Source: Mucilaginibacter tundrae
GTDB lineage: Bacteria > Bacteroidota > Bacteroidia > Sphingobacteriales > Sphingobacteriaceae
Direction of reading: 5' to 3'
Assembly: GCF_013408825.1 (NCBI RefSeq)
Contig: NZ_JACCBZ010000009.1
Location: 119,153-183,152, forward strand
DNA: 64,000 nt
Each line of letters begins with the position of its first letter. Position 1 is the first letter of the stretch. This document shows positions 1 through 64,000 of this stretch, in pieces. Made by a program: the position numbers and the translations under genes. The notes below the pieces were generated by a model, which was given only the letters and a program-made list of their open reading frames with translations, ran no database searches and was not told the origin of the DNA.

Positions 1-2
1 AT

Positions 3-1006
<1,004 letters not shown>

Positions 1007-1011
1007 AAAAA

Positions 1012-1052
1012 TCAAAAAACATTCCGGAGCGGTTGGCTCCGGAAATGTTTTT
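1012..1052 (+). terminator. terminator-like hairpin inside atp operon, after atpE
   Basis: Stem TTCCGGAGC (1022-1030), loop GGTTG, stem GCTCCGGAA (1036-1044), then a T-run at 1047-1052. It sits directly behind the atpE stop codon and before atpF. It has the form of an intrinsic terminator, but the operon continues, so partial termination or protection of the atpE message 3' end is the likely role (inference). Confidence 0.75.
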
Positions 1053-1102
1053 GAAAGAAATTATTTAAACAAATAAAACCTAACATAAAGTAAGTATACA
1101 TT

Positions 1103-1594
1103 ATGGAGTTAGTTACACCCGAAATAGGTTTAGTATTCTGGACCACCATATCATTCCTGATATTCTTGTTCATACTAGGCAAATTTGCCTGGAAACCAAT
1201 ATTAGGCGCGATAAACGAGCGTGAAATATCTATTGAGAACGCTTTGATGAAGGCAGAAGCTGCTAAGGAAGAAATGGCCCGCTTAACCAGCGAGAATGAA
1301 TCTTTACTTAGGGAGGCCCGTGCCGAGCGTGATGTTATTTTGCAGGAAGCCCGCAAGCTGAAAGATAAGATTGTTGGTGATGCAAGAGAAGCAGCACAGG
1401 AAGAAGGTGCTAAAATGATTGAAAAAGCAAGATTGGAAATTAACATGCAAAAAGCATTGGCTATTGCTGATGTTAAAAACCAGGTAGCTACCCTTTCATT
1501 AGAAATTGCCGAAAAAGTATTGCGTAAACAATTCGAAGATGCCAGCAAACAAGATGCGTTGGTAACAGAATTATTAAAAGAAGTGAAATTGTAA
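1103..1594 (+). CDS. atpF: F1Fo-ATP synthase subunit b
   Basis: Peripheral stalk subunit b, 163 residues. One N-terminal membrane segment (about residues 11-30, VFWTTISFLIFLFILGKFAW) is followed by a long charged, alanine-rich helix (residues 45-150) that forms the stator coiled coil. Length and layout are normal for the family. It is separated from atpE by a hairpin and from atpH by a heptamer repeat array, so it is unlikely to be translationally coupled to its neighbours. Confidence 0.95.
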   Translation: MELVTPEIGLVFWTTISFLIFLFILGKFAWKPILGAINEREISIENALMKAEAAKEEMARLTSENESLLREARAERDVILQEARKLKDKIVGDAREAAQEEGAKMIEKARLEINMQKALAIADVKNQVATLSLEIAEKVLRKQFEDASKQDALVTELLKEVKL

Positions 1595-1596
1595 AA

Positions 1597-1672
1597 AGTT
1601 AAAAGTAGAAAGTTATAAGTTTAAGGTTTATCCCCTCACTTTCAACTTTCAACCTTCAACTTTCAACTCAAA
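1597..1672. repeat. inverted heptamer-repeat array between atpF and atpH
   Basis: The left arm reads as 7-nt units AGTTAAA, AGTAGAA, AGTTATA, AGTTTAA. The right arm, read on the other strand, is AGTTGAA repeated with GGTTGAA inside. The two arms are degenerate inverse complements and could fold into a long imperfect hairpin. The same 7-nt phasing with other unit sequences recurs in several gene gaps in this window. Confidence 0.7.
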
Positions 1673-1676
1673 AAAT

Positions 1677-2222
1677 ATGTCAGAAATAACGGTAGCAATA
1701 CGGTACGCCAAATCACTTATTGACCTTGCGGTAGAACAAAAAGCCTTAGAAGCAGTAAATGCTGATATGGAATTCTTTGTGCGTACCATAAAAGCAAATT
1801 CGGAGCTTAATGCGGTTTTGGTAAACCCTATCATTTATCATGATAAAAAGATTCAGATACTTGATGCCATTTTTGGCGGTAAAGTAAGCCCGGTTACCAT
1901 CGCGTTTTTTAAACTGATGGTAAATAAAAACCGTGCTGAAGTTTTATATCCTGCAGCGCAGGAATTCATCAACCAGTATGATGTTATCAATAACATTATC
2001 AAGGCAACAGTTGTTTCGGCTGCCGAATTATCAGAAGCTAATAAGAAAACAATTGTAGCCGAGATTGAAGCATCAACCAAAGGAACTGTTAAACTTACTG
2101 CTAAGGTAGCCCCCGCATTAATTGGGGGCTTTATTTTAACCGTAGGCGACAGGCAGGTTGATACCAGTATATCAAGCAGCTTAACTAAGTTGAAAAAGGA
2201 ATTTTCGCAGGCTGCAGTTTAA
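1677..2222 (+). CDS. atpH: F1-ATP synthase subunit delta
   Basis: Delta (OSCP-type) subunit, 181 residues, which joins the top of F1 to the b stalk. The N-terminal helical domain begins MSEITVAIRYAKSLIDLA, a family hallmark. The C-terminal part contains ALIGGFILTVGDRQVDTS (about residues 146-163), the conserved signature before the end. Position between atpF and atpA is canonical. Nothing unusual apart from the repeat array in front of it. Confidence 0.95.
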   Translation: MSEITVAIRYAKSLIDLAVEQKALEAVNADMEFFVRTIKANSELNAVLVNPIIYHDKKIQILDAIFGGKVSPVTIAFFKLMVNKNRAEVLYPAAQEFINQYDVINNIIKATVVSAAELSEANKKTIVAEIEASTKGTVKLTAKVAPALIGGFILTVGDRQVDTSISSSLTKLKKEFSQAAV

Positions 2223-2260
2223 TTAAGTAAAAAATCAAAACTCTAAATAAAATTTAAAAA

Positions 2261-3835
2261 ATGGTAGAGGTAAGACCAGATGAAGTATCAGCAATATTGC
2301 GCCAGCAGTTGTCAGGCTTCAAGTCAGAATCTGAATTAGAAGAAGTAGGTACCGTGCTCCAGGTGGGTGACGGTATTGCCCGTGTATACGGCTTAACTAA
2401 AGTACAATCAGGCGAGTTAGTTGAATTTGCTGATGGCCTACAGGGCATCGTGCTTAACCTTGAAGAAGACAACGTAGGTGTTGTATTACTGGGTCAGTCG
2501 GACAATGTAAAAGAAGGCGACACAGTATCACGTACTAAAAAGATCGCTTCAATTAACGTTGGCGAAGGCATGCTTGGCCGTGTTGTTAACACATTAGGCG
2601 AGCCTATCGACGGTAAAGGACCAATCACAGGTAAAACTTACGAAATGCCTATCGAGCGTAAAGCGCCGGGTGTTATTTACCGTCAGCCGGTTACTGAGCC
2701 TTTACAAACAGGTATCAAAGCTATCGACGCGATGATCCCTATCGGCCGTGGCCAGCGTGAGTTGGTAATCGGTGACCGCCAAACAGGTAAAACCGCGGTT
2801 TGTATCGATACTATCATCAACCAAAAAGAATTTTATGCAGCCGGCAAACCGGTTTATTGTATATATGTAGCTTGCGGCCAAAAAGCTTCGACTGTTGCGA
2901 ACATCGTTCGTACGTTGGAAGAAAATGGCGCTATGGCTTACTCAGTAGTTGTTGCCGCTACCGCTGCCGATCCTGCTCCAATGCAGTTCTTCGCGCCGTT
3001 TGCAGGAGCTGCTATCGGTGAGTTTTTCCGTGATACCGGACGCCCTGCTTTGATCATTTATGATGATCTTTCAAAACAAGCGGTGGCTTACCGTGAGGTA
3101 TCATTGTTATTACGTCGCCCACCGGGCCGTGAGGCTTATCCAGGTGACGTGTTTTACCTGCACAGCCGTCTATTAGAACGTGCCGCTAAAATCAACCAAA
3201 ATGATTCTATCGCTGCAGAAATGAACGATTTACCTGAATCATTAAAAGAAATCGTAAAAGGTGGTGGTTCATTAACCGCATTACCAATCATCGAAACACA
3301 GGCAGGTGACGTATCAGCTTATATCCCAACCAACGTGATCTCGATCACTGATGGCCAGATATTCCTTGAATCAAACTTATTCAACGCAGGTGTTCGTCCG
3401 GCTATTAACGTAGGTATCTCGGTATCACGTGTAGGTGGTAACGCGCAGATCAAATCAATGAAGAAAGTTGCAGGTACCTTAAAGCTTGACCAGGCGCAAT
3501 ACCGCGAGCTTGAGGCCTTCTCAAAATTCGGATCTGATTTGGACGCATCAACCAAAAACGTATTGGATAAAGGTGCACGTAACGTTGAAATACTTAAACA
3601 AGGACAATTTTCGCCTGTAACCGTTGAAAAACAAGTTGCTGTTATTTACTTAGGAACTAAAAACCTAATGCGTAGCGTGCCTGTAAAAGACATACGTACA
3701 TTTGAAAAAGAATACACTGATCAGTTAGAAGAGCGTCACCCTGAAGTATTAGCTGCACTAAAAGCAGGTAAACTGGATGACTCTGTTACCAGCGTACTGG
3801 AAACAGTTGCAAAAGAACTGGCAGGGAAATATTAA
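2261..3835 (+). CDS. atpA: F1-ATP synthase subunit alpha
   Basis: Alpha subunit of the catalytic head, 524 residues. The Walker A motif GDRQTGKT is at residues 171-178, and the family block [25 protein letters not shown] follows near residue 285 (about bases 3115-3190). Alpha binds nucleotide at the non-catalytic sites. The partner beta subunit (atpD) and epsilon (atpC) are not in this cluster; in many Bacteroidota they lie in a separate atpDC unit (known for the phylum). Certain identification. Confidence 0.98.
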
Positions 3836-3837
3836 TT

Positions 3838-3956
3838 TTAGATTTGAGATATTAGATGTGAGACAATAACACATCTAATATTTATAAGAATGAGTTTGGA
3901 TATTAAGACAGGGAGAAATCTCATATCTCATATCTCACATCTCACATCTCAAAAAA
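3838..3956. repeat. inverted heptamer-repeat array between atpA and atpG
   Basis: The right arm is five 7-nt units ATCTCAT, ATCTCAT, ATCTCAC, ATCTCAC, ATCTCAA. The left arm carries the complementary units TTGAGAT, ATTAGAT, GTGAGAC. The architecture matches the atpF-atpH gap although the unit sequence is unrelated. Confidence 0.7.
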
Positions 3957-3959
3957 AGA

Positions 3960-4844
3960 ATGGCTAATTTAAAAGAAGTAAGAAACAGGATAGCATCGGT
4001 AAGCTCAACACAGCAGATCACCAAGGCCATGAAAATGGTTTCGGCTGCAAAGTTAAAGCGTGCCACCAATGCCATAGTAGCGTTACGCCCATACGCAACC
4101 AAGCTTAAAGAACTGCTGGCAAACTTGTCCGCAAGTTTAGAGGATGGTTCTTCTCCGTTTTTAGAAGAGCGCGAGCCTAAAAAAGTGCTTGTTGTGGTGG
4201 TTAACTCCAACCGTGGTTTGGCTGGTGCATTCAACATGAATGCTATCAAAACAGCCAATAATCTTATTGCTGAAAAATATAGTAACCAGCTTCGTGCCGG
4301 CAACGTATCTATAGTTGCTATTGGTAAAAAGGCACAGGAATTTTACCAGAGGCGTAGTTACAATGTTATTGGCAACAATAACGATGTTTATTTAGACCTT
4401 AATTTCCTTAACGTTTCAAAAATAACTGAAAGCATTATGGATAGCTTTTTAAAAGGCCAGTATGATAGGGTTGAATTGGTTTATAACCAATTCCGCAACG
4501 CTGCAGTACAAATTTTGGTTGCTGAGCAATTACTGCCGGTTCCGAAAACTGAAAAGCTCGCTAATGCCAGCACTACACAGGTTGATTATATTTTAGAGCC
4601 ATCTCAGGAAGAAATTGTTGAGCAATTAATACCTAAGAATATTAAAATCCAGGTTTACAAAGCCGTACTAGATTCACATGCATCAGAGCATGGCGCACGT
4701 ATGACAGCGATGGATAAAGCTACCGAGAATGCCGGTGATTTATTGAAAGCCCTTAAACTTTCATACAACCAGGCTCGCCAGGCAGCCATCACCACAGAGC
4801 TGACAGAGATTGTGAGCGGTGCTGCAGCTTTAACAGGCGCGTAA
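3960..4844 (+). CDS. atpG: F1-ATP synthase subunit gamma
   Basis: Central rotor subunit gamma, 294 residues. The N-terminal helix MANLKEVRNRIASVSSTQQITKAMKMVSAAK and the C-terminal helix NAGDLLKALKLSYNQARQAAITTELTEIVSGAAAL are the two halves of the conserved rotor coiled coil; both are intact. It is the last gene of the operon, followed 21 bp later by a strong intrinsic terminator. Confidence 0.97.
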   Translation: MANLKEVRNRIASVSSTQQITKAMKMVSAAKLKRATNAIVALRPYATKLKELLANLSASLEDGSSPFLEEREPKKVLVVVVNSNRGLAGAFNMNAIKTANNLIAEKYSNQLRAGNVSIVAIGKKAQEFYQRRSYNVIGNNNDVYLDLNFLNVSKITESIMDSFLKGQYDRVELVYNQFRNAAVQILVAEQLLPVPKTEKLANASTTQVDYILEPSQEEIVEQLIPKNIKIQVYKAVLDSHASEHGARMTAMDKATENAGDLLKALKLSYNQARQAAITTELTEIVSGAAALTGA

Positions 4845-4865
4845 GCTTTAATAAAATACTTTTAA

Positions 4866-4896
4866 GGGGCCGGAAGTTATCTTCCGGCCTTTTTTG
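4866..4896 (+). terminator. intrinsic terminator of the atp operon
   Basis: Perfect 9-bp stem GGCCGGAAG (4868-4876) and CTTCCGGCC (4881-4889) with a 4-nt loop TTAT, followed by six T. Confidence 0.92.
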
Positions 4897-4940
4897 TTTA
4901 AACTAACCTCCTCCTAATTACAGATTACAAGAAGTTAAAT

Positions 4941-4956
4941 TATGCCGATTGGCATA
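4941..4956. promoter_or_regulatory. TATGCC-N4-GGCATA palindrome (copy 1 of 4)
   Basis: The sequence TATGCCGATTGGCATA is a 6+6 inverted repeat with a 4-nt spacer. It lies between the atp terminator and the 3' end of the minus-strand gene ending at 4962. Near-identical palindromes precede three late phage genes at 27,237, 34,744 and 39,666. A protein-binding site is inferred. Confidence 0.4.
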
Positions 4957-4961
4957 GTTGG

Positions 4962-5393
4962 TTAAACAAAAACTACATCATCCCGATTACCATCATATAC
5001 CTCAGTTTCTACCAATTGGGTAAGCAAAGCTTTTAGCATCGCTTCTCTTGCCCAATGCTGTTCAGTTGGGCTGGCATCTTCCTGGTACCATTTGATGGGT
5101 TTGTTGATCTCAATACGATCCTTATAAACAAACTTTTTAGTTGGATGCATTTTGGTTCCGTCATAACTGTTCAGATTTTCTGATATAATTATTTTCGCGA
5201 ACTGTTTTAAGGTGAGATCTATCTGTAAACAATCATCAAGTGAGTTTTTAAAATCATGCTTATCTTCTAACCAAAGGGTTAAGGTGTCGCCATTAATTTC
5301 ATGGTCGGCAATGGAGATACGGCTGTAATCGTAATCTACTGTTATAATCAGCCACCATAAGTGCTGTTTTAGTTTTTGTGTGATCTTTATCAT
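4962..5393 (-). CDS. hypothetical protein, 143 aa
   Basis: I do not recognise this family. The protein is soluble, with no signal peptide or membrane segment, starts MIKITQKLKQHLWWLI and has mixed alpha/beta composition rich in charged residues. The start is the ATG at 5393, directly after a heptamer-repeat array. It is transcribed against the atp operon, tail to tail, sharing the short gap with the atpG terminator and a TATGCC palindrome. Coding is supported by an uninterrupted frame and natural composition only. Confidence 0.6.
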   Translation of the reverse strand: MIKITQKLKQHLWWLIITVDYDYSRISIADHEINGDTLTLWLEDKHDFKNSLDDCLQIDLTLKQFAKIIISENLNSYDGTKMHPTKKFVYKDRIEINKPIKWYQEDASPTEQHWAREAMLKALLTQLVETEVYDGNRDDVVFV

Positions 5394-5401
5394 GTTGGTT
5401 T

Positions 5402-5527
5402 TAGTATCAAGTAATTAGTATCAAGTAGCTAGTACTACTGTTATTTTATAGGCTTGTAAAAAGTAGATAGCATAACTATCCACCCAAGAAAAAATCTTGG
5501 TACTTGATACTATCTACTTGATACTCT
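5402..5527. repeat. inverted heptamer-repeat array
   Basis: Left arm units AGTATCA, AGTAATT, AGTATCA, AGTAGCT, AGTACTA. Right arm read on the other strand AGTATCA, AGTAGAT, AGTATCA, AGTACCA. It lies between two minus-strand genes. A small additional inverted repeat, CAAGA then TCTTG, sits in the centre. Confidence 0.7.
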
Positions 5528-5537
5528 AAAGAAAAAT

Positions 5538-5720
5538 CTATTTAAACGCTGGTGTCCATCCGGGTAAATACTGCTGTATAGCGGCTATTTCGCGGTGGTA
5601 TTTTTGGCAAGTGCTTTGGTAAGCCTGGTAGCGTAATAGTAATTCGTTATTTTGTGGTTCGGTTTGGATAGGCGCATTACTCTGGCTGGCAGTTTGCAGC
5701 GCGGAGTAGGCTATGTACAT
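5538..5720 (-). CDS. small hypothetical protein, 60 aa
   Basis: A short Gln/Ala/Tyr-rich helical protein, MYIAYSALQTASQSNAPIQ at the start and QQYLPGWTPAFK at the end, without membrane segments. It lies upstream of the 143-residue gene on the same strand, separated from it by a repeat array, and diverges from the S24 regulator gene. Coding status rests only on an open frame and plausible composition, so it may be spurious. Confidence 0.4.
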   Translation of the reverse strand: MYIAYSALQTASQSNAPIQTEPQNNELLLRYQAYQSTCQKYHREIAAIQQYLPGWTPAFK

Positions 5721-5968
5721 GGTTCAGGTTGTATTATATTCTTTCTTCGTCTTATCTTTCTCTTGTTTGGTTTATTTGAACCTATCATCCGGGATGCGTG
5801 GCGTAATAATAAAGCAACGAGCACTTTATTTGTATTTTTTCTTTATTTTCTTTACAAATCATTTGGATTATTTATTTATTAGGTATAATTTAGCATTGTT
5901 TAACAATACAAATATAAAGATATTTCTTTGTTAAAATAAATAATTGTTGAAAACTTATTTTAATAGTT

Positions 5969-6661
5969 ATGGAAGATCAGTCAAAACCCAACAAGATAAA
6001 AAGAGTACGCCCGGAGACTTTAGAGTTCATTATTTTGTATAATCAGCTTCGAGGTAAGGCATTTTCCGGCAATACACAATTGGCCGAGGCGCTGGGATTT
6101 AATTCAACAAGCTCTATAACTGAGATTATTAAAAGTCGCCAAAATATCGACCCTGAAAAACTTAGAATTTTTAAAGAAATCTATAAAGATTATTTAACAC
6201 CACAAAAACCAACAGAAAACACTGTATTGCAACCAGCCGAACCCGGCATACCTATGTACGAAATTATAGCAACAGCCTCGGGAGTTGAGATTTATAACGA
6301 TATTAATGACACCCAAAGTGTGGGCCGAATGAATTTCCCCGGCATTGAAGAATGCGATTTTGCATTACCTGTTTGGGGTCACAGTATGTACCCCTACCTG
6401 GAAAATGGTTGTTGGGTAGCATTAAAGATCATCCACGATAAAAAAATATTACCGGGTGAGGTTTATTATATTGAATGGGGAGATTACCGCATGTATAAAC
6501 GCCTGCTCGCGGGTGACCATCCGGATGAGGTTATCGCCCATTCAGATAATACAACTGAGATGATTGGCAACCGCTTAAAGTATGCGCCATTTGTAGTGAA
6601 AATTGATGATATTAAAAAACTTTGCTTAGTGAAAGATATACATAAGAAACACAACCATTAA
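5969..6661 (+). CDS. S24/LexA-like peptidase-type transcriptional regulator
   Basis: A 230-residue repressor-type protein. Residues 15-75 form a helical DNA-binding part (TQLAEALGFNSTSSITEIIKSR resembles a helix-turn-helix). Residues 95-215 form an S24 peptidase fold with the Ser-Lys dyad at Ser139 (WGHSMYP) and Lys177 (YRMYKRLL). S24 proteins such as LexA and phage CI self-cleave when RecA is activated; the usual Ala-Gly cleavage pair is not obvious here (TASGVE near 102-107). It is far from the phage module, so a host regulator is as likely as a phage one. Confidence 0.82.
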   Translation: MEDQSKPNKIKRVRPETLEFIILYNQLRGKAFSGNTQLAEALGFNSTSSITEIIKSRQNIDPEKLRIFKEIYKDYLTPQKPTENTVLQPAEPGIPMYEIIATASGVEIYNDINDTQSVGRMNFPGIEECDFALPVWGHSMYPYLENGCWVALKIIHDKKILPGEVYYIEWGDYRMYKRLLAGDHPDEVIAHSDNTTEMIGNRLKYAPFVVKIDDIKKLCLVKDIHKKHNH

Positions 6662-6731
6662 CCTTAATATTAACGGACGAAACATCCTTCAATTAGAAAT
6701 TACTATATTTAGCTGATACAAAATCAATCTC

Positions 6732-7226
6732 ATGCCGCCAGAGGTCATTCAAATCCCATACAGTAAAAAATCAGGATATGCGGGTTTAGCCGTATTACTT
6801 ATATTGATGTTATTTCTACTAAAAACAGCTGTTACCAACTATTTGGCGCATGATATATTAGGGGCAAGCGTTTTTGGCGCGTTCGTTCTATTTTTATTGT
6901 TTGTGATGGGATTGTTGGTTCTCACCAGACTCATACCCGCGTTTAAAGGCGAGGTAGCCCTGGAACTGGATGAGGATGGCGTAAAGGACTATATCCGCAA
7001 CATTATACTGGAATGGAAAGATATTGAGGACATAGGTCTTAGACCAGGGCGTAGCACGGCCATGCTGGTTTTCGAGCTAAAGTTCGAATCTGATTTTGGC
7101 AAGCAGGTATTTGTTTCGCTTCGTTGGGTTGAGGGCAAAGACCAGGATATTTTTAAAACTGTGCTAAACTACTTTGATGCCGCGGAAGGGATTGAACGTG
7201 TTGATGAAGATGAGGAAGAAGAATAA
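6732..7226 (+). CDS. two-helix membrane protein, STM3941-like
   Basis: A 164-residue protein with two membrane segments (about residues 16-33 and 43-66) followed by a cytosolic beta-rich domain containing ELDEDGVKDYI and WKDIEDIG, and a very acidic C-terminus. This layout resembles STM3941-type proteins of unknown function with a PH-like domain. It is followed 8 bp later by an acetyltransferase gene, so the two are probably co-transcribed. Family assignment is by pattern only. Confidence 0.6.
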   Translation: MPPEVIQIPYSKKSGYAGLAVLLILMLFLLKTAVTNYLAHDILGASVFGAFVLFLLFVMGLLVLTRLIPAFKGEVALELDEDGVKDYIRNIILEWKDIEDIGLRPGRSTAMLVFELKFESDFGKQVFVSLRWVEGKDQDIFKTVLNYFDAAEGIERVDEDEEEE

Positions 7227-7234
7227 TTTTCAGC

Positions 7235-7735
7235 ATGAGTATTCGCCTTGCAACACCTGAGGATATTCCCGCCATTATGCAAATGATTGCTGCTGTGGTA
7301 CCGCTTATGCATTCATCAGGTAATTTCCAATGGGATAGTACATACCCCAATGTCAAGGTCTTTGAAGACGATATTGCTTTAAACCAGTTATGGGTTGCGG
7401 ATATTGATAGTAAAATTGGAGGTATAGCAGCCATAACCACCGACCAGGATGCAGAATATGCTGAGGTTGGCTGGGATATTAATGAAATAGCTATTGTTAC
7501 CCACCGCCTTGCGGTTAGTGTAAATCATCGTCGCCAGGGAATTGCTGAAGCTTTATTAAAACAGGCTGAAATTGTAGCGCAAAACCGTGGTATTAAAATT
7601 TTAAGGATAGATACTAATAGTAATAATAAAGCAACCCGCCTTCTTTTTCCAAAACTAGGATATGAGTTTGCCGGAGAGATCAGCCTATTATTTAGACCCA
7701 ATTTAAAATTTTATTGCTACGAAAAAATAATCTAA
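7235..7735 (+). CDS. GNAT-family N-acetyltransferase
   Basis: A 166-residue protein of GNAT fold that moves an acetyl group from acetyl-CoA to an amine; the substrate is unknown. It begins MSIRLATPEDIPAIMQMI, the usual first strand and helix. The acetyl-CoA motif A is RLAVSVNHRRQGIAEALLKQA (about residues 92-111), with R-R-Q-G-I-A as the pyrophosphate loop, followed by LRIDTNSNN and LFPKLGYEFAGE. Length is normal. It is probably in an operon with the membrane protein 8 bp upstream. Confidence 0.88.
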   Translation: MSIRLATPEDIPAIMQMIAAVVPLMHSSGNFQWDSTYPNVKVFEDDIALNQLWVADIDSKIGGIAAITTDQDAEYAEVGWDINEIAIVTHRLAVSVNHRRQGIAEALLKQAEIVAQNRGIKILRIDTNSNNKATRLLFPKLGYEFAGEISLLFRPNLKFYCYEKII

Positions 7736-8059
7736 CCAGTATATAAAGAGCTCGTATACAAACTGTTTAATTGTTAATAACTTTTATATAAAAATTTATA
7801 TAAAATAAGCATTTTTAATTCACCAATTAAAAATCAGCTCTTAAACAAACGATTTAAGTTTCTAATATTTAATTTATTCTTAAAAGTTATTAAAATAGGA
7901 CAGCTTAGGTATAGGATTTTCTATTTTTAAAGCCGAACTAAATAATTTTATTAAAAATTATAATAATTGACCTCTTTTAAAATCGTTCACAGTTATTTAT
8001 GTTATCAGTATAATAACCAATTATCTGTATAACCAATTACGCATTTAAAAATTATATTA
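7736..8059. other. AT-rich intergenic region, no gene seen
   Basis: This 324-bp gap is very AT-rich. It holds a short direct repeat, TAACCAATTA, twice near 8010-8040 ahead of the next gene. I see no RNA gene, hairpin terminator or credible promoter pair. Confidence 0.5.
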
Positions 8060-8350
8060 ATGGACTTAAAATCATTGTATATGATTGTCATAATTATTAT
8101 GGCGACAATTATCGTAGAATTTTACAAAAGGGAACGTGACAAAGTAACAACTAACCTACATGCCAATAATTTAAAAGACCTACTTACTATCACCGCACTG
8201 GAATATAAACACAGCCATTGGGATACTATAAATCACAATGGGTGCGATTTGGTCGACAAAAAAATATCTTCATTAGTTAACAGTTACGAAAAAGGCGAAA
8301 TAAAAAGCTCCGTTCTTCAGAAAAAAGTATATTCCTTATTAAAAAACTGA
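8060..8350 (+). CDS. small membrane-anchored hypothetical protein, 96 aa
   Basis: One N-terminal membrane segment (residues 6-21, LYMIVIIIMATIIVEF) is followed by a charged cytosolic part ending KKVYSLLKN. Family unknown. It is followed by an intrinsic terminator 16 bp after the stop, so it forms its own transcript end. The next gene (8538) has a similar layout, one membrane segment then a helical charged tail, and may be a distant relative. Confidence 0.6.
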   Translation: MDLKSLYMIVIIIMATIIVEFYKRERDKVTTNLHANNLKDLLTITALEYKHSHWDTINHNGCDLVDKKISSLVNSYEKGEIKSSVLQKKVYSLLKN

Positions 8351-8365
8351 AATAGTACTTTTCTT

Positions 8366-8395
8366 AGAAAAAGCGGCGCTATGCCGCTTTTTTTA
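8366..8395 (+). terminator. intrinsic terminator
   Basis: Stem AAAAAGCGGC (8368-8377), loop GCTAT, stem GCCGCTTTTT (8383-8392), then more T. Ends the transcript of the gene at 8060-8350. Confidence 0.9.
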
Positions 8396-8537
8396 TTTAA
8401 TAGTTTTCCACAAAAGAAATATTTGCGAAACCCCACACCCCTCTTATCGTATAAATACGAATAGAATTATAGCGAAAGATGTATTAGAACGCTATCGCGA
8501 TTTTTCTTCTTTATATAAGTTATTTTAATTAAAAGTT

Positions 8538-8930
8538 ATGGAAGACGTTTTATTACTTCTGATTCTAGCACCTACAGCTTTGTTTTTGATTCTAAAATTT
8601 GATACAAAACAAAACCGTAAAATAAAAAAAGTTTTAAAAGACACCCATAATATTCAACCTTTATTCCTGATGCGCGCTGCAGAGCAAAAATTAAAGGAAT
8701 TAAATACACAGCTATATGGTAATATAACCTTAATAGCTAATGGTGCACCCAGTGGCAGAATTAATATAAATGAAGGAGCAAGGCAAATGCTGATTTCACA
8801 ATTAAGTAAGCTGACCAGCAACTATAATTTAGGCGAATTAAACTTAAAAGAATATAATAATAAGCTTAGTGAAATGATTCAGACTATTAATCAAGTTAAG
8901 TACCTGAATTTCGAACAGATAAACAATTGA
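8538..8930 (+). CDS. membrane-anchored hypothetical protein, 130 aa
   Basis: The N-terminal segment EDVLLLLILAPTALFLIL is a single membrane anchor, and the rest is helical and polar (KELNTQLYGNITLIANGAPSG, then LSKLTSNYNLGELNLKEYNNK). No family is recognised. It sits 50-70 bp upstream of a helix-turn-helix regulator on the same strand, without a terminator between them. Confidence 0.55.
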   Translation: MEDVLLLLILAPTALFLILKFDTKQNRKIKKVLKDTHNIQPLFLMRAAEQKLKELNTQLYGNITLIANGAPSGRININEGARQMLISQLSKLTSNYNLGELNLKEYNNKLSEMIQTINQVKYLNFEQINN

Positions 8931-9000
8931 TCCGTATCATTATCATCTTTAAATAAGTAATTTTTGTTTTATACCTACTTTGCTTATTATTGCAGCCTGT

Positions 9001-9363
9001 ATGACTGACGAGGCGGTAATAAAACGTTTAAAAGTAATTGTTAAGGAGCATGGAGGCCAACTTGGCTTGGCTAATACAATTGGGGTTGATCAAGGCTTTA
9101 TAAGCAAGGTAATCAACAGAAAACAAGAGATGAGCTATTATCTTATTCGTAAGCTCTGTTTTCAACTAAAATACTCTCCTGAATGGCTGATACTTGGCAC
9201 TGGAGAAAAAATGATAAACAAACCTGATTCAGCCAAGTTAATTACCGAGATCCAGATGTTGCGCACTGAAGTTGATATTCTGCATGCAAGAATGCGGGCG
9301 TACGAGATTGAATTAAATGAACTAAGAGTAGAATATCCTTCTACAAGTCAAAAAACAGGTTAA
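9001..9363 (+). CDS. Cro/CI-type helix-turn-helix regulator
   Basis: About 120 residues. I start at the ATG at 9001 rather than the upstream start at 8980, whose seven extra residues are hydrophobic and not family-like. Residues 1-60 form a Cro/CI-like DNA-binding domain (GGQLGLANTIGVDQGFISKVINRKQEMSYYLIRKLC with ISKVI as recognition helix), with PEWLILGTGE after it, typical of phage and host XRE proteins. A C-terminal coiled coil follows (ITEIQMLRTEVDILHARMRAYEIELNEL), likely for dimerisation. Confidence 0.75.
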   Translation: MTDEAVIKRLKVIVKEHGGQLGLANTIGVDQGFISKVINRKQEMSYYLIRKLCFQLKYSPEWLILGTGEKMINKPDSAKLITEIQMLRTEVDILHARMRAYEIELNELRVEYPSTSQKTG

Positions 9364-9376
9364 ATATTAAAACTGG

Positions 9377-9607
9377 TTATATTATGATGGCGGTATGCTC
9401 TGACCTTAGTATTCCAAGCATTTTACGCTTGTGGTACATTATCCCTAATGAGCAAATTAGAACACTTGTTAATAATGTTATTGCAATAATAACATCTGCA
9501 ATTGAAATATAACCCTTAGCTCCGGCAAAAACCAAACCAGCCTTGGGGACAAACAACCCTACTAGGGGAAACGTTAAAAAGATTCGAAATAGTATAAGAT
9601 CTTCCAT
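9377..9607 (-). CDS. small membrane protein, 76 aa
   Basis: Two hydrophobic segments (residues 5-27 and 35-57) and a basic C-terminal tail HKRKMLGILRSEH. No family recognised. It converges with the Cro/CI-type gene, leaving 13 bp between stop codons. Coding status is plausible from the clear two-helix pattern but unproven. Confidence 0.45.
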   Translation of the reverse strand: MEDLILFRIFLTFPLVGLFVPKAGLVFAGAKGYISIADVIIAITLLTSVLICSLGIMYHKRKMLGILRSEHTAIII

Positions 9608-9878
9608 ACGCTACAACTGTTTATTGTAACAATTGTAACAAATAAGATGCCGATTTGTTTGGACTATGATTAAACTACATGCAAAATTTCAGCACACTTG
9701 TTATAAGTAACTAATAATCAATACCTTCGACAATTGGATGAATTATTATTTTATCCAATTATATGAATGGCGAATAGTTCTGCATAAAAAATCAGTGTTT
9801 TAGTTCTGAAAAACAGACATTATTTGTAATGAAACGAGCATTGTGTCCAACCATTAGTACTAGTTATTTACACTTCAA

Positions 9879-10127
9879 TCAATTAGAACTTATTGAACTG
9901 CAGCGATTTAGTTTCTGTTTTTTACTAAGTATAATAGCACCTGCTATTGCAGCGGCAGCAACCAGCAGCCATACCCAGGTATCTAAGGGGCAGGTAGTAC
10001 TGCTGCCCGTGGGGTCCTGCCCCTGGCAGGACTCATCCTGTGCCTGCAGCATCCCCGGCAATAAGATCAGCCCCGTGGTTAACAGGAACAGTACGGTGCT
10101 ATTGAATATTTTACTCCTCGTGCACAT
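9879..10127 (-). CDS. small secreted protein with P-L-D membrane sorting tail (copy 1)
   Basis: An 82-residue protein: signal peptide (about 1-30, LLTTGLILLPGMLQAQ), a short Cys-containing spacer, then CPLDTWVWLLVAAAAIAGA, one membrane helix, and SKKQK. A Pro-Leu-Asp start to a C-terminal helix with a basic end resembles the PID-CTERM type of Bacteroidota sorting tail. It starts 11 bp after the stop of the 969-residue secreted protein and is surely co-transcribed. Except for the last residues it is nearly identical to the copy at 13,243. Confidence 0.7.
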   Translation of the reverse strand: MCTRSKIFNSTVLFLLTTGLILLPGMLQAQDESCQGQDPTGSSTTCPLDTWVWLLVAAAAIAGAIILSKKQKLNRCSSISSN

Positions 10128-11770
10128 CTATAATCCGCTTATTTGACTTTTATAAACTTTGATTTTGCCAATACATCACCACTCGTATCCTTCAACGCGA
10201 TGATGTATACCCCCTCCTTGTAACCGCTGATATCTTCTGTCCACGTATACGTATTCAATACCCGGTGATCCATCAGCACGCCCGAGGTATTATAGATATC
10301 CGCTGTATAGTTCGCCGTCGTGGCAGCGGTTGAATTTATCAGTATATTGATCATATCCTTTGACGGGTTGGGGTAAACACTAAAATAACCGTTCGAAGTT
10401 ACATTATTATACCCGATCGTGATCAGGGACGAATATGTAACATTTCCATTGATGTCATTTTGGGCCAGCCGGTAGATATTATTACCGATCACCGGGTTGG
10501 TGTCCACAAAAGTATAATCGCTGTTGTTGTTACTGCTTTGTACGGTATAAAGCGGGCTAAAGGTGCTATTCGCGCCTTTTTTTTCTAATATAAAGCCTGT
10601 ATAGTTCCCCGTGCCACTAGCTACCCAGTTCAGCTGCACCCCGCTGCTTACTTTCTGGCCCGTAAAGGTCAGTAACCGGTACGGCGGCAATGCCTCCCGT
10701 TCAACTACCAGGTCAAAACGGTTAGCCCCATACGTAGTGGTATCTCCGGTATTGATCGTGAATGTGTAAGCATTCGTGCTGCGAAGGTTCACCGAATCAT
10801 TCAGCTTATGGTCACGCAGGTAAACATTATACAGCCCGTCTATATTATTGATGTCTGCAAGGCTTATCGTATAAGTACCGCTCGTTGTGGCCGAGGCATA
10901 TAGCTTTATCGTTTTGCCCTGGCTGTAACTGCCCAGCCCGTTGATACAAAGGCGTGCCCCGTCGCTTGAATAGCTCGACAGGTAAACCTTTGGCGCAGTC
11001 CCGTCAAGGTCTATCGCGTCTTCTAAAGGGCTGTATTTATCATTCCAGCCGGGGTTAAAGTAAATACCCGTCTGCGTATAGGTCGCTGTATCTTCCATGA
11101 TCTGCAGGTGCAGCCCTGATAGTCCTGAAGGTAAGGATTCCGACGCGGATATATTGCTATTGGCTTTTTGGTTCAGGATAAGCACCGGCGAGGTACCCGT
11201 GCCTATAGTAACGTTCACTTTGTCTTTTTCATAAAACGTAAGCGCCGATGAAGTACTGATCGCCTGTACAAAAAAGCCCTGGCCGCTGGCGATATAGGCC
11301 TCTGAACCGGTTGTTGATGAGGTATGGTTACCGCTATAGGCCACAAAGGTGTTGTTAGGCTCCTTCAGCTCCCAAAACATCGGGCCGATGGCTGATCCGC
11401 CTGTTTTGTTATCAAAATACAAACTGTCCAAATCTATCGTACTTGGATAGGGGTTACCCACCTGGTTTAAGCCAGGCCCTTTGGCCGGTGTATTATTTGT
11501 AGCAGGATTATAGGACAAGGTAGGGCTGTTTGTATTGTAAATATAAACAGGTATAGTCCCCTGGTTAATATAACCCGTTGCCGATGTTGTAGCTGCAAGT
11601 GGCGCAGTAGCTGTTAAATTTAATGCTGTATTTGGCCCGACAAAATATGCCTGTACCGAAGTCCCTACAGGAACCTGCGCTGTTTTTTTAGTCGCGCCTG
11701 TAGTCGTACCGTAAGTGGTTACCGTGTAGCCCGGGCTTCCGGCCATCGAATATATACCAACATTTTTACC
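9910..11770. repeat. 1,861-bp near-identical duplication, copy 1
   Basis: Aligned without gaps to 13,259-15,119 at a constant offset of 3,349 bp. Both ends are abrupt. By eye the only differences I saw are two substitutions near 10,003-10,006, which change the small protein (Ser to Asn). Covers most of the small protein and the C-terminal half of the large secreted protein. Confidence 0.9.
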
Positions 11771-13048
11771 CGAAATAAAAGTAGTAAAGCTTTGTGCGCG
11801 CGATTCATCATATAGATACATCAGTGGATTAGTTGTAGCAGTAGCATATGAAAACCCTGCACCAGGGCCCGCTGTAAGCATGCCATTATTTAAGGAATGA
11901 ATGTCAATAAAACCTTCTGTAGAAGTCTGATTTGTGGTTGTAGGGTCTACGTTTATATTTACAGGCAAGGTAATTAACCTATAACCTCTGTATCCTGTCC
12001 CTCCAGGAAGGTAACGTTGCACAACATAAGTTCCTTTTAAGTAAGTTGATCCTCCAGAGGTAATGTTACCTATAGTTGCCGACCCACTGGCATCGGATTG
12101 TAACGTAAATGTGCCCGTATTGGTTACCTGATTATCATAGTAAGTTAAATTCAGTGCAGATGTTGGCCCTAAATAAAAGGTGCCTGCATTTGTTAAAATT
12201 GCCGATTGATAGGAAAGATTTATTGTACAAGAAGAATTAGTTATACCCGCATGAAAAACTCCACCACTGTTATTATTAATTTGCCCTTGATAACCGGGTG
12301 TAATAGACGACCCGGCAGACATTGTAATTGTTCCGGTATTATTAAGTATGGATTGTGCAGTGGTACCAAAATTCCAGGTGGTTTTTGTTGCGTTAATTGT
12401 GCCTGTATTGGTGTAAAGCTCCTGGTAATATCCTGTAATTATGCAACCCGTTATTGAGCCATTAAAATTTAGTGTTCCGCTATTATTTATTGTTGGCGAG
12501 GTAATGCCGGGTGAGTTTCCATTCATCTTAACATTACAACCATCGGCAAAATTAACCGTAATGCCCGACGCTACTGTAAAAGCTGATTCATACTCAAAAT
12601 TAAGGTTAGTTCCAATGGTTACAACCCCCAGATTGCTGCCAGTTCCGGCAAAGGTTAAACTAGTTGCTGATGAGCCGCCTATAGTTAATTGGGTGGCAAT
12701 GGGTAGCGTGTGATTTCCGCTAAAAGTTATAGTTACTGTATTACCTGCACCTATTTGTAACTGATCAATTGAAGATGAAAGTAATGCAGCGCCAAATGTG
12801 ATATTGACATTATTGGTATTAATAACAGCTATATCATTTGTAACGGATGAATTGCTACCCGGATAACCAGCCGACCCGGATGAATTCCAATTGGCAGCAT
12901 TATTCCAGGCACCTGTTGCGCTACCTTTCCAGGTATATGTAGTAGCTGCTCCAGCAATATTACATTGCAATATATATAATAAAACAAGTAAAAATAACAA
13001 TCGTGTTTTCAAAGCAACCGGGTTGATAACGTCTTCTTCAAAAAGCAT
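10139..13048 (-). CDS. large secreted protein with T9SS type A sorting domain (969 aa)
   Basis: Signal peptide at about residues 14-34, then a Thr/Ser/Asn/Gly-rich repetitive part beginning YTWKGSATGAWNNAANW, the pattern of beta-helix or autotransporter-like passenger domains. The last 80 residues (from GYFSVYPNPSKDMINI) are a type A C-terminal domain recognised by the type IX secretion system, with the final KFIKVK. The product is expected at the cell surface or released; function unknown, perhaps adhesive. Residues from GKNVGIYSMAGSPG to the end are identical to the 1,783-residue paralogue. It is followed by a small P-L-D tail protein. Confidence 0.88.
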   Translation of the reverse strand: MLFEEDVINPVALKTRLLFLLVLLYILQCNIAGAATTYTWKGSATGAWNNAANWNSSGSAGYPGSNSSVTNDIAVINTNNVNITFGAALLSSSIDQLQIGAGNTVTITFSGNHTLPIATQLTIGGSSATSLTFAGTGSNLGVVTIGTNLNFEYESAFTVASGITVNFADGCNVKMNGNSPGITSPTINNSGTLNFNGSITGCIITGYYQELYTNTGTINATKTTWNFGTTAQSILNNTGTITMSAGSSITPGYQGQINNNSGGVFHAGITNSSCTINLSYQSAILTNAGTFYLGPTSALNLTYYDNQVTNTGTFTLQSDASGSATIGNITSGGSTYLKGTYVVQRYLPGGTGYRGYRLITLPVNINVDPTTTNQTSTEGFIDIHSLNNGMLTAGPGAGFSYATATTNPLMYLYDESRAQSFTTFISGKNVGIYSMAGSPGYTVTTYGTTTGATKKTAQVPVGTSVQAYFVGPNTALNLTATAPLAATTSATGYINQGTIPVYIYNTNSPTLSYNPATNNTPAKGPGLNQVGNPYPSTIDLDSLYFDNKTGGSAIGPMFWELKEPNNTFVAYSGNHTSSTTGSEAYIASGQGFFVQAISTSSALTFYEKDKVNVTIGTGTSPVLILNQKANSNISASESLPSGLSGLHLQIMEDTATYTQTGIYFNPGWNDKYSPLEDAIDLDGTAPKVYLSSYSSDGARLCINGLGSYSQGKTIKLYASATTSGTYTISLADINNIDGLYNVYLRDHKLNDSVNLRSTNAYTFTINTGDTTTYGANRFDLVVEREALPPYRLLTFTGQKVSSGVQLNWVASGTGNYTGFILEKKGANSTFSPLYTVQSSNNNSDYTFVDTNPVIGNNIYRLAQNDINGNVTYSSLITIGYNNVTSNGYFSVYPNPSKDMINILINSTAATTANYTADIYNTSGVLMDHRVLNTYTWTEDISGYKEGVYIIALKDTSGDVLAKSKFIKVK

Positions 13049-13242
13049 GCTGAAAACCAGCTTTTATTTATCTGGAAGAGATTAATTCTGTAAAAGTGCC
13101 TTAATTACGAAATTGGATAATACTTGGTTGGATTATAATAAAAAAATACACCAGAATTAATTTATGGATATAGAAATTGCTTCCCAGTTAGTGTAATAAT
13201 TTTCCCAATAATAGAATCTTATTATACTTAAATATGAAACTT

Positions 13243-13476
13243 TTAAACTTCCTTTTGCAGTTTCTGTTTTTTACTAAGTATAATAGCACCTGCTATTGCA
13301 GCGGCAGCAACCAGCAGCCATACCCAGGTATCTAAGGGGCAGGTAGTACTGTTACCCGTGGGGTCCTGCCCCTGGCAGGACTCATCCTGTGCCTGCAGCA
13401 TCCCCGGCAATAAGATCAGCCCCGTGGTTAACAGGAACAGTACGGTGCTATTGAATATTTTACTCCTCGTGCACAT
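13243..13476 (-). CDS. small secreted protein with P-L-D membrane sorting tail (copy 2)
   Basis: A 77-residue twin of the protein at 9,879-10,127. It has the same signal peptide, the same CPLDTWVWLLVAAAAIAGA helix, a Ser-to-Asn change in the spacer, and a different last few residues (KLQKEV). It begins 11 bp after the stop of the 1,783-residue secreted protein. The repeated pairing of a T9SS giant with this tail protein suggests a functional couple, such as anchoring or export (inference). Confidence 0.7.
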   Translation of the reverse strand: MCTRSKIFNSTVLFLLTTGLILLPGMLQAQDESCQGQDPTGNSTTCPLDTWVWLLVAAAAIAGAIILSKKQKLQKEV

Positions 13477-15119
13477 CTATAATCCGCTTATTTGACTTTT
13501 ATAAACTTTGATTTTGCCAATACATCACCACTCGTATCCTTCAACGCGATGATGTATACCCCCTCCTTGTAACCGCTGATATCTTCTGTCCACGTATACG
13601 TATTCAATACCCGGTGATCCATCAGCACGCCCGAGGTATTATAGATATCCGCTGTATAGTTCGCCGTCGTGGCAGCGGTTGAATTTATCAGTATATTGAT
13701 CATATCCTTTGACGGGTTGGGGTAAACACTAAAATAACCGTTCGAAGTTACATTATTATACCCGATCGTGATCAGGGACGAATATGTAACATTTCCATTG
13801 ATGTCATTTTGGGCCAGCCGGTAGATATTATTACCGATCACCGGGTTGGTGTCCACAAAAGTATAATCGCTGTTGTTGTTACTGCTTTGTACGGTATAAA
13901 GCGGGCTAAAGGTGCTATTCGCGCCTTTTTTTTCTAATATAAAGCCTGTATAGTTCCCCGTGCCACTAGCTACCCAGTTCAGCTGCACCCCGCTGCTTAC
14001 TTTCTGGCCCGTAAAGGTCAGTAACCGGTACGGCGGCAATGCCTCCCGTTCAACTACCAGGTCAAAACGGTTAGCCCCATACGTAGTGGTATCTCCGGTA
14101 TTGATCGTGAATGTGTAAGCATTCGTGCTGCGAAGGTTCACCGAATCATTCAGCTTATGGTCACGCAGGTAAACATTATACAGCCCGTCTATATTATTGA
14201 TGTCTGCAAGGCTTATCGTATAAGTACCGCTCGTTGTGGCCGAGGCATATAGCTTTATCGTTTTGCCCTGGCTGTAACTGCCCAGCCCGTTGATACAAAG
14301 GCGTGCCCCGTCGCTTGAATAGCTCGACAGGTAAACCTTTGGCGCAGTCCCGTCAAGGTCTATCGCGTCTTCTAAAGGGCTGTATTTATCATTCCAGCCG
14401 GGGTTAAAGTAAATACCCGTCTGCGTATAGGTCGCTGTATCTTCCATGATCTGCAGGTGCAGCCCTGATAGTCCTGAAGGTAAGGATTCCGACGCGGATA
14501 TATTGCTATTGGCTTTTTGGTTCAGGATAAGCACCGGCGAGGTACCCGTGCCTATAGTAACGTTCACTTTGTCTTTTTCATAAAACGTAAGCGCCGATGA
14601 AGTACTGATCGCCTGTACAAAAAAGCCCTGGCCGCTGGCGATATAGGCCTCTGAACCGGTTGTTGATGAGGTATGGTTACCGCTATAGGCCACAAAGGTG
14701 TTGTTAGGCTCCTTCAGCTCCCAAAACATCGGGCCGATGGCTGATCCGCCTGTTTTGTTATCAAAATACAAACTGTCCAAATCTATCGTACTTGGATAGG
14801 GGTTACCCACCTGGTTTAAGCCAGGCCCTTTGGCCGGTGTATTATTTGTAGCAGGATTATAGGACAAGGTAGGGCTGTTTGTATTGTAAATATAAACAGG
14901 TATAGTCCCCTGGTTAATATAACCCGTTGCCGATGTTGTAGCTGCAAGTGGCGCAGTAGCTGTTAAATTTAATGCTGTATTTGGCCCGACAAAATATGCC
15001 TGTACCGAAGTCCCTACAGGAACCTGCGCTGTTTTTTTAGTCGCGCCTGTAGTCGTACCGTAAGTGGTTACCGTGTAGCCCGGGCTTCCGGCCATCGAAT
15101 ATATACCAACATTTTTACC
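13259..15119. repeat. 1,861-bp near-identical duplication, copy 2
   Basis: Partner of 9,910-11,770. Beyond 15,119 the two genes stay homologous in protein but diverge clearly in DNA, which points to gene conversion or a recent partial duplication rather than simple duplication of the whole gene. Confidence 0.9.
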
Positions 15120-18100
15120 TGCTATGTATGCTGTAAAATTTTGCGCGCGCGATTCATCATATAGATACATCAGCGGATTAGTTGTAGCAGTAGTATATGA
15201 AAACCCTGTACCAGGGCCCGCTGTAAGCATGCCGCCGTTTAGAGAATGCAAATCGATAAATGCTTCCGTACTGATTTGGCTTGTACTGTTGTTTATGTTA
15301 ACCGGTAAAGTAAGCAAACGATAAGACCTGTAACCTGTGCCACCCGGAATATATCGCTGCGCTGTTACATTACCTGTAATCTTATATAAGCTCGGGATGG
15401 TATTCACATTTGCTGTACCCGACGCTGTTGAAACTAGTGTTAATGCGCCACTGCCGGCATTATCAACCAAAATATTTCCCTGGGTTATTGTAAGTGAATT
15501 ATAAAGCGATACATTCCCGCCTGTAATATCTAATGTGCCCCCTGCCGAGTTATTTAAAGTAAGATTAGCTACGTTTGACGTAGTGGTAGTTCCATTGCCA
15601 TAAAAATATTGTGTTGCCAAGGAACCGTTAAAGTTTATGGTTCCAGTACTGGTGCCATACAAAATCTGGGAAGCTCCTGACGCATTATTATAAATATGGC
15701 ATCCAACGTTTAATGTGAATCCGTTCAGGTTGATTGTTGCACCTGCTCCTAGCGTTAAGCCATAAACGCTTTCATTTGCGGTTAAAACGGGATAGTTGGT
15801 CAACCCGCCAGGAATGATCAAACTACAAGTACCATCAAAAGGTGGGATTTGATTAGGATTCCCTGATGCTGAACACGTCCAGTTTGATAATGTTGCCAGG
15901 CCTGTTCCGCCAGTTCCTGTCCAGGTGTAAACTATAGCCCCTCCCGGTATCCCTAATGCTCCGGCATTGGTTACGTTAGTGGTAATAGTAGTACCGCAAG
16001 TTGTATAAGTAATTGGACTAGATTGGTTGTAATACTCTTCTTTGATCCAATCAGCAGACTTTGCCACATTAGATACACGGCATTCGTCAATAATACCATC
16101 AAACCAATAATTGGCTGCGTAATCTGACCCCATAATTAATGCCCCGCCGTTGGTTCCGGCGGCGTTAGCTGCAGTTGATGACCTATCTAATTTACCATTT
16201 AAATAAGAATAAAGTGTGCCTGTAGAATTATCGTATACCCCTTGTACATAGTACCATGTATTAGCACTTAGAATTGTTCCCCCGGTTGCTGCCCTGTCTA
16301 TAGATAGAGTCCCATCGTTTTCACGACTTTCAACCTCATCATACATAGTAGTTGCCGTATTACCGTATAAGCTTAATTTATAACCACCTGTACTTAAGCT
16401 TGTTTCATTGGTAACTACTTTTTGATCGGTATGGCCAGTAAAAGTTGACGAGTTTACCCATGCTGACAATGTAAATGAACTGGTGATATTATTATTGACC
16501 GATGAGGTGACAATTTGAGTAGATGAGCCATTAAAGGTGTAAGCTTTCCCAATTTGGCCTGTTGCTACTGCTGTATTAATTTGTGAAGCATTGTTAGCAG
16601 CAATAGTTGCATCTAATACAGTTGCTGAAGTTGAGCCCTCATCAAAGTGAAAGACATCAACATAATCGGTTGGCCAGGTACTTGCCGTAAATACTGATGT
16701 ATGATTCGGTGTTTTTGATCCAAAATAAAATGTAAGGGCTACGTTTGATGATGCTGATACCGATGGTATCTGCACCCATGCTGTTAATGTGCCGGTAGTT
16801 GGATCGTAATTTTGCACCTGGTAAAACAACTCTGTATTACTACCATTAAGGGTAAAGGCAAAATCATACCCGGTTGAGTTGCCGCCCGTAGGAAATTGTA
16901 TATTATTGGCGCAATTTTGCACGAAACCTGTTCCTGCTTTTAATGCATCTTCCTTTATATATACCAATGCCGGGAAGGTGGTTAAGGTTGTGGTTATACC
17001 ACTTGTTGTGGTATTTAAGGTAGCTGGCTGGCTAAAAGCATAGTTACCTGAAAGAACATTCAAACTCACATTAAGTGCTGCAGAATAAGTTGAGGTACAA
17101 CCTGTCGCGATATTGGTAACCGTTAAAGTAACAGTTTTTGCGCCTACAGTTGGCCAATTAATCTGAAAGCTATTGCCCGTCATTGCTACCTCGCTCCCGT
17201 CGCCTATTATATAACTATAGGTGTATAAACTTGAATTAACAGCAGTTCCAAGTGTAAGTGTTGTTGTTGTATTGACCACCGCATTAGTTGGCACCGTAAA
17301 AGACGCATCAGGTAAAGGTTCTGCCGCTCCATAAATTGTTTGTTGAGAAGTACATCCGTCGGTACCTGTTACTACTACGGTATAATTACCGGTATTCGCG
17401 GCCGTAACGTTTGAGATAGTAGGATTTTGTGATGTTGATGTAAAACCGTTAGGCCCAGTCCAGGAATAAGATGATCCTGTATTGGTGTTAGCACTAAAGG
17501 ATAATGTGCCGCCAACACACACAGGACTAACCTCTGCACCCTGTAGACTATATACTTCGTTAGCAGTTAACTCTCTACCGTAAATATCTATATCGTCAAT
17601 TTGTCCGGTAAAATAATTTGATACACTACCGGGCCAACCGCTTAAGTTCTGTTCACCAAATCGCCACCAGCCGGTGTTGGGTTGCGGGGTGGTATAGGCT
17701 ATATTACTGGCAACTAATGTACCATCAACATAAAGTTTCATACCATCGGAAGCTATTGATGCCGTAACCATGTGCCAGTTACCATCATTATAAGCTGTAG
17801 TTGATTGTATAGTCTGAAAACCGGCATTATAAGTACCAAATATGATCTGACCTGATGAATTTAAATAAAGACTACGGTCATAAGTGCCGCCAGCGCCTGT
17901 TTGCGAACTATTAAAACCCGCTAATGCACCGCCTGCCGTGGTTGTATTAAACCACATATTAATTGTAAATACAGTTGGGGCAGTTATACTGGCAGCCGTT
18001 GATATAAATCCTGTTGAACCGTTAAGGGAATAGGCACTACTTGTTACTCCAAACCTATCGGTAGTTAGCGTTGCCCCCGGTTGTGCTGTACCTGTATTAC

Positions 18101-18839
18101 CATTACCACTTACATCATTAGCATTACCGGTAAAGGTGTATTGATAGGTTAAGCCGTACCCGGTGGTTTGTGTGGTAAAGGGGTAATCTTTAATATTAGC
18201 GGTTATTGCTGTAAGCCCGCTTTCTTCACCATCAACTGTATAGGAAACATAATAGGTTGTTGCACTGTATAAACTCACTGTATAATTTGAAGGATTGGTT
18301 CCCCCACCTGTTCCGGTAGTGGTAGCTTCCGGGTTTCCTCCGGTGGTACTGCCAGCAGAATTTAAATACCAATTATAAGTACCTCCATTGGGTGTGCCAC
18401 CTGTGGCTTTAAATGTTGTGCTACCTCCACCGCAACCGCCAGGTAAGGTGGTTATCGTTACTGTTGGGGCAGCCGGAATAATTGTTATGGTAATAGTTGC
18501 GTATGTTGAAAATGTTGCTCCTCCCGTTGATGATCTTGCCGCATATGTATATGTACCCGGGGTGGTAATATTTTGTGTATTAGACGTATAAGTGGGGCCG
18601 CTATTATCTGTATTTATGGTTGTGTAGGTTGTACCGTTATAAGTATAAAATGTAATTCTGTTGGCGCCGCCGCCAAGGGTAGCCGATATAGTAAAATTTG
18701 TTCCGGCTACTATAGTAGTGTTGGTAGGAGCCGTTATATTTACGGTGAATGTTGCAGCTTTAGTTGTATTAAATCCCAATAGCGCAAAAGCCACAATTGC
18801 AACACAAAATATTTTAAAAGAAAGTAAGTGTTTTTTCAT
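13488..18839 (-). CDS. giant secreted LamG/DUF2341/Ig-like protein with T9SS tail (1,783 aa)
   Basis: Signal peptide (1-28), Thr-rich Ig-like start, a LamG/concanavalin-like domain at about residues 228-430 (ANDVSGNGNTGTA, then FTGQIDDIDIYGRELTANEV), an Ig-like repeat near 440-500 (VCVGGTLSFSA), a PKD-like part, a DUF2341-like segment near 596-720, a second LamG-like domain near 730-940 (FHFDEGS to RVSNVAKSADWI), and a paralogous C-terminal half ending in a type A T9SS sorting domain (from about 1700). Expected at the cell surface, possibly a carbohydrate-binding adhesin. Co-transcribed with the small tail protein at 13,243. Confidence 0.9.
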   Translation of the reverse strand: MKKHLLSFKIFCVAIVAFALLGFNTTKAATFTVNITAPTNTTIVAGTNFTISATLGGGANRITFYTYNGTTYTTINTDNSGPTYTSNTQNITTPGTYTYAARSSTGGATFSTYATITITIIPAAPTVTITTLPGGCGGGSTTFKATGGTPNGGTYNWYLNSAGSTTGGNPEATTTGTGGGTNPSNYTVSLYSATTYYVSYTVDGEESGLTAITANIKDYPFTTQTTGYGLTYQYTFTGNANDVSGNGNTGTAQPGATLTTDRFGVTSSAYSLNGSTGFISTAASITAPTVFTINMWFNTTTAGGALAGFNSSQTGAGGTYDRSLYLNSSGQIIFGTYNAGFQTIQSTTAYNDGNWHMVTASIASDGMKLYVDGTLVASNIAYTTPQPNTGWWRFGEQNLSGWPGSVSNYFTGQIDDIDIYGRELTANEVYSLQGAEVSPVCVGGTLSFSANTNTGSSYSWTGPNGFTSTSQNPTISNVTAANTGNYTVVVTGTDGCTSQQTIYGAAEPLPDASFTVPTNAVVNTTTTLTLGTAVNSSLYTYSYIIGDGSEVAMTGNSFQINWPTVGAKTVTLTVTNIATGCTSTYSAALNVSLNVLSGNYAFSQPATLNTTTSGITTTLTTFPALVYIKEDALKAGTGFVQNCANNIQFPTGGNSTGYDFAFTLNGSNTELFYQVQNYDPTTGTLTAWVQIPSVSASSNVALTFYFGSKTPNHTSVFTASTWPTDYVDVFHFDEGSTSATVLDATIAANNASQINTAVATGQIGKAYTFNGSSTQIVTSSVNNNITSSFTLSAWVNSSTFTGHTDQKVVTNETSLSTGGYKLSLYGNTATTMYDEVESRENDGTLSIDRAATGGTILSANTWYYVQGVYDNSTGTLYSYLNGKLDRSSTAANAAGTNGGALIMGSDYAANYWFDGIIDECRVSNVAKSADWIKEEYYNQSSPITYTTCGTTITTNVTNAGALGIPGGAIVYTWTGTGGTGLATLSNWTCSASGNPNQIPPFDGTCSLIIPGGLTNYPVLTANESVYGLTLGAGATINLNGFTLNVGCHIYNNASGASQILYGTSTGTINFNGSLATQYFYGNGTTTTSNVANLTLNNSAGGTLDITGGNVSLYNSLTITQGNILVDNAGSGALTLVSTASGTANVNTIPSLYKITGNVTAQRYIPGGTGYRSYRLLTLPVNINNSTSQISTEAFIDLHSLNGGMLTAGPGTGFSYTTATTNPLMYLYDESRAQNFTAYIAGKNVGIYSMAGSPGYTVTTYGTTTGATKKTAQVPVGTSVQAYFVGPNTALNLTATAPLAATTSATGYINQGTIPVYIYNTNSPTLSYNPATNNTPAKGPGLNQVGNPYPSTIDLDSLYFDNKTGGSAIGPMFWELKEPNNTFVAYSGNHTSSTTGSEAYIASGQGFFVQAISTSSALTFYEKDKVNVTIGTGTSPVLILNQKANSNISASESLPSGLSGLHLQIMEDTATYTQTGIYFNPGWNDKYSPLEDAIDLDGTAPKVYLSSYSSDGARLCINGLGSYSQGKTIKLYASATTSGTYTISLADINNIDGLYNVYLRDHKLNDSVNLRSTNAYTFTINTGDTTTYGANRFDLVVEREALPPYRLLTFTGQKVSSGVQLNWVASGTGNYTGFILEKKGANSTFSPLYTVQSSNNNSDYTFVDTNPVIGNNIYRLAQNDINGNVTYSSLITIGYNNVTSNGYFSVYPNPSKDMINILINSTAATTANYTADIYNTSGVLMDHRVLNTYTWTEDISGYKEGVYIIALKDTSGDVLAKSKFIKVK

Positions 18840-19184
18840 ATACAGAATTTATGGAATGAAAAACCAACAAATATCAGCGGCATAAAACTTGTAACCAGGT
18901 TTAGTGGATGTTTTTAAAATATTATGCGACACTACGCTCAATCTTGATGATTTAATCAATGTTTAATCAGGAAACCTATAATAGCTTATCGTCGGGTATA
19001 TACGAATATTGCTTATTGAAAGTTGCTAAAAATGCAAAAAATGCAAAAAAAAAGGTATGAAAATTGAAAATATCGTAATAGTTTAAGTCAATATTAATCA
19101 AAGTGACAATATATTAACCAAAGGGCATTCATGGCCAATAATATTTCTTTTTACAACATCGATACTAAAATTTCAGAAATGTGA
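18840..19184. other. intergenic region upstream of the 1,783-residue gene
   Basis: This 345-bp AT-rich stretch must contain the promoter of the minus-strand giant gene and the 3' end of the YqaE-like gene transcript. A run with two copies of ATGCAAAAA lies near 19,031-19,050. I see no clear -33/-7 pair and no strong terminator. Confidence 0.45.
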
Positions 19185-19382
19185 TTAGTTATTGGATTTG
19201 ATGGCACGGATCATTTTCCGGTTCCTTCTGTCTGAATAAAAATCGTTGGTCACTAGGATGGCGTAGATCACGCCAGGTATCCAAAAACAAAGCGTCAGGA
19301 TAATGCTAAGTATAAATGAGCCTATGCGGCCTGTGGTTAAAACAGCGGCTGGCGGAAATATAAAGCAGAGGAAATATCGCAT
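19185..19382 (-). CDS. YqaE/Pmp3-family membrane protein
   Basis: A 65-residue proteolipid with two membrane segments. The family signature is clear: FIFPPAAVLTTGRIGSFILS then LCFWIPGVIYAILV. Pmp3/YqaE proteins are small inner-membrane proteins linked to salt and envelope stress in other organisms. It lies between two giant T9SS genes on the same strand, 53 bp after the stop of the 1,229-residue one, in the place where the other two giants have their small tail protein. Confidence 0.85.
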   Translation of the reverse strand: MRYFLCFIFPPAAVLTTGRIGSFILSIILTLCFWIPGVIYAILVTNDFYSDRRNRKMIRAIKSNN

Positions 19383-19435
19383 AAAAACAAATATACAATG
19401 TTCTGCATATTTCTAAAAGCCACTTAAACAACGCG

Positions 19436-22400
19436 CTATTTTATTTTGATAAATTTTTCCATTTCGAGCGGATCACCATTAAGATTTTTCAGTGCGATAA
19501 TATATACACCTTCTTTATAACTGCTCACATCTTCTGTCCAGGTATAGGTGTTCAATATGCGATGATCCAATAAAACCCCTGATGTATTGTAAATATCCGC
19601 CGTATAATTGGCATTGGTGGCTGTGGTTGGGTTTACCAATACATTAATTATACTTTTTGAAGGATTTGGATAAACGCTAAAGTAACCACTTGAAGATATA
19701 TTGCTATAACCGATTGTCACCAGCGACGAATAAGTAATATTTCCATTAATGTCACTCTGTGCCAACCGATAAGTATTGTTACCTGTTATTGGTTTGCTAT
19801 CTACAAAATCATATATACTGCTTCCATTACTCTGCATTGTATATATCGGATTAAAGGTGTTATCAGCACCTTGCTTCTCCAATACAAACCCTGTATAAGT
19901 ACCTGCATTATTCGCTACCCAATTTAGCTGCACACCACTATTTACTTTTTGTCCTGTGAAAGTAACTAATTGGTATGTCGGCAAACTTTTTAGAGCTATT
20001 ACCAGGTCAAAGCGGTTGCCCCCATAGCTAGTGGTATCGCTAGTATTGATAGTAAAGCTGTACGAGCTGGTAGTGCGCAGATCTACAGAATCATTCAACT
20101 TATGATCTCTGAGGTAGACATCATAAAGTGCATCAATATTGTTAATATCGGCTAGGCTCATGGTATAAGAACCACTTGATGTTGCCGAGGTATACAATTT
20201 TACAATTTTTCCCTTACTATAGTCACCAAGCTGATTAATAGACAGCCTAACATTATCTGTAGAATAGCTTGACAGATAAACTTGCGGGCTAAAACCTCCC
20301 ATATCTATAGCATCTTCCTGCGGGCTATATTTATCATTCCAGGAACGGTTAAAGTAGATGCCCGTTTGAACATAATTAACCGAATCTTTTGTCATTTGTA
20401 AATGCAGGCCGGCCAGCCCTGATGGAATAACTTCGGCGGCCGGCATATAATTATTATTTCGCCGGCTAAGTATAAGTACCGGAGTAGTGCTTGTACCCAA
20501 TTGCACGTTTACTTTTTCCTGTTCGTAAAATGTCAATGCTGATGTAGCAGTAATCGCCTGGACAAAAAAGCCTTGTCCGCTGGCTACATAAGCTTCCGCG
20601 CCTGAACCTGTTGTAGATGCAGTATGGCTGGAGGCATTGTAAGCAACAAAAATATTGCTAGGCTGCTTCAGCTCCCAAAAGGATGGGCCTATAGCCGCTG
20701 TCCCGCTTTTGTTATCAAAATATACACTATCCAAATCAATAGTGCTTGCATAAGGGTTTCCTACCTGGTTTAAACCTAAACCCTGCGCTGGTAAAGTATT
20801 TACGGAGGGGCTATAGGAAAGTGTTTTACTTGAAGTGCTTGGAAAAACATAAACGGGTATAGTGCCCTGGTTAAGATAACCCGTTGCCGAAGCAGTTGAA
20901 GCGGCAGGAGCCGAAGCGCTAAGTGTTGGTGAACTTACATAAGGGCCAACATAGTACACCTGCACCGAATTACCAACAGGAACAGCAGCTGTTGCCGTAG
21001 GAGCGGGCGTAGCTGCAGCTCCTTTGGGGTAATATATATCCTGATATGGCGAAGATGTTGCCAATGAATATATCCCCACATTTTTACCTGCAACATAAGC
21101 GGTAAAGTTTTGCGCCCGCGATTCATCATACAAATACATTAGCGGATTAGCCGTTTTAGTAGTATATGAAAATCCTGTACCTGGCCCTGCTGTAATAATA
21201 CTGCTGTTTAAAGAGCTCAGATCGATAAAACCCTCGGTAGTCGCTTGATTATTAGTTAAGCTGCTTATATTAACCGGCAAAGTAAGTAAGCGATATGATC
21301 TGTAAGCAGCCGATCCACCGGGGATGTATCGTTGCACTTTAACATTACCCGATATTGTTGATGTACCGCTTATTGGCGCTATTGAAGCAGTACCAACCCC
21401 ATTAGATATCAGTGTTAAGTATGTCGCCCCTCCTACTGTAGTAGAACCCGCGACTAATTGCGCTGGCGATACCATGGTAAGCACACCTGTATTGGCTAAG
21501 GTAAAGTTTCCTATCCCGGCTGTCATGGTAGCAGTTGTGGCTGTACTGCCGGGGCTATTAAAAGTCACCTTATAAAAGGTTGTTCCTGCGGTACTATTGT
21601 CAAGTAAGGTTTGAGTACCGGTAAAATATATCATTCCGGTAGTTGTTGCTGTAAAGTTCGCGCTATTGGTATAGCCGCCTTCATACGTTACACTACCTGT
21701 ACCACAAGTAAATATTCCGGAATTTGTAAAAAGTCCGCCTACTGTTATTGTGGCCGTACTCCCGGTTATTGTAGCACTGTTTGTAACAAAACCTCCTGTA
21801 GTAATACTGCCCGTACCTTGTGTAACCGTGGTAGAATTTGTCCATCCACCGCCAACAGTAATAGTGGGATTATTAATGCTTAAATTCACCACGCCTCCGC
21901 TGGTTGTCCAATTGTTACCCACTACTAAACCTTGTGTGCCTGACCCTAACGGGCTATTTTTATCAACCACTTTAGGGCTGGGTCCCGAAAAGGTAAGATT
22001 ATAATACGATGGCGATGTGATATTTATGTAGGTTGCCGTTGTTGTTACTGATGGTTCATTAGCTGTATAAATAGTCTGATTTTCAGCATTTGGATCATCA
22101 TATAGAACGGTGCCCGAATTTCCTCCATACTCAAAATACACATAAAAATTATCAGCTAATACAATGGGTTGTTTGTACTGTAACTCAAACGTACTTGCGC
22201 TACCCGAAGTATTATCTGCTGTAACCTCGCCATATCCTGGATAGCCTGACTGACCAGGATTATAGATATCATACCCATTATATAAAGGGTTATTATTTTT
22301 GGCGAAGGTAATTTGCTTTAGTAAAGTAGTTGTTCCTTTTTCTACAGAAAATAACGGATAACAAATACCCGCATTACCTCCGGAAGCATTATTTCCATTG

Positions 22401-23044
22401 GAGTTTAAAATAACATTACCTGTGATGGTTAGTTGATTAATTTGCAGGGCAACCTTGCTAACATCAGCTACAGTATTGCTTGGCTGGGTTGTAACGTCAC
22501 CAACTAAAAAATTCCCCTGGCATAATAATGTACCTGCACCTTCTATTGTTGTAGTTACATAATTAAATGGGCTGGCCGCAGCACTTGGATTATGGTTTTG
22601 GGTGACATTTCCGGTTACGGTTAGGGTTACACTGCTGTTAACTGTTAATGATAAATTAGCCATGGTGCCATAAGTATAACTGGTTAGTGTCTTAACATTA
22701 TACCCAAAAGTCAATGATTTCCAGGTTGTGTTAGCCGTTACAACCGGCATAGTGGTTAAGTTGATGTTGCCCGTTTTTAACGTGCCTGAATAATATTGAT
22801 AAGTTGAGTTTACACCAATATAAACATCATCGCCACTACCTGGCACACCACCTGCATGGGTAGTTTCGTCCGACCAATTACTTGCTACCGTTACATCAGA
22901 ACTCGTTGCCCCCAGCCAATCGTAAATTGCCGCGGAAGCACTATTACTATTTAGCATTATTAAAATCAGCGAACTGAAAAAAATCCTTAATAAAATTCTA
23001 AATTTTAGGCTTTCAGGTTTATTTACAGATTGAAGCATAGGCAT
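19436..23044 (-). CDS. large secreted protein with T9SS type A sorting domain, third paralogue
   Basis: About 1,202 residues from the ATG at 23,044, which places a normal signal peptide near the start (LLRIFFSSLILIMLNSNSASA). A longer frame to 23,125 adds 27 residues that would bury it. The N-terminal half is repetitive and Thr/Gly/Asn-rich, beginning YDWLGATSSDVTVASNWSD. The C-terminal half is homologous to the two other giants (DIDALYDVYLRDHKLNDSVDL, then SGYFSVYPNPSKSIINV) and ends in the T9SS tail MEKFIKIK, but is clearly diverged, so it escaped the recent homogenisation seen in the other pair. Confidence 0.87.
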   Translation of the reverse strand: MPMLQSVNKPESLKFRILLRIFFSSLILIMLNSNSASAAIYDWLGATSSDVTVASNWSDETTHAGGVPGSGDDVYIGVNSTYQYYSGTLKTGNINLTTMPVVTANTTWKSLTFGYNVKTLTSYTYGTMANLSLTVNSSVTLTVTGNVTQNHNPSAAASPFNYVTTTIEGAGTLLCQGNFLVGDVTTQPSNTVADVSKVALQINQLTITGNVILNSNGNNASGGNAGICYPLFSVEKGTTTLLKQITFAKNNNPLYNGYDIYNPGQSGYPGYGEVTADNTSGSASTFELQYKQPIVLADNFYVYFEYGGNSGTVLYDDPNAENQTIYTANEPSVTTTATYINITSPSYYNLTFSGPSPKVVDKNSPLGSGTQGLVVGNNWTTSGGVVNLSINNPTITVGGGWTNSTTVTQGTGSITTGGFVTNSATITGSTATITVGGLFTNSGIFTCGTGSVTYEGGYTNSANFTATTTGMIYFTGTQTLLDNSTAGTTFYKVTFNSPGSTATTATMTAGIGNFTLANTGVLTMVSPAQLVAGSTTVGGATYLTLISNGVGTASIAPISGTSTISGNVKVQRYIPGGSAAYRSYRLLTLPVNISSLTNNQATTEGFIDLSSLNSSIITAGPGTGFSYTTKTANPLMYLYDESRAQNFTAYVAGKNVGIYSLATSSPYQDIYYPKGAAATPAPTATAAVPVGNSVQVYYVGPYVSSPTLSASAPAASTASATGYLNQGTIPVYVFPSTSSKTLSYSPSVNTLPAQGLGLNQVGNPYASTIDLDSVYFDNKSGTAAIGPSFWELKQPSNIFVAYNASSHTASTTGSGAEAYVASGQGFFVQAITATSALTFYEQEKVNVQLGTSTTPVLILSRRNNNYMPAAEVIPSGLAGLHLQMTKDSVNYVQTGIYFNRSWNDKYSPQEDAIDMGGFSPQVYLSSYSTDNVRLSINQLGDYSKGKIVKLYTSATSSGSYTMSLADINNIDALYDVYLRDHKLNDSVDLRTTSSYSFTINTSDTTSYGGNRFDLVIALKSLPTYQLVTFTGQKVNSGVQLNWVANNAGTYTGFVLEKQGADNTFNPIYTMQSNGSSIYDFVDSKPITGNNTYRLAQSDINGNITYSSLVTIGYSNISSSGYFSVYPNPSKSIINVLVNPTTATNANYTADIYNTSGVLLDHRILNTYTWTEDVSSYKEGVYIIALKNLNGDPLEMEKFIKIK

Positions 23045-23379
23045 AAAATTTCGCAAAACGAAATGTTTTACTATAATGCAATTTATACGTCCAAAAGTTG
23101 TAAAATGTTCTACAAATTTAAACAATGGTTAAATAAAAATTTACCATTAAGCAATCACACCAAACACAAGCTTACATGTATTATGCCGGGGCCTAAAAAT
23201 CTATAATAAATAACCAAACCAAAAGTTGAACGACCTATTTGATGGTTGAGAATGATTTGCATTTATTTAAAATTCTCAAGTCTGTTTAGTAATCTCAAAA
23301 TAATTAAATTGTAACATATACATTATATACAGAATTTCTTCAAACTTAAATTACACCTTTGCGGCAAATTAAGTACCTC

Positions 23380-25842
23380 ATGCGTGTTATAGTTCTTTTC
23401 ACATTCTTAACCATTTCTACCTTTTTTGCCAACGCTCAAAATAAAGGGAAGATCACCGGCAAGGTTACCGATGCCACAACCAAGCAAGTAATTGATTACG
23501 CTACCATTAGCTTATATAAACAAGGGGCTACAGCTCCTTTTAATGGCGTTGTTACGGATGATAAAGGCAATTTCACTTTGCAAGGGCTTGCAACGGGCGA
23601 TTATGTTGTAAAAATTGATTTTATTGGTTACCAACAAAAAGTAATTGCCCATGCGGTAATAACCGATGCTGCCCCTACTGCTGCATTAGGAAATATACTT
23701 TTGGCTCCGGTACAAAATCAGTTGCAGGACGTAGTGATAACCGCCAAACGCCCGACGGTTGAAAATAAGATCGACAAGATGGTCTACAATCCGCAAAATG
23801 ATCTTACAGCTCAAGGGGGCATGGCTATCGATATTTTACAAAAAGTACCACAAATATCTGTTGACATTGATGGCAATGTGGAATTGCAAGGTAACTCCAA
23901 TATCCGTTTCCTGATAAACGGTAAGCCATCCAGCATATTTGGATCAAGCCTTACAGAAGCCCTACAATCTATCCCGGCCAGCCAGATACAAAGCATCGAG
24001 GTAATTACCAACCCTGGTGCCAAATATGACGCTACAGGTACAGGCGGCATCATCAACATCATATTAAAGCAAAACAATGTAGAGGGTGTTAATGGTTCAG
24101 TTAATCTATCGGCCGGCACCAGGCTCGAGAACGGCTCTTTTAATATCAATGCTAAAAAAGGCAACTTTGCCGTAGGCGCGTTTTTTAATGGCAACGAACG
24201 CATTAATACAACCACAAAGACTGACGCAGAAACTATGTCGACCGATGCAGCCGGTACTAGAACAGATTTATTGCAGGATGGCTCAAGCGCTTTTAAAAGG
24301 AGTGGTTATCAATCGGGTATCAATTTTCAGTGGGATCTTTCTAAAAAAGATCAGCTAACAGCTTCATACAGCTATAATCACTTCGGCAACGATAACGTAG
24401 GAACTACCAATGAACAGTTTAAAGCCGATTCATTAGACGGAGGTTCATCAAATCTCCGGAGTATCGTTAATTCAATTAGTCATTTCCATGCAAACTCATC
24501 CGATGTTAGCTTGGGATATAAAAAAACCTTTAATAAAAAGGATGAGGAGTTAGATTTCTTGATTTCATCAAGCTTTGGCAGTAATTATAACTATGCGTCT
24601 CAGGAAACTTATTTAGATGGAAACATTTCCCCTTCTTCAGCAACAATGAGTGAAAACCCTGGTACCGACAGGGAAACTGATATCTCCCTGGATTATACCT
24701 ATCCCTTCAGCAAAAGCTTTACGCTGGAAACCGGGGCTAAAGACGTTATCGAGGATATCAGCAACAGTGTAACTACAGATACTTTAAGCGGCATCAATTA
24801 CATCCCTGATCCAGGACAAACCTACAATTTCAGTTACAACCGCAATGTGTTCGCTTACTATATATCAGGTACATTTTCGCTTTTCCAAGATTTTATTAAC
24901 GGCATGGCAGGTCTTCGTTACGAGTACACCTCAACCAGTTCAAACTTTGAAGATGCAAACGTTCCTGGATATGGCATATTAGCCCCATCGTTTGTATTAC
25001 AGCATAAATTAAGCGATGATCAATCTATTAAATTAAGTTATAGCTACCGTTTACAACGTCCGGAATATAGCGACGTGGATCCATTCCTCAACGTTTCCGA
25101 TCCGCATAACATCAGCACAGGCGACCCGAATTTAAAACCGGAACTTGGTCATAATTTTGAATTGGGATATAACAAATCATTCAATAACGGGCCAAGTATT
25201 TATTTATCCGCATTCTATCGGTACAACACAAATGATATCCAATCATTGACACAATATTATTCTACTTATAATATTAATGGTACGGATTATAACGACGTAG
25301 AATTAACAACACGTGCAAATATCGGGTCAGAAATCAACGAAGGCGCAAACCTTTATATCTCTATCCCGGTAACAGGTAAGTTCAGTTTACGGTCAAACAA
25401 TTTCTTTGCCGATCGAATCTCGAAGAACCCCGGCGATCCTACTGTTAGTGGTTTTGCTTATCGCCTTAATATGAATGCCTCTTACGAATTTGCACCAAGC
25501 TTTGCCGCCGAAGTATTTGGCAACTACCGCTCATCACAACGTACCATACAGGGCACAAGCCCGGCATTCGCCTTTTACAATTTTGCGGTACGCAAACAAT
25601 TCTGGAAAAAAACAGCAAGCATTGGTTTAACAGCTGCCAATCCATTTAGTAACTATATTAAACAAACAGCTATAACCAATACCAGCGATTCTTATGAAAC
25701 CAGCACCCGTGAGGTTCCGTTCCGTTCTTTCGGTATCAGCCTAACGTATAAGTTTGGCAAGCTCGATTTCAAGAAACCGGCCAAGGAAGATGTACCCGAC
25801 GATACAACGTCGCCGGCCAAACCGCAGGATACTCCAAGATAA
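23380..25842 (+). CDS. TonB-dependent-receptor-like outer-membrane barrel protein
   Basis: About 820 residues. I start at the ATG at 23,380; the alternative TTG at 23,359 lies in a TAnnTTTG-like promoter box. Signal peptide (VIVLFTFLTISTFFANAQ), a carboxypeptidase-regulatory-like domain (KGKITGKVTDATTKQVIDYA, about residues 22-100), a plug (VIDYATI onward, with DVVITAKRPTVENKIDKMVY and VITNPGAKYDATGTGGIINI), then an outer-membrane beta-barrel of the Pfam OMP_b-brl_3 style ending LTYKFGKLDF. Such proteins import or sense ligands at the outer membrane; the ligand is unknown. No SusD-like partner is next to it. Confidence 0.88.
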   Translation: MRVIVLFTFLTISTFFANAQNKGKITGKVTDATTKQVIDYATISLYKQGATAPFNGVVTDDKGNFTLQGLATGDYVVKIDFIGYQQKVIAHAVITDAAPTAALGNILLAPVQNQLQDVVITAKRPTVENKIDKMVYNPQNDLTAQGGMAIDILQKVPQISVDIDGNVELQGNSNIRFLINGKPSSIFGSSLTEALQSIPASQIQSIEVITNPGAKYDATGTGGIINIILKQNNVEGVNGSVNLSAGTRLENGSFNINAKKGNFAVGAFFNGNERINTTTKTDAETMSTDAAGTRTDLLQDGSSAFKRSGYQSGINFQWDLSKKDQLTASYSYNHFGNDNVGTTNEQFKADSLDGGSSNLRSIVNSISHFHANSSDVSLGYKKTFNKKDEELDFLISSSFGSNYNYASQETYLDGNISPSSATMSENPGTDRETDISLDYTYPFSKSFTLETGAKDVIEDISNSVTTDTLSGINYIPDPGQTYNFSYNRNVFAYYISGTFSLFQDFINGMAGLRYEYTSTSSNFEDANVPGYGILAPSFVLQHKLSDDQSIKLSYSYRLQRPEYSDVDPFLNVSDPHNISTGDPNLKPELGHNFELGYNKSFNNGPSIYLSAFYRYNTNDIQSLTQYYSTYNINGTDYNDVELTTRANIGSEINEGANLYISIPVTGKFSLRSNNFFADRISKNPGDPTVSGFAYRLNMNASYEFAPSFAAEVFGNYRSSQRTIQGTSPAFAFYNFAVRKQFWKKTASIGLTAANPFSNYIKQTAITNTSDSYETSTREVPFRSFGISLTYKFGKLDFKKPAKEDVPDDTTSPAKPQDTPR

Positions 25843-25860
25843 AAAATTTACCATAACAAC

Positions 25861-25891
25861 AAAGGCCGATAATTAATTATCGGCCTTTGTT
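25861..25891 (+). terminator. intrinsic terminator after the outer-membrane receptor gene
   Basis: Palindrome with arms AAAGGCCGATAATT and AATTATCGGCCTTT (25,861-25,888), followed by GTTGCATTTTT. Usable from either strand. Confidence 0.88.
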
Positions 25892-25907
25892 GCATTTTTA
25901 TAAAACG

Positions 25908-25936
25908 CAAAAAGCCGGGCAATGCCCGGCTTTTCA
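25908..25936 (-). terminator. intrinsic terminator of the RRM gene
   Basis: Arms AAAAGCCGGGC (25,910-25,920) and GCCCGGCTTTT (25,924-25,934). Read on the minus strand, the stem is followed by T-rich sequence, fitting the end of the RRM transcript. Confidence 0.85.
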
Positions 25937-25964
25937 AAAAAGAATAATATGCTAATATTGTTTA

Positions 25965-26249
25965 TTAGTTGTGTCTAAAACTACCTTTTCCGCCACCGCC
26001 GCTAAAGCCTTTGTCCTCAGCAACGTTTACGGTAATACGCCTGCCATAGTAGCTGGCGCCATTCATGCACCTGATAGCTTCTTTAGCTTCGTCTTCGTTC
26101 ACCATTTCAACAAACCCAAAACCCTTACTCTCTTTTGTCTCGCGGTCCTTAATGATCCTGAGGGACTTAACCGGCCCAAAATCACCAAACACAGCTGTTA
26201 ATTCGGCCTCATCCACTTCAAGTGGCAAGCCTGCAATAAATACTTTCAT
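25965..26249 (-). CDS. RNA-binding protein with a single RRM domain
   Basis: A protein of about 94 residues starting at the ATG at 26,249 (MKVFIAGLPLEVDEAELTAVF); an upstream in-frame start would overlap the promoter. RNP2 is VFIAGLP (3-9) and RNP1 is KGFGFVEM (about 42-49), both complete. The tail is glycine-rich (FSGGGGKGSF). Such small RRM proteins in bacteria bind single-stranded RNA and are often cold-induced. It has its own promoter box and terminator, so it is monocistronic. Confidence 0.92.
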   Translation of the reverse strand: MKVFIAGLPLEVDEAELTAVFGDFGPVKSLRIIKDRETKESKGFGFVEMVNEDEAKEAIRCMNGASYYGRRITVNVAEDKGFSGGGGKGSFRHN

Positions 26250-26268
26250 CAATGTTTTAAAATTTAGC

Positions 26269-26276
26269 CAAAGGTA
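26269..26276 (-). promoter_or_regulatory. Bacteroidota -7 box for the RRM gene
   Basis: On the minus strand the sequence reads TACCTTTG, matching TAnnTTTG, 20 nt upstream of the chosen start. No good TTTG -33 element is seen at the right distance. Confidence 0.5.
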
Positions 26277-26433
26277 CACAAAAAAGGCCGTATTCGTCTC
26301 ACCTACCCCACTAATAAGGCTACGGTAAACGCTTTTTTACTTAAGGGTTACTAAGTAAAAAATGATTGGCTATAAATATGTCAAAATAAAAAAGAGACCT
26401 GCACCCGCAACCCCGCACGGGGCACTTCGCAGC

Positions 26434-27000
26434 TTACTTCAACCGTAAACTGAATATACCTTTAACCTTATAAGTGGTGGGTTTTCCCAATCCCGCCTTA
26501 ATCAGGAAGGTGTAAAACGTGCCTTTTGCCAATATGCTATCTTGTTTGTAAGCACTTAGGCTTATCTTGCCGTAATTCTGCATACTAGCGCTATCGGTTA
26601 GCGCATATTGATCAGCAGTCCCTTTATCAGGCTTTAAAATAAACTGGCTGCCAGCAACATTAGTATTAATGTTGCTTAAGGCATAACCTCCGCTACTAAT
26701 GCCAAAGCTCATATTATGGGCTTTGTTAATTGCGGTAATACCAAAGTACTGGTTGTTGCCATTATGCACATTCACAAAGGCTATAGAATCTGTAGCAGCG
26801 TCAAAGCTGTAAGTAGAGTCTTGTAAGGTTATTTTTAAGGTCCCTTTAGCAGCAAGATAATTGTCTGGTGCAGTAAACGTGGTATCAGATTTACTGCCGG
26901 CATCATCCTTAACCTCCTGATCTTTCTGGCACGATACTATCGCAGCCGAAAGCAGGAAGAATATAAAAATGAAATATCTAGTAAACCTACCGTGACCCAT
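26434..27000 (-). CDS. putative lipoprotein, 188 aa
   Basis: A type II signal peptide (FIFIFFLLSAAIVSCQKD) puts the lipid-anchored cysteine at about residue 24, followed by an acidic spacer EVKDDAGSKSDTT. The mature part looks beta-rich (APDNYLAAKGTLKITLQDSTYSFDAATDSIAFVNVHNG). It resembles the small Bacteroidota lipoproteins with DUF6252-like folds, but the family is not certain. It lies just outside the phage module and points away from it. Confidence 0.7.
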   Translation of the reverse strand: MGHGRFTRYFIFIFFLLSAAIVSCQKDQEVKDDAGSKSDTTFTAPDNYLAAKGTLKITLQDSTYSFDAATDSIAFVNVHNGNNQYFGITAINKAHNMSFGISSGGYALSNINTNVAGSQFILKPDKGTADQYALTDSASMQNYGKISLSAYKQDSILAKGTFYTFLIKAGLGKPTTYKVKGIFSLRLK

Positions 27001-27195
27001 AAACTGTAATAAACACTGTTAGACCTATATTGGATACGTAAAAATAGTGAAAATGGTTGTGCTTAGTGTACATGTAACAACATTTTAACACTTTTTAACC
27101 ACCATTGTAAAACTATCAAAAAACCCGCCAATTTCTTACACAAGGCACCTTTTTAAAATTATTCCTAATAACTGATTGAATAAAATCTAAAATAC

Positions 27196-27227
27196 TTTGC
27201 AATTACAAATTATTTTAGTTATCTTTG
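27196..27227 (+). promoter_or_regulatory. strong Bacteroidota promoter for the phage terminase operon
   Basis: TTTG at 27,196-27,199, 20 nt spacer, TATCTTTG at 27,220-27,227. The transcript would begin just before the TATGCC-type palindrome at 27,237, so a protein bound there could block or control it. Confidence 0.75.
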
Positions 27228-27236
27228 AAAGTCTTT

Positions 27237-27252
27237 TATGCCGTTCGGCATT
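27237..27252. promoter_or_regulatory. ATGCC-N4-GGCAT palindrome (copy 2 of 4)
   Basis: ATGCCGTTCGGCAT at 27,238-27,251, about 10 bp downstream of the -7 box and 16 bp before the terminase small subunit start. Position suits an operator. Confidence 0.5.
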
Positions 27253-27267
27253 TTAATCATAAACTTC

Positions 27268-27804
27268 ATGAAGCCTAAATATCCGAAGTTCGCAGCCGAT
27301 GAACTTACTACCCTTATTGACCAATATTTCATCTACATCAAAGGGAAATACCGCATGACCAGGATGTCGCCAAAAAAGGAAGGTGACAAACCAACCCGCA
27401 CCAAAACATGGGACCGCGAACCTGAATTTGCTACCATCAGCGGCCTGGCGTTATTCCTCGGCTTCAGTAGCCGGCAGGTTTTTGATGATTGCATGCGCAA
27501 AGGCAAATACTCCGATATACTAAAACGAGGTTGTCTGCGTGTTGAAGCATTTTATGAAAGTCGCCTTCATCAACACTCTACCAGCGGTGCCATATTCGCT
27601 TTAAAAAGCATGGGCTGGAACGAAAAACACGAAACCAAACTATCCGATGGAACCACGCTGAAAACCTTCAGCATAAAAATCATCGAAAGCGGTCCAAAAC
27701 CGGTCAGTTCCGAAAAAGAAGTTGTCATGCTGGAAACCATACAAACACCACCGGACAATGCCATTCAGCATCAAAATCATACTAATGACCCAATGACCCA
27801 ATGA
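27268..27804 (+). CDS. phage terminase small subunit-like protein
   Basis: About 178 residues from ATG 27,268; the upstream in-frame ATG at 27,238 lies inside a palindrome and adds an unlikely MPFGILIINF leader. It begins MKPKYPKFAADELTTLIDQYF, has a helix-turn-helix-like part (ISGLALFLGFSSRQVFDDCMRKG), and KSMGWNEKHETKLSDG, typical of DNA-recognising small terminase subunits in Bacteroidota phages. It recognises packaging sites on phage DNA and recruits the large subunit encoded immediately after it. Confidence 0.8.
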   Translation: MKPKYPKFAADELTTLIDQYFIYIKGKYRMTRMSPKKEGDKPTRTKTWDREPEFATISGLALFLGFSSRQVFDDCMRKGKYSDILKRGCLRVEAFYESRLHQHSTSGAIFALKSMGWNEKHETKLSDGTTLKTFSIKIIESGPKPVSSEKEVVMLETIQTPPDNAIQHQNHTNDPMTQ

Positions 27805-27823
27805 CCCAATGACCCAATGACCT
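27784..27823 (+). repeat. octamer tandem repeat at the terS/terL junction
   Basis: Unit AATGACCC repeated four times (27,784-27,815) plus AATGACCT. Each unit contains ATGA, so it offers overlapping start and stop codons. The terS stop is inside it and the terL ATG is at 27,817. Confidence 0.85.
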
Positions 27824-29031
27824 CAACCATCCTCTTCAAACAAAACTACCATTCCACAGCTCAAACGGTTATTAACCAGGGCGGCACAAGTTCCGGCAAA
27901 ACCTATGCTATTGAACAAGTATTATTCTGTCTCGCCTGCGAAAATCATAAACAGGTGATAACTGTTGTTGGACAAGATATTCCAAATCTTAAAGCAGGTG
28001 CCCTACGCGATGCTTTAAATATTTACAACGATTCTGACCAGTTAAAAACCATGGTCAAAAACTATAATAAGACCGACCGGGTATTTGAGTTTCACAATGG
28101 CACACTACTCGAGTTCAAAAGTTACAGCGATGCACAGGACGCCAAGGCGGGTAAAAGAGATTATTTATTTATAAATGAAGCCAATGGCATTACTTACGAT
28201 ATCTACAACGAATTATCGTTACGCACCCGAAAACGCATCTTTATCGATTATAACCCCAATAGCAATTTCTGGGTGCATGAGCATCTCATCGGTAAAAAAA
28301 ACGTAGAGCTCATTATTTCCGATCATCGTCATAACCCTTTTCTTACACAACCCGAACGCGATAAGATAGAAGTGCTGAAAGATGCCGAGGAAGAGCTTTG
28401 GAAAGTATATGCCCGTGGCCTCACAGGTAAAATAATGGGCTTGGTTTTCGCCAATAATTGGCACATCTGCGAGGATATCCCGACAGGCGCTAAACTCATC
28501 GCGGCAGGTCTCGATTTCGGTTATACCAATGATGAAACTGGCTGCATCGAAGTATATCGTCAAAACGGCGAGCTTTGGGTAGATGAGCTTTTTTATGAAA
28601 CACATTTAACCAATACTGATATCTCTAAAAGAATGCGCGATGCCGGCATCAATAAAAAAACAGAAATAATAGCCGATAGTGCAGAACCAAAATCCATCGA
28701 AGAACTTATCCGCCAGGGTTGGAATGTAAAAGGTGCCAAAAAAGGCCCTGATAGTATCCAACATTCAATCGACATCCTAAAACGCTACAAAATAAACGTT
28801 ACCCGCCGCAGTGTAAACCTGCGCAAAGAACTCGACCGGTACAAATGGAAAGTTGATCGCTCAGGTAAACCAATAAATGAACCTGTCGATACCTGGAACC
28901 ATTTGATTGATCCGTTGCGATATGTGGCGTTAAATAAATTAAATACCCGGGCATCCGGCAAAATAAAAACCCGCCTCCCTTATCAACAACCCGGTTGGAC
29001 TGATCCATTAACAAACTTAATTACTGTATGA
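27817..29031 (+). CDS. phage terminase large subunit
   Basis: DNA-packaging motor, 404 residues. Walker A GGTSSGKT at residues 22-29, Walker B YLFINEA at 116-122 with Glu121 as catalytic base, and a nuclease domain with LDFGYTNDE (Asp near 233) and IIADSAEP (Asp near 287). Typical phage terminase_3/PBSX-like length. Start and stop overlap with neighbours: the upstream gene ends in an octamer repeat 13 bp before, and the downstream gene starts inside its stop codon (ATGA). Confidence 0.93.
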   Translation: MTSTILFKQNYHSTAQTVINQGGTSSGKTYAIEQVLFCLACENHKQVITVVGQDIPNLKAGALRDALNIYNDSDQLKTMVKNYNKTDRVFEFHNGTLLEFKSYSDAQDAKAGKRDYLFINEANGITYDIYNELSLRTRKRIFIDYNPNSNFWVHEHLIGKKNVELIISDHRHNPFLTQPERDKIEVLKDAEEELWKVYARGLTGKIMGLVFANNWHICEDIPTGAKLIAAGLDFGYTNDETGCIEVYRQNGELWVDELFYETHLTNTDISKRMRDAGINKKTEIIADSAEPKSIEELIRQGWNVKGAKKGPDSIQHSIDILKRYKINVTRRSVNLRKELDRYKWKVDRSGKPINEPVDTWNHLIDPLRYVALNKLNTRASGKIKTRLPYQQPGWTDPLTNLITV

Positions 29032-29723
29032 TAGAAAAAACACTCAAAACCACCTCCGGAAAACTCCGCGTCAGTATTCCCACACAACTAAATGAAGTTA
29101 CGCTAGGGCAAATGATGGATCTGCAACAAACATCCGATCTTAACGATATAGATGCCATCAGCATCCTATCCGGCATTCCGGTCGATCAACTAAAAACAGT
29201 TCTGGATTTTAACGATTTCCTGCTATTTGGCAATGTTGTGCAATCGCTTTCCCATCAAATCGCGCAGTTGTATAATAGCGATATAATACCCGATCTAATT
29301 AATTTCCCGACAAACAAAATCACGGTAAAGGTTATGAAAAATCTATCGATAGAGCCTGTGGGTGCATTCATGGCCTCTCGAGAGATCATTGCCGACGAGA
29401 TAAGCGAATGTATCAAAACTTATGGTGAAGAAAATTGGCAGGATTATTTCAACCCATCGTTAAAAGCATGCTGCCAGCTACTCGCTCACTATTTTTATTG
29501 TAAAGCAACCGGCAAGCCCTACAACGAATATGAAGCCGAAGAATTTACCGCCGAAATAAAAAAGCTTAGGGTAATGGAGGCACTGCCCATCGCCAAACAT
29601 TTTTTTATCTGTTATCCAAACTTATCGAAACAGAAAATAAGCTTTTGGCAGCGCCTGCGACGGTTATGGAAAAAAAAGCCGGCATCCGCGCATTCGAAAA
29701 ATTTAAATACATCAACACTATAA
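29028..29723 (+). CDS. probable tail-assembly chaperone, short product (231 aa)
   Basis: Not recognised by a strong motif. It begins with KLRVSIPTQLNEVTLGQMMDLQQ, the style of small phage tail-assembly chaperones, and is helical throughout. Overlapping its 3' end in the -1 frame is a 73-residue frame without its own convincing start, and the slippery heptamer A AAA AAG lies in frame at 29,672-29,678. This is the arrangement of the G/GT proteins of siphophages. Odd feature: it follows the terminase rather than preceding the tape-measure gene. Confidence 0.65.
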   Translation: MIEKTLKTTSGKLRVSIPTQLNEVTLGQMMDLQQTSDLNDIDAISILSGIPVDQLKTVLDFNDFLLFGNVVQSLSHQIAQLYNSDIIPDLINFPTNKITVKVMKNLSIEPVGAFMASREIIADEISECIKTYGEENWQDYFNPSLKACCQLLAHYFYCKATGKPYNEYEAEEFTAEIKKLRVMEALPIAKHFFICYPNLSKQKISFWQRLRRLWKKKPASAHSKNLNTSTL

Positions 29724-29866
29724 ACTCTCTCGCCGCTGGTGATATTACCAAGTGGAACGTTATTTTAAATATGCCCTACGAACGCATACTAACCAAACTA
29801 CTACTAAACAAAACCGAGGCCGAATACCAAAAACGATACTCAGAATTGATCCAGGCACAAAGATAA
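29645..29866 (+). CDS. frameshift extension of the tail-assembly chaperone (GT-like)
   Basis: This frame is in the -1 register relative to the 231-residue gene. After slippage at 29,672-29,678 the product would read WKKK then AGIRAFEKFKYINTINSL and end KRYSELIQAQR, giving about 280 residues in total from 29,028. The extension has good coding character (KWNVILNMPYERILTKLLL). Its own ATG candidates have no visible ribosome site, which favours a transframe product. Confidence 0.6.
   Translation: MAAPATVMEKKAGIRAFEKFKYINTINSLAAGDITKWNVILNMPYERILTKLLLNKTEAEYQKRYSELIQAQR
29670..29678 (+). promoter_or_regulatory. -1 ribosomal slippery site
   Basis: Eight A (29,670-29,677) then G. In the zero frame the codons are AAA AAA AAG, which gives the classical heptamer A AAA AAG at 29,672-29,678, as used by dnaX of E. 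coli. Confidence 0.6.
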
Positions 29867-30248
29867 ACACTTTCTTCTTGAGCCGCCTAAGGGGCATGTT
29901 CTCCAGGGCGTTTCCGCTAGCCAGCGGGCAGGCTTTCCACTCATACGCCGCGGGGCATTAACCACAAAGGCCGGTATCCGTTCCAATCCCTAACGCAAGA
30001 AAGAATAAGAGGAAAGAATCAAAGAACATGCAAAAGCACAATCCATCGTTCACCGCCAAAAATCGGCATCATCTGGCTCGGCAACCACAGACCCAACTCT
30101 AAGCACCGCCATTAACAGAGTCAGGCGCATCCGGAAGTTTTTCTTTGGTTACTTTCTTTTTGACGGTCAAAAAGAAAGTAACGTATAGCGCAGCGATACC
30201 ATAAGCAAGCTATAAAACTATGAAAGGCACAACTAAACATTTTAATTC
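29867..30248. other. gene-free gap with GC-rich repeat-like DNA
   Basis: The first part (about 29,885-30,000) is GC-rich, with pieces such as GGGCGTTTCCGC and GCGGGCAGGCTTTCC, and resembles a REP-like intergenic element. The second part is copy 1 of the 170-bp dispersed repeat. No gene supported. Confidence 0.5.
30031..30200 (+). repeat. 170-bp dispersed intergenic repeat, copy 1
   Basis: Shared core: AATCGGCATC, CTGGCTCGG, AGTCAGGCGCA, then a long hairpin with arms GTTACTTTCTTTTTGAC and GTCAAAAAGAAAGTAAC around 30,149-30,182, then TAGCGCAGCGATACC. Same orientation as the flanking plus-strand genes. Confidence 0.75.
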
Positions 30249-30695
30249 ATGATCCGCAACCAAATCCAATCCATAACCCAAACCCTAACCACTACGCCCA
30301 CATTCATCTACGGCACTGCCAACGAGCTCAACTTATTAGCCGATGACACAAGCTTCCCTGTAGTATTCATGTATCCATTACAACCCGTAGAAGTATCCCC
30401 GCAAATAAACGGCTCGGTCGACAACACTTTTTCTGTATATCTCGAATTCCTCTACCAAACCGAATTCGACCAATACACCTCAAACAATGAAACCTACGTA
30501 AACCAAGCCCTGCAAATGGCCAATGAGTTCATCGTAAAAGCATCAAAATACCGCGAGGGCGAGGGTCGCTACTTCAAAATCAAAGCCGGCGACAAAGCTA
30601 AATGCCTCCCTGTCTACAATAAATTCGATGTCAACACCACTGGTGTAAGCTTAACTATCACTTTGGCAACGATGTATTATCCGATAATCACATAA
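30249..30695 (+). CDS. phage tail/neck protein candidate, 148 aa
   Basis: No firm family. The protein begins MIRNQIQSITQTLTTTPTFIYG and contains SFPVVFMYPLQPVEVSPQI and VYLEFLYQTEFDQYTSN, resembling small tail-terminator or tail-completion proteins of Bacteroidota phages. It lies between two copies of the dispersed repeat, after the terminase/tail-chaperone unit. Coding is convincing; role is inferred from position and size. Confidence 0.6.
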   Translation: MIRNQIQSITQTLTTTPTFIYGTANELNLLADDTSFPVVFMYPLQPVEVSPQINGSVDNTFSVYLEFLYQTEFDQYTSNNETYVNQALQMANEFIVKASKYREGEGRYFKIKAGDKAKCLPVYNKFDVNTTGVSLTITLATMYYPIIT

Positions 30696-30711
30696 GCTTG
30701 AAACATCAACC

Positions 30712-30877
30712 AATGCAAAGCGCGGCCCATCGTTCACCGCCAAAACCGGCATCGTCTGGCTCGGCTAGCACAGCCCTAACTAAAAGCCTTAACAGAGTCA
30801 GGCGCAGCCGGGAGTTTTTCTTGGTTAATTTCTTTTTGACGGCCAAAAAGAAAGTGACGCTTAGCGCAGCGATGCCA
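30712..30877 (+). repeat. 170-bp dispersed intergenic repeat, copy 2
   Basis: Contains ACCGGCATCGTCTGGCTCGG, AGTCAGGCGCAGCCGGG, the hairpin around TTTCTTTTTGACGGCC, and TTAGCGCAGCGATGCC. Same orientation as copy 1. Confidence 0.75.
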
Positions 30878-30954
30878 CAAACCAAACTAGCCAAAAGAAA
30901 GTGACACCTTAGCCGCCAACGATACCATAGAAAATTCTGCATCATACAAACAAT

Positions 30955-31380
30955 ATGAATCAACCCGAAATAACCCAATTCCTGGAAAGCGTCAAAACCG
31001 ACCTCATCAACTCCCTTCAAACCAAAAACATCACAAACGCTCAAAATATAACTATCACTACCAATGATGAAACCCAACAACTCCAAATCCCCTCCTACCT
31101 GCAAATTGTAGAAACCGGCCGCGGCCCAACATCAAAAAATGCCCAACCCGGCAACCCGCCCATGATTCAGCGCATACAGCAATGGTGCCAGGAAAAAGGT
31201 ATACCTGCCAAAGCCGCCTGGGCCATAAAAAAGAAGATCGACAAAATGGGTTATCCCGGTAAACCGGGGCTATTGACCGATCCGCTCAGCGATGACAACA
31301 TCAACGCGAAACTGGAACAAACCTTAGAACAAATGGCCGACAATATTTCCAATCAAATACTTAACGCTTTACCTATATGA
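30955..31380 (+). CDS. phage neck/tail-completion protein candidate, 141 aa
   Basis: A helical, charged protein, MNQPEITQFLESVKTDLINSL, with VETGRGPTSKNAQPG and WAIKKKIDKMGYPGKPG in the middle. This is reminiscent of HK97 gp10-like tail-completion proteins. The stop overlaps the ATG of the next gene (ATGA at 31,377), so translation is coupled to the tail gene that follows. Confidence 0.6.
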   Translation: MNQPEITQFLESVKTDLINSLQTKNITNAQNITITTNDETQQLQIPSYLQIVETGRGPTSKNAQPGNPPMIQRIQQWCQEKGIPAKAAWAIKKKIDKMGYPGKPGLLTDPLSDDNINAKLEQTLEQMADNISNQILNALPI

Positions 31381-33057
31381 GCATTCTAGCGCAAATAAAA
31401 ATAATCAATACCTCTGCCCTTGCCGGTACTGATCCTATCCATCCAGCCATTTATGGTACGGTCATCATCTCACTGACCGATCCCAACCGGTTCACCCACT
31501 AATGGTAATAACGTCGTTATCAATTATAACGAAACAACAAACGGAGTTACCACTGCAAAAACGGCAACCATCGCTGGCCAATCGCAAGTAATTTATGAAG
31601 GTATCATTACCTACCTCTTCGCAGGCATCACTAACTCATGGGTGGTAACTGGTCAAAGCACCTCGCCCGATGCCGCGCCGCCTGTTACTCAATGTGATTT
31701 GCAGATAAATTACATCAGCGTCACCAAACCCGAAAGTTCTCCTGGTGCGGCAGATGGACAGATCAGCGTTAACGCAACTTCAAGTTATTTACCGATTATG
31801 TATAGTTTGGATAATGTAAATTTCCAAACCAGCAATATTTTTGCCGGCTTGCACGGCGGTGCGTATACGGTTTATTGTACCGATGCCAATACTTTAGGCT
31901 GCCTTACATCCTCAACTGTTACCGTACCTATCACACAGAACCTTTTGGTATCCGATCCCTCGGTAACCGTCGGTACCAACACCAGCCGATGGAATGCCGC
32001 CTTCAATCCGATTGTATTTACTTACCAACGTAAAGACTTTGAAGTAACCAGTGTAATTGTTGATACAGCTACCGGCTACGCCAGAGTAAATGTGAACGCC
32101 GATCTGAGCGCCATCCAAGCGGCAATTACCGCAAACCAAAACGCTATAAGTACCGCCGCCTTAAATGGGGTTACCTTATTAAATTATCAAAATATTTATG
32201 TTTATCTAAATGCCGGAACCTATAATGGTGTTTACACCGTACTTTCTGCCGATGGCAGTTCAATAGTAATCAACACAGTCTATAACGGCACAAGTGTCGG
32301 GTTTATAAACATTAATACGTTAAGGCCGTATTACCAGATAGCTACCCATATCACTTATGTCGATCCGCTTACTAACATCATCAGCACTATTACTTCAATA
32401 AACCGCCCAAATAACCAGGGAATTGTTAAGGCCGATATTTCAAACTTTCTGCAAAGTTTGCTGCAAGCTAAGGATAGTAACGATTATACCCAGCTCAATT
32501 ATCGCGATACCAACCTATCAGCCAGTTATACTATCCAATATGCCGAGCAGTATGATGATTACCAAAACCCGGGCACTACTATAACATCACCATACATAGC
32601 TATCTCCGCCCCGTACTATGTAACCTATACCGCCCGTCAGATCCAATCAAAAAATGGTGGTAGCATGGCCGATTACATACCATTTCCTGCGCCATCAACC
32701 CCTGCAAAATGGATAACTGATTTTGCAGAACCCGCCTTCACAAACGGCTACCCATTTGACATGTCATTTATCTATTCGGAAACACTCGCCGGGCAGCAAT
32801 TATACTATAACATTATTCTGCAGGATATCAACCGCAATCCTTTACCCGGCAGCAATGAAACCTCCTACCTGCTGAATGATGATGGTTCATGGCTCTTAAA
32901 CCAGGACGCATCGAAACTCATTATCGCCGCCCAAAACCTGGTAACCACGCCAATCACCGCGCAAACCGGGTTAAACCGCGTTAACATTCATCTTGATCTG
33001 CCGTTAAATGTTTATTATTTCACTATCTCGCTATATTATAATGATGCAAATGGCAAC
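31377..33057 (+). pseudogene. large phage tail protein, frameshifted near 31,497 and cut by inversion at its 3' end
   Basis: The gene starts at ATG 31,377 (MSILAQIKIINTSALAGTDP) but meets TAA at 31,500. From 31,498 the reading continues naturally in the next frame (TNGNNVVINYNETTNG), so one extra C in the CCC run at 31,495-31,497 explains the break. The remaining frame (ATG at 31,642) is beta-rich and runs to NDANGNE near 33,057. After this the sequence is the reverse complement of the capsid gene, so residues up to the apparent stop at 33,159 are foreign. Its missing C-terminus is the minus-strand fragment 42,753-43,202. Confidence 0.75.
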
Positions 33058-33336
33058 GAGTTTGTCCCATTGTTCCTGTTTCATAAATTCGTAAACTACC
33101 GGGTCCAGGTAGCTTTCGTTTTGAAGGGCGGTTGTGCCCTGATCGGCAAATATGCCTGATGGATCCTGGAGCACTACGTCGTCATCAACATCAAGTATTA
33201 CCTTGCGTGATTTTACGTCGTTAATAACTGTTAGCAGGCCTCGTTTAACGGAGTCGGCTTCCAGCAGTGTGCTGGCCATAAACCCGGCCAGCTCTTCGCC
33301 GGCATAGGTGTTGTTTGTAAATGTAAATTGAGCCAT
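33031..33336 (-). CDS. major capsid protein, N-terminal fragment
   Basis: The ORF begins MAQFTFTNNTYAGEELAGFM and continues DVDDDVVLQDPSGIFADQG to EFMKQEQWDKL, then runs out into seven non-homologous residues (VAICIIII) and a stop at 33,031. The natural continuation, IQSWEAQSLQPGDFMDYEG, lies at 43,203 on the opposite strand. The piece stands downstream of the protease-scaffold gene, the canonical place for a capsid gene. As the DNA stands it can only give a truncated product. Confidence 0.8.
   Translation of the reverse strand: MAQFTFTNNTYAGEELAGFMASTLLEADSVKRGLLTVINDVKSRKVILDVDDDVVLQDPSGIFADQGTTALQNESYLDPVVYEFMKQEQWDKLVAICIIII
33045..33068. other. left breakpoint of the 10.15-kb inversion
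   Basis: To the left, plus-strand tail gene (NDANGN). To the right, minus-strand capsid gene (WDKL). The switch falls within a few bases of 33,055. Sequence TTTGTCCCATT here and TTGTATCCCGTT on the minus strand at the right breakpoint share an imperfect 9-10 bp similarity. Confidence 0.75.
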
Positions 33337-33360
33337 TTATTTTGAATTGGTTTATTTTAT

Positions 33361-33431
33361 TTAGTGATTGAGTGAGTTACTGAATGAGTGATGAGATTAA
33401 TCACTCATTCGCTAAATCACTAATTATTTAG
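33361..33431. repeat. inverted octamer-repeat array between capsid fragment and protease gene
   Basis: Units AGTGATTG, AGTGAGTT, ACTGAATG, AGTGATGA in the left arm. The right arm on the other strand reads AGTGATTT, AGCGAATG, AGTGATT. It is the 8-nt variant of the heptamer arrays elsewhere. Confidence 0.6.
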
Positions 33432-34662
33432 ATATTGCTTTTTTTACTGCGTTTTTTGCTAGGGTGCTAGTAGGGGCAAAGAAGGGTGTTTGTTCGGTTT
33501 TAGCTTTGTTGCTACGTTTGGAACCTTCGGGAGTGAAGTTGGAACGGATCTCGTTCTTTACTTCTTCGCGCGTTTTGCTGAGGCGATCATTGGCGGTTTT
33601 AAGGGCGGCCTGGGCTTCGGTCAACAAAGCATTTTGGGCATGCAGTTTTGCTTTGATGGACTGGATCTTGTTTTGAACGTCGCCGGGTTTTGCTTTTTTG
33701 AATTTGTCGGATGGGGCATCATCGTCATCGTCCTGAAATGTGTCAGGATCGGGATCAGCATCCGGGTCGGATAGGGGCGGAGTGACTTGCTGTACCGTAC
33801 CGCCTTTAACCGCAATTTTACTTCCGCTTGCAGTGGTGTAAGTGTCGGCTGGGGCGGGTGTAGTCATGTCGGCGTCCTGGTAAACTTCGGTGCCTTCGTC
33901 CATTTGGCCGGCGTGGTGCAGGGTGCCTTTGTAGGTAATGGTTTGTTTGTTCACTACTTTTTTAAAGTAGTTCATAATCTTATCCAAAACCGATGAGGTT
34001 TTTTCGATAAGTTCTCTGTTCTCCATGTTCATGTTGTTTTTACTGTGTTTATTATTGTTGTTTAAGAGCTTGTTGATGCAACGCTGGTAAACCGCCGGGG
34101 CGGCGCTGGTATAGTTTTTAATAAGGGCGCTGTTGGTGATCTCGGTGCTATAATCTTCGATGGCATCGATAAAGCCAAGGTCGAGTGCCTGATCGGCGGA
34201 TAACCAGGTGACGGAGTTGATTAGACTGTTGATGGTAACTCCGTCCAACCCGGTTTTATCCATGTAGATCTGCGCCAGGCGCTGTTGTACTACATTGAGC
34301 ATTTGCACATCTTTAAGCAGCTCATCAGCATTTCCTCCTGAGCCTACCATTGGTTTATGGATCATGAGGAGCGCGTATTTGCTCATGACCACACTATGGC
34401 CGCCCATTGCGACGATAGAAGCGGCAGAGGCAGCCAGCGCATCGATGTAGGTTATTACGTTGCCGGTGTATTTTTTTAGCAAATCGTAAATGGCTATGGC
34501 ATCAAAAGCGCTGCCACCAACAGAGCTTATGTGCACTTCTACATCCTGGCCGTTTGCTGCCTCTAGTTGCCACTGGATATATGATGATGACAGGCTGCCG
34601 GAACCTATGCAATCAGTATCGGTATCGTATAAGTAGATTTTGTAGGGTATGTTTTGGTTCAT
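33424..34662 (-). CDS. ClpP-like prohead protease fused to scaffold
   Basis: About 412 residues from ATG 34,662 (MNQNIPYKIYLYD); upstream in-frame ATGs fall in a repeat and a palindrome. Residues 1-165 form a ClpP-fold protease: SSVGGSAFDAIAIYDLL oxyanion loop, Ser82 in AASIVAMGG, His102 in LLMIHKPMVG. Residues 230-412 are acidic and then coiled-coil (DPDADPDPDTFQDDDDD, then KIQSIKAKLHAQNALLTEAQ), the scaffold part cleaved during head maturation. It lies immediately upstream of the capsid gene fragment on the same strand, a typical head-gene order. Confidence 0.85.
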   Translation of the reverse strand: MNQNIPYKIYLYDTDTDCIGSGSLSSSYIQWQLEAANGQDVEVHISSVGGSAFDAIAIYDLLKKYTGNVITYIDALAASAASIVAMGGHSVVMSKYALLMIHKPMVGSGGNADELLKDVQMLNVVQQRLAQIYMDKTGLDGVTINSLINSVTWLSADQALDLGFIDAIEDYSTEITNSALIKNYTSAAPAVYQRCINKLLNNNNKHSKNNMNMENRELIEKTSSVLDKIMNYFKKVVNKQTITYKGTLHHAGQMDEGTEVYQDADMTTPAPADTYTTASGSKIAVKGGTVQQVTPPLSDPDADPDPDTFQDDDDDAPSDKFKKAKPGDVQNKIQSIKAKLHAQNALLTEAQAALKTANDRLSKTREEVKNEIRSNFTPEGSKRSNKAKTEQTPFFAPTSTLAKNAVKKAISK

Positions 34663-34743
34663 GGTTAATAGTTGATGGCTCATGGTTGATTGTCCATGGT
34701 GATTTTTTTTGTCAGATTTGACTGCTATCTTTCGATGGCATAA

Positions 34744-34759
34744 TATGCCGATTGGCATA
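34744..34759. promoter_or_regulatory. TATGCC-N4-GGCATA palindrome (copy 3 of 4)
   Basis: TATGCCGATTGGCATA, identical to the copy at 4,941, in the 5' region of the protease-scaffold gene on the minus strand. It directly abuts the first of three 55-bp repeats. Confidence 0.5.
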
Positions 34760-34814
34760 ATTCAAAGGTCGGCATTAGTTTTTGATTTAGTGCTGACACT
34801 GTTTTGTCAGTAGT
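34760..34814. repeat. 55-bp repeat with CTGACA palindrome, copy A
   Basis: Starts ATTCAAAGGTCGG and ends with CTGACA-N6-TGTCAG (34,793-34,810) and TAGT. Confidence 0.75.
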
Positions 34815-34870
34815 ATTGTTTTTTTGATTTCACCGATTTGGTTGTGATTTCACCAATGGTGGTTTGCTTT

Positions 34871-34925
34871 ATTCAAAGATCGGGGTTATATTTCGAATTA
34901 GTGCTGACAGTGTTTTGTCAGTAGT
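34871..34925. repeat. 55-bp repeat with CTGACA palindrome, copy B
   Basis: Starts ATTCAAAGATCGG and ends with the CTGACA...TGTCAG palindrome (34,904-34,921), 111 bp from the palindrome of copy A. Confidence 0.75.
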
Positions 34926-34969
34926 CCCGCTCTAAATCTCCCCCAATATTGGAGACTTGGATTTGATAC

Positions 34970-35024
34970 ATTCAAATATCGGGATAAGGTTTTAATAAAG
35001 TGCTGACACTGTTTTGTCAGCACT
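34970..35024. repeat. 55-bp repeat with perfect 10-bp palindrome, copy C
   Basis: Starts ATTCAAATATCGG. Here the palindrome is extended to AGTGCTGACA (34,999-35,008), 6-nt centre, TGTCAGCACT (35,015-35,024). This looks like the best or ancestral form of the site. Confidence 0.78.
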
Positions 35025-35234
35025 TATCTTTTTGCGTTAGGGGGTGAAGCGGATACCGGCCAATCGACGGGGCTAAGTGCGGGCCGTGGCTAAGGCTTGT
35101 GTAGTATGAGCAAAAAACCCTAGCCGAAGGCAACGCCCATGGTTAGTGATTTGTGATTAGTTGATTAGAGGTTAGTTGAATAATCGAAATCAAATAAAAG
35201 CATCTTTGCCCTCTCAAACGGGGAGCTTTTAGTT

Positions 35235-36326
35235 TTAATTTATCGGCTTCAAAATTCTGCTCCAGCGTACTTTGTTGAATAGTCCTTTGTTTGGATCGGT
35301 GCTGAACCAGGTGATCATGGCTTTGCCGATGATGTGGTCCTCGGGTACATAGCCCCAGAAACGTGAATCCAGGGAATCGTGGCGATTGTCGCCCATCATC
35401 CAGTAGTAGTTCATTTTGAAAGTGTAGCTGTCAGCTTTTTGGCCGTTGAGCGTGTAATCGTTTCCTGATTTGCCTAAGCGGTTGCCTTCGTACTTTTCAA
35501 TAGCAGTGCTATATAGGGCAACTGTTGAATCGGTTAGTTTGATGGTCATGCCTTTTTTAGGCAAGGTTAGCGGGCCAAAGTTGTCGATATTCCATTTGAA
35601 TTTTGGATTGCTTGGGAATACTTCTGCATCGTACTGGCCTGCTGGTGCCACAACCGGGGTTATGCTCTTTATGTTTGAATAACTTTTTAAAGCCGCCAGA
35701 TTATCAACAGGGATGATCATTTCGTAGGTATTGGCCGCCGACTGGTTTACGATCGTGATGTTCAAGTCCTGAAATATCTGTGGGTTCATATCCGCGCCAT
35801 CGGTAACTACGGTATATGATGTTTGTGCTTTTGGGGCATTAGGAACTATTTTACCATTTATATAAACCTGCGCGTTAACAATGGTTAATACATCGCCCGG
35901 GATAGCAATGCAACGTTTGATTAAGGTTGTTTGCTGATCTATCGGGGTGCCTGTTTCTGATGGCTTGTTAAATACTACAATATCACCATTTTTTACTGTT
36001 GTTAAGCCGGGTAAACGGAAATATGGTAATTGTACACCGCTCCAATAAGTTTTGGCGCCGTACATTTCGGGTTCGGTAAAGGGTATAGAAAACAGCGTTA
36101 TTGGCATACGTGCGCCATAGCTAAACTTGCTTACGAAAAGATAGTCGCCTGTTAGTTCGGTGCCTTCCATTGATCCTGAGGGGATTGCATACGCAGAAAA
36201 CAATAAACCACGGATAATAGTAGCAGCTATAAAGGCGAAAATTAAGGCATCAATCCACTCGCGTGTTTTTGATTTTTTAACCGTTGGCGTAGTTTTTTTG
36301 TTTTTTGAGAAGAATTTCCAATTCAT
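35235..36326 (-). CDS. lepB: signal peptidase I
   Basis: A 363-residue membrane protease that removes signal peptides at the periplasmic face. N-terminal membrane segment about residues 27-47. The Ser-Lys dyad is complete: Ser52 in IPSGSMEGTEL and Lys137 in TLIKRCIAIPGD. Box E MMGDNRHDSLDSRFWGYVP follows near residue 318. Length matches the enlarged Bacteroidota LepB. It is a cellular housekeeping type, yet it lies inside the phage late region between the tape-measure block and the head protease, within the inverted segment. This could be a cargo gene or evidence that host DNA was swept into the rearranged block. Confidence 0.93.
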   Translation of the reverse strand: MNWKFFSKNKKTTPTVKKSKTREWIDALIFAFIAATIIRGLLFSAYAIPSGSMEGTELTGDYLFVSKFSYGARMPITLFSIPFTEPEMYGAKTYWSGVQLPYFRLPGLTTVKNGDIVVFNKPSETGTPIDQQTTLIKRCIAIPGDVLTIVNAQVYINGKIVPNAPKAQTSYTVVTDGADMNPQIFQDLNITIVNQSAANTYEMIIPVDNLAALKSYSNIKSITPVVAPAGQYDAEVFPSNPKFKWNIDNFGPLTLPKKGMTIKLTDSTVALYSTAIEKYEGNRLGKSGNDYTLNGQKADSYTFKMNYYWMMGDNRHDSLDSRFWGYVPEDHIIGKAMITWFSTDPNKGLFNKVRWSRILKPIN

Positions 36327-36386
36327 GATAAAACAAGTTTATCACTTTAGATTGAAACAGGCAAATGTTGTTACAAAATAATCCTG

Positions 36387-36620
36387 TTAATTATCTTCAA
36401 AGCTATTTAAAGCACGCCAAATTGTGCGTTCATCTTTCTTGAATTTCACTTCGGCTTCCAGTACTGCCTGGCGTTTGCTGAGGTTACGGGTTTTGATTTG
36501 GGCCTGGATCCAAAGATAGATTTCGCGGTAAATGAAGACTTTTGTGGTAATGAAGCCGGCTTTGTACATAGCTGAGAATGTGCCTTCATCGAAGAGAGAA
36601 TTTGCTGTGGTTATATTCAT
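36387..36620 (-). CDS. small helix-turn-helix-like phage protein, 77 aa
   Basis: The C-terminal half, KRQAVLEAEVKFKKDERTIWRALNSFE, has the spacing of a helix-turn-helix in which DERTIWRAL would be the recognition helix. The N-terminal half resembles MFDEGTF-type phage small proteins. It lies between the tape-measure gene and lepB on the minus strand. Role unknown; transcriptional control of late genes is possible. Confidence 0.55.
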   Translation of the reverse strand: MNITTANSLFDEGTFSAMYKAGFITTKVFIYREIYLWIQAQIKTRNLSKRQAVLEAEVKFKKDERTIWRALNSFEDN

Positions 36621-36645
36621 TTTGTTTATGTCGTATAGATCTGTT

Positions 36646-36813
36646 GGTATCGCTGGCCGCTAAGGCGTCACTTTTCTTTGTCACTAAAGAAAAGTAACCA
36701 AAAGAAAGTGCCGGCTGCGCCTGCTTCTATGAATGTTAGTGCTTGAACTTGGGTTTGTGTTACCCGAACCAGCCGATGCCGGTTTTTGGGGTGTACCTTG
36801 GCTTGTGCTTTTA
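36646..36813 (-). repeat. 170-bp dispersed intergenic repeat, copy 3 (reverse)
   Basis: Reverse orientation. On the minus strand it reads AACCGGCATCGGCTGGTTCGG, GCAGGCGCAGCCGG, the TTACTTTTCTTT hairpin, then TTAGCGGCCAGCGATACC. Orientation follows the inverted block. Confidence 0.75.
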
Positions 36814-36868
36814 GTATCTTATTTACCTTTTGGCAATCTTGCTACTTGATACTAATTACTTACTACTA

Positions 36869-39649
36869 TTAAAGATTTACCCTATTGATGGTTTGGGCGA
36901 GGATATTTTGCTGGTTGTTGATGTCCTTAACATCTACATAAACAGGCGGGAAGTTGTTGACCATTTGATAGGCAATGGAGTTTGCCAGGTTTTTATTATC
37001 GGTTACTGGCTGATTGTAGTAGCGATTGGCATCGCCGCCATCGGTAAATATACCACCTACGGCAAAACCTTTACCTGTGACGCTAGTAGAGAAATCTCTG
37101 CCACCGAAGCCTACGTTTATGGCGCTTACAAGGTTACGCGCCCAGGGATCGCGCATGGCTTCGGATACCACTATCCCTTCGCCTGAACGGAGATAAGCAT
37201 TAGTATTGTCGGTACGGCTGTAACCGGGCAGCATCCCGCCACGGCCATCAGAAGTATAATGCAAACCTCCTTTGGCATAAGCAGGCGGTTTTTGTGAAGC
37301 TATTTTGGCTACTTCGGCTGCGGTTTCGGCTATTACTACGCCTACACTAAGGGCGGCCAGCAAACCACTTTGCGATGATACTTTAGTTACTGCCAACGCG
37401 CCGTTAATTACCGCTTGTGCAATTGATAGTTCTTGCTCCTGCTTAAAAGCTTTTGCCTTTACCTGGTCTTCCTGCTTTTTGTATTTGGCGTTGATGGCCA
37501 GTTTTTGAGCGGAGGTAAGACTTGTATTGTTTAGTTCGGCAGCTTTGTCTTGTTCCAGTGCTGCCACCTTGGCTGTGGCTTGTTGTTTAATACCACTCTC
37601 AACTGAGGTTAGGGCTTGGGCAGCTATTTTAGCAGCCGAATTTTTGGCATCATCTTCAATTTGCTGTAAGGCTGTTTTTTTGATTTTGACTACTTTATCG
37701 GATGTTTTTTGTGTTGACGCTATTTCCTGTGCACCGCTTAATATCGAACTTATTATGCTTAATGCCTCACCTTGTTTTAGTGCTTTTGCTTTTACCGCTT
37801 GTTCCTGTTTATCATATTTGGCATTAACTGCCAACTTTTGCGCGGTGGTAAGGCTTGCGTTATTTAATTCAGCAGTCCTGTCTTTTTCAAGAGCTGCTAC
37901 TTTAGCATCTGCTTGTTGCTTAAGGCTGTTTTGGAGGGTGCTCATGGCATCAGCAGCTATCTTTTCAAATGATTTTTTTGCATCGTCTTCAGATTTTTGT
38001 GAAGAGTCACTATCGATATTTACATTACTGACGGGGTCTGGTTTATCATTATTAGATGAAGTATTGGTATTGTTTGATTGGGGAGTACTAACTTGCTGGT
38101 TGTTATTTTGTTGCTGCGTATTATTGTTTTCCTGCTGTTGGTTATTGTTTTGTTGTTGTGTATTGTTGTTTTGTTCCTGTTGTTGGGCTTGCACTAAAGT
38201 ATCAGAATTTTGTATGCCCGGCTTGTTGCTTTTGTGCGTGGATTTATTTAAGGATTTTTTTTCTTTGTGGGCATCGCTAAGTGCTTTTTTTAACTTTTCG
38301 GCATCCTTGGTTTGGGTCCTAAGTTGGCCAACAATTTTTTTGTGACTGGCATCGGCAGCTTTGTTAGCCTGGTTGTAGCCGGTTGTGTATGCTATACCTA
38401 TCTTGTTTCCTGTTTCTGTAACTCCCTTTTTTACTGTTGTGAATGTTTTTTTGAGCTTATCAGTAGCATTGGTTATTCCTGTGGTTGCCTGTATAGTGCC
38501 ATCGGCTATTTTTTTAAAATCGAGATGAATGATACCGTCGAGTATCGTCCCGAAAGCTTTAAAACGATTGACGATGTTTTGTTCAATAATTTGACCTAAA
38601 TGTTCGATGGACTCTAGCGGATGCGAAAATGCATCCATAATGCCATTTTTTAATGATTGAAAAAAATCCGTAACTTCATTTGCTACCACGCCAATTGCAG
38701 CAAGAGCGCCTTGTAACATTTTAGTACCGGTGGATGAATTGATAAATGCAGTTATTAGATATTGTACAATTTTTAAAAGAAGGCCAAAACCATCAGCTTC
38801 TATGGCTTCGCCAATACCCTTTAAACCACCTTGTACTACCGCAAGTCCGGATTTCATAGCATTGAATCCCTGAGCCACATCTTGCAGGCTCGGCCCAAAT
38901 TCTCCGGATATGCCTTTAATTTGATCAAACGAAGTTTTAAGTAGGTCGATAGTTTGTTTGTGACCATCAAACGCTTTTTTGCTATCGTTTACCTTACTTA
39001 CCTGGCCATGAAAGGCAGTTGCCGTTTGATTAACGTTACCTTTTAATTTCTTAGTACTTGAGGCACTTTTAGCAGTACTTGACGCATGTTTGCTGATTGA
39101 TGACGCGGCTGAATCGATGCTGCCTTTTTGTTGCTTAGTAGCCTGGCCAAGAGAATTAAGCTGTGTGCTTAAATTTTTACTGTTTGACGTACTTTTAGCT
39201 GTACCTGAAGCATGCTTGCTAATTGATATAGCGGCCGAATCAATTCCACTTTTTTGTTGTTTGGTTGCTTGCCCGAGCGAATTAAGCTGAGTAGTTAAAT
39301 CTTTTGTTTTTGAAGAACTATCGCCAACTGCCTTTTGAGTGTTTTGTAATTGTGTGTTTAGTGATCCTAATGCGGTATCGCTGGTTTTAGTTGCCTTGCT
39401 TAAGTCATCAAATGCGGTTGTTTGCGCGTTTAATTGCGTAGTAGCATCTTGCAGGCTTTTTTGGAGTGCATCAAGCTTAGCGATAATGCCATTGTATGTA
39501 GCTGAATTTTGTTGCCCAACTGCATCTAATTGCTTTTGCTGTAATAGCAAGTCGTTAATTGTTTTGTTAAGACTAACAATGTTTTGTTGTACTGTATCCG
39601 TTTGCGCGGTTACTGTAATGGTTATGTTTTTGTTTAAATCGTCTGCCAT
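36869..39649 (-). CDS. phage tail tape-measure protein
   Basis: 926 residues, the longest phage protein here. It begins MADDLNKNITITVTAQTDTVQQNI and is an almost continuous Ala/Ser/Lys/Gln-rich helix with internal repeats: TKDLTTQLNSLGQATKQQK occurs twice near residues 105-175, and two copies of a KVAALE-K-AELNN-LT-AQKLA-NAKY module near 595-740. Two hydrophobic parts (about 285-330 and 770-800) fit the usual membrane-active regions. An Asn/Gln-rich low-complexity part (QQNNNTQQQNNNQQ) lies near 480-530. It sets tail length. Preceded on its strand by a TATGCC palindrome. Confidence 0.85.
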   Translation of the reverse strand: MADDLNKNITITVTAQTDTVQQNIVSLNKTINDLLLQQKQLDAVGQQNSATYNGIIAKLDALQKSLQDATTQLNAQTTAFDDLSKATKTSDTALGSLNTQLQNTQKAVGDSSSKTKDLTTQLNSLGQATKQQKSGIDSAAISISKHASGTAKSTSNSKNLSTQLNSLGQATKQQKGSIDSAASSISKHASSTAKSASSTKKLKGNVNQTATAFHGQVSKVNDSKKAFDGHKQTIDLLKTSFDQIKGISGEFGPSLQDVAQGFNAMKSGLAVVQGGLKGIGEAIEADGFGLLLKIVQYLITAFINSSTGTKMLQGALAAIGVVANEVTDFFQSLKNGIMDAFSHPLESIEHLGQIIEQNIVNRFKAFGTILDGIIHLDFKKIADGTIQATTGITNATDKLKKTFTTVKKGVTETGNKIGIAYTTGYNQANKAADASHKKIVGQLRTQTKDAEKLKKALSDAHKEKKSLNKSTHKSNKPGIQNSDTLVQAQQQEQNNNTQQQNNNQQQENNNTQQQNNNQQVSTPQSNNTNTSSNNDKPDPVSNVNIDSDSSQKSEDDAKKSFEKIAADAMSTLQNSLKQQADAKVAALEKDRTAELNNASLTTAQKLAVNAKYDKQEQAVKAKALKQGEALSIISSILSGAQEIASTQKTSDKVVKIKKTALQQIEDDAKNSAAKIAAQALTSVESGIKQQATAKVAALEQDKAAELNNTSLTSAQKLAINAKYKKQEDQVKAKAFKQEQELSIAQAVINGALAVTKVSSQSGLLAALSVGVVIAETAAEVAKIASQKPPAYAKGGLHYTSDGRGGMLPGYSRTDNTNAYLRSGEGIVVSEAMRDPWARNLVSAINVGFGGRDFSTSVTGKGFAVGGIFTDGGDANRYYNQPVTDNKNLANSIAYQMVNNFPPVYVDVKDINNQQNILAQTINRVNL

Positions 39650-39665
39650 TTGTTGTTGTGTTTAA

Positions 39666-39681
39666 TATGCCAATTGGCATA
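39666..39681. promoter_or_regulatory. perfect TATGCCAATTGGCATA palindrome (copy 4 of 4)
   Basis: A fully self-complementary 16-mer, 17 bp upstream of the tape-measure start on the minus strand. Confidence 0.5.
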
Positions 39682-39730
39682 GTTTATTTGAAAAAATAAG
39701 CCCGTTAAGGGCTTATTAATGGTTACATGA

Positions 39731-40324
39731 TTACATGTCTCCTTTATCTTTGTTTTTTTGGTGCGCAAGCGCTAAATCATTAAGTTCTTTATCAATGTAT
39801 AAAGCCACTACCATCAAGTCACTGTCTTGGGTTGCTATTTTAACTTCAATCAGATTTTTATTGTTATCATCAATCCAGTCAGTATAAAAGTCTGCATAAC
39901 CTCCTTCTAAAGCTATTATTTCCTGCCCATCACCCTCCGCATATGGATATCTGAATTTTTTAGTTGGTTTACCAGGCCCATAAACATCATTAATGTCACG
40001 AACGAGATTGTTGTAATAATCAATTGTCTTAGGATCTTCTTCAGGCTTAAAATCAAAAATAGCTTCGTAGCATTTGTTGTCAACAAATTCAACAGCGAAC
40101 GCCTGGGTTTGCCTGTGTGCATAATTTACTGCACCAAATTCCAAATTAGTGTCAGAATTCTCATCCGATTTAAGAAGATTGTATCCTTTAGCTTTCATTG
40201 CTGCAATGACCTCTGCCTTACTACTGCCAAATTTGATACTTAGGAAGCTTTCGATAGGTTTGGTTGTTTGTGAAAAGCCAAAAAATGGAACTAATAATAA
40301 TACGATAAGTAGTGTTTTTTTCAT
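39731..40324 (-). CDS. secreted hypothetical protein inside the phage tail block, 197 aa
   Basis: A clean type I signal peptide (KKTLLIVLLLVPFFGFSQ) and a soluble alpha/beta mature part (FLSIKFGSSKAEVIAAMKAKGYN, then WIDDNNKNLIEVKIATQDSD). It looks like a host envelope protein rather than a virion part. It lies between the tape-measure gene and a large tail protein gene, transcribed with them, so it may be a cargo gene (moron). Function unknown. Confidence 0.75.
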   Translation of the reverse strand: MKKTLLIVLLLVPFFGFSQTTKPIESFLSIKFGSSKAEVIAAMKAKGYNLLKSDENSDTNLEFGAVNYAHRQTQAFAVEFVDNKCYEAIFDFKPEEDPKTIDYYNNLVRDINDVYGPGKPTKKFRYPYAEGDGQEIIALEGGYADFYTDWIDDNNKNLIEVKIATQDSDLMVVALYIDKELNDLALAHQKNKDKGDM

Positions 40325-40408
40325 TTTTGATAAAGTTTAATGATGTAAAAATAAGTAACGAAAATATATTTTGCAAAAAATATTAGCAAAATTTTATAAC
40401 CATAGTAG

Positions 40409-42523
40409 CTAACCTAGCTTTACCAACTCTACTTTGCAAGGTTGTCCCTTGCGCCAGCTGTCTATCTTATTTATATAAAAATAGGCGTTATGTTGTGCTA
40501 AGTAAATGGGAATCAGCAGGTCGAGTTCGGAAATATCGCGCGGGGTTAACATAAAGTAGCGGACTATTATTTTAGTATTTTGTAATATTTTTTGTAGCTC
40601 GGTATAATATTTATTTTTTAGCCCGGGTTGTTTTTGGGTAGGCGAATTTCCAGGCATATCGCACCAGCAAAGGTTGTAATCACCATCGGGTTTGTAAAAA
40701 TAGGGTACGCTTATTACATCGTTTATCTGGATAGGGGTATTTGTCCCATCAATAAAAGTTACTGATTTGCCCAGGGTAAGCAAATCCAATTTTTGATCAA
40801 CCAATATGCGGGGCGCTACACTTATGGTAAAATCAGCCGGGCCGGTTACCGGGGCTGAGGTATCATCAATCATTGTGATCTGCGCGATGGTACCACCAAT
40901 ATAAGGGCGATTAAATGAAGGCCCAAACTTGCTTACAATAAGATCAGTTGGTACCGCGCTGAGCGTTTGATCATAAATAGTTAGCTGATCCCATCCAAAT
41001 TTTAATGGTAAGAGATTGGCATCAGTTTGATACTCCATGCTGTTTACCTGTGAATACCCACCTAACTGGTAGTTTACCTGTTTTCCCTGGTTTATACATT
41101 TTGAGCTCCAATCCAGGGCTATAGGGATATTGTTTACGATATCCGTAAGCGATGAAAAGGTTATTGTTTTAGTATATACGTCTGTTTGGCAGATAATGCC
41201 GAAACGCTGAAAAGTATCCTTCAGAAAATCCTTCTGCGACATATCGGGCAGGATGCGTTCGCATTGTACTACCTGGCCAAACTGCACATTTGTATTTTGT
41301 GGTACAACTTGAAAAATCGCCCCCTCATAAAGTGTAAAGTAAGCGTCTGTGTACCCTTCAAAATCAAAAGTTACCTGTAGCCCCTCAAATGTTGCAGGGC
41401 TTAAGGTGGTAGATATGGATAATTTGCTATTGGTAAATGTTTTGTTTACACGCAAGGAGTCTCCGCTTCCCGTCCTGGTATCATAACCGCTTGTGAAATT
41501 AAAATTGAACGAGCCAAGGTTAACGTTGGCATTACTATCAAGCAGCAGAATGTTGATATTAAGGTTTGAACCGTAAGTAGCATTTGGATGCCCATGGAAT
41601 AATAGTTTAGGGATGGTTACCGTTGCCTCGACACTGATCACCTCGTTAGGTACATATGCGTTATTTTTGAAAAAGGAAGAAGGATCAGATAAAACGCTAT
41701 CAAACCGGATAACGCCCTGTTGCGGATATTGCGCGGAACCTGTATTTCCGGCAGGATGATTTTGAGTTTGGGCAATAGCATTGCTAACCAGTATACCTTT
41801 TTCATTAGGCTGATTTTGATAATCGAGGCCGTGCTCAAAACTGCCATTGCTGAATTGGGCGATAAGCAGGGGATAAAGCGGATCGGCCAATAACGAGCCT
41901 TTGGCTGTATATCCTGTTGATTGGATCATTAAGTCGATAGCTTTTTTGATGAAGAAACCCGGGCGCTGGTTTCGTACATCGATTGGTTGTGTAAAATCAA
42001 CTGGATCTATCATTCCATAATCGACTATAGGATAAATCCAGCCATCCTGCCCGGTGTTTTTTTGACTGTTAGCTACATTTTCCAGATCCCAGGTATGATC
42101 AAAAGCCTTCCATGGAAGATTAGAGCCGTAATTGCTCCATTGACTGGTGCTATCGCCCATATCTGCTATTTGCCCGCCTAATGCATCAAAGAAGTCGACA
42201 TTACCGGAGAGTATGGTTATGCTGGCGGTGTCATCATCAACCTCATTAATTTCGGCAATGGCATTAGGTAATATCTCTATGCCATTTTGGATAATCCTGG
42301 CTTGCAAGGTTGTATAAGGTGTTTGGCTTTGAATGCTAATGTCATCGGCGAAGCCCAAAATAGTACGATTGTTTTGTGTTAGCGGTAGTTTAAATTGATT
42401 GCTGGTGTTGCCTTGTTGGTTTTTTACTTCGGACAGGTCGTTGATCTGGAAGGTAAGGGCAATGGGGCTGTCGTCGGAAAGATCGACGGGTTTATCGTTG
42501 AGATAGAGTTGGAGGGAGGTCAT
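40409..42523 (-). CDS. phage tail protein, 704 aa
   Basis: Large structural protein starting MTSLQLYLNDKPVDLSDDSPIALTFQINDLSEVKNQQGNTSNQFKLP. This opening and the length match a family of tail-tip or distal tail proteins found in Bacteroidota phages and prophages, which I recognise only by style. It is beta-rich with no membrane segment. It lies just behind the tail gene fragment 42,753-43,208 and ahead of the secreted cargo gene on the minus strand. Confidence 0.7.
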   Translation of the reverse strand: MTSLQLYLNDKPVDLSDDSPIALTFQINDLSEVKNQQGNTSNQFKLPLTQNNRTILGFADDISIQSQTPYTTLQARIIQNGIEILPNAIAEINEVDDDTASITILSGNVDFFDALGGQIADMGDSTSQWSNYGSNLPWKAFDHTWDLENVANSQKNTGQDGWIYPIVDYGMIDPVDFTQPIDVRNQRPGFFIKKAIDLMIQSTGYTAKGSLLADPLYPLLIAQFSNGSFEHGLDYQNQPNEKGILVSNAIAQTQNHPAGNTGSAQYPQQGVIRFDSVLSDPSSFFKNNAYVPNEVISVEATVTIPKLLFHGHPNATYGSNLNINILLLDSNANVNLGSFNFNFTSGYDTRTGSGDSLRVNKTFTNSKLSISTTLSPATFEGLQVTFDFEGYTDAYFTLYEGAIFQVVPQNTNVQFGQVVQCERILPDMSQKDFLKDTFQRFGIICQTDVYTKTITFSSLTDIVNNIPIALDWSSKCINQGKQVNYQLGGYSQVNSMEYQTDANLLPLKFGWDQLTIYDQTLSAVPTDLIVSKFGPSFNRPYIGGTIAQITMIDDTSAPVTGPADFTISVAPRILVDQKLDLLTLGKSVTFIDGTNTPIQINDVISVPYFYKPDGDYNLCWCDMPGNSPTQKQPGLKNKYYTELQKILQNTKIIVRYFMLTPRDISELDLLIPIYLAQHNAYFYINKIDSWRKGQPCKVELVKLG

Positions 42524-42556
42524 TGAAGTTTGTACTTTGGTTGTTTAAATGTCTTT

Positions 42557-42723
42557 GGTATGCTGACGCTAAGTCGTTACTTTTCTTTTTCCGCAAAAGA
42601 AAAGTAACCAAAGAAAACTCTCGGCTGCGCCTGCTTCTGTGAAAGTTTGTGCTTTAACTTGAACTTATGCTACCCGAACCAGACGATTCCGATTTTTGAG
42701 GTGAACTTAGGCTTTTGCTTTTA
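42557..42723 (-). repeat. 170-bp dispersed intergenic repeat, copy 4 (reverse)
   Basis: Reverse orientation, read on the minus strand: AATCGGAATCGTCTGGTTCGG, GCAGGCGCAGCCG, hairpin arms GTTACTTTTCTTTT and AAAAGAAAAGTAAC, then TTAGCGTCAGCATACC. Confidence 0.75.
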
Positions 42724-42752
42724 AGAGATATATTTATTCACCGGTCACTAAA

Positions 42753-43208
42753 TTATTGGGTCTGAATATTGATTGACGGCATGTTGAACGTAATGCTGAA
42801 TGGTGCCTGGCCGTTGATGGTTTCATACTCGCTGAAGGTGGCAGTATTGAGTACTACGGTTTGCCATTGTACAGGATTCGTGTTAGTCAGCATTTGTACT
42901 TTGGGTGAGTATTTGATGGATTGCAGACCTTTGATGTCGGATACGCTGAGGTCTTCGGCCATAAGCTTCATTTTTTGGCCGGCATCTTTACTGATCACCT
43001 CTTCTACACCGTCCTGAACTTCCCAATCCTGAACAAAGTTTTTGATGATGGTGGCATTTTGTACATCGAGCGAGATTTCCTGATTGTAATTGAACCGATA
43101 GTAATTCCAGGATCCGGTTAAACCTATCCAGCGCATATAAACCCCGTTAATATCGGGCGCATGATCCACGCGCACTGACTGTGCCTGGGTTAGCTGAACG
43201 GGATACAA
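42753..43208 (-). CDS. C-terminal fragment of the split phage tail protein, 151 aa
   Basis: The frame can only start at a TTG at 43,208 immediately after an in-frame TGA, with no ribosome site, so it is a fragment. It reads PVQLTQAQSVRVDHAPDINGVYMRWIGLTG, then a beta-rich core to PSINIQTQ. The reading frame joins codon for codon to NDANGN at 33,054 on the other strand. The pattern GVYMRWIGL(x)GS(x)NYY is seen in tail proteins of Bacteroidota prophages. Confidence 0.7.
   Translation of the reverse strand: MYPVQLTQAQSVRVDHAPDINGVYMRWIGLTGSWNYYRFNYNQEISLDVQNATIIKNFVQDWEVQDGVEEVISKDAGQKMKLMAEDLSVSDIKGLQSIKYSPKVQMLTNTNPVQWQTVVLNTATFSEYETINGQAPFSITFNMPSINIQTQ
43198..43206. other. right breakpoint of the 10.15-kb inversion
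   Basis: To the left on the minus strand, tail gene (PVQLTQ); to the right on the plus strand, capsid gene (IQSWEA). The switch is between GGG and ATA near 43,202-43,203. Confidence 0.75.
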
Positions 43209-44132
43209 TCATGGGAAGCTCAAAGCCTGCAACCCGGCGACTTTATGGATTACGAAGGCGTAGTCGACCTATCCGACTTTATGGTTCAGCGCTACTTAAC
43301 CAAAATACAAATAGCTAACGAGCGTTTGTATTGGTTAGGAAAGTCTGCAACTAAAGAGGCTGCATTTACAGCAGGTTTCACAGGTTTATTACCATCTATA
43401 TCAGCAGCATCCGGCGTTTACAAAGTAGGCTTAAGCAAACCAGCGACCTCAATGGAAGCTAGTGCTATTGATGCAACAGGTTTAGTAACTGTAGCTGATA
43501 CCTCTACCCTATCGGACGGTGATGTAGTAACTATTACCAACTTAACAGGCACAAGCAAGGACACCACCAATGGCACGCCGGGAATTAGTCCACAGGGTCA
43601 GTCTTATTTCATCCAGATAGCAAGTGCTACAAGCTTTAAGCTGGTACGTAACTACAACGAGATCAACACACGTAAAGCAGCGACCTTTACTGGTACATCA
43701 ACAGATCCGACAGTAAGCTATATCAATGCAAGTAATGTATTATCAGTTTTGTCAAGCGTTTACTCTCAGCTTGACCCTGCCGACCGTAGTCAGGATGATT
43801 TCAACTTACAAATCCCTTTACATGTAGGCTACGCTTATGCACAAGCGCAGGCAAACAAAGCAGTTAACGTATTAAATGCCTTTACCGATAGCAAACAAAT
43901 GGATTACTTAGGCATGCCGTTACAATTGATGAATCACTGGCAGGCAAACACCATTTTGGGCGCCCGCGCATCAAACCTGTTCTTAGGTGTCGATCTATTA
44001 GGCGATGAATCCGAACTGTCAACAGTCTACATGAAGCCCTATACCAACGATAACGTTGTCCGCATGAAGGCCCGTATGAAAGCCGCCGTAAACTTCAAAT
44101 TCGCTAACGAAATTTTCTACCTGTCAGCTTAA
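43203..44132 (+). CDS. major capsid protein, C-terminal fragment
   Basis: The capsid frame is open from 43,203 (IQSWEAQSLQPGDFMDYEGVV), with the first ATG at 43,245. It continues DFMVQRYLTKIQIANERLYWLGK and ends FKFANEIFYLSA. No ribosome site or natural start exists at its 5' end. Together with the 33,336-33,055 piece it gives a capsid protein of about 400 residues, a normal size. The following genes (tail-tube-like protein, portal) stand in the same orientation, so this is the undisturbed side. Confidence 0.8.
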   Translation: MQSWEAQSLQPGDFMDYEGVVDLSDFMVQRYLTKIQIANERLYWLGKSATKEAAFTAGFTGLLPSISAASGVYKVGLSKPATSMEASAIDATGLVTVADTSTLSDGDVVTITNLTGTSKDTTNGTPGISPQGQSYFIQIASATSFKLVRNYNEINTRKAATFTGTSTDPTVSYINASNVLSVLSSVYSQLDPADRSQDDFNLQIPLHVGYAYAQAQANKAVNVLNAFTDSKQMDYLGMPLQLMNHWQANTILGARASNLFLGVDLLGDESELSTVYMKPYTNDNVVRMKARMKAAVNFKFANEIFYLSA

Positions 44133-44133
44133 T

Positions 44134-44243
44134 TAGGTAGCAAGTAAATAGTATCAGGTAGCAAGATTTTTTCTTATTACTTGATGCTTATCTCTCCAAA
44201 TCAAATACTAGCTACTTTATACTAGCTACTAAATACTAAAAAC
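44134..44243. repeat. inverted heptamer-repeat array
   Basis: Left arm GGTAGCA, AGTAAAT, AGTATCA, GGTAGCA. Right arm on the other strand AGTATTT, AGTAGCT, AGTATAA, AGTAGCT, AGTATTT. Unit close to the array at 5,402. Confidence 0.7.
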
Positions 44244-44245
44244 AA

Positions 44246-44836
44246 ATGTCAATCTACAACAAAATAAACGCAGGTTTCTCTTTAGGAACCGATGAACCCG
44301 TAACCGCGGGTATTGAGGATGTGATCTACGTCTTTAACCAGGATGATTTCACCTTAACTTTTGATACCACAAATCCTTTGATTGTTACCGGCTTAACTGC
44401 CATAAATGCGGCCAAGGTTTACAAATTCGAAGGCACAAACAACAGCTTTAATACCACCTCAAAACTGGCAAAAACATCTGTTGGCCCACGTTATACCGAA
44501 GAAATAGACTTCAATGTGGCTGGTTTCTCTATCGATATCAAAACACAATTGCAGGCAATGGGCTACGGTCGCGTATGCGCCATCGCGGTAAATAACTACA
44601 ATTCCAGTGATACCGCGATCGAGTTATTCGGAGCAGTAAACGGCCTGATCTTAACCGATGCCGAACGCAGCGCAGCCGACGATACAATGGACGGCGGTTA
44701 CAAATTAAAACTAACCAACCCTGATAAGCTAAGGGAGCCATATCCGCCACGTGCAGTATCTATCGCGCCAACAAGCGGTACAGCAACATTTGCCAGCACA
44801 ATTTCGGCTTTGGAAGCATTGGTAGCAACTTCTTAG
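44246..44836 (+). CDS. phage structural protein, probably tail tube, 196 aa
   Basis: A beta-rich protein, MSIYNKINAGFSLGTDEPVTAGIEDVIYVFN, with TTSKLAKTSVGPRYTEEIDFNVAGFSIDIKTQ and GRVCAIAVNNYN in the middle. Size, composition and place after the capsid gene suit a major tail or head-decoration protein. No exact family recognised. It is flanked on both sides by heptamer arrays. Confidence 0.6.
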   Translation: MSIYNKINAGFSLGTDEPVTAGIEDVIYVFNQDDFTLTFDTTNPLIVTGLTAINAAKVYKFEGTNNSFNTTSKLAKTSVGPRYTEEIDFNVAGFSIDIKTQLQAMGYGRVCAIAVNNYNSSDTAIELFGAVNGLILTDAERSAADDTMDGGYKLKLTNPDKLREPYPPRAVSIAPTSGTATFASTISALEALVATS

Positions 44837-44936
44837 TTCATGGTTGATGGTTCATAGTTGATTGGTTTCATTCAACTATGAACTATCTGAAAAAGTACAA
44901 TGAACTATGATCCATGAACTATGAACAACTAAACCA
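44837..44936. repeat. inverted heptamer-repeat array
   Basis: Left arm GTTCATG, GTTGATG, GTTCATA, GTTGATT. Right arm on the other strand GTTCATA, GTTCATG, GATCATA, GTTCAT. Confidence 0.7.
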
Positions 44937-45218
44937 ATGACGAACATAAAAAAGAAATATACACTAAAACCCGGCAAGCACCAATTCGCCCCCGGTTCAG
45001 CAGCAACACATCATAATGATAATCTAAGCGATGCCGAAGCGGAGTGGTATATAGAAAAGTACCCGTACATTAAAGATCTTTTCGAAATCGCCCCAATAGA
45101 TAACCTTGTTATTAAACCATCAGAAAGTGAATCTGTGGAATCTCAGCAACAATCGGTGCAATCAAATCCTAAATCAGAGCAATCACAATCTAATGAAGAC
45201 CTATCTACCACAAATTGA
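44937..45218 (+). CDS. small phage protein, 93 aa
   Basis: The N-terminal part (NIKKKYTLKPGKHQFAPGS, AEWYIEKYPYIKDLFEI) has coding character and resembles short phage proteins preceding portal genes. The C-terminal third is a Ser/Gln/Glu-rich disordered tail. The 3' end overlaps the portal start at 45,193 by 26 bp in another frame, indicating translational coupling. Confidence 0.6.
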   Translation: MTNIKKKYTLKPGKHQFAPGSAATHHNDNLSDAEAEWYIEKYPYIKDLFEIAPIDNLVIKPSESESVESQQQSVQSNPKSEQSQSNEDLSTTN

Positions 45219-46479
45219 ACGCCGCATATTAGTAAGGCCTAACCAAACCTTCGGCATCCTCAATTACGATATGGATAATGCCTATCCGCAGCGAATGCTG
45301 GAACTGGTAGCAGGTTCGCCCACTGCAAAAGATTGCTGGAACAAACGAACCAAATTCATCGCCGGTAACGGTTTCGAACAACCTGATCTGGGCAAGCAGG
45401 TCATCAACCAAAATGGCTTAACACTTGCCAAACTGTTAAAAGCTGTTGCAACAGATAAAGCCTTATTTACCGGTTTCGGAATCCACGTAAACTATAACGC
45501 TAACTTCAAAATCGCGTCGATAAACTATATCAAATTCGAGGATATCCGCATGGGCGACACCGATTGTCCTGATACCACCGGTAAATTTGCCATCTACTCC
45601 GATTGGGGCCGCAAAACCTGGAAGAACATTATGCGCAACAAGATCACTTTTCTTGATGCTTATGAACCAAATCCTGAAGTCATCAAACAACAGGTAATAG
45701 ATGCCGGAGGATGGGAAAACTACAAAGGCCAGTTGTTGTATTGCAACCCTGAAATAAATGATTACCCGCTAATTGAAGCCGACAGCGTTTGGGAGGATTT
45801 TGAAACCGAAGCCGGGATTAAAATTTTTAATAACCGCGAAGTTTCAACAGGGTTTCTCCCTTCAACAATGCTATTTATGCAAAGCCGCAGGGAAGAAGCA
45901 GATAATAGCCGACCTGATAGTGAGGAACAACATTATTACAATACGCCGTCGCAACTGGAACAGGATCTGGGTGCATTTCAGGGAACAAAAAGTTCGCAAA
46001 AAATTATCGTTATCGAATACGAAGACGAAAACTCAAAACCCGAGTTTCAGCCTTATTCCATTCAAAATAATGACAAGTTATTTGAGAGCACAGAAAAATC
46101 AGTTGAAGCACGTATCATCAAAGGTTTTTCAATCCCGAAGGAGCTCATTAATTCCGAAAAAACATCAGGCCTGAGTAACGGCAGCGAGAAAAAGGAAGCG
46201 ATCAAAGAGTTCAACGATAATACTGAAGCTGACAGGCTTGAGCTTTCAGAAACTTTTGCGGATGTATTCAGTAAGTTTTACACTAATATAAACCCCTCTG
46301 GTAATTGGAATATTATCCCCGTTTCAACCAACGTAGCTGACGATAACGCCGGGATAACTGCAGGCGCAAGCATCAACCAGTTAATCCTATCTGATATTCC
46401 TGCCGAAAATAAAATAGCTGTACTGGTTTACGCCTATGGTTTTAAACAAGCTGAAGCAGAAGCAATGGTGTCCGCCTAA
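45193..46479 (+). CDS. phage portal protein
   Basis: About 428 residues from ATG 45,193 (MKTYLPQIERRILVRPNQTFG); a longer frame to 45,106 overlaps the previous gene. Features fitting the portal family: CWNKRTKFIAGNGFEQ near residue 45, an alpha/beta stem region, and IIKGFSIPKELINSEKTSGLSNGSEKKEAIKEFND near 320, typical of portals. The portal forms the head vertex ring through which DNA enters. The order portal then connector is canonical, though portal genes normally precede the capsid gene. Confidence 0.72.
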   Translation: MKTYLPQIERRILVRPNQTFGILNYDMDNAYPQRMLELVAGSPTAKDCWNKRTKFIAGNGFEQPDLGKQVINQNGLTLAKLLKAVATDKALFTGFGIHVNYNANFKIASINYIKFEDIRMGDTDCPDTTGKFAIYSDWGRKTWKNIMRNKITFLDAYEPNPEVIKQQVIDAGGWENYKGQLLYCNPEINDYPLIEADSVWEDFETEAGIKIFNNREVSTGFLPSTMLFMQSRREEADNSRPDSEEQHYYNTPSQLEQDLGAFQGTKSSQKIIVIEYEDENSKPEFQPYSIQNNDKLFESTEKSVEARIIKGFSIPKELINSEKTSGLSNGSEKKEAIKEFNDNTEADRLELSETFADVFSKFYTNINPSGNWNIIPVSTNVADDNAGITAGASINQLILSDIPAENKIAVLVYAYGFKQAEAEAMVSA

Positions 46480-46512
46480 TCTCTGGTCTTTAACATTTAA
46501 TCACTAACACTA

Positions 46513-47142
46513 ATGAATCAAATATATCTGATCGACCAGATCACATTTCAAAACTATGAAGATCTTTCTGTAAACATAAAGCCCGAACGTATAAAAGTAT
46601 TTGTTAAAAAAGCCCAGGAGCTCGACCTGAAACCTTTTTTAGGACATGCGTTATACTACGATTTCATCCAGTATTTTAATGCTGACGGCACCCTGCAGGA
46701 TAGCACACCACAGCCATACAAAGATCTACTCAACGGCTCCGAATACCTTGATCGCTATGGCCACATTGTTCTTTATGAAGGGTTGTTACCGATGTTGGTT
46801 TATTTCACCTTTGCCCGCTTTATTGAGGCTGACGCGATACATTACACTGCAACCGGCCCAATCATCAAACATCATGACAATGGTGATACATTATCACCCA
46901 CAGAAATAACCAAACTTGTGCAACAACACCGCAGCGTAGCCAATGCGCATGCCAACGAGGTTGAAAAGTTTTTATGGGATAACCGCGCTGATTTTCCACT
47001 GTGGAATTATAATGGTAAGAACCGAAGTTCTAGGCAAGCCGGCCCACGTATCCGTGGCATTGATAAAAACGATTTCAATTATCCGGGCGATAGCTTTAGT
47101 CAAAATGATGGATTTCTATCTATAACTCAATTCTTAAACTAA
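46513..47142 (+). CDS. phage head-tail connector-like protein (DUF6712-like)
   Basis: 209 residues, largely helical: MNQIYLIDQITFQNYEDLSVNIKPERIKVFVKKAQELDLKPFLG, then HIVLYEGLLPMLVYFTFARFIE and TKLVQQHRSVANAHANEVEKFLWDN. This pattern resembles DUF6712 proteins that act as head-tail adaptors in Bacteroidota phages. The stop overlaps the ATG of the following fibre gene, so both are coupled. Confidence 0.65.
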   Translation: MNQIYLIDQITFQNYEDLSVNIKPERIKVFVKKAQELDLKPFLGHALYYDFIQYFNADGTLQDSTPQPYKDLLNGSEYLDRYGHIVLYEGLLPMLVYFTFARFIEADAIHYTATGPIIKHHDNGDTLSPTEITKLVQQHRSVANAHANEVEKFLWDNRADFPLWNYNGKNRSSRQAGPRIRGIDKNDFNYPGDSFSQNDGFLSITQFLN

Positions 47143-48440
47143 TGGCAGATAAAACTATAACCCAACTTCCCGTTGCTTCTACCATTGGAATAACAGATGT
47201 TTCAGTATTAGTAAGCAATAATGTCGATTATCAGTTTGACTTTGCCTTATTACTACAATTCATCTCGTCAAACATCAGTACCGGCGCTGCCATTACTTTC
47301 GGGACGGTTATCCCACAAAACAACTCCGGTAAAAATGGCGATGTATTTTTCAGAACCGATACAACCGCATTTTATCAAAAAACAAATGGCTCGTGGGCAC
47401 AAACTTATACTCCGGCGGCGTCAACTACCTCAAGCAGCACATTACTTTATGGCGAAGGGGTTCCTGGAAGTGCTATCGGCGCTGATAACGATAGTTATAT
47501 CAACACAACAACTGGTATATTCTATTTACGAACCTCAGGCACATGGTCTCAGGTTTTCTCTATGGCAACTGGCCCACAAGGGCCACAGGGATCCGCAGGC
47601 ACAAACGGCACAAATGGCACTAACGGCAATACACTACTAAGTGGCACAACCAACCCGTCAAATACCAATGGCAATAATGGAGATTACTATATCAACCTTT
47701 CAACCTATGCATTGTTTGGCCCTAAAACATCTGGCGCCTGGGGAACGGAAATTTCATTAATCGGCGACACAGGCCCGGCTGGGTCGCAAGGCGCAATCGG
47801 ACCGCAAGGTGCCACCGGAGCAACGGGAGCAAATGGTGCAGCGGGTGCAACTGGCCCTGGTGTAGTAACCGGCGGCGCAGCAGGCCAGGTATTGTCTAAA
47901 ATTGATGCAACTGATTATAACACACAATGGATTGATCCACCGGCTATAGGCGCTCCGGCAGCAGATGGAATTTTAACCGGACTGGCATTAACCATAACAG
48001 GATCTATTTTGAGTGTTGCCGTCGGTACATGGCGTATTGACGGTATGGTTTATCAAACTACAACCAATACAAGTATCACTTTAACAACAGCCGACCCTGT
48101 AAATAACCGCATTGATCTAATCTATGCAAATACAAGCAACGCTATACTTCTTTTAGAAGGATCAGCATCAGCTAACCCGGTAAAACCATCCTTACCTCCA
48201 ACCTGTGTCGAAGTTGGTTTTGCATTAGTCAGCCCTACCGGCAGTACAACCGGCAGTGCTCCAAACGCGGATTATATTACCTCAGCAACTTTCAACAGCG
48301 TTATTGGCGATATAACAACACTCGTTACAGATGATAAGAACAATTTGGTAGAAGCGATAAACGAAGTTTCAGAAAACCTTTCATCATTAAACCAGGATAA
48401 TGTTATCCTTAAAATCTTTAAAAAATCTAATTACTCATAA
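47142..48440 (+). CDS. phage tail fibre with collagen-like repeats
   Basis: 432 residues. Two Gly-X-Y tracts (GPQGPQGSAGTNGTNGTNGN near 147-166 and GDTGPAGSQGAIGPQGATG near 208-226) are typical of trimeric phage fibres. The ends are beta-rich, and the last 30 residues (LVEAINEVSENLSSLNQDNVI) form a coiled coil. It probably mediates binding to the host surface. Downstream are two more receptor-side genes. Confidence 0.8.
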   Translation: MADKTITQLPVASTIGITDVSVLVSNNVDYQFDFALLLQFISSNISTGAAITFGTVIPQNNSGKNGDVFFRTDTTAFYQKTNGSWAQTYTPAASTTSSSTLLYGEGVPGSAIGADNDSYINTTTGIFYLRTSGTWSQVFSMATGPQGPQGSAGTNGTNGTNGNTLLSGTTNPSNTNGNNGDYYINLSTYALFGPKTSGAWGTEISLIGDTGPAGSQGAIGPQGATGATGANGAAGATGPGVVTGGAAGQVLSKIDATDYNTQWIDPPAIGAPAADGILTGLALTITGSILSVAVGTWRIDGMVYQTTTNTSITLTTADPVNNRIDLIYANTSNAILLLEGSASANPVKPSLPPTCVEVGFALVSPTGSTTGSAPNADYITSATFNSVIGDITTLVTDDKNNLVEAINEVSENLSSLNQDNVILKIFKKSNYS

Positions 48441-48443
48441 CAA

Positions 48444-48872
48444 ATGGCAGATTATAACGAAATAGTAGCCTTTACAAAAGGTGTAGGCGTAAGGCCGGTA
48501 TCCTTTTCCAGTACCGACGGGACCTCAGCAAAACAAATTTATGCCCCCGATGATCCGGCTAGCAGAATAAACTTTTTAGCCATATCCTCAACCTCTGCAA
48601 CCCAACAATATCTTGTTTTACAGATCAACAACGGCACTACAATAGCGCCATTAGGTACTATAACTGTACCATCAGGGTCAGGAACAAACGGCTCTGTTCA
48701 AATAGTATCCGGCCTAAACCGTGGCAATTTACCCTGGATACAAATAGATAGCGATGGTAATCCATTTATCGATCTTAATTTAAATATGAATATAGAAATG
48801 AGATTATTAAGTGCATTAGCATCAGGCGAAACAATTACAGTAACAACCTCTGGGGGCTCATACGCAGCATAA
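48444..48872 (+). CDS. phage tail-fibre-associated protein, 142 aa
   Basis: A beta-rich small protein, MADYNEIVAFTKGVGVRPVSFSSTDG, with APLGTITVPSGSGTNGSVQIVSGLNRG and IEMRLLSALASGETITVTTSGG. It has no catalytic motif and looks like a fibre tip or adaptor. It starts 4 bp after the fibre gene and ends 2 bp before the LamG-like gene, so the three form one translational unit. Confidence 0.6.
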   Translation: MADYNEIVAFTKGVGVRPVSFSSTDGTSAKQIYAPDDPASRINFLAISSTSATQQYLVLQINNGTTIAPLGTITVPSGSGTNGSVQIVSGLNRGNLPWIQIDSDGNPFIDLNLNMNIEMRLLSALASGETITVTTSGGSYAA

Positions 48873-48874
48873 TT

Positions 48875-49609
48875 ATGGCAAGCAGAAACGGATTAAACCC
48901 CAAAATAAGAGGCCCCAAAGGTGTAGGCTTTGGAAGGGCACTACCATCAGCCTTTGGATTTGGAAACGGCATACAGCCTCCTGGAATTAATGGAGCTAAT
49001 GGACCTGGATATTTAACTATTTCGCCACTAATAGGAACCCCCATTCCACCCAAATGGACTATTGAATTTTGGATACTTCCTCAAGCTCAAATGCCTACCT
49101 TTGAAGGCTGGATACAATACAATGATGGCTATCCAACAGGAAGCGGAGAAGGAGATGGCGAAGAGATCAGATTGCAGGGCCAACCTCCGGGCAATCGTTG
49201 GTTTCAGTTTTTAGGAACCACGGCAGGTATTTCAATGGGTATTAACATTCCTCAACAACCTATAGTGGGCATTAAAAATCACATAGTTTTTACAATTGAT
49301 ACAGTCGCTCTTTTGCTGACATGTGTGGTAAACGGTGATATTACTGAAAAAGCAATTACGGAAATCACCCTTGTTACAAATCCATACTTAGGCATTTATC
49401 AGTTATTTAACATATTCACGTTAACAACTCAAGGATTATTTGCTTCTATACTTACAGATGAATTCCGAATGTACAATGAGGCCCTGTCCGATACTGACAT
49501 CCTAATCAATTATAACAATGGAAGAGGAAACAATCCGGCAAAAACTGAAAGTTTATTTGTTTGGTATACTTTTGATAAATTTGAGATGCTCGATTTTTCA
49601 AAACTATAA
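48875..49609 (+). CDS. phage LamG-like tail protein with premature stop
   Basis: 244 residues up to TAA at 49,607. WTIEFWILPQAQMPTFEGWIQYND, then VGIKNHIVFTIDTVALLLTCVVNG and DEFRMYNEALSDTDILINYNNGRG are LamG/concanavalin-like, suggesting carbohydrate binding at the tail tip. The same frame continues past the stop for 39 codons (DGSDLRIGLRDQSGKSNHAQ...) to TAG at 49,727, and this extension fits the fold. So the TAA is probably a nonsense mutation or a sequencing error. Confidence 0.68.
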   Translation: MASRNGLNPKIRGPKGVGFGRALPSAFGFGNGIQPPGINGANGPGYLTISPLIGTPIPPKWTIEFWILPQAQMPTFEGWIQYNDGYPTGSGEGDGEEIRLQGQPPGNRWFQFLGTTAGISMGINIPQQPIVGIKNHIVFTIDTVALLLTCVVNGDITEKAITEITLVTNPYLGIYQLFNIFTLTTQGLFASILTDEFRMYNEALSDTDILINYNNGRGNNPAKTESLFVWYTFDKFEMLDFSKL

Positions 49610-49709
49610 GATGGTAGTGACCTTAGAATTGGACTTAGGGATCAAAGTGGCAAAAGTAATCATGCACAACCTATTAACCTTGAAACTGATCCGAGTTCTC
49701 CAAACTATG

Positions 49710-50846
49710 TTATAAAAACGTTTCAGTAGATTTTTTAGGAAGGAATTTATCTCTGAGCTTTAAAAATTTCTTTTCGCACAAATAATAAGATGCATTCGCA
49801 ACGGTGAGCAAAATAAATACATGCAATAATATTGATTTTGATTGAACGAACCAATAGTTGGGATTATCAAACAATTGTTGCCATATGTATAAACTGTATG
49901 ATAATATTCCAATATAAATCAATAATTTGTTTCCAAGAATTTTTGTAAATAAACTATTAGCATTTAGATTTAATATAAGTACGATACTTATTAATATTGG
50001 GAAAAATAACAATTGAGATTCCGGAATAAATATAGCTGACCCATCAGCACATATCAGTATCGCAATAACAAATATAACTATTCCTAAATAGCGAGTAAAA
50101 ACATTATCTTTTATAACAATAACGTTTTTAAACAATAAAATCGACATTAAGGAACCACATAATATATCTATACTACTCCCAAATAAATTAATTAGCGCAA
50201 AAGTAATATTGTGAATTATGTGATTGGTATAGAATACACCCAATTTTCCATATCCCAAATATTCAATTATTGGTATGAAAATTATAAGAAATATTGTGAT
50301 TTTTATATATTTATTAAGATTGTACACTAATAGTATAGGAAAAGTTAAATAAAATTGTTCTTCTACTGATAGGCTCCAAAAATGTTGTACATACCAACTC
50401 GAATTACCGCCACGGAAATTTTGAAAAAAGAATATGGCCGATAGAAAAGACAAGAAATTGATCCCTAATTTTTCATAATAATTAATAATCGATAAAATTA
50501 TTACAAACAAAAAAACTACTGGAAATATTCGTAATATACGCCTTATATAAAACTGTTTTAGACAAATATTTCCAGTTGCAATCTTTTCTTTAAGCAATAA
50601 TGTCGTTATCAAAAATCCACTTATTGAGAAGAAAACCCATACACCAATTGGACCAATGCTCTTCATAGAATCCGATGACATATAAAAATGGTAGACAATT
50701 ACCATAATAATTGCGATCCCTCTCAGTCCATCAAGTCCTGGTAAATGTGTAGGTTTTAAAATTTCTGGGACAGAAGTAATCTCGCTAAATAACTTTTTTT
50801 TGAAATCGGAAATTCCCTTTTGCATAATAATATATATATAGCCCAA
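49710..50846 (-). CDS. acyltransferase 3 family membrane protein (OafA-like), copy 1
   Basis: 378 residues, about ten membrane helices. It begins with a soluble stretch and the family signature HLPGLDGLRGIAIIMVIVYHFYM (catalytic His in YHF). FSISGFLITTLLLKEK and HFWSLSVEEQFYLTFPILLVY are further family blocks. Such enzymes add acyl groups to cell-surface sugars. It sits against the fibre genes and on the opposite strand, with a homologue next door. In a phage this suggests lysogenic conversion of surface polysaccharide (inference). Confidence 0.88.
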   Translation of the reverse strand: MGYIYIIMQKGISDFKKKLFSEITSVPEILKPTHLPGLDGLRGIAIIMVIVYHFYMSSDSMKSIGPIGVWVFFSISGFLITTLLLKEKIATGNICLKQFYIRRILRIFPVVFLFVIILSIINYYEKLGINFLSFLSAIFFFQNFRGGNSSWYVQHFWSLSVEEQFYLTFPILLVYNLNKYIKITIFLIIFIPIIEYLGYGKLGVFYTNHIIHNITFALINLFGSSIDILCGSLMSILLFKNVIVIKDNVFTRYLGIVIFVIAILICADGSAIFIPESQLLFFPILISIVLILNLNANSLFTKILGNKLLIYIGILSYSLYIWQQLFDNPNYWFVQSKSILLHVFILLTVANASYYLCEKKFLKLRDKFLPKKSTETFL

Positions 50847-50865
50847 TATTTTACTTAACGATTTG

Positions 50866-51960
50866 TTAGGTTACGATTTTATTCTTCAATTTCAAAAAAT
50901 ACTTTTCGAATAAATAATAAGATAAGTAGGCTACAATACTTAACCCAATCAAATTTAAAATAATTGAATTTGAATATTTAAATGAATGAGCCCATGGTTG
51001 ATTTTTCAAAAACAGCTGTTGCCATATATATATGCTATACGAAAGCAAACCAATTTTAACAATTATTTTATTATTAAGCAGTTTTCCCAGAAAATTAACC
51101 TGATATAAATTATTTAAAATCACAAATGAGATACATACGCTAAAAACAATTGAGGACAGAACATTATTATAAAAAAAAGTATCAAGCAAAAATGCTCCAA
51201 CTAAAAATATACAGCTGATCCAATAATCAATTTTAATGCGATCAAACTTGATGATTTGTTTAAATAATAACAGTGAAGTTAATGAGCCTATAAGTATTTC
51301 AATAGTTCCATTCCCAAAAATGTCAACTATACCAAATACTACATAATGCAGTAGCTTATTTGATTCTGTAATACTACTGTTAAAAGCTACAAATTCAGAT
51401 ATCTTAATCAATAAAATTATAGAAATAACTATAAAAACGTATTTATTCTTATACAACACAAGCAACGCCGGGAAAATAAGATAAAATTGCTCCTCTATTG
51501 ATAAAGACCAAAAATGCCCGGTATACCAGTCCTCTGAATTTTTAAATGGAATATTCTTTAAATATAGTGCCGCTGTGGTAAAGCTTCCATTTGTAATATT
51601 TAGTTTAAATATCGCATTTAATATTACTAGCGTAAATAAATATAAATAAGCTACCGGCATAATTTTTAACACACGCCGTAAATAGAAATTCTTGAGTGAA
51701 ACTGCCCCAGTTTTAACTTTTTCTTTCAATAATAGGGTTGTAATTAAAAATCCGCTTATTACAAAAAAAATATTAACACCAAAATAGCCTATAAAAAACT
51801 TAAGGTTATCGGCCCAAATCAGATGCCCTAAAACCACAATTATTATCGATATACCTCTTAGCCCATCCAATCCAGGCAGGTGTGAAGGCTGAAGTATTTC
51901 AGGAATACTAATAATCTCAGCAAACAGCTTGGTTTTAATATTACCTAACTGCTTAAACAT
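50866..51960 (-). CDS. acyltransferase 3 family membrane protein (OafA-like), copy 2
   Basis: 364 residues, homologous to the gene 19 bp downstream on the same strand. Signature HLPGLDGLRGISIIIVVLGHLIW, FVISGFLITTLLLKEK, then HFWSLSIEEQFYLIFPALLVL. Both share an N-terminal soluble lead containing EI-S-PEIL-P-HLPGLDG. Divergence between the two is substantial, so the duplication is old or the copies were acquired separately. Likely co-transcribed from a promoter near 51,970-52,060. Confidence 0.88.
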   Translation of the reverse strand: MFKQLGNIKTKLFAEIISIPEILQPSHLPGLDGLRGISIIIVVLGHLIWADNLKFFIGYFGVNIFFVISGFLITTLLLKEKVKTGAVSLKNFYLRRVLKIMPVAYLYLFTLVILNAIFKLNITNGSFTTAALYLKNIPFKNSEDWYTGHFWSLSIEEQFYLIFPALLVLYKNKYVFIVISIILLIKISEFVAFNSSITESNKLLHYVVFGIVDIFGNGTIEILIGSLTSLLLFKQIIKFDRIKIDYWISCIFLVGAFLLDTFFYNNVLSSIVFSVCISFVILNNLYQVNFLGKLLNNKIIVKIGLLSYSIYIWQQLFLKNQPWAHSFKYSNSIILNLIGLSIVAYLSYYLFEKYFLKLKNKIVT

Positions 51961-52067
51961 ATAAGGTTATCGGCTTAATAATTTGCATGCCTTCAAATAT
52001 GCAAAAGCGCAACAATATTCTCTAATTATTAACAAATAATATTAACCAACACTTTAACTAAAACAAC

Positions 52068-52292
52068 ATGAAAACATCAAATTTATACAGTATTGATTTA
52101 AAAGACCTTGCAAAAGGACTGATAGTAGCAATAGGCAGCGCGGTAGTTGCAACAATACAAACCAGCTTTCAAGCAGGGTCATTAAGCTTAAACTGGAAAC
52201 TGATTGGCACTGTGGCTTTAGGCGCTGGAATAGCTTATATCAGTAAAAACTTCTTTACTCCACCATCCATCAAAACCCCTGTAAATAATTAA
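52068..52292 (+). CDS. holin-like small membrane protein
   Basis: 74 residues with two probable membrane segments (about 16-32 and 46-62: GLIVAIGSAVVATIQ and LIGTVALGAGIAYIS) and a short polar tail. Its stop overlaps the start of the muramidase gene (ATGA-type). This layout, a small two-helix protein just before a lysozyme in a phage cassette, is that of a holin. Assignment rests on position and topology. Confidence 0.65.
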   Translation: MKTSNLYSIDLKDLAKGLIVAIGSAVVATIQTSFQAGSLSLNWKLIGTVALGAGIAYISKNFFTPPSIKTPVNN

Positions 52293-52867
52293 TGATGGCC
52301 GATTTTACCAAAGCATATAAAATAACCATCCTGGGCAATGAGGGTGGTTACAATCCCGGCATAGGTGAGAAAGAAACTTACAGAGGTATTGATCGGGGAG
52401 CCAATCCAAAGTGGAATGGTTGGCAAATTATTGATGAAATAAAAAAAGTCAATCCCAATCTAAGTACAGGGAAGATGGATGTGCTGTTATCCCAAAACAT
52501 CGCTTTACAATCTAACATTGAAAAATTTTATAAAGTTAATTATTGGGACATAGTTAATTTAGATAACGTAACTGACCAGCAACTGGCAAATAACCTGTTT
52601 GACTGCTCTGTTAATCAGGGTGAGGGCAGGGCGAGGCGATTTATGCAAATAGCGTGTAACTACGTGATCGCCTCACAAAAATCCACAATAAAACCACTAG
52701 TAGTTGACAGTCAAATCGCTCAGGCAACCTTACTTGCATTCAATTCTCTCCCACCCACAATGCTCAATGCCGAAATAAACCTTGAACGAGAAGCAAGCTA
52801 CCGCACTGATGCCGGTTATGCTGAATGGGCAAAAGTATGGGCAAAAAGATTGATACCATATACTTAA
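52292..52867 (+). CDS. phage endolysin, GH108-like muramidase
   Basis: 191 residues. ITILGNEGGYNPGIGEKETYRGIDRG has the EGGY motif of glycoside hydrolase family 108 with Glu17 as the likely catalytic acid; the C-terminal part (NLFDCSVNQGEGRARRFMQIA, VDSQIAQATLLAFN) matches the peptidoglycan-binding region of the same family. It cleaves the glycan strands of peptidoglycan at lysis. It follows a holin-like gene with a start-stop overlap. Confidence 0.88.
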   Translation: MMADFTKAYKITILGNEGGYNPGIGEKETYRGIDRGANPKWNGWQIIDEIKKVNPNLSTGKMDVLLSQNIALQSNIEKFYKVNYWDIVNLDNVTDQQLANNLFDCSVNQGEGRARRFMQIACNYVIASQKSTIKPLVVDSQIAQATLLAFNSLPPTMLNAEINLEREASYRTDAGYAEWAKVWAKRLIPYT

Positions 52868-52872
52868 ACATT

Positions 52873-53136
52873 ATGACAGCCATTGAACACCAGGAGTTAA
52901 AAGGAATCACGGTTAAAAACATAATTGTAACCGTGGTTAGTACAGCAAGCATAGTTGCATCAGTAATGACAACTTACTTCAATCTACAAAACAATATGAA
53001 CCAATTGCGCGACCGGCAAGAAACCACAGACAGAGTAAACGAAATACGCCTAAAAGTTTTAGAAAGCCAGATAAATATACTTCAGCAACAAGTTCAGGAA
53101 ATAAAATACAACAAACAATTAATAACAAAATCATGA
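52873..53136 (+). CDS. spanin-like or membrane-anchored lysis protein, 87 aa
   Basis: From ATG 52,873 (MTAIEHQELKGITVKN). One membrane helix (about residues 17-37, IIVTVVSTASIVASVMTTYF) and a long coiled coil (NNMNQLRDRQETTDRVNEIRLKVLESQINILQQQVQEI). A membrane-anchored coiled coil behind an endolysin resembles inner-membrane spanins, but no lipoprotein partner is seen. A longer frame from 52,825 overlaps the endolysin end. Its stop overlaps the next start. Confidence 0.55.
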   Translation: MTAIEHQELKGITVKNIIVTVVSTASIVASVMTTYFNLQNNMNQLRDRQETTDRVNEIRLKVLESQINILQQQVQEIKYNKQLITKS

Positions 53137-53585
53137 GTCTAACAACCTTTCTAACAAAAATATGGGCAGGAATTAAAAACCTGTTCGACGGTTTTCCATC
53201 CGAATTAAAAATTGCCGTGCACATTGGCGTTATCGTTACCGAAGCTATTAAAACCTTCGTTGACAGTCCCGAAGCCGACGTATTAACCGCTATTATTCCC
53301 GGCAGTATTGATGACGATATTAAAAACTTGCTTCGGGCAAAATTACCCGAAATCTTAGCTGAATTAAAATTAGCCGATAGTTGTGCCGGTCTTACTGATC
53401 CCGCTCAAATCACAACCTGTGCTATACAAGTTTTACAGGAATTAGATGGGGATATAAAAAGCGCTTTTCTACATAATCTTTCCATATTAATAGCCCAAGT
53501 AGCTGCGGACGGGCAACTAACATGGAGCGATGGAGTGTATATTTGGGAGTGGTATTATCAGAACGTAGATAAAGCTGCTGCTTAG
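53133..53585 (+). CDS. last phage gene, hypothetical 150 aa
   Basis: Helical soluble protein, MSLTTFLTKIWAGIKNLFDGFPSELKIAVHIGVIVTEAIKTF, ending ADGQLTWSDGVYIWEWYYQNVDK. No family recognised. It overlaps the preceding gene by 4 bp and ends 8 bp before the tRNA-Leu gene on the other strand, so it marks the right edge of the phage late module. Confidence 0.6.
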   Translation: MSLTTFLTKIWAGIKNLFDGFPSELKIAVHIGVIVTEAIKTFVDSPEADVLTAIIPGSIDDDIKNLLRAKLPEILAELKLADSCAGLTDPAQITTCAIQVLQELDGDIKSAFLHNLSILIAQVAADGQLTWSDGVYIWEWYYQNVDKAAA

Positions 53586-53592
53586 TTAGATG

Positions 53593-53676
53593 TGCCCGGA
53601 ACGAGATTCGAACTCGTACATCCTTACGAATGCCACCCCCTCAAGATGGTGCGTCTACCAATTTCGCCACCCGGGC
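53593..53676 (-). tRNA. tRNA-Leu (anticodon GAG)
   Basis: 84-nt class II tRNA. Acceptor stem GCCCGGG pairs with GCCCGG-type 3' end (CCGGGC plus A). The anticodon stem CCATC/GGTGG encloses loop TTGAGGG with GAG. A long variable arm is present and the T-arm is GTTCGAATC. No CCA is encoded. Confidence 0.9.
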
Positions 53677-53747
53677 TTTACAATACAAAGTCTTTAGTTT
53701 AAGTAACGTACACTTTAAACTAAAGACTTTTAACTTATTAAAGGATG

Positions 53748-53831
53748 TGCCCGAAGAGAGACTCGAACTCTCAAGAGACAATTCTCAACGGCTTCTGAGA
53801 CCGCAACGTTTACCAATTTCGCCATCCGGGC
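53748..53831 (-). tRNA. tRNA-Leu (anticodon CAG)
   Basis: 84-nt class II tRNA with acceptor GCCCGGA/TTCGGGC, anticodon loop CTCAGAA (CAG), long variable arm and T-loop GTTCGAGTC. It is the promoter-proximal member of a two-tRNA transcript with the Leu(GAG) gene 71 bp downstream. Confidence 0.9.
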
Positions 53832-53871
53832 ATTCAAGTATGTTTGCTTTCGGCTAAATCATACAGGGCTG

Positions 53872-53879
53872 CAAATATA
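53872..53879 (-). promoter_or_regulatory. -7 box for the tRNA-Leu pair
   Basis: On the minus strand the sequence is TATATTTG, a perfect TAnnTTTG, about 40 bp before the first tRNA. A TTTG lies 23 nt upstream of the box, slightly more than the usual spacing. Confidence 0.6.
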
Positions 53880-53983
53880 CTTTTTTCAACTAAAAAGCCT
53901 CTCAAAAAATATAATTATTGGCAATGTATTGTAACTTAATTCTTGAAGGTTTAATTTAGGAAATATCCTTTCATCCCCAAATA

Positions 53984-54994
53984 ATGATTACCAAACAAAC
54001 CAGGTCATTAACTTTACTTTTGATGCTTTTATTTGCATCTATTTCAAACGCTCAGCATATTACACTATTACAACAAGGCAAGCCAACCAACATAAGAGGA
54101 TTATGTGTGGTAAACGATAACGTAGCATGGATAAGTGGCAGTAAAGGATATGTAGCTATTACTACCAATGCAGGTAAAACGTGGGCATGGCAACAGGTAA
54201 AAGGTTATGAAACTGCGGATTTCAGAGGCATTCAAGCATTCTCAGAAAAGGAAGCTGTTATCGTGAGTTCAGGAACACCAGCTTTAATATTAAAAACGAT
54301 TGACGGCGGTATAAATTGGAAACTTGAATATAAAAACACAGACACATCTTGTTTTATGGATGCAATTAGTTTTGCAAATCCAAAACATGGTTTTATTTTG
54401 GGCGACCCTATCAATAACAAATTTTTCATGCTGGAAACCATTAACGGTGGTGAAACCTGGGATAATTATGCTCCGAATCCTGTTGCCTTACCAAATGAAG
54501 CGGCTTTCGCAGCGAGTAACACTTGCCTGCGTATTGCATCAAAAAATAAATATATAGTCGCAGGCGGATTGTTTGCAGAAGTTGATATATCAAATCAAAA
54601 TAGTCAATGGACGTATCATCAAATTCCTGTTTATAGGGGCAAGGCAAGTAAAGGTGCATTTTCAATTGCAATAAATAATAATAAGCTGGTGGTGGTTGGC
54701 GGCGACTATCAACACGATACTGCTGGCGATTCAACAGCTTGTTATTCAACTGATGGCGGATATATTTGGCATTTAGCTTCAACACCCCCAACCGGTTATC
54801 AATCATGCGTAGAGTTTATTAATTCTGATACATTTTTATCTACCGGCACTTCGGGATCTAATATAACTACTGATAATGGGCGGACATGGCATAAAATTAA
54901 CAATACAAGTTTTAACGTTTGCGGTACTTCAATCCAAAAAAAATTAATTCTATTAGCCGGAAATAACGGTAAAATAGCAGTTTACAAACCGTAG
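53984..54994 (+). CDS. secreted BNR/YCF48-like beta-propeller protein
   Basis: 336 residues. Signal peptide SLTLLLMLLFASISNAQ. Repeated blocks of the type TNAGKTW, TIDGGINW, TINGGETW, STDGGYIW and TTDNGRTW (BNR/Asp-box motifs) build a beta-propeller like YCF48/photosynthesis-assembly-like proteins common in Bacteroidota. The cellular role of such proteins is not known; it is likely periplasmic or surface-located. It stands alone between tRNA genes and has no visible operon partner. Confidence 0.82.
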   Translation: MITKQTRSLTLLLMLLFASISNAQHITLLQQGKPTNIRGLCVVNDNVAWISGSKGYVAITTNAGKTWAWQQVKGYETADFRGIQAFSEKEAVIVSSGTPALILKTIDGGINWKLEYKNTDTSCFMDAISFANPKHGFILGDPINNKFFMLETINGGETWDNYAPNPVALPNEAAFAASNTCLRIASKNKYIVAGGLFAEVDISNQNSQWTYHQIPVYRGKASKGAFSIAINNNKLVVVGGDYQHDTAGDSTACYSTDGGYIWHLASTPPTGYQSCVEFINSDTFLSTGTSGSNITTDNGRTWHKINNTSFNVCGTSIQKKLILLAGNNGKIAVYKP

Positions 54995-55047
54995 AAAGTT
55001 GACAATGAAGTGCTTATTATTTACTTGAAAATAATTCAAAATAACAC

Positions 55048-55078
55048 TTGCACTAAATAGCAAATAGTCCTATATTTG
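55048..55078 (+). promoter_or_regulatory. Bacteroidota promoter of tRNA-Lys
   Basis: TTG at 55,048-55,050, 20-nt spacer, TATATTTG at 55,071-55,078, 29 bp before the tRNA. Excellent match to the phylum consensus. Confidence 0.8.
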
Positions 55079-55107
55079 CACCACTTAAAACGGAAACGTT
55101 TAAAGTT

Positions 55108-55180
55108 GATTCCGTAGCTCAGCTGGTAGAGCATAACACTTTTAATGTTGGGGTCCTGGGTTCGAATCCCAGCGGGATCA
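55108..55180 (+). tRNA. tRNA-Lys (anticodon TTT)
   Basis: 73-nt tRNA. Acceptor GATTCCG pairs with CGGGATC, discriminator A, anticodon loop CTTTTAA, T-arm GGTTCGAATCC. No CCA encoded. An integrase gene follows 277 bp downstream, so its 3' end is a probable attachment site for the conjugative element. Confidence 0.95.
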
Positions 55181-55213
55181 CAGAAGGCCTAAAAAACGGT
55201 CACCGGTTAAAGT

Positions 55214-55240
55214 AAAGGCGCTTGAAAAAGCGCCTTTTTT
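55214..55240 (+). terminator. intrinsic terminator behind tRNA-Lys
   Basis: Perfect 10-bp stem AAAGGCGCTT, tetraloop GAAA, AAGCGCCTTT, then T-run. Confidence 0.9.
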
Positions 55241-55311
55241 GCGTTTAAACGCATTTTTCGGAAACTTCTTCCAAATAAGCACGTCAATTTTTATCAAACA
55301 AAATCAATATA

Positions 55312-55362
55312 ACTGGTGCCCAATTGCTTGGGCACCAGTCTTTATTAAATTTGGGCACCAGT
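55312..55362. repeat. three 12-bp integrase-arm-like sites
   Basis: ACTGGTGCCCAA (55,312-55,323), 4-nt TTGC, its exact inverse TTGGGCACCAGT (55,328-55,339), then after 11 bp another TTGGGCACCAGT (55,351-55,362). Located between tRNA-Lys and the recombinase gene, as recombinase arm or accessory sites would be. Confidence 0.7.
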
Positions 55363-55456
55363 CAAAGCTTTAAGATATTGTGATACAGTCTTTTAGAGCA
55401 TTTCTGCGTTCAGTCCGGCATTCCCGGATTTAACCCGATTTGTTAACTAAATAGTA

Positions 55457-56785
55457 GTGAAAAAGATGAAAAATCATCAGAAATTGACGCTCCTGTTCTG
55501 GCACAGGAAATCTAAGGCAGATAAAAAGGGATATGCACCCGTCATCTGCAGGATCAGTATGGATGGCGAACCCGAAGCGGAACTCGCGACCAGTAAGAAA
55601 GTACACCTGGAGGAATGGTGTAAGGATAATAAAAAAGCCAGGGGAAATAGCACCGAAGCCCGTGAAACCAATTTAAAGATCAGTGAAATGACCGTTGACC
55701 TTAACCGGCATTTCACCGTTCTGCAGCTGGCACACCAGCAGATTACGCCCCTGATGCTAAAAAATGTTTATGAAGGGAAACCTGCCGAACAACGGAAAGA
55801 GCTCAAAAAAATAGTCAGGCAAACGCCAAAAGCGGCGCAGGAAGTCCCCACCCTGCTGGAAACGGCGGACAGGCACATCGCCAATTTTGCAAAAATGGTG
55901 GAAAAGAAACTCCGTTCCCCTGAAACTCTGAAGCAATGGAACTCTACTAGGAAGAAGCTTGCCGCTTTTTTGCAATTCCAGTACCAGGCTGTCGATATGC
56001 TGCTGGGCGAGGTAGAATATTCATTTGCCCAGAAATTCTATCAGTACCTCACCGTAGAGAATGAAAAGATCATCGGCGAAGCCGCCGCCAAAAAGCAGGT
56101 TAAAAACACCAAGGAAATCCTGACCTACGCAGAAACCAACAACTGGATTGGCAAGAACCCGATACAGCGGTTCAAATGCGGCGCAGACGACACAGAAATC
56201 CCGCCACTGGAAATGATCGAGGTCGAAGCGATATGGCGCAAGGATATTCAGGTACAACGGCTGGCAGAAGTACGGGATGCTTTCATTTTTCAATGTTTCA
56301 CCGGTTTTGCTTTTCAGGATGTATATGCCCTGACCACCGCGAACATAATCCGCGTTGGTATCAGTGGCGAGCGCTGGCTGATCAAAGACCGTGGCAAGAC
56401 AGGCGTTGCCGAAATGGTTCCGGTTATGCCTATCGTAGAAGAAATCCTGAAGCGATATGAAAAACATCCGTGCAGAACGGAACAAGTGTTACTGATACCC
56501 GTCAACAGCAATGCCCGCTATAATGGCTACCTGAAGGAAATAGCTGTCATTTGCGGTATCAGGCGGGAATTGAATACCCACTTGGCGAGGCACACTTTTG
56601 CAGATATTATGCTTAATGAAATGGGATTCACGCTTGCGGAGGTTAGCAAAATGCTCGGTCACAGAACAATCCGGACTACACAGCGGTATGGCCGGGTACG
56701 CCGTCAGCTGATCAGTAAAACCTATTCCAGGGTCAAAGACACATTGTTCACAGAAGACGGGGAACTGCGCAAAGTAGCTGTTTAA
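55457..56785 (+). CDS. tyrosine recombinase (conjugative-element integrase)
   Basis: 442 residues. The N-terminal Arm-DNA/SAM-like domain starts LTLLFWHRKSKADKKGYAPVICRI. The catalytic domain has His375-x-x-Arg378 (HLARHTFA), His402 (GHRTIRTT) and the nucleophile Tyr411 (RYGRV), with a Lys in IKDRGKTGV. The position of the first catalytic Arg reads CFTGFAFQDV, with Ala where most recombinases have Arg; the same absence is known for CTnDOT IntDOT. It catalyses integration and excision of the element. It stands next to tRNA-Lys and three arm-like repeats, and is transcribed away from the tRNA toward the element. Confidence 0.92.
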   Translation: MKKMKNHQKLTLLFWHRKSKADKKGYAPVICRISMDGEPEAELATSKKVHLEEWCKDNKKARGNSTEARETNLKISEMTVDLNRHFTVLQLAHQQITPLMLKNVYEGKPAEQRKELKKIVRQTPKAAQEVPTLLETADRHIANFAKMVEKKLRSPETLKQWNSTRKKLAAFLQFQYQAVDMLLGEVEYSFAQKFYQYLTVENEKIIGEAAAKKQVKNTKEILTYAETNNWIGKNPIQRFKCGADDTEIPPLEMIEVEAIWRKDIQVQRLAEVRDAFIFQCFTGFAFQDVYALTTANIIRVGISGERWLIKDRGKTGVAEMVPVMPIVEEILKRYEKHPCRTEQVLLIPVNSNARYNGYLKEIAVICGIRRELNTHLARHTFADIMLNEMGFTLAEVSKMLGHRTIRTTQRYGRVRRQLISKTYSRVKDTLFTEDGELRKVAV

Positions 56786-56786
56786 A

Positions 56787-56827
56787 AATAAACAATCCGC
56801 CTCCTTTCCGGGGGCGGATTGTTTATT
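56787..56827. terminator. bidirectional terminator between integrase and opposing genes
   Basis: 15-bp arms AATAAACAATCCGCC (56,787-56,801) and GGCGGATTGTTTATT (56,813-56,827). Serves the integrase on the plus strand and the small minus-strand gene. Confidence 0.85.
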
Positions 56828-57002
56828 GTCCTTTAAATTGAAAAGCCCATTCCCAGGCAGCAGTTTTCCAGTTTTTCAATTTATTTCCGTGTTTATTACG
56901 CCAGCGGCGCTTTTCAAAATATTCAAAAAAAGCCAGCGCCGCATTTTGTGAAGCCTCCTTTTCAGCGAAATAAATAATGACATGTGACCGGAGCGGCGGC
57001 AC
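56823..57002 (-). CDS. small basic hypothetical protein, 59 aa
   Basis: From a GTG at 57,002 with GGAGGAGGGGTG-like purine sequence before it. The protein, IIYFAEKEASQNAALAFFEYFEKRRWRNKHG, is strongly basic at its C-terminal half and helical. It follows 22 bp after the helix-turn-helix gene stop. The longer open frame extends upstream into that gene and is not expected to be used. Coding is tentative. Confidence 0.4.
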   Translation of the reverse strand: MPPLRSHVIIYFAEKEASQNAALAFFEYFEKRRWRNKHGNKLKNWKTAAWEWAFQFKGQ

Positions 57003-57024
57003 CCCTCCTCCATATCCAGCTTTT

Positions 57025-57315
57025 CTATTTCCTGCGTTCGACCTTATTCTCCTCGAACAGTTTGTACAGATCTTCCTGGTCATAATAAATGTTGCCCCCA
57101 ATTTTAGTAAAGGCCAGTAAGCCGCTGTCTCGTATGACCTGCAATTTACCGGGTGATACTCCAATCAGCCTGCGGGCTTCGGCCGCTTTAACCCATCGTT
57201 TGACCGGCGGGCCTTTGGCAAAAGCCAGCAGCTGGGTGATCGCTGATAGCATATCCTGTTTAAACTCCTCCAGGTCTGCCACCGTAACGATCTTATGCTT
57301 TTTCGTCTCTTCCAT
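57025..57315 (-). CDS. helix-turn-helix (excisionase-like) DNA-binding protein
   Basis: About 96 residues from ATG 57,315; a TTG start at 57,330 is less likely. The C-terminal half, VKAAEARRLIGVSPGKLQVIRDSGLLAFTKIGGNIYYDQEDLYKLFEENK, is a MerR/excisionase-type winged HTH (AEARRLIGVSPGKLQVI is the helix-turn-helix). In these elements such proteins control excision and transfer genes. It lies next to the integrase and overlaps the preceding gene. Confidence 0.82.
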   Translation of the reverse strand: MEETKKHKIVTVADLEEFKQDMLSAITQLLAFAKGPPVKRWVKAAEARRLIGVSPGKLQVIRDSGLLAFTKIGGNIYYDQEDLYKLFEENKVERRK

Positions 57316-57607
57316 CTTCAACCTCGCCAATCTTTAAGAAAATATGGCTCGGACTATTCCTTTTGAATGAAGGTTCATAACGGATGTACCCAAAATCATG
57401 CAGGTCACGCATACATTTATGATAGGTATTTGCCGACATCTTCGCAACCGGAAGAATATCTATGCAATAAGCCGGAATCGGATTTATAAAGGAATGGCCC
57501 TGCCAGTAATGTACCAAAGCAGCAAACAGGCCAATATGGGTACTGCCTATCCGGGGGTCATGGCTGACCCGCTCAAAGAATACCCATAAAGGCTTGCATA
57601 CTACCAT
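57293..57607 (-). CDS. conjugative-element regulator candidate, 104 aa
   Basis: From ATG 57,607. The sequence FAALVHYWQGHSFINPIPAYCIDILPVAKMSANTYHKCMRDLHDFGYIRYEPS has the pattern of a replication-initiator-like winged helix found in Bacteroidota conjugative elements (PVAKMSANTYHKCMRDL as the helix-turn-helix). Function unknown. It overlaps the downstream HTH gene by 23 bp and lies 3 bp after the fused gene upstream. Confidence 0.65.
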   Translation of the reverse strand: MVVCKPLWVFFERVSHDPRIGSTHIGLFAALVHYWQGHSFINPIPAYCIDILPVAKMSANTYHKCMRDLHDFGYIRYEPSFKRNSPSHIFLKIGEVEDGRDEKA

Positions 57608-57610
57608 ATA

Positions 57611-59437
57611 CTATAGGCGCGCCCCTTGCCTGCGTCGTTGTGTTTGTTCTTGACGTTGTTCAGCCGCAGCTTCTTGTTTTACTGACTCCTTTTGCGGCTG
57701 TTCCTGCGCCTGCCCGTTTTGCTGGCCCTGCGTCGGAGTGCCTGGTTGTTGCGACTGGTCAGGTTTCTGTTCAGCTGCGCGCACTATAGCCGCCTTTTGA
57801 ACTTCCTGTGGTGTCATTTCCACCTTTTGCGTTTGGTCAACGGCCTGTTTTTCCACTTTACGCACGATCAGGCTCTGTCCGTTGCTGTCGTAGAAGTCCA
57901 GACGCGCCATGCGGGGATTAGCTACCAGTTTTACCTGTGTTTCGTGCCCGTCTCTTAACAAGATCACATCAACCTTGTTCCCCTTTTCCAGCTTCGCGAT
58001 AAGCCGTTGCTTATCATAGTTTTCCTCGATCCCCTTGATCGGGTATTTGCCCACTTCCTTCTGGTGGTTCCAGAACATGACCTTTGGATTGAAGTTTCCA
58101 TACTGATCAGCGTTCTTAAAGTCCAGGCCCCTCCAGGCGTAATAGGTTTCGCCAGTTGGTTTCATTTTGACTTCGCCGTTTTCCTCAACGGGTGCCATTT
58201 TAGGTTGTTCGCGGTAGGCCGCACGTCCGTCCATCATATTATACCGCTCCTGCAGCGTATAATTGTGTTCCTTACCAAAGAAGAACGTTTGGGTCAGATC
58301 TTCCTTGCCGGGCTGCTTCAGTGTAATGTCTGCCCGGTTAAAGAAAGTCATGTCCTTATCCAGCTGATCTCCTTTGGAGAAATGCAGGATGGAGTTTGTT
58401 TCATCCTGTCCGAATTTGCGCGTGTGAGGCACCGTAAATTCCGTCAGGTTCTGTTCCATTTTTTCGCGTAATGGTTTGGCCACTTCTTCACCAAAGCCCA
58501 GGTAAAATAACTGGTTCTTTACATAATCAAAACTTTGCTCGTTCATAATACTTGAATTTTTAAAGGGTAAATAATTATTTATTAAATGTTTCGTATAAAA
58601 TGGTTGCTGTGGCTGGTCAATCCCAGTTGGCTCCAGCTTATCGTTATAAAGGACAATCTTTTCGTCTTTGAGGCCAAGAAAAAAGTATTGGCTGATCACG
58701 GCCTTTTCAGACAGGGAATGCAATTCGTAATAGTCGTGGCCATTTTCGTAATTGTGATGAGCAGTTACCAGCGTTAAGCCAGAATGTGGCACGGCGTAGC
58801 CTTCCACATCCAATTCGAGCTGCTGGCCGTGAAAACGGCCTACGATCAAGTAGTCCGCTTCCTTACCAGCCAGTTCATTAAATAGTACCGCACTATCCAT
58901 AAAAGTGCGGGCTTCCCTTAAGCTGCTAAATGATTCCAACGCCCGGCGGCTATGGCCGATCTCGTAGATCATCCCACCATTGTGTTGGTGTGCAATGACA
59001 TGGTATTCTGCGATTTCCTTTAACGGATCAACCAGGCGCTGCCAAATCACGGGGAAAACCAAGCCCTGCAAAAACGAGGCTTCCAGGTCATCAATTGATT
59101 TTCCTGCCGGTAAATACAGGCTTTGTTCTGCCATCTGGCGCGCGATTGCCGAAGTATCAATAGCTACAGGATTTGTTAGCTGCTTTTCCAATGCTAAAGA
59201 AGCTTTTAAAGTGACAGCCTGCATATAAATATAGTTATCGAAATTGAAGACCTGCTCTGCAAAGTCGAAAGCATTGTTGTTCTCCTCACAATACCGCTCC
59301 GCTTCTAGCGCGGAAGCAAAGACACGTATCGAATTGGGATGCAATTCATTACCGTCCTGAACGTTATAAGCTACCCAGGGCTTACCATTCGTTATTGCCT
59401 CACCGAGGTCGTTGATCAATTGCTCGTTTATGGTCAT
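57611..59437 (-). CDS. fused accessory protein of the conjugative element, 608 aa
   Basis: Two parts appear joined. Residues 1 to about 284 form one protein (NEQLINDLGEAITNGKPWVAYNVQDG onward). Residue 298 is a Met in MNEQSFDYVKNQLFYLGFGEEV, the usual start of a separate element protein whose family begins this way. The piece between, HLINNYLPFKNSSI, is encoded by AT-rich sequence (58,547-58,590) that looks like a translated gap, so the upstream stop codon seems lost. The C-terminal 60 residues are Gln/Pro/Ala-rich and disordered. Enzymatic function not visible. Confidence 0.65.
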   Translation of the reverse strand: MTINEQLINDLGEAITNGKPWVAYNVQDGNELHPNSIRVFASALEAERYCEENNNAFDFAEQVFNFDNYIYMQAVTLKASLALEKQLTNPVAIDTSAIARQMAEQSLYLPAGKSIDDLEASFLQGLVFPVIWQRLVDPLKEIAEYHVIAHQHNGGMIYEIGHSRRALESFSSLREARTFMDSAVLFNELAGKEADYLIVGRFHGQQLELDVEGYAVPHSGLTLVTAHHNYENGHDYYELHSLSEKAVISQYFFLGLKDEKIVLYNDKLEPTGIDQPQQPFYTKHLINNYLPFKNSSIMNEQSFDYVKNQLFYLGFGEEVAKPLREKMEQNLTEFTVPHTRKFGQDETNSILHFSKGDQLDKDMTFFNRADITLKQPGKEDLTQTFFFGKEHNYTLQERYNMMDGRAAYREQPKMAPVEENGEVKMKPTGETYYAWRGLDFKNADQYGNFNPKVMFWNHQKEVGKYPIKGIEENYDKQRLIAKLEKGNKVDVILLRDGHETQVKLVANPRMARLDFYDSNGQSLIVRKVEKQAVDQTQKVEMTPQEVQKAAIVRAAEQKPDQSQQPGTPTQGQQNGQAQEQPQKESVKQEAAAEQRQEQTQRRRQGARL

Positions 59438-59447
59438 CGCAAGTGAA

Positions 59448-60563
59448 TTAATGATTGTTCTTTGCCTTGATATTATCCCGAAGTAGTAATAGATGGCCGC
59501 CTTTCAGTTTACCTTTGACCCGTTTGATCTTTTTAGAGAATAAACCTTTGGCCGCGTTGATGCCAGCCGTGGCGGCCTGCGCGCCCATAGACTCGTCCAT
59601 GCTCATCAGTTCCATATTTTCTACGCCGTTGTCTGCGCCATCTTTAACCGCATCTCCGGTTACGGCTTCCGGAACACATATCCCTTCCAGCCCGTCAACC
59701 ATATCGAAGACCGTGAGGTCAACCGGTATGATCTCGTAACCGATATGAATGATCCTGATGTTCATACCCATGCGCTGATTGTACAGGCTCCCGCTGCCGT
59801 AAAGCAATTGTCCTTTAGGGATCAGTCGCCCGTTTAGGGTGACCGTATCTAATAACTTGATCCGCACCACCGTACCCTGGGTAACTTTCTGGTTGCCATC
59901 GATTACCGCCGGGATTGCCTGGAACCGTTTGCTGTGGTTGATGCTATCCTTAGCCTGATTCTTCAAACGGTCGGGATGCTGTATGTCCAGAATTTTTTCC
60001 AGCATACCATTCATCTGCTTCAGTTCCGGATCTTCGGCAGTGTTCGGTGATTTTAGCGGCGGGTTAGAAACAGTGTTTATCGGTTTGGTAACCTGCTGGC
60101 TGACTGGCTGGGACTTATTGACTACGGCTTGCAATTGCGCTAAGCGCTGATTGATCCTGGCTTCATTTTCAGCGGGAGAACTATTGCTTCCACCGTAACC
60201 AGTGCCTTCCAAAGCTGAAGGACCACGGGAAAAGGCACTACCCGGATTCGCGCCGGGGAGCCGGTTAAGGCTGTCGGGATTGTTTTGGGTATATGGGTCG
60301 GCTTTACGCAGTTGCTGCTTTTTCAAAGAATCGGCATGAGCCTGATCGTAAAAGCTCATTTTATCGCCGGTTTGACCTGTGGCAATGATCGCTGTAGGCA
60401 ATTTCATGTTGAGGCCTTGGGTTGTAGCCGCCTGTGCCTGCCCTTTCTGGCCACCGCCCAGCGCCCAGAATAAAAGCGTGACAAAGCAAAAAACAATTGC
60501 CGGCATAACCAGCAGGAACTTGCGCCTGCGCTGGTCTTGTAAATTGAGTGTGTTGGTTTTCAT
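59448..60563 (-). CDS. traM: conjugative transposon protein TraM
   Basis: 371 residues, VirB10-like. One membrane segment at about 17-36 (LLVMPAIVFCFVTLLFWALGG), a Pro/Gln-rich periplasmic linker, then a conserved beta domain (IPAVIDGNQKVTQGTVVRIKLLDTVTLNGRLIPKGQLLYG, residues about 222-262). It links inner membrane and core complex of the type IV secretion apparatus. Downstream (toward the integrase) traN to traQ, normally next, are absent; the fused accessory gene follows 10 bp after. Confidence 0.9.
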   Translation of the reverse strand: MKTNTLNLQDQRRRKFLLVMPAIVFCFVTLLFWALGGGQKGQAQAATTQGLNMKLPTAIIATGQTGDKMSFYDQAHADSLKKQQLRKADPYTQNNPDSLNRLPGANPGSAFSRGPSALEGTGYGGSNSSPAENEARINQRLAQLQAVVNKSQPVSQQVTKPINTVSNPPLKSPNTAEDPELKQMNGMLEKILDIQHPDRLKNQAKDSINHSKRFQAIPAVIDGNQKVTQGTVVRIKLLDTVTLNGRLIPKGQLLYGSGSLYNQRMGMNIRIIHIGYEIIPVDLTVFDMVDGLEGICVPEAVTGDAVKDGADNGVENMELMSMDESMGAQAATAGINAAKGLFSKKIKRVKGKLKGGHLLLLRDNIKAKNNH

Positions 60564-60618
60564 AATTATTTTAGTTTTGGGTTTTAATTTGCTCTTTGGC
60601 TTTTGAGAAGGCTTCGCG

Positions 60619-61236
60619 TTAGTGATTGCTCACGGTCAATACTTTGTTCTCTATGGTGGTCCAGTTTTCGATCAGGAACCCAAGCAGGTTATTATCGCTT
60701 TGGCTGACTTCCCGCAGATCGCCTTCGGTTATTAAGCTTTGGCTAACATCACTTGTCGAGCGGACGAGATGCAGCGTGGCATAGCAGCGGAAATGATAAG
60801 GCGCGTTGCGGGTATCCACCTGCACACTGTCCACGTTGATTCGCTGGCTAATGTTGCCGGCGATAATACCGGAGTAATAGCCGCTCAGTGACAGGCTGTC
60901 GTAAACTCTTTTTGCGGAGCCATCCGCCAGGTAAAGCGCCCTGGTCAGATTTTGCCTGATCACTTTTTCGTCGGGATCGAGCGTAAAAAAGGCTTCGTGA
61001 AAAGCACGGATATGGCCGCGGGCCAGCATAGGCAAGTACTCGCTTTTGTCCGCGGCAATTGCCGACCAGGCCGTATGGCCCGATACGATATAAATCTTAC
61101 TCTGCAGGGCAATGGATTCACTTTTGACCTGCCAGGCCATAAAACTGACCGCGATAAAAGCGCAGGCGACAATGGCGATGGTAAAACCGCGCACATGCTG
61201 GAATGCAGTTTCGAGATTTTTCATTTTCTTAAACAT
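60619..61236 (-). CDS. traK: conjugative transposon protein TraK
   Basis: 205 residues, VirB8-like. Start MFKKMKNLETAFQHVRGFTIAIV, a membrane helix near residues 19-37, then a periplasmic domain (TAWSAIAADKSEYLPMLARGHIRAFHEAFFTLDPDEKVIRQNL). It scaffolds the type IV secretion channel. It begins 3 bp after traJ and precedes traM with 56 bp between. The usual traL is not found between traK and traM. Confidence 0.9.
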   Translation of the reverse strand: MFKKMKNLETAFQHVRGFTIAIVACAFIAVSFMAWQVKSESIALQSKIYIVSGHTAWSAIAADKSEYLPMLARGHIRAFHEAFFTLDPDEKVIRQNLTRALYLADGSAKRVYDSLSLSGYYSGIIAGNISQRINVDSVQVDTRNAPYHFRCYATLHLVRSTSDVSQSLITEGDLREVSQSDNNLLGFLIENWTTIENKVLTVSNH

Positions 61237-61239
61237 GGG

Positions 61240-62397
61240 TTAGTTATTTTTGGGAGGGCTGCCCGAAAGTTTACTTTTACTAAAGTTTTGGCTATCGCCC
61301 GCCCGGTTATTATTGTTTTGCTGATTGGATTGTTGATTGGTTTGCGCGGTATTCCCTTTGCTAAAGCTTTGCATCACCGAGCCACCTAAATAGCTGACCG
61401 CCATCGAAGCCAGCGCGCTGGTTTTGCTGAAAAGCGCATGCCCGCCGACATTCATGATATAGTTGGCGATACCCGGCACGGAGAAATAGCCGACGATGCC
61501 GATCACCATAAAAATCAGGTATAGGGTATTCGTATCGCCGAATGAGGGATTGGCAGCGCCCCCGCTTTGCTGTAGCTGGATCATATTCTCCTGTATTTTG
61601 GCGATGATGGCCCCGAAAATATTGGCGACAGGCAGCCACATAAAAACGTTTACATAGCGCGCGATCCATTGCTTCAGCGTATGCTGGAAGCCGTCAAAGA
61701 CCGACAGTCCGAAACAGAGCGGCCCCAATATTGCCAGTACGATCAGCTTGAAGGTGCGTATGGTATCGATGCAGAGTGCCGCCGCTTCGAACAGAATATT
61801 CAGCAGTTCCGCGATGGTCTTCTTGATCATATTTTTAACACCCCAACCCGAGAAGGCATCCGAGATCGGGCTGCTGTTCGTTGCCGTAGTAGTGCTGTTG
61901 TCCGGATGGCTGTACTGGTAATATTTATCGGGATTACTGTTATCCGGCAACAGCGTGTTATCTTCTTTATCGGGTGTCTGAGGGTTTGGTGTCAGCATGT
62001 TATTGATCGCCTGACTGGAAGTGGTTACCATACCCTGTGTGGCGGTAACCACCGGCTGCATGATCCCGTTCATTAGTGCCAGCACTGATGGAAAAATGGC
62101 GATACAGCAACCGATGGCAAAAGGCCGCAGCAAGGGATAAACATCGATGGGTTCAGCCGCCGCCAGGTGTTTCCAGACCCTGGCCCCAATATACCAGAGC
62201 GCGGCAAAACCCGCGATACCCTGCGCCACGCCAATAAGGCTGCTACACATAGGCATCATCTGGCTGTAGAGGTTTTCCAGTACGCCCTGCAAACTGTAGA
62301 GGCTGTTGGACGTACCGGTGTCCTGCGCCAGCGATAACAAGGGCAAAAGTGTGGCAAAGGCTGCTATTACAGCCACTTTTAAATGTCGTTTTTTCAT
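61240..62397 (-). CDS. traJ: conjugative transposon protein TraJ
   Basis: 385 residues, VirB6-like polytopic membrane protein: signal-like N-terminus, then several hydrophobic helices (GIAGFAALWYIGARVWKHL, LILAILGPLCFGLSVFD, IFMVIGIVGYFSVPGIANYIM). The C-terminus is Asn/Gln-rich and disordered (QQSNQQNNNNRAGDSQ). It forms part of the inner-membrane channel. Sits in order traI-like, traJ, traK as in CTnDOT, with gaps of only a few bases. Confidence 0.9.
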   Translation of the reverse strand: MKKRHLKVAVIAAFATLLPLLSLAQDTGTSNSLYSLQGVLENLYSQMMPMCSSLIGVAQGIAGFAALWYIGARVWKHLAAAEPIDVYPLLRPFAIGCCIAIFPSVLALMNGIMQPVVTATQGMVTTSSQAINNMLTPNPQTPDKEDNTLLPDNSNPDKYYQYSHPDNSTTTATNSSPISDAFSGWGVKNMIKKTIAELLNILFEAAALCIDTIRTFKLIVLAILGPLCFGLSVFDGFQHTLKQWIARYVNVFMWLPVANIFGAIIAKIQENMIQLQQSGGAANPSFGDTNTLYLIFMVIGIVGYFSVPGIANYIMNVGGHALFSKTSALASMAVSYLGGSVMQSFSKGNTAQTNQQSNQQNNNNRAGDSQNFSKSKLSGSPPKNN

Positions 62398-62403
62398 TGT
62401 TTT

Positions 62404-63048
62404 CTAATTGATACCGTAAAGTATTTTCAGGGTTTTTTGATCATTCGCCTGTTCTGACCTTGCCAAAGCCACGGCATAACTCCGGTTGTTAAATTGCCGC
62501 AGGAAGTCCAGTTGCCCATGGCTATCAGTATAGATCCGATCGATGGCCCTGATCCGGTCTGCATCACTCATCCGCACCTTACTGTCGGTGATGATCATGG
62601 ACAGGTCGTTCAGATTTTTGAGGCTACCGCTGATCAGGTTATTGTAGACGTTCAGCATATAGCCAATCTCATCCGGGTTAAAATGCGGGTCACTTTTAAA
62701 AGTGTCATAAGCAGACTTGTATTCGCTGACCAGCATCGCCTGGTCGTTGATGATCCCCGCCACTTTAGGGTATTGCCGCACCGTTGGGCTCACGATCATC
62801 AGACCATCAAGGAAAGCCTGCTGTAAAGTAAAGCTGCCTTGTGAAATACTTTTTACCGCGCCATAACCTTTATCCACCACTTCATAGCCGGTGTACATTT
62901 GCTTTAAGATGCTTTTCAGTCCGGACAGTTTTTGGTAGTCCAGTGCCAGTTGTTGCAGATCCTGCGCGACGGATTGCGCCCTACTACTTACTGGTATAAA
63001 GCACACCGTAGCCAGCATTACGATTCCGATTTGAACTAATTTTTTCAT
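62404..63048 (-). CDS. traI: TraI-like conjugative transposon protein (paralogue 1)
   Basis: 214 residues. Signal peptide (residues 1-24), then a helical periplasmic protein, DLQQLALDYQKLSGLKSILKQMYTGYEVVDKGYGAVKSISQGSFTLQ, ending KTLKILYGIN. VirB5-like by place, immediately upstream of traJ. Its start overlaps the stop of the next paralogue by 4 bp. It shares the YGIN ending, the GYN/GYGA repeat and the M(S/T)DAxR pattern with its two neighbours. Confidence 0.82.
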   Translation of the reverse strand: MKKLVQIGIVMLATVCFIPVSSRAQSVAQDLQQLALDYQKLSGLKSILKQMYTGYEVVDKGYGAVKSISQGSFTLQQAFLDGLMIVSPTVRQYPKVAGIINDQAMLVSEYKSAYDTFKSDPHFNPDEIGYMLNVYNNLISGSLKNLNDLSMIITDSKVRMSDADRIRAIDRIYTDSHGQLDFLRQFNNRSYAVALARSEQANDQKTLKILYGIN

Positions 63049-63689
63049 TGGATCCCGTATAATTGTTTAAGCGTATTTTTTTGTTGCTGTTCCGCTTGCC
63101 GCTGGGTAGCCACTTTCCGGCATTTGGCCGTAAATGAGCAAGCGAAGGCATATTTATCCTGCGTGGAAGAATAAAGCTTGTCCAGCCGGTCAAGTCGCTG
63201 CGCATCGGTCATTTGCAGTTTCCCTGGGGTCAGTACATCTGATAACTCCTGCCGGTCCAGGTTGCATTTGCTGATCAGGTTAGTATAAACCTGTTGTAAA
63301 TAATTGAGTTCGTTAGGATGAAGGAGTTTGTTGCTTTCCTGCCAGCTGAGCTCCTCCGAAAAAAGGCTGGCGATCTTTTGCTGCATATCCGTAATGGCCT
63401 TGCCTTTTGGATTGCCAGTAACCACCGGGTTTACCTGTTGTAAACTGGTATAATAAGCATTGTGCAGATTGAAAGTGCCGTTCTTGAGTTCGCTGGCGGT
63501 GTTCAGTCCTTTTTCGGTAGTGTTATAACCGCTCTTTAATTCCTTTAGAAAAGTTTCATAACCGGCGATCTGCGCCAGCATAAGTTTTCCCTTCGAGGAT
63601 TGCTGGTCAAAGAAACCGCCCGTACCCTGGGCATTAATACTTGCCGCATTTAATAGGGTGCCTGTTAAAATGATCATTAGCTTTTTCAT
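63045..63689 (-). CDS. TraI-like conjugative transposon protein (paralogue 2)
   Basis: 214 residues, same length and layout as the downstream paralogue: signal peptide (MIILTGTLLNAASINAQ), helical core (GYETFLKELKSGYNTTEKGLNTASELKNGTFNLHNAYY), and C-terminus KNTLKQLYGIQ. The two share about the same spacing of conserved residues but are clearly diverged, so this is an old tandem duplication. A third relative lies 12 bp upstream and is broken. Confidence 0.75.
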   Translation of the reverse strand: MKKLMIILTGTLLNAASINAQGTGGFFDQQSSKGKLMLAQIAGYETFLKELKSGYNTTEKGLNTASELKNGTFNLHNAYYTSLQQVNPVVTGNPKGKAITDMQQKIASLFSEELSWQESNKLLHPNELNYLQQVYTNLISKCNLDRQELSDVLTPGKLQMTDAQRLDRLDKLYSSTQDKYAFACSFTAKCRKVATQRQAEQQQKNTLKQLYGIQ

Positions 63690-63700
63690 TGCTTTTCGTT

Positions 63701-63946
63701 TTAATTAATCCCGTATAATTTTTTTACCGCCTGCTTGTCCTGTTCGTCTGAAGCGCGCTGCAAACTCAGCCAGACGTTATTGTTATTATACTGTCGCAGG
63801 TCATTCAAATTTTTCTGCATCCCAGCCGATGCCTTATGGATCAGCAGCAACCTTTCAGCATCGCTCATTTGGGTGACGATTGATTTGACCGCTAAGACGA
63901 CCTCATTGGAGATTATGATGAATGAGACCACACCATTTCGGCGCAA
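63701..63946 (-). pseudogene. third TraI-like paralogue, truncated at the 5' side
   Basis: The C-terminal 65 residues (NEVVLAVKSIVTQMSDAERLLLIHKAS to KQAVKKLYGIN) match the end of paralogues 1 and 2, including MSDAER and YGIN. Upstream, beyond about 63,920, the sequence is unrelated (MRRNGVVSFIII) and leads into three 19-bp direct repeats. So the gene was cut, most simply by an insertion element whose end lies here. Confidence 0.7.
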
Positions 63947-64000
63947 GCTGACCCACTGTTTCGGGGCAAACTGACCAGGGCATTTCGGGGCAAACTGACC
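63935..64000. mobile_element. triple 19-bp terminal repeats, probable end of an IS21-like element
   Basis: Three copies of (A/G)TTTCGGGGCAAACTGACC-type repeats at 63,935-63,953, 63,958-63,976 and 63,982-64,000, spaced 23-24 bp, the first with two or three differences. Multiple short direct repeats at the ends are a mark of the IS21 family. The rest of the element is outside the window. Confidence 0.55.

What the first reader, a model, noticed from the sequence alone, without database searches (positions are those of the whole stretch)
33031..44132. Major capsid gene split by a ~10.15-kb inversion inside the phage module
Seen: the capsid N-terminus (to WDKL) is on the minus strand ending near 33,055, and the remaining part (from IQSWEA) is on the plus strand from 43,203. 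The same breakpoints cut a second gene: the tail protein (NDANGN at 33,054) continues as PVQLTQ on the minus strand at 43,202. Reversing 33,055-43,203 rejoins both genes in frame. The four copies of the 170-bp dispersed repeat and all late genes then also point one way. Inference: recent inversion in a prophage, natural or an assembly error. It cannot be a harmless fibre switch because the capsid gene is broken in this orientation.
Basis: partly seen in the sequence, partly recalled or inferred. Interest (0 to 1): 0.85.

Follow-up and report, generated by a model that had tools for sequence, protein, structure and literature searches.

The report
Inverted piece in conserved phage cluster
A 10-kilobase piece of DNA has flipped inside a phage-derived gene cluster that most Mucilaginibacter species carry at one conserved chromosomal place, and related species have lost parts of the same cluster again and again at the very same spots, which ordinary random breakage does not explain.

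Summary
Confirmed: 33,055-43,203 is inverted relative to every examined relative holding both halves, cutting a capsid-like gene and a tail gene. Both junctions are clean to about 2 bp; no inverted repeat of 11 bp or more lies within 300 bp. The halves show no decay, so the event is recent (or, less likely, an assembly error). It is seen in 1 of 76 genomes holding this capsid (149 searched). Its setting is the larger finding: a cluster of about 26 kb, with TerL in 125 of 149 genus genomes, beside two tRNA-Leu genes and the same host gene in 46 of 57 testable loci, under purifying selection, no replication or integrase gene found: GTA-like, function untested. Elsewhere the cluster is repeatedly broken by internal deletions at recurrent nucleotides: 15 of 19 resolved TerL truncations end at codon 96, joined to different downstream genes; 12 carriers on an rpoB tree need 12 origins. 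At 4 unambiguous downstream sites (3 more compatible, 4 not fitting) the cut lies between bases 2 and 3 of a Gln codon. I infer double-strand cuts at preferred sites plus Ku end joining. The cutter is unknown; the window's breakpoints are not those recurrent sites.

The parts
33055..43203 (.). Inverted segment (about 10.15 kb)
   Evidence: BLASTN blocks against intact G324 switch strand at 33,046-33,056 and at 43,204; junction reading
33046..33068 (.). Left inversion junction, tail gene / capsid gene, at most 2 bp (AC) of possible microhomology
   Evidence: junction string occurs once in the window, no exact match in viral contigs
43195..43210 (.). Right inversion junction, tail gene / capsid gene; one base (A or G) not assignable
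31642..33054 (+). Tail or virion protein gene, 5' part (471 codons)
   Evidence: PHROG 26672 virion structural protein, E 6e-10; contiguous with the 3' part in relatives
42753..43202 (-). Same tail gene, 3' part
33055..33336 (-). Capsid-like gene, 5' part (codons 1-94)
   Evidence: PHROG 11320 profile positions 4-59; 99% identical to an intact capsid
43203..44132 (+). Same capsid-like gene, 3' part (codons 94-402)
   Evidence: PHROG 11320 profile positions 214-304
27238..27804 (+). Terminase small subunit
   Evidence: PHROG 606, E 5e-13; GP3_package just below its cut-off
27817..29031 (+). Terminase large subunit, intact here
   Evidence: Terminase_3C, E 3e-17, and Terminase_3
28104..28105 (.). 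TerL codon 96/97 boundary: position corresponding to the recurrent left deletion end in other genomes
33076..33077 (.). Capsid Gln-87 (CA|G): position corresponding to a recurrent right deletion end; about 20 bp from the inversion breakpoint
36911..36912 (.). Tape-measure Gln near the C-terminus (codon 913, CA|G): position corresponding to a recurrent right deletion end
33424..34758 (-). ClpP-type head maturation protease
   Evidence: PHROG 94, E 8e-55; CLP_protease, E 1e-26
35235..36326 (-). Signal peptidase I (host-type gene carried inside the cluster in this lineage)
   Evidence: Peptidase_S26, E 7e-42
36869..39649 (-). Tape measure protein
   Evidence: PHROG 1533 and others, E about 1e-5
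40409..42523 (-). Conserved tail-region protein of unknown function
   Evidence: PHROG 33698, E 2e-11; same order in most relatives
45106..46479 (+). Portal protein
   Evidence: PHROG 11226, E 9e-77
46513..47142 (+). DUF6712 protein
   Evidence: E 3e-34
47142..48440 (+). Collagen-like tail fibre
   Evidence: PHROG 5073 tail fiber protein, E 4e-13
52292..52867 (+). Endolysin
   Evidence: Glyco_hydro_108, E 4e-11; PHROG 315
52873..53585 (+). Two small ORFs at the right end of the cluster (sp1 and g53133), partners of many deletions
53592..53831 (-). Two tRNA-Leu genes at the right border
   Evidence: ARAGORN; conserved beside the cluster end

Best explanation
The window carries a phage-derived cluster without detected replication genes that Mucilaginibacter holds at a conserved chromosomal site and that selection keeps up across the genus (shown, except for its function). 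In this strain the cluster was recently inactivated by a clean 10.15-kb inversion (shown, barring an assembly error). I infer that two double-strand breaks, in the tail and the capsid gene, were rejoined the wrong way round by Ku-type end joining, and that the same kind of cut-and-join makes the many internal deletions of this cluster elsewhere in the genus. The deletions use preferred, recurrent cut sites (shown). The cutting enzyme, and whether the window's inversion used it, are not known (inferred).
For: Inversion against the relatives with no loss of sequence beyond about 2 bp and no inverted repeat of 11 bp or more within 300 bp. Ku in 131 of 149 genus genomes, including this one and all 12 TerL-96 carriers of the tree. 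Deletions at recurrent sites, of which 16 of 34 distinct called events have an unambiguous breakpoint. Example L073: its TerL flank is 98% identical to the uncut L204 and its junction shares no base with either lost side. 12 origins for 12 TerL-96 carriers. TerL flank nearest to a non-carrier in 19 of 22 carriers. Purifying selection and synteny.
Against: The window's breakpoints are not the recurrent sites: the capsid breakpoint is about 20 bp from the recurrent one, the tail breakpoint matches none that I saw, and neither has the CA|R signature. One inversion stands against more than 30 genomes with deletions. No nuclease has been identified. Ku is near-universal, so its presence does not discriminate. 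For 18 of 34 called events the breakpoint is ambiguous by 1-4 nt, so short microhomology is not excluded there. No reads were examined.
Confidence: 0.55

Rival explanations
1. The inversion is an assembly error and the strain is intact.
For: Draft assembly of 24 contigs; unique orientation among the genomes with this capsid; no junction match in viral contigs; no decay of the broken genes.
Against: Both junctions agree with one clean inversion. There is no inverted repeat of 11 bp or more within 300 bp of the breakpoints, and the longer dispersed repeats lie at least about 0.5 kb away.
Confidence: 0.15
2. The recurrent deletions are scars of a sequence-specific endonuclease aimed at conserved codons of this phage family (a homing endonuclease of a competing element, or a host defence nuclease), repaired by end joining. 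The window inversion is another such scar.
For: Cut sites sit on conserved protein motifs (TerL NG[ST], capsid KQEQW, tape measure NNQQN) and tolerate wobble changes next to the cut (GGCTCC, GGAAGT, GGTACA, GGATCA). Homing endonucleases are known, from recall, to tolerate wobble changes. Ku is present.
Against: No such gene was identified; carriers and non-carriers were not compared for nucleases. One nuclease would have to cut left and right sites in which I saw no common motif. The window sites differ.
Confidence: 0.3
3. The deletions and the inversion are ordinary random illegitimate recombination. Cluster loss is beneficial or neutral, and hot spots only reflect which breaks survive.
For: Deletions lie inside the cluster; other, non-recurrent sites exist besides the hot ones; carriers are tips on the tree.
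Against: 15 of 19 resolved TerL truncations end at the same codon. Pairs recur: TerL-96|capsid 3 origins, TerL-96|TMP 3, g29028|sp1 5. Selection alone cannot choose one nucleotide.
Confidence: 0.1
4. Deletion alleles arose once each and spread between species by homologous recombination.
For: The locus is largely syntenic and conserved, so flanks could recombine.
Against: The TerL flank right up to the junction is nearest a non-carrier in 19 of 22 carriers (3 carrier-carrier pairs against 8.0 expected in shuffles). Right flanks also match different uncut relatives.
Confidence: 0.07
5. An RNA route: mRNA cut by a ribosome-dependent RelE-type interferase at Gln codons, joined and reverse-transcribed back into the chromosome.
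For: 4 distinct right sites lie unambiguously between bases 2 and 3 of an in-frame Gln codon (CAA or CAG), 3 more are compatible. RelE cuts CAG there (recalled, not from a call).
Against: 4 other placed right sites do not fit. 7 of the 12 TerL-96 carriers in the rpoB tree have no RVT_1 match. The left ends show no such codon. It cannot make an inversion.
Confidence: 0.04

Closest known systems
Gene transfer agents (RcGTA type)
   Same: Phage head, tail, packaging and lysis genes kept at a conserved chromosomal place across a genus, under purifying selection, with no replication or integrase gene found inside the cluster
   Different: Bacteroidota instead of Alphaproteobacteria; gene order terminase, tail, tape measure, protease, capsid, portal; packaging of host DNA untested; frequent breakage of the cluster at recurrent sites
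Defective prophage
   Same: tRNA-flanked phage genes, several broken copies in the genus
   Different: Conserved place and strong sequence conservation across the genus; 103 of 125 genomes with TerL have it full length; TerL-96 carriers are scattered tips
Invertible phage segments (Mu G, P1 C, Min: recalled)
   Same: A multi-kilobase inversion in a phage region
   Different: No inverted repeat of 11 bp or more at the breakpoints; virion genes are cut; only one orientation seen among relatives
Programmed excision elements (skin element, nifD element: recalled)
   Same: Recurrent, exact junctions in phage-like DNA
   Different: Variable right ends, genes broken rather than restored, two reciprocal-circle patterns not found

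Membership tests
Gene transfer agent | Phage structural and packaging gene cluster | tested here: met
   terS, terL, portal, protease, tape measure, tail fibre, endolysin by PHROG/Pfam; capsid by context and one weak hit
Gene transfer agent | No replication, integration or lysogeny genes in the cluster | tested here: met
   Pfam on 27 ORFs or ORF pieces of 27,238-53,585 named none (several have no Pfam match at all); a tyrosine integrase lies outside, beyond the tRNA-Leu pair, next to tRNA-Lys
Gene transfer agent | Vertical inheritance under purifying selection | tested here: met
   TerL credible in 125 of 149 genus genomes; tRNA-Leu/g53984 neighbourhood in 46 of 57 testable loci, some genomes entered twice; dN/dS 0.01-0.17 over 20 cluster genes or gene pieces. 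No gene tree of the cluster was compared with a host tree
Gene transfer agent | Particles that package host DNA at random | not testable with these tools
   needs sequencing of DNA from particles
Active temperate prophage | Integrase, repressor and replication genes | tested here: not met
   none named among 27 ORFs or pieces of the cluster
Site-specific DNA inversion system | Inverted recombination sites at both ends | tested here: not met
   no inverted match of 11 bp or more within 300 bp of the breakpoints; longest is 10 bp, about 90-110 bp away
Site-specific DNA inversion system | Both orientations occur | tested here: not met
   inverted form in 1 of 76 genomes with the capsid (149 searched), 0 viral contigs with its junction; no reads examined

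The most novel reading that the evidence does not exclude
Mucilaginibacter carries a dedicated, site-specific cut-and-join process that dismantles its own domesticated phage cluster: a cut at TerL codon 96 (or a few other fixed left sites), joined to downstream positions that often lie between the second and third base of Gln codons. It arises anew in lineage after lineage, like a programmed loss. The window's inversion would be a rare wrong-way product. (Odds lowered from my draft's 0.25 because on recount only 4, not 7, of the Gln-codon sites are unambiguous.)
Probability: 0.22. Interest if true: 0.92.

Novelty: new variant of a known kind. Interest (0 to 1): 0.73.

Why it matters
If the cluster makes gene transfer particles it would be a GTA candidate in Bacteroidota; my searches of the held library listed no such report for Mucilaginibacter or Sphingobacteria (listings). 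The repeated breakage at the same nucleotides in unrelated species is directly testable. It would reveal either an unknown nuclease or recombinase that reads conserved coding sequence, or a programmed way of shutting off a costly phage-like element.

Tried and rejected
Assembly artefact for the deletions: rejected, because TerL-96 truncations occur in single-contig genomes (G192, G292, G343) and in records of different projects. Homologous recombination between the 170-bp repeats: rejected, they are not at the breakpoints. Replication slippage for the clean TerL-96|capsid and TerL-96|TMP cases: rejected, no shared bases; g29028|sp1 may share up to about 3 bp. Moved rather than lost DNA: in 5 named carriers the rest of TerL and g40409 are absent from the whole genome (g40409 is found in the 5 other genomes of the same search). 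Excised circle: two reciprocal junction patterns gave 0 hits in viral contigs. Mixed populations: the 47 placed ends of 42 whole IMG/VR contigs are spread over the cluster by eye, no formal test; two of them (L022, L063) do start within about 10 codons of the capsid site, and two MAG contigs (L164, L165) end where L166 is cut. Reverse-transcriptase route: 7 of 12 carriers lack RVT_1. Capsid fold: AlphaFold mean pLDDT 40.5, not used. PDB profile search: two hits at E 0.5-0.8. Phage records (INPHARED): no match to the capsid C-part.

Limits: of 41 events given to the breakpoint caller, 8 got no call. In a re-run without duplicate loci two of these (L111, L034) were called, so 6 remain uncalled (L166, L163, L170, L173, L187, L167). 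The first run had used copies of the same contig or genome as references for L043, L073 and L082; the re-run mended this. L218 is a copy of L109 and is not counted. Of 34 distinct called events 16 are unambiguous. TerL-96 is met within 1 nt, or within the ambiguity of the call, in all 15 genomes; IMG/VR locus L043 is called 4 nt earlier. Right sites not fitting the Gln pattern: sp1 position D, g47142 near codon 51, sp1 in L168 and sp1 in L184. Right sites too uncertain to place: L156, L092, L185, L186 and L170/L173. The Gln pattern was noticed first and counted afterwards. The rpoB tree (quick method) holds 53 of 60 genomes that I chose (7 had no rpoB match), so 12 of the 15 TerL-96 carriers.
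Full report
Observation. The inversion is real in the sequence given. The minus-strand ORF 33,031-33,336 carries capsid residues to WDKL and then runs into reversed tail sequence; the plus-strand capsid sequence resumes at about 43,205. The tail gene is cut at 33,054 and continues on the minus strand at about 43,202. Both capsid pieces hit PHROG 11320, at its two ends. Against the closest intact relative the alignment runs plus, minus, plus, with switches at 33,046-33,056 and 43,204. At the left junction two bases (AC) could belong to either side; at the right one base is uncertain. Within 300 bp of the breakpoints the longest inverted match is 10 bp and lies about 100 bp away. Of 149 genus genomes searched, 76 hold a credible match to the intact capsid, and only this one has the halves on opposite strands. 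The junction has no exact match in viral contigs.

What the inversion sits in. I had expected a young prophage and found something else. The capsid C-part matched 128 IMG/VR stretches, of which the best 80 (82-98% identical) were kept, and 51 genome loci, 47 titled Mucilaginibacter and four 'Bacteroidetes bacterium' MAGs; it matched no INPHARED phage record. TerL is matched in 126 of 149 genus genomes, one of these (G180) too weak to count: 103 full length, 19 truncated with a resolved end, 3 at a contig end (G301, G349, G350). The cluster end is followed by two tRNA-Leu genes and the same host gene (g53984) in 46 of the 57 loci where this could be tested, some genomes being entered twice; 11 lack g53984 there. 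Window against G324 gives dN/dS of 0.017-0.026 for TerL, both capsid halves, portal and the signal peptidase inside the cluster, and 0.01-0.17 over the 20 cluster genes or gene pieces compared; 1217 pairs among 117 intact capsid ORFs have a median of 0.053. Pfam named no integrase, repressor or replication gene in 27 ORFs or ORF pieces of the cluster. This is what a domesticated, GTA-like element looks like, but packaging was not and could not be tested here.

Recurrent breakage. Other genomes carry internal deletions of this cluster. The left end is at TerL codon 96 (motif FEF.NG[TS]|) in 15 of the 19 resolved TerL truncations: G219, G265, G295, G334, G322, G331, G343, G262, G317, G136, G240, G292, G192, G346, G293. 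The right partner differs: tape measure, capsid, tail fibre, the small ORF sp1 at three positions, or g53133. Exact-pattern scans found the TerL-96|capsid junction in 6 and the TerL-96|TMP junction in 3 viral contigs (some are copies of genomes already listed). Other recurrent left ends are g29028 near codon 193 (five genomes, always joined to the same sp1 position) and g30249 near codon 26 (four genomes, at least three partners). Further deletions at single sites exist. In five named carriers the missing genes are nowhere else in the genome.

Independence. On an rpoB tree of 53 genomes, 12 TerL-96 carriers need 12 changes; TerL-96|capsid needs 3 for 3, TerL-96|TMP 3 for 3, g29028|sp1 5 for 5, and g30249-26 2 for 3. 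I chose these genomes so as to include the carriers. The TerL flank up to the junction is nearest to a non-carrier in 19 of 22 carriers, with 3 carrier-carrier pairs against 8.0 in shuffles. Carrier L073 is 98% identical in its TerL flank to L204, which is not cut there. So the deletions look separate and recent, not like one allele that spread.

Anatomy of the junctions. In the clean cases of the TerL-96 class the left piece mostly ends at the codon boundary (L007 is 1 nt earlier, L155 1 nt later, L043 4 nt earlier). Unambiguous right pieces start at the third base of an in-frame Gln codon at four distinct sites: tape measure (L007, L034, L111), capsid (L107, L109, L160, L073, L215, L217), sp1 position A (L158), and portal (L193, whose left end is g30249). 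Three more sites are compatible within 1-2 nt (sp1 positions B and C, g53133). Four placed sites do not fit: sp1 position D (L176), g47142 near codon 51 (L183), sp1 in L168 and sp1 in L184. With Gln at 6% of residues the chance per site is about 0.02; 4 or more of 8 has a probability of about 1e-5, and 7 or more of 11, if the compatible ones are counted, of about 4e-10. The pattern was noticed before it was counted. In these clean cases left and right share no bases, so slippage is excluded there; for 18 of 34 called events 1-4 nt are ambiguous. Ku is present in 131 of 149 genomes and in all 12 tree carriers; a reverse transcriptase in only 5 of those 12.

Mechanism. I commit to double-strand cuts at preferred sites followed by Ku-type end joining, which gives deletions mostly and an inversion now and then. 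The cutter is unknown: a homing-type or defence nuclease that tolerates wobble changes, or the element's own packaging enzyme, are the candidates I would test first. The window's inversion fits this in style (clean, without repeats, in the same cluster, one breakpoint about 20 bp from a hot site) but not in site, so it may be an independent accident.

Literature. I saw search listings for GTA with Mucilaginibacter, Sphingobacteriaceae/Bacteroidetes, Sphingobacteria and Bacteroidota, for prophage with Mucilaginibacter, and for homing endonuclease/terminase/end joining. I read passages of PMC12946183, which reports lateral transduction in Bacteroides and GTA activity in Oscillospiraceae and Ruminococcaceae, and the abstract and outline of PMC7947584 on GTA terminases. 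None of what I saw describes this cluster or its breakage.

Noticed in passing
window 55457-60563: A tyrosine integrase (55,457-56,785) lies beside tRNA-Lys, with a TraM-type conjugative transposon gene (59,448-60,563): probably a separate element next to the cluster.
   Followed up: no
window 35235-36326: A signal peptidase I gene lies inside the cluster between protease and tape measure. It matches at this place only in some of the loci.
   Followed up: partly
L107, L087, L111, L157 between terS and terL: Small ORFs that look like lipoproteins (by eye) on the opposite strand sit between terminase small and large subunit genes in several species; in the window a similar-looking gene lies upstream of terS.
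   Followed up: partly
L089, L117, L124, L092: Other cluster rearrangements: tape measure before g40409 (L089), tape measure before g29028 (L124), g44246 joined to g53133 (L092). L089 and L117 are two copies in one MAG, RYN_323.
   Followed up: partly
L164 and L165 (contig ends): Two MAG contigs stop at TerL codon 152-155, where L166 is cut and joined to sp1.
   Followed up: partly
window 30028-30203, 30707-30880, 36620-36812, 42548-42722: Dispersed repeats of about 170 bp inside the cluster; they match two stretches of G324 at the corresponding upstream place.
   Followed up: partly
G274, G296: Capsid matched in two overlapping pieces near codon 195 (G274) and with one in-frame stop (G296): other kinds of possible inactivation.
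   Followed up: no
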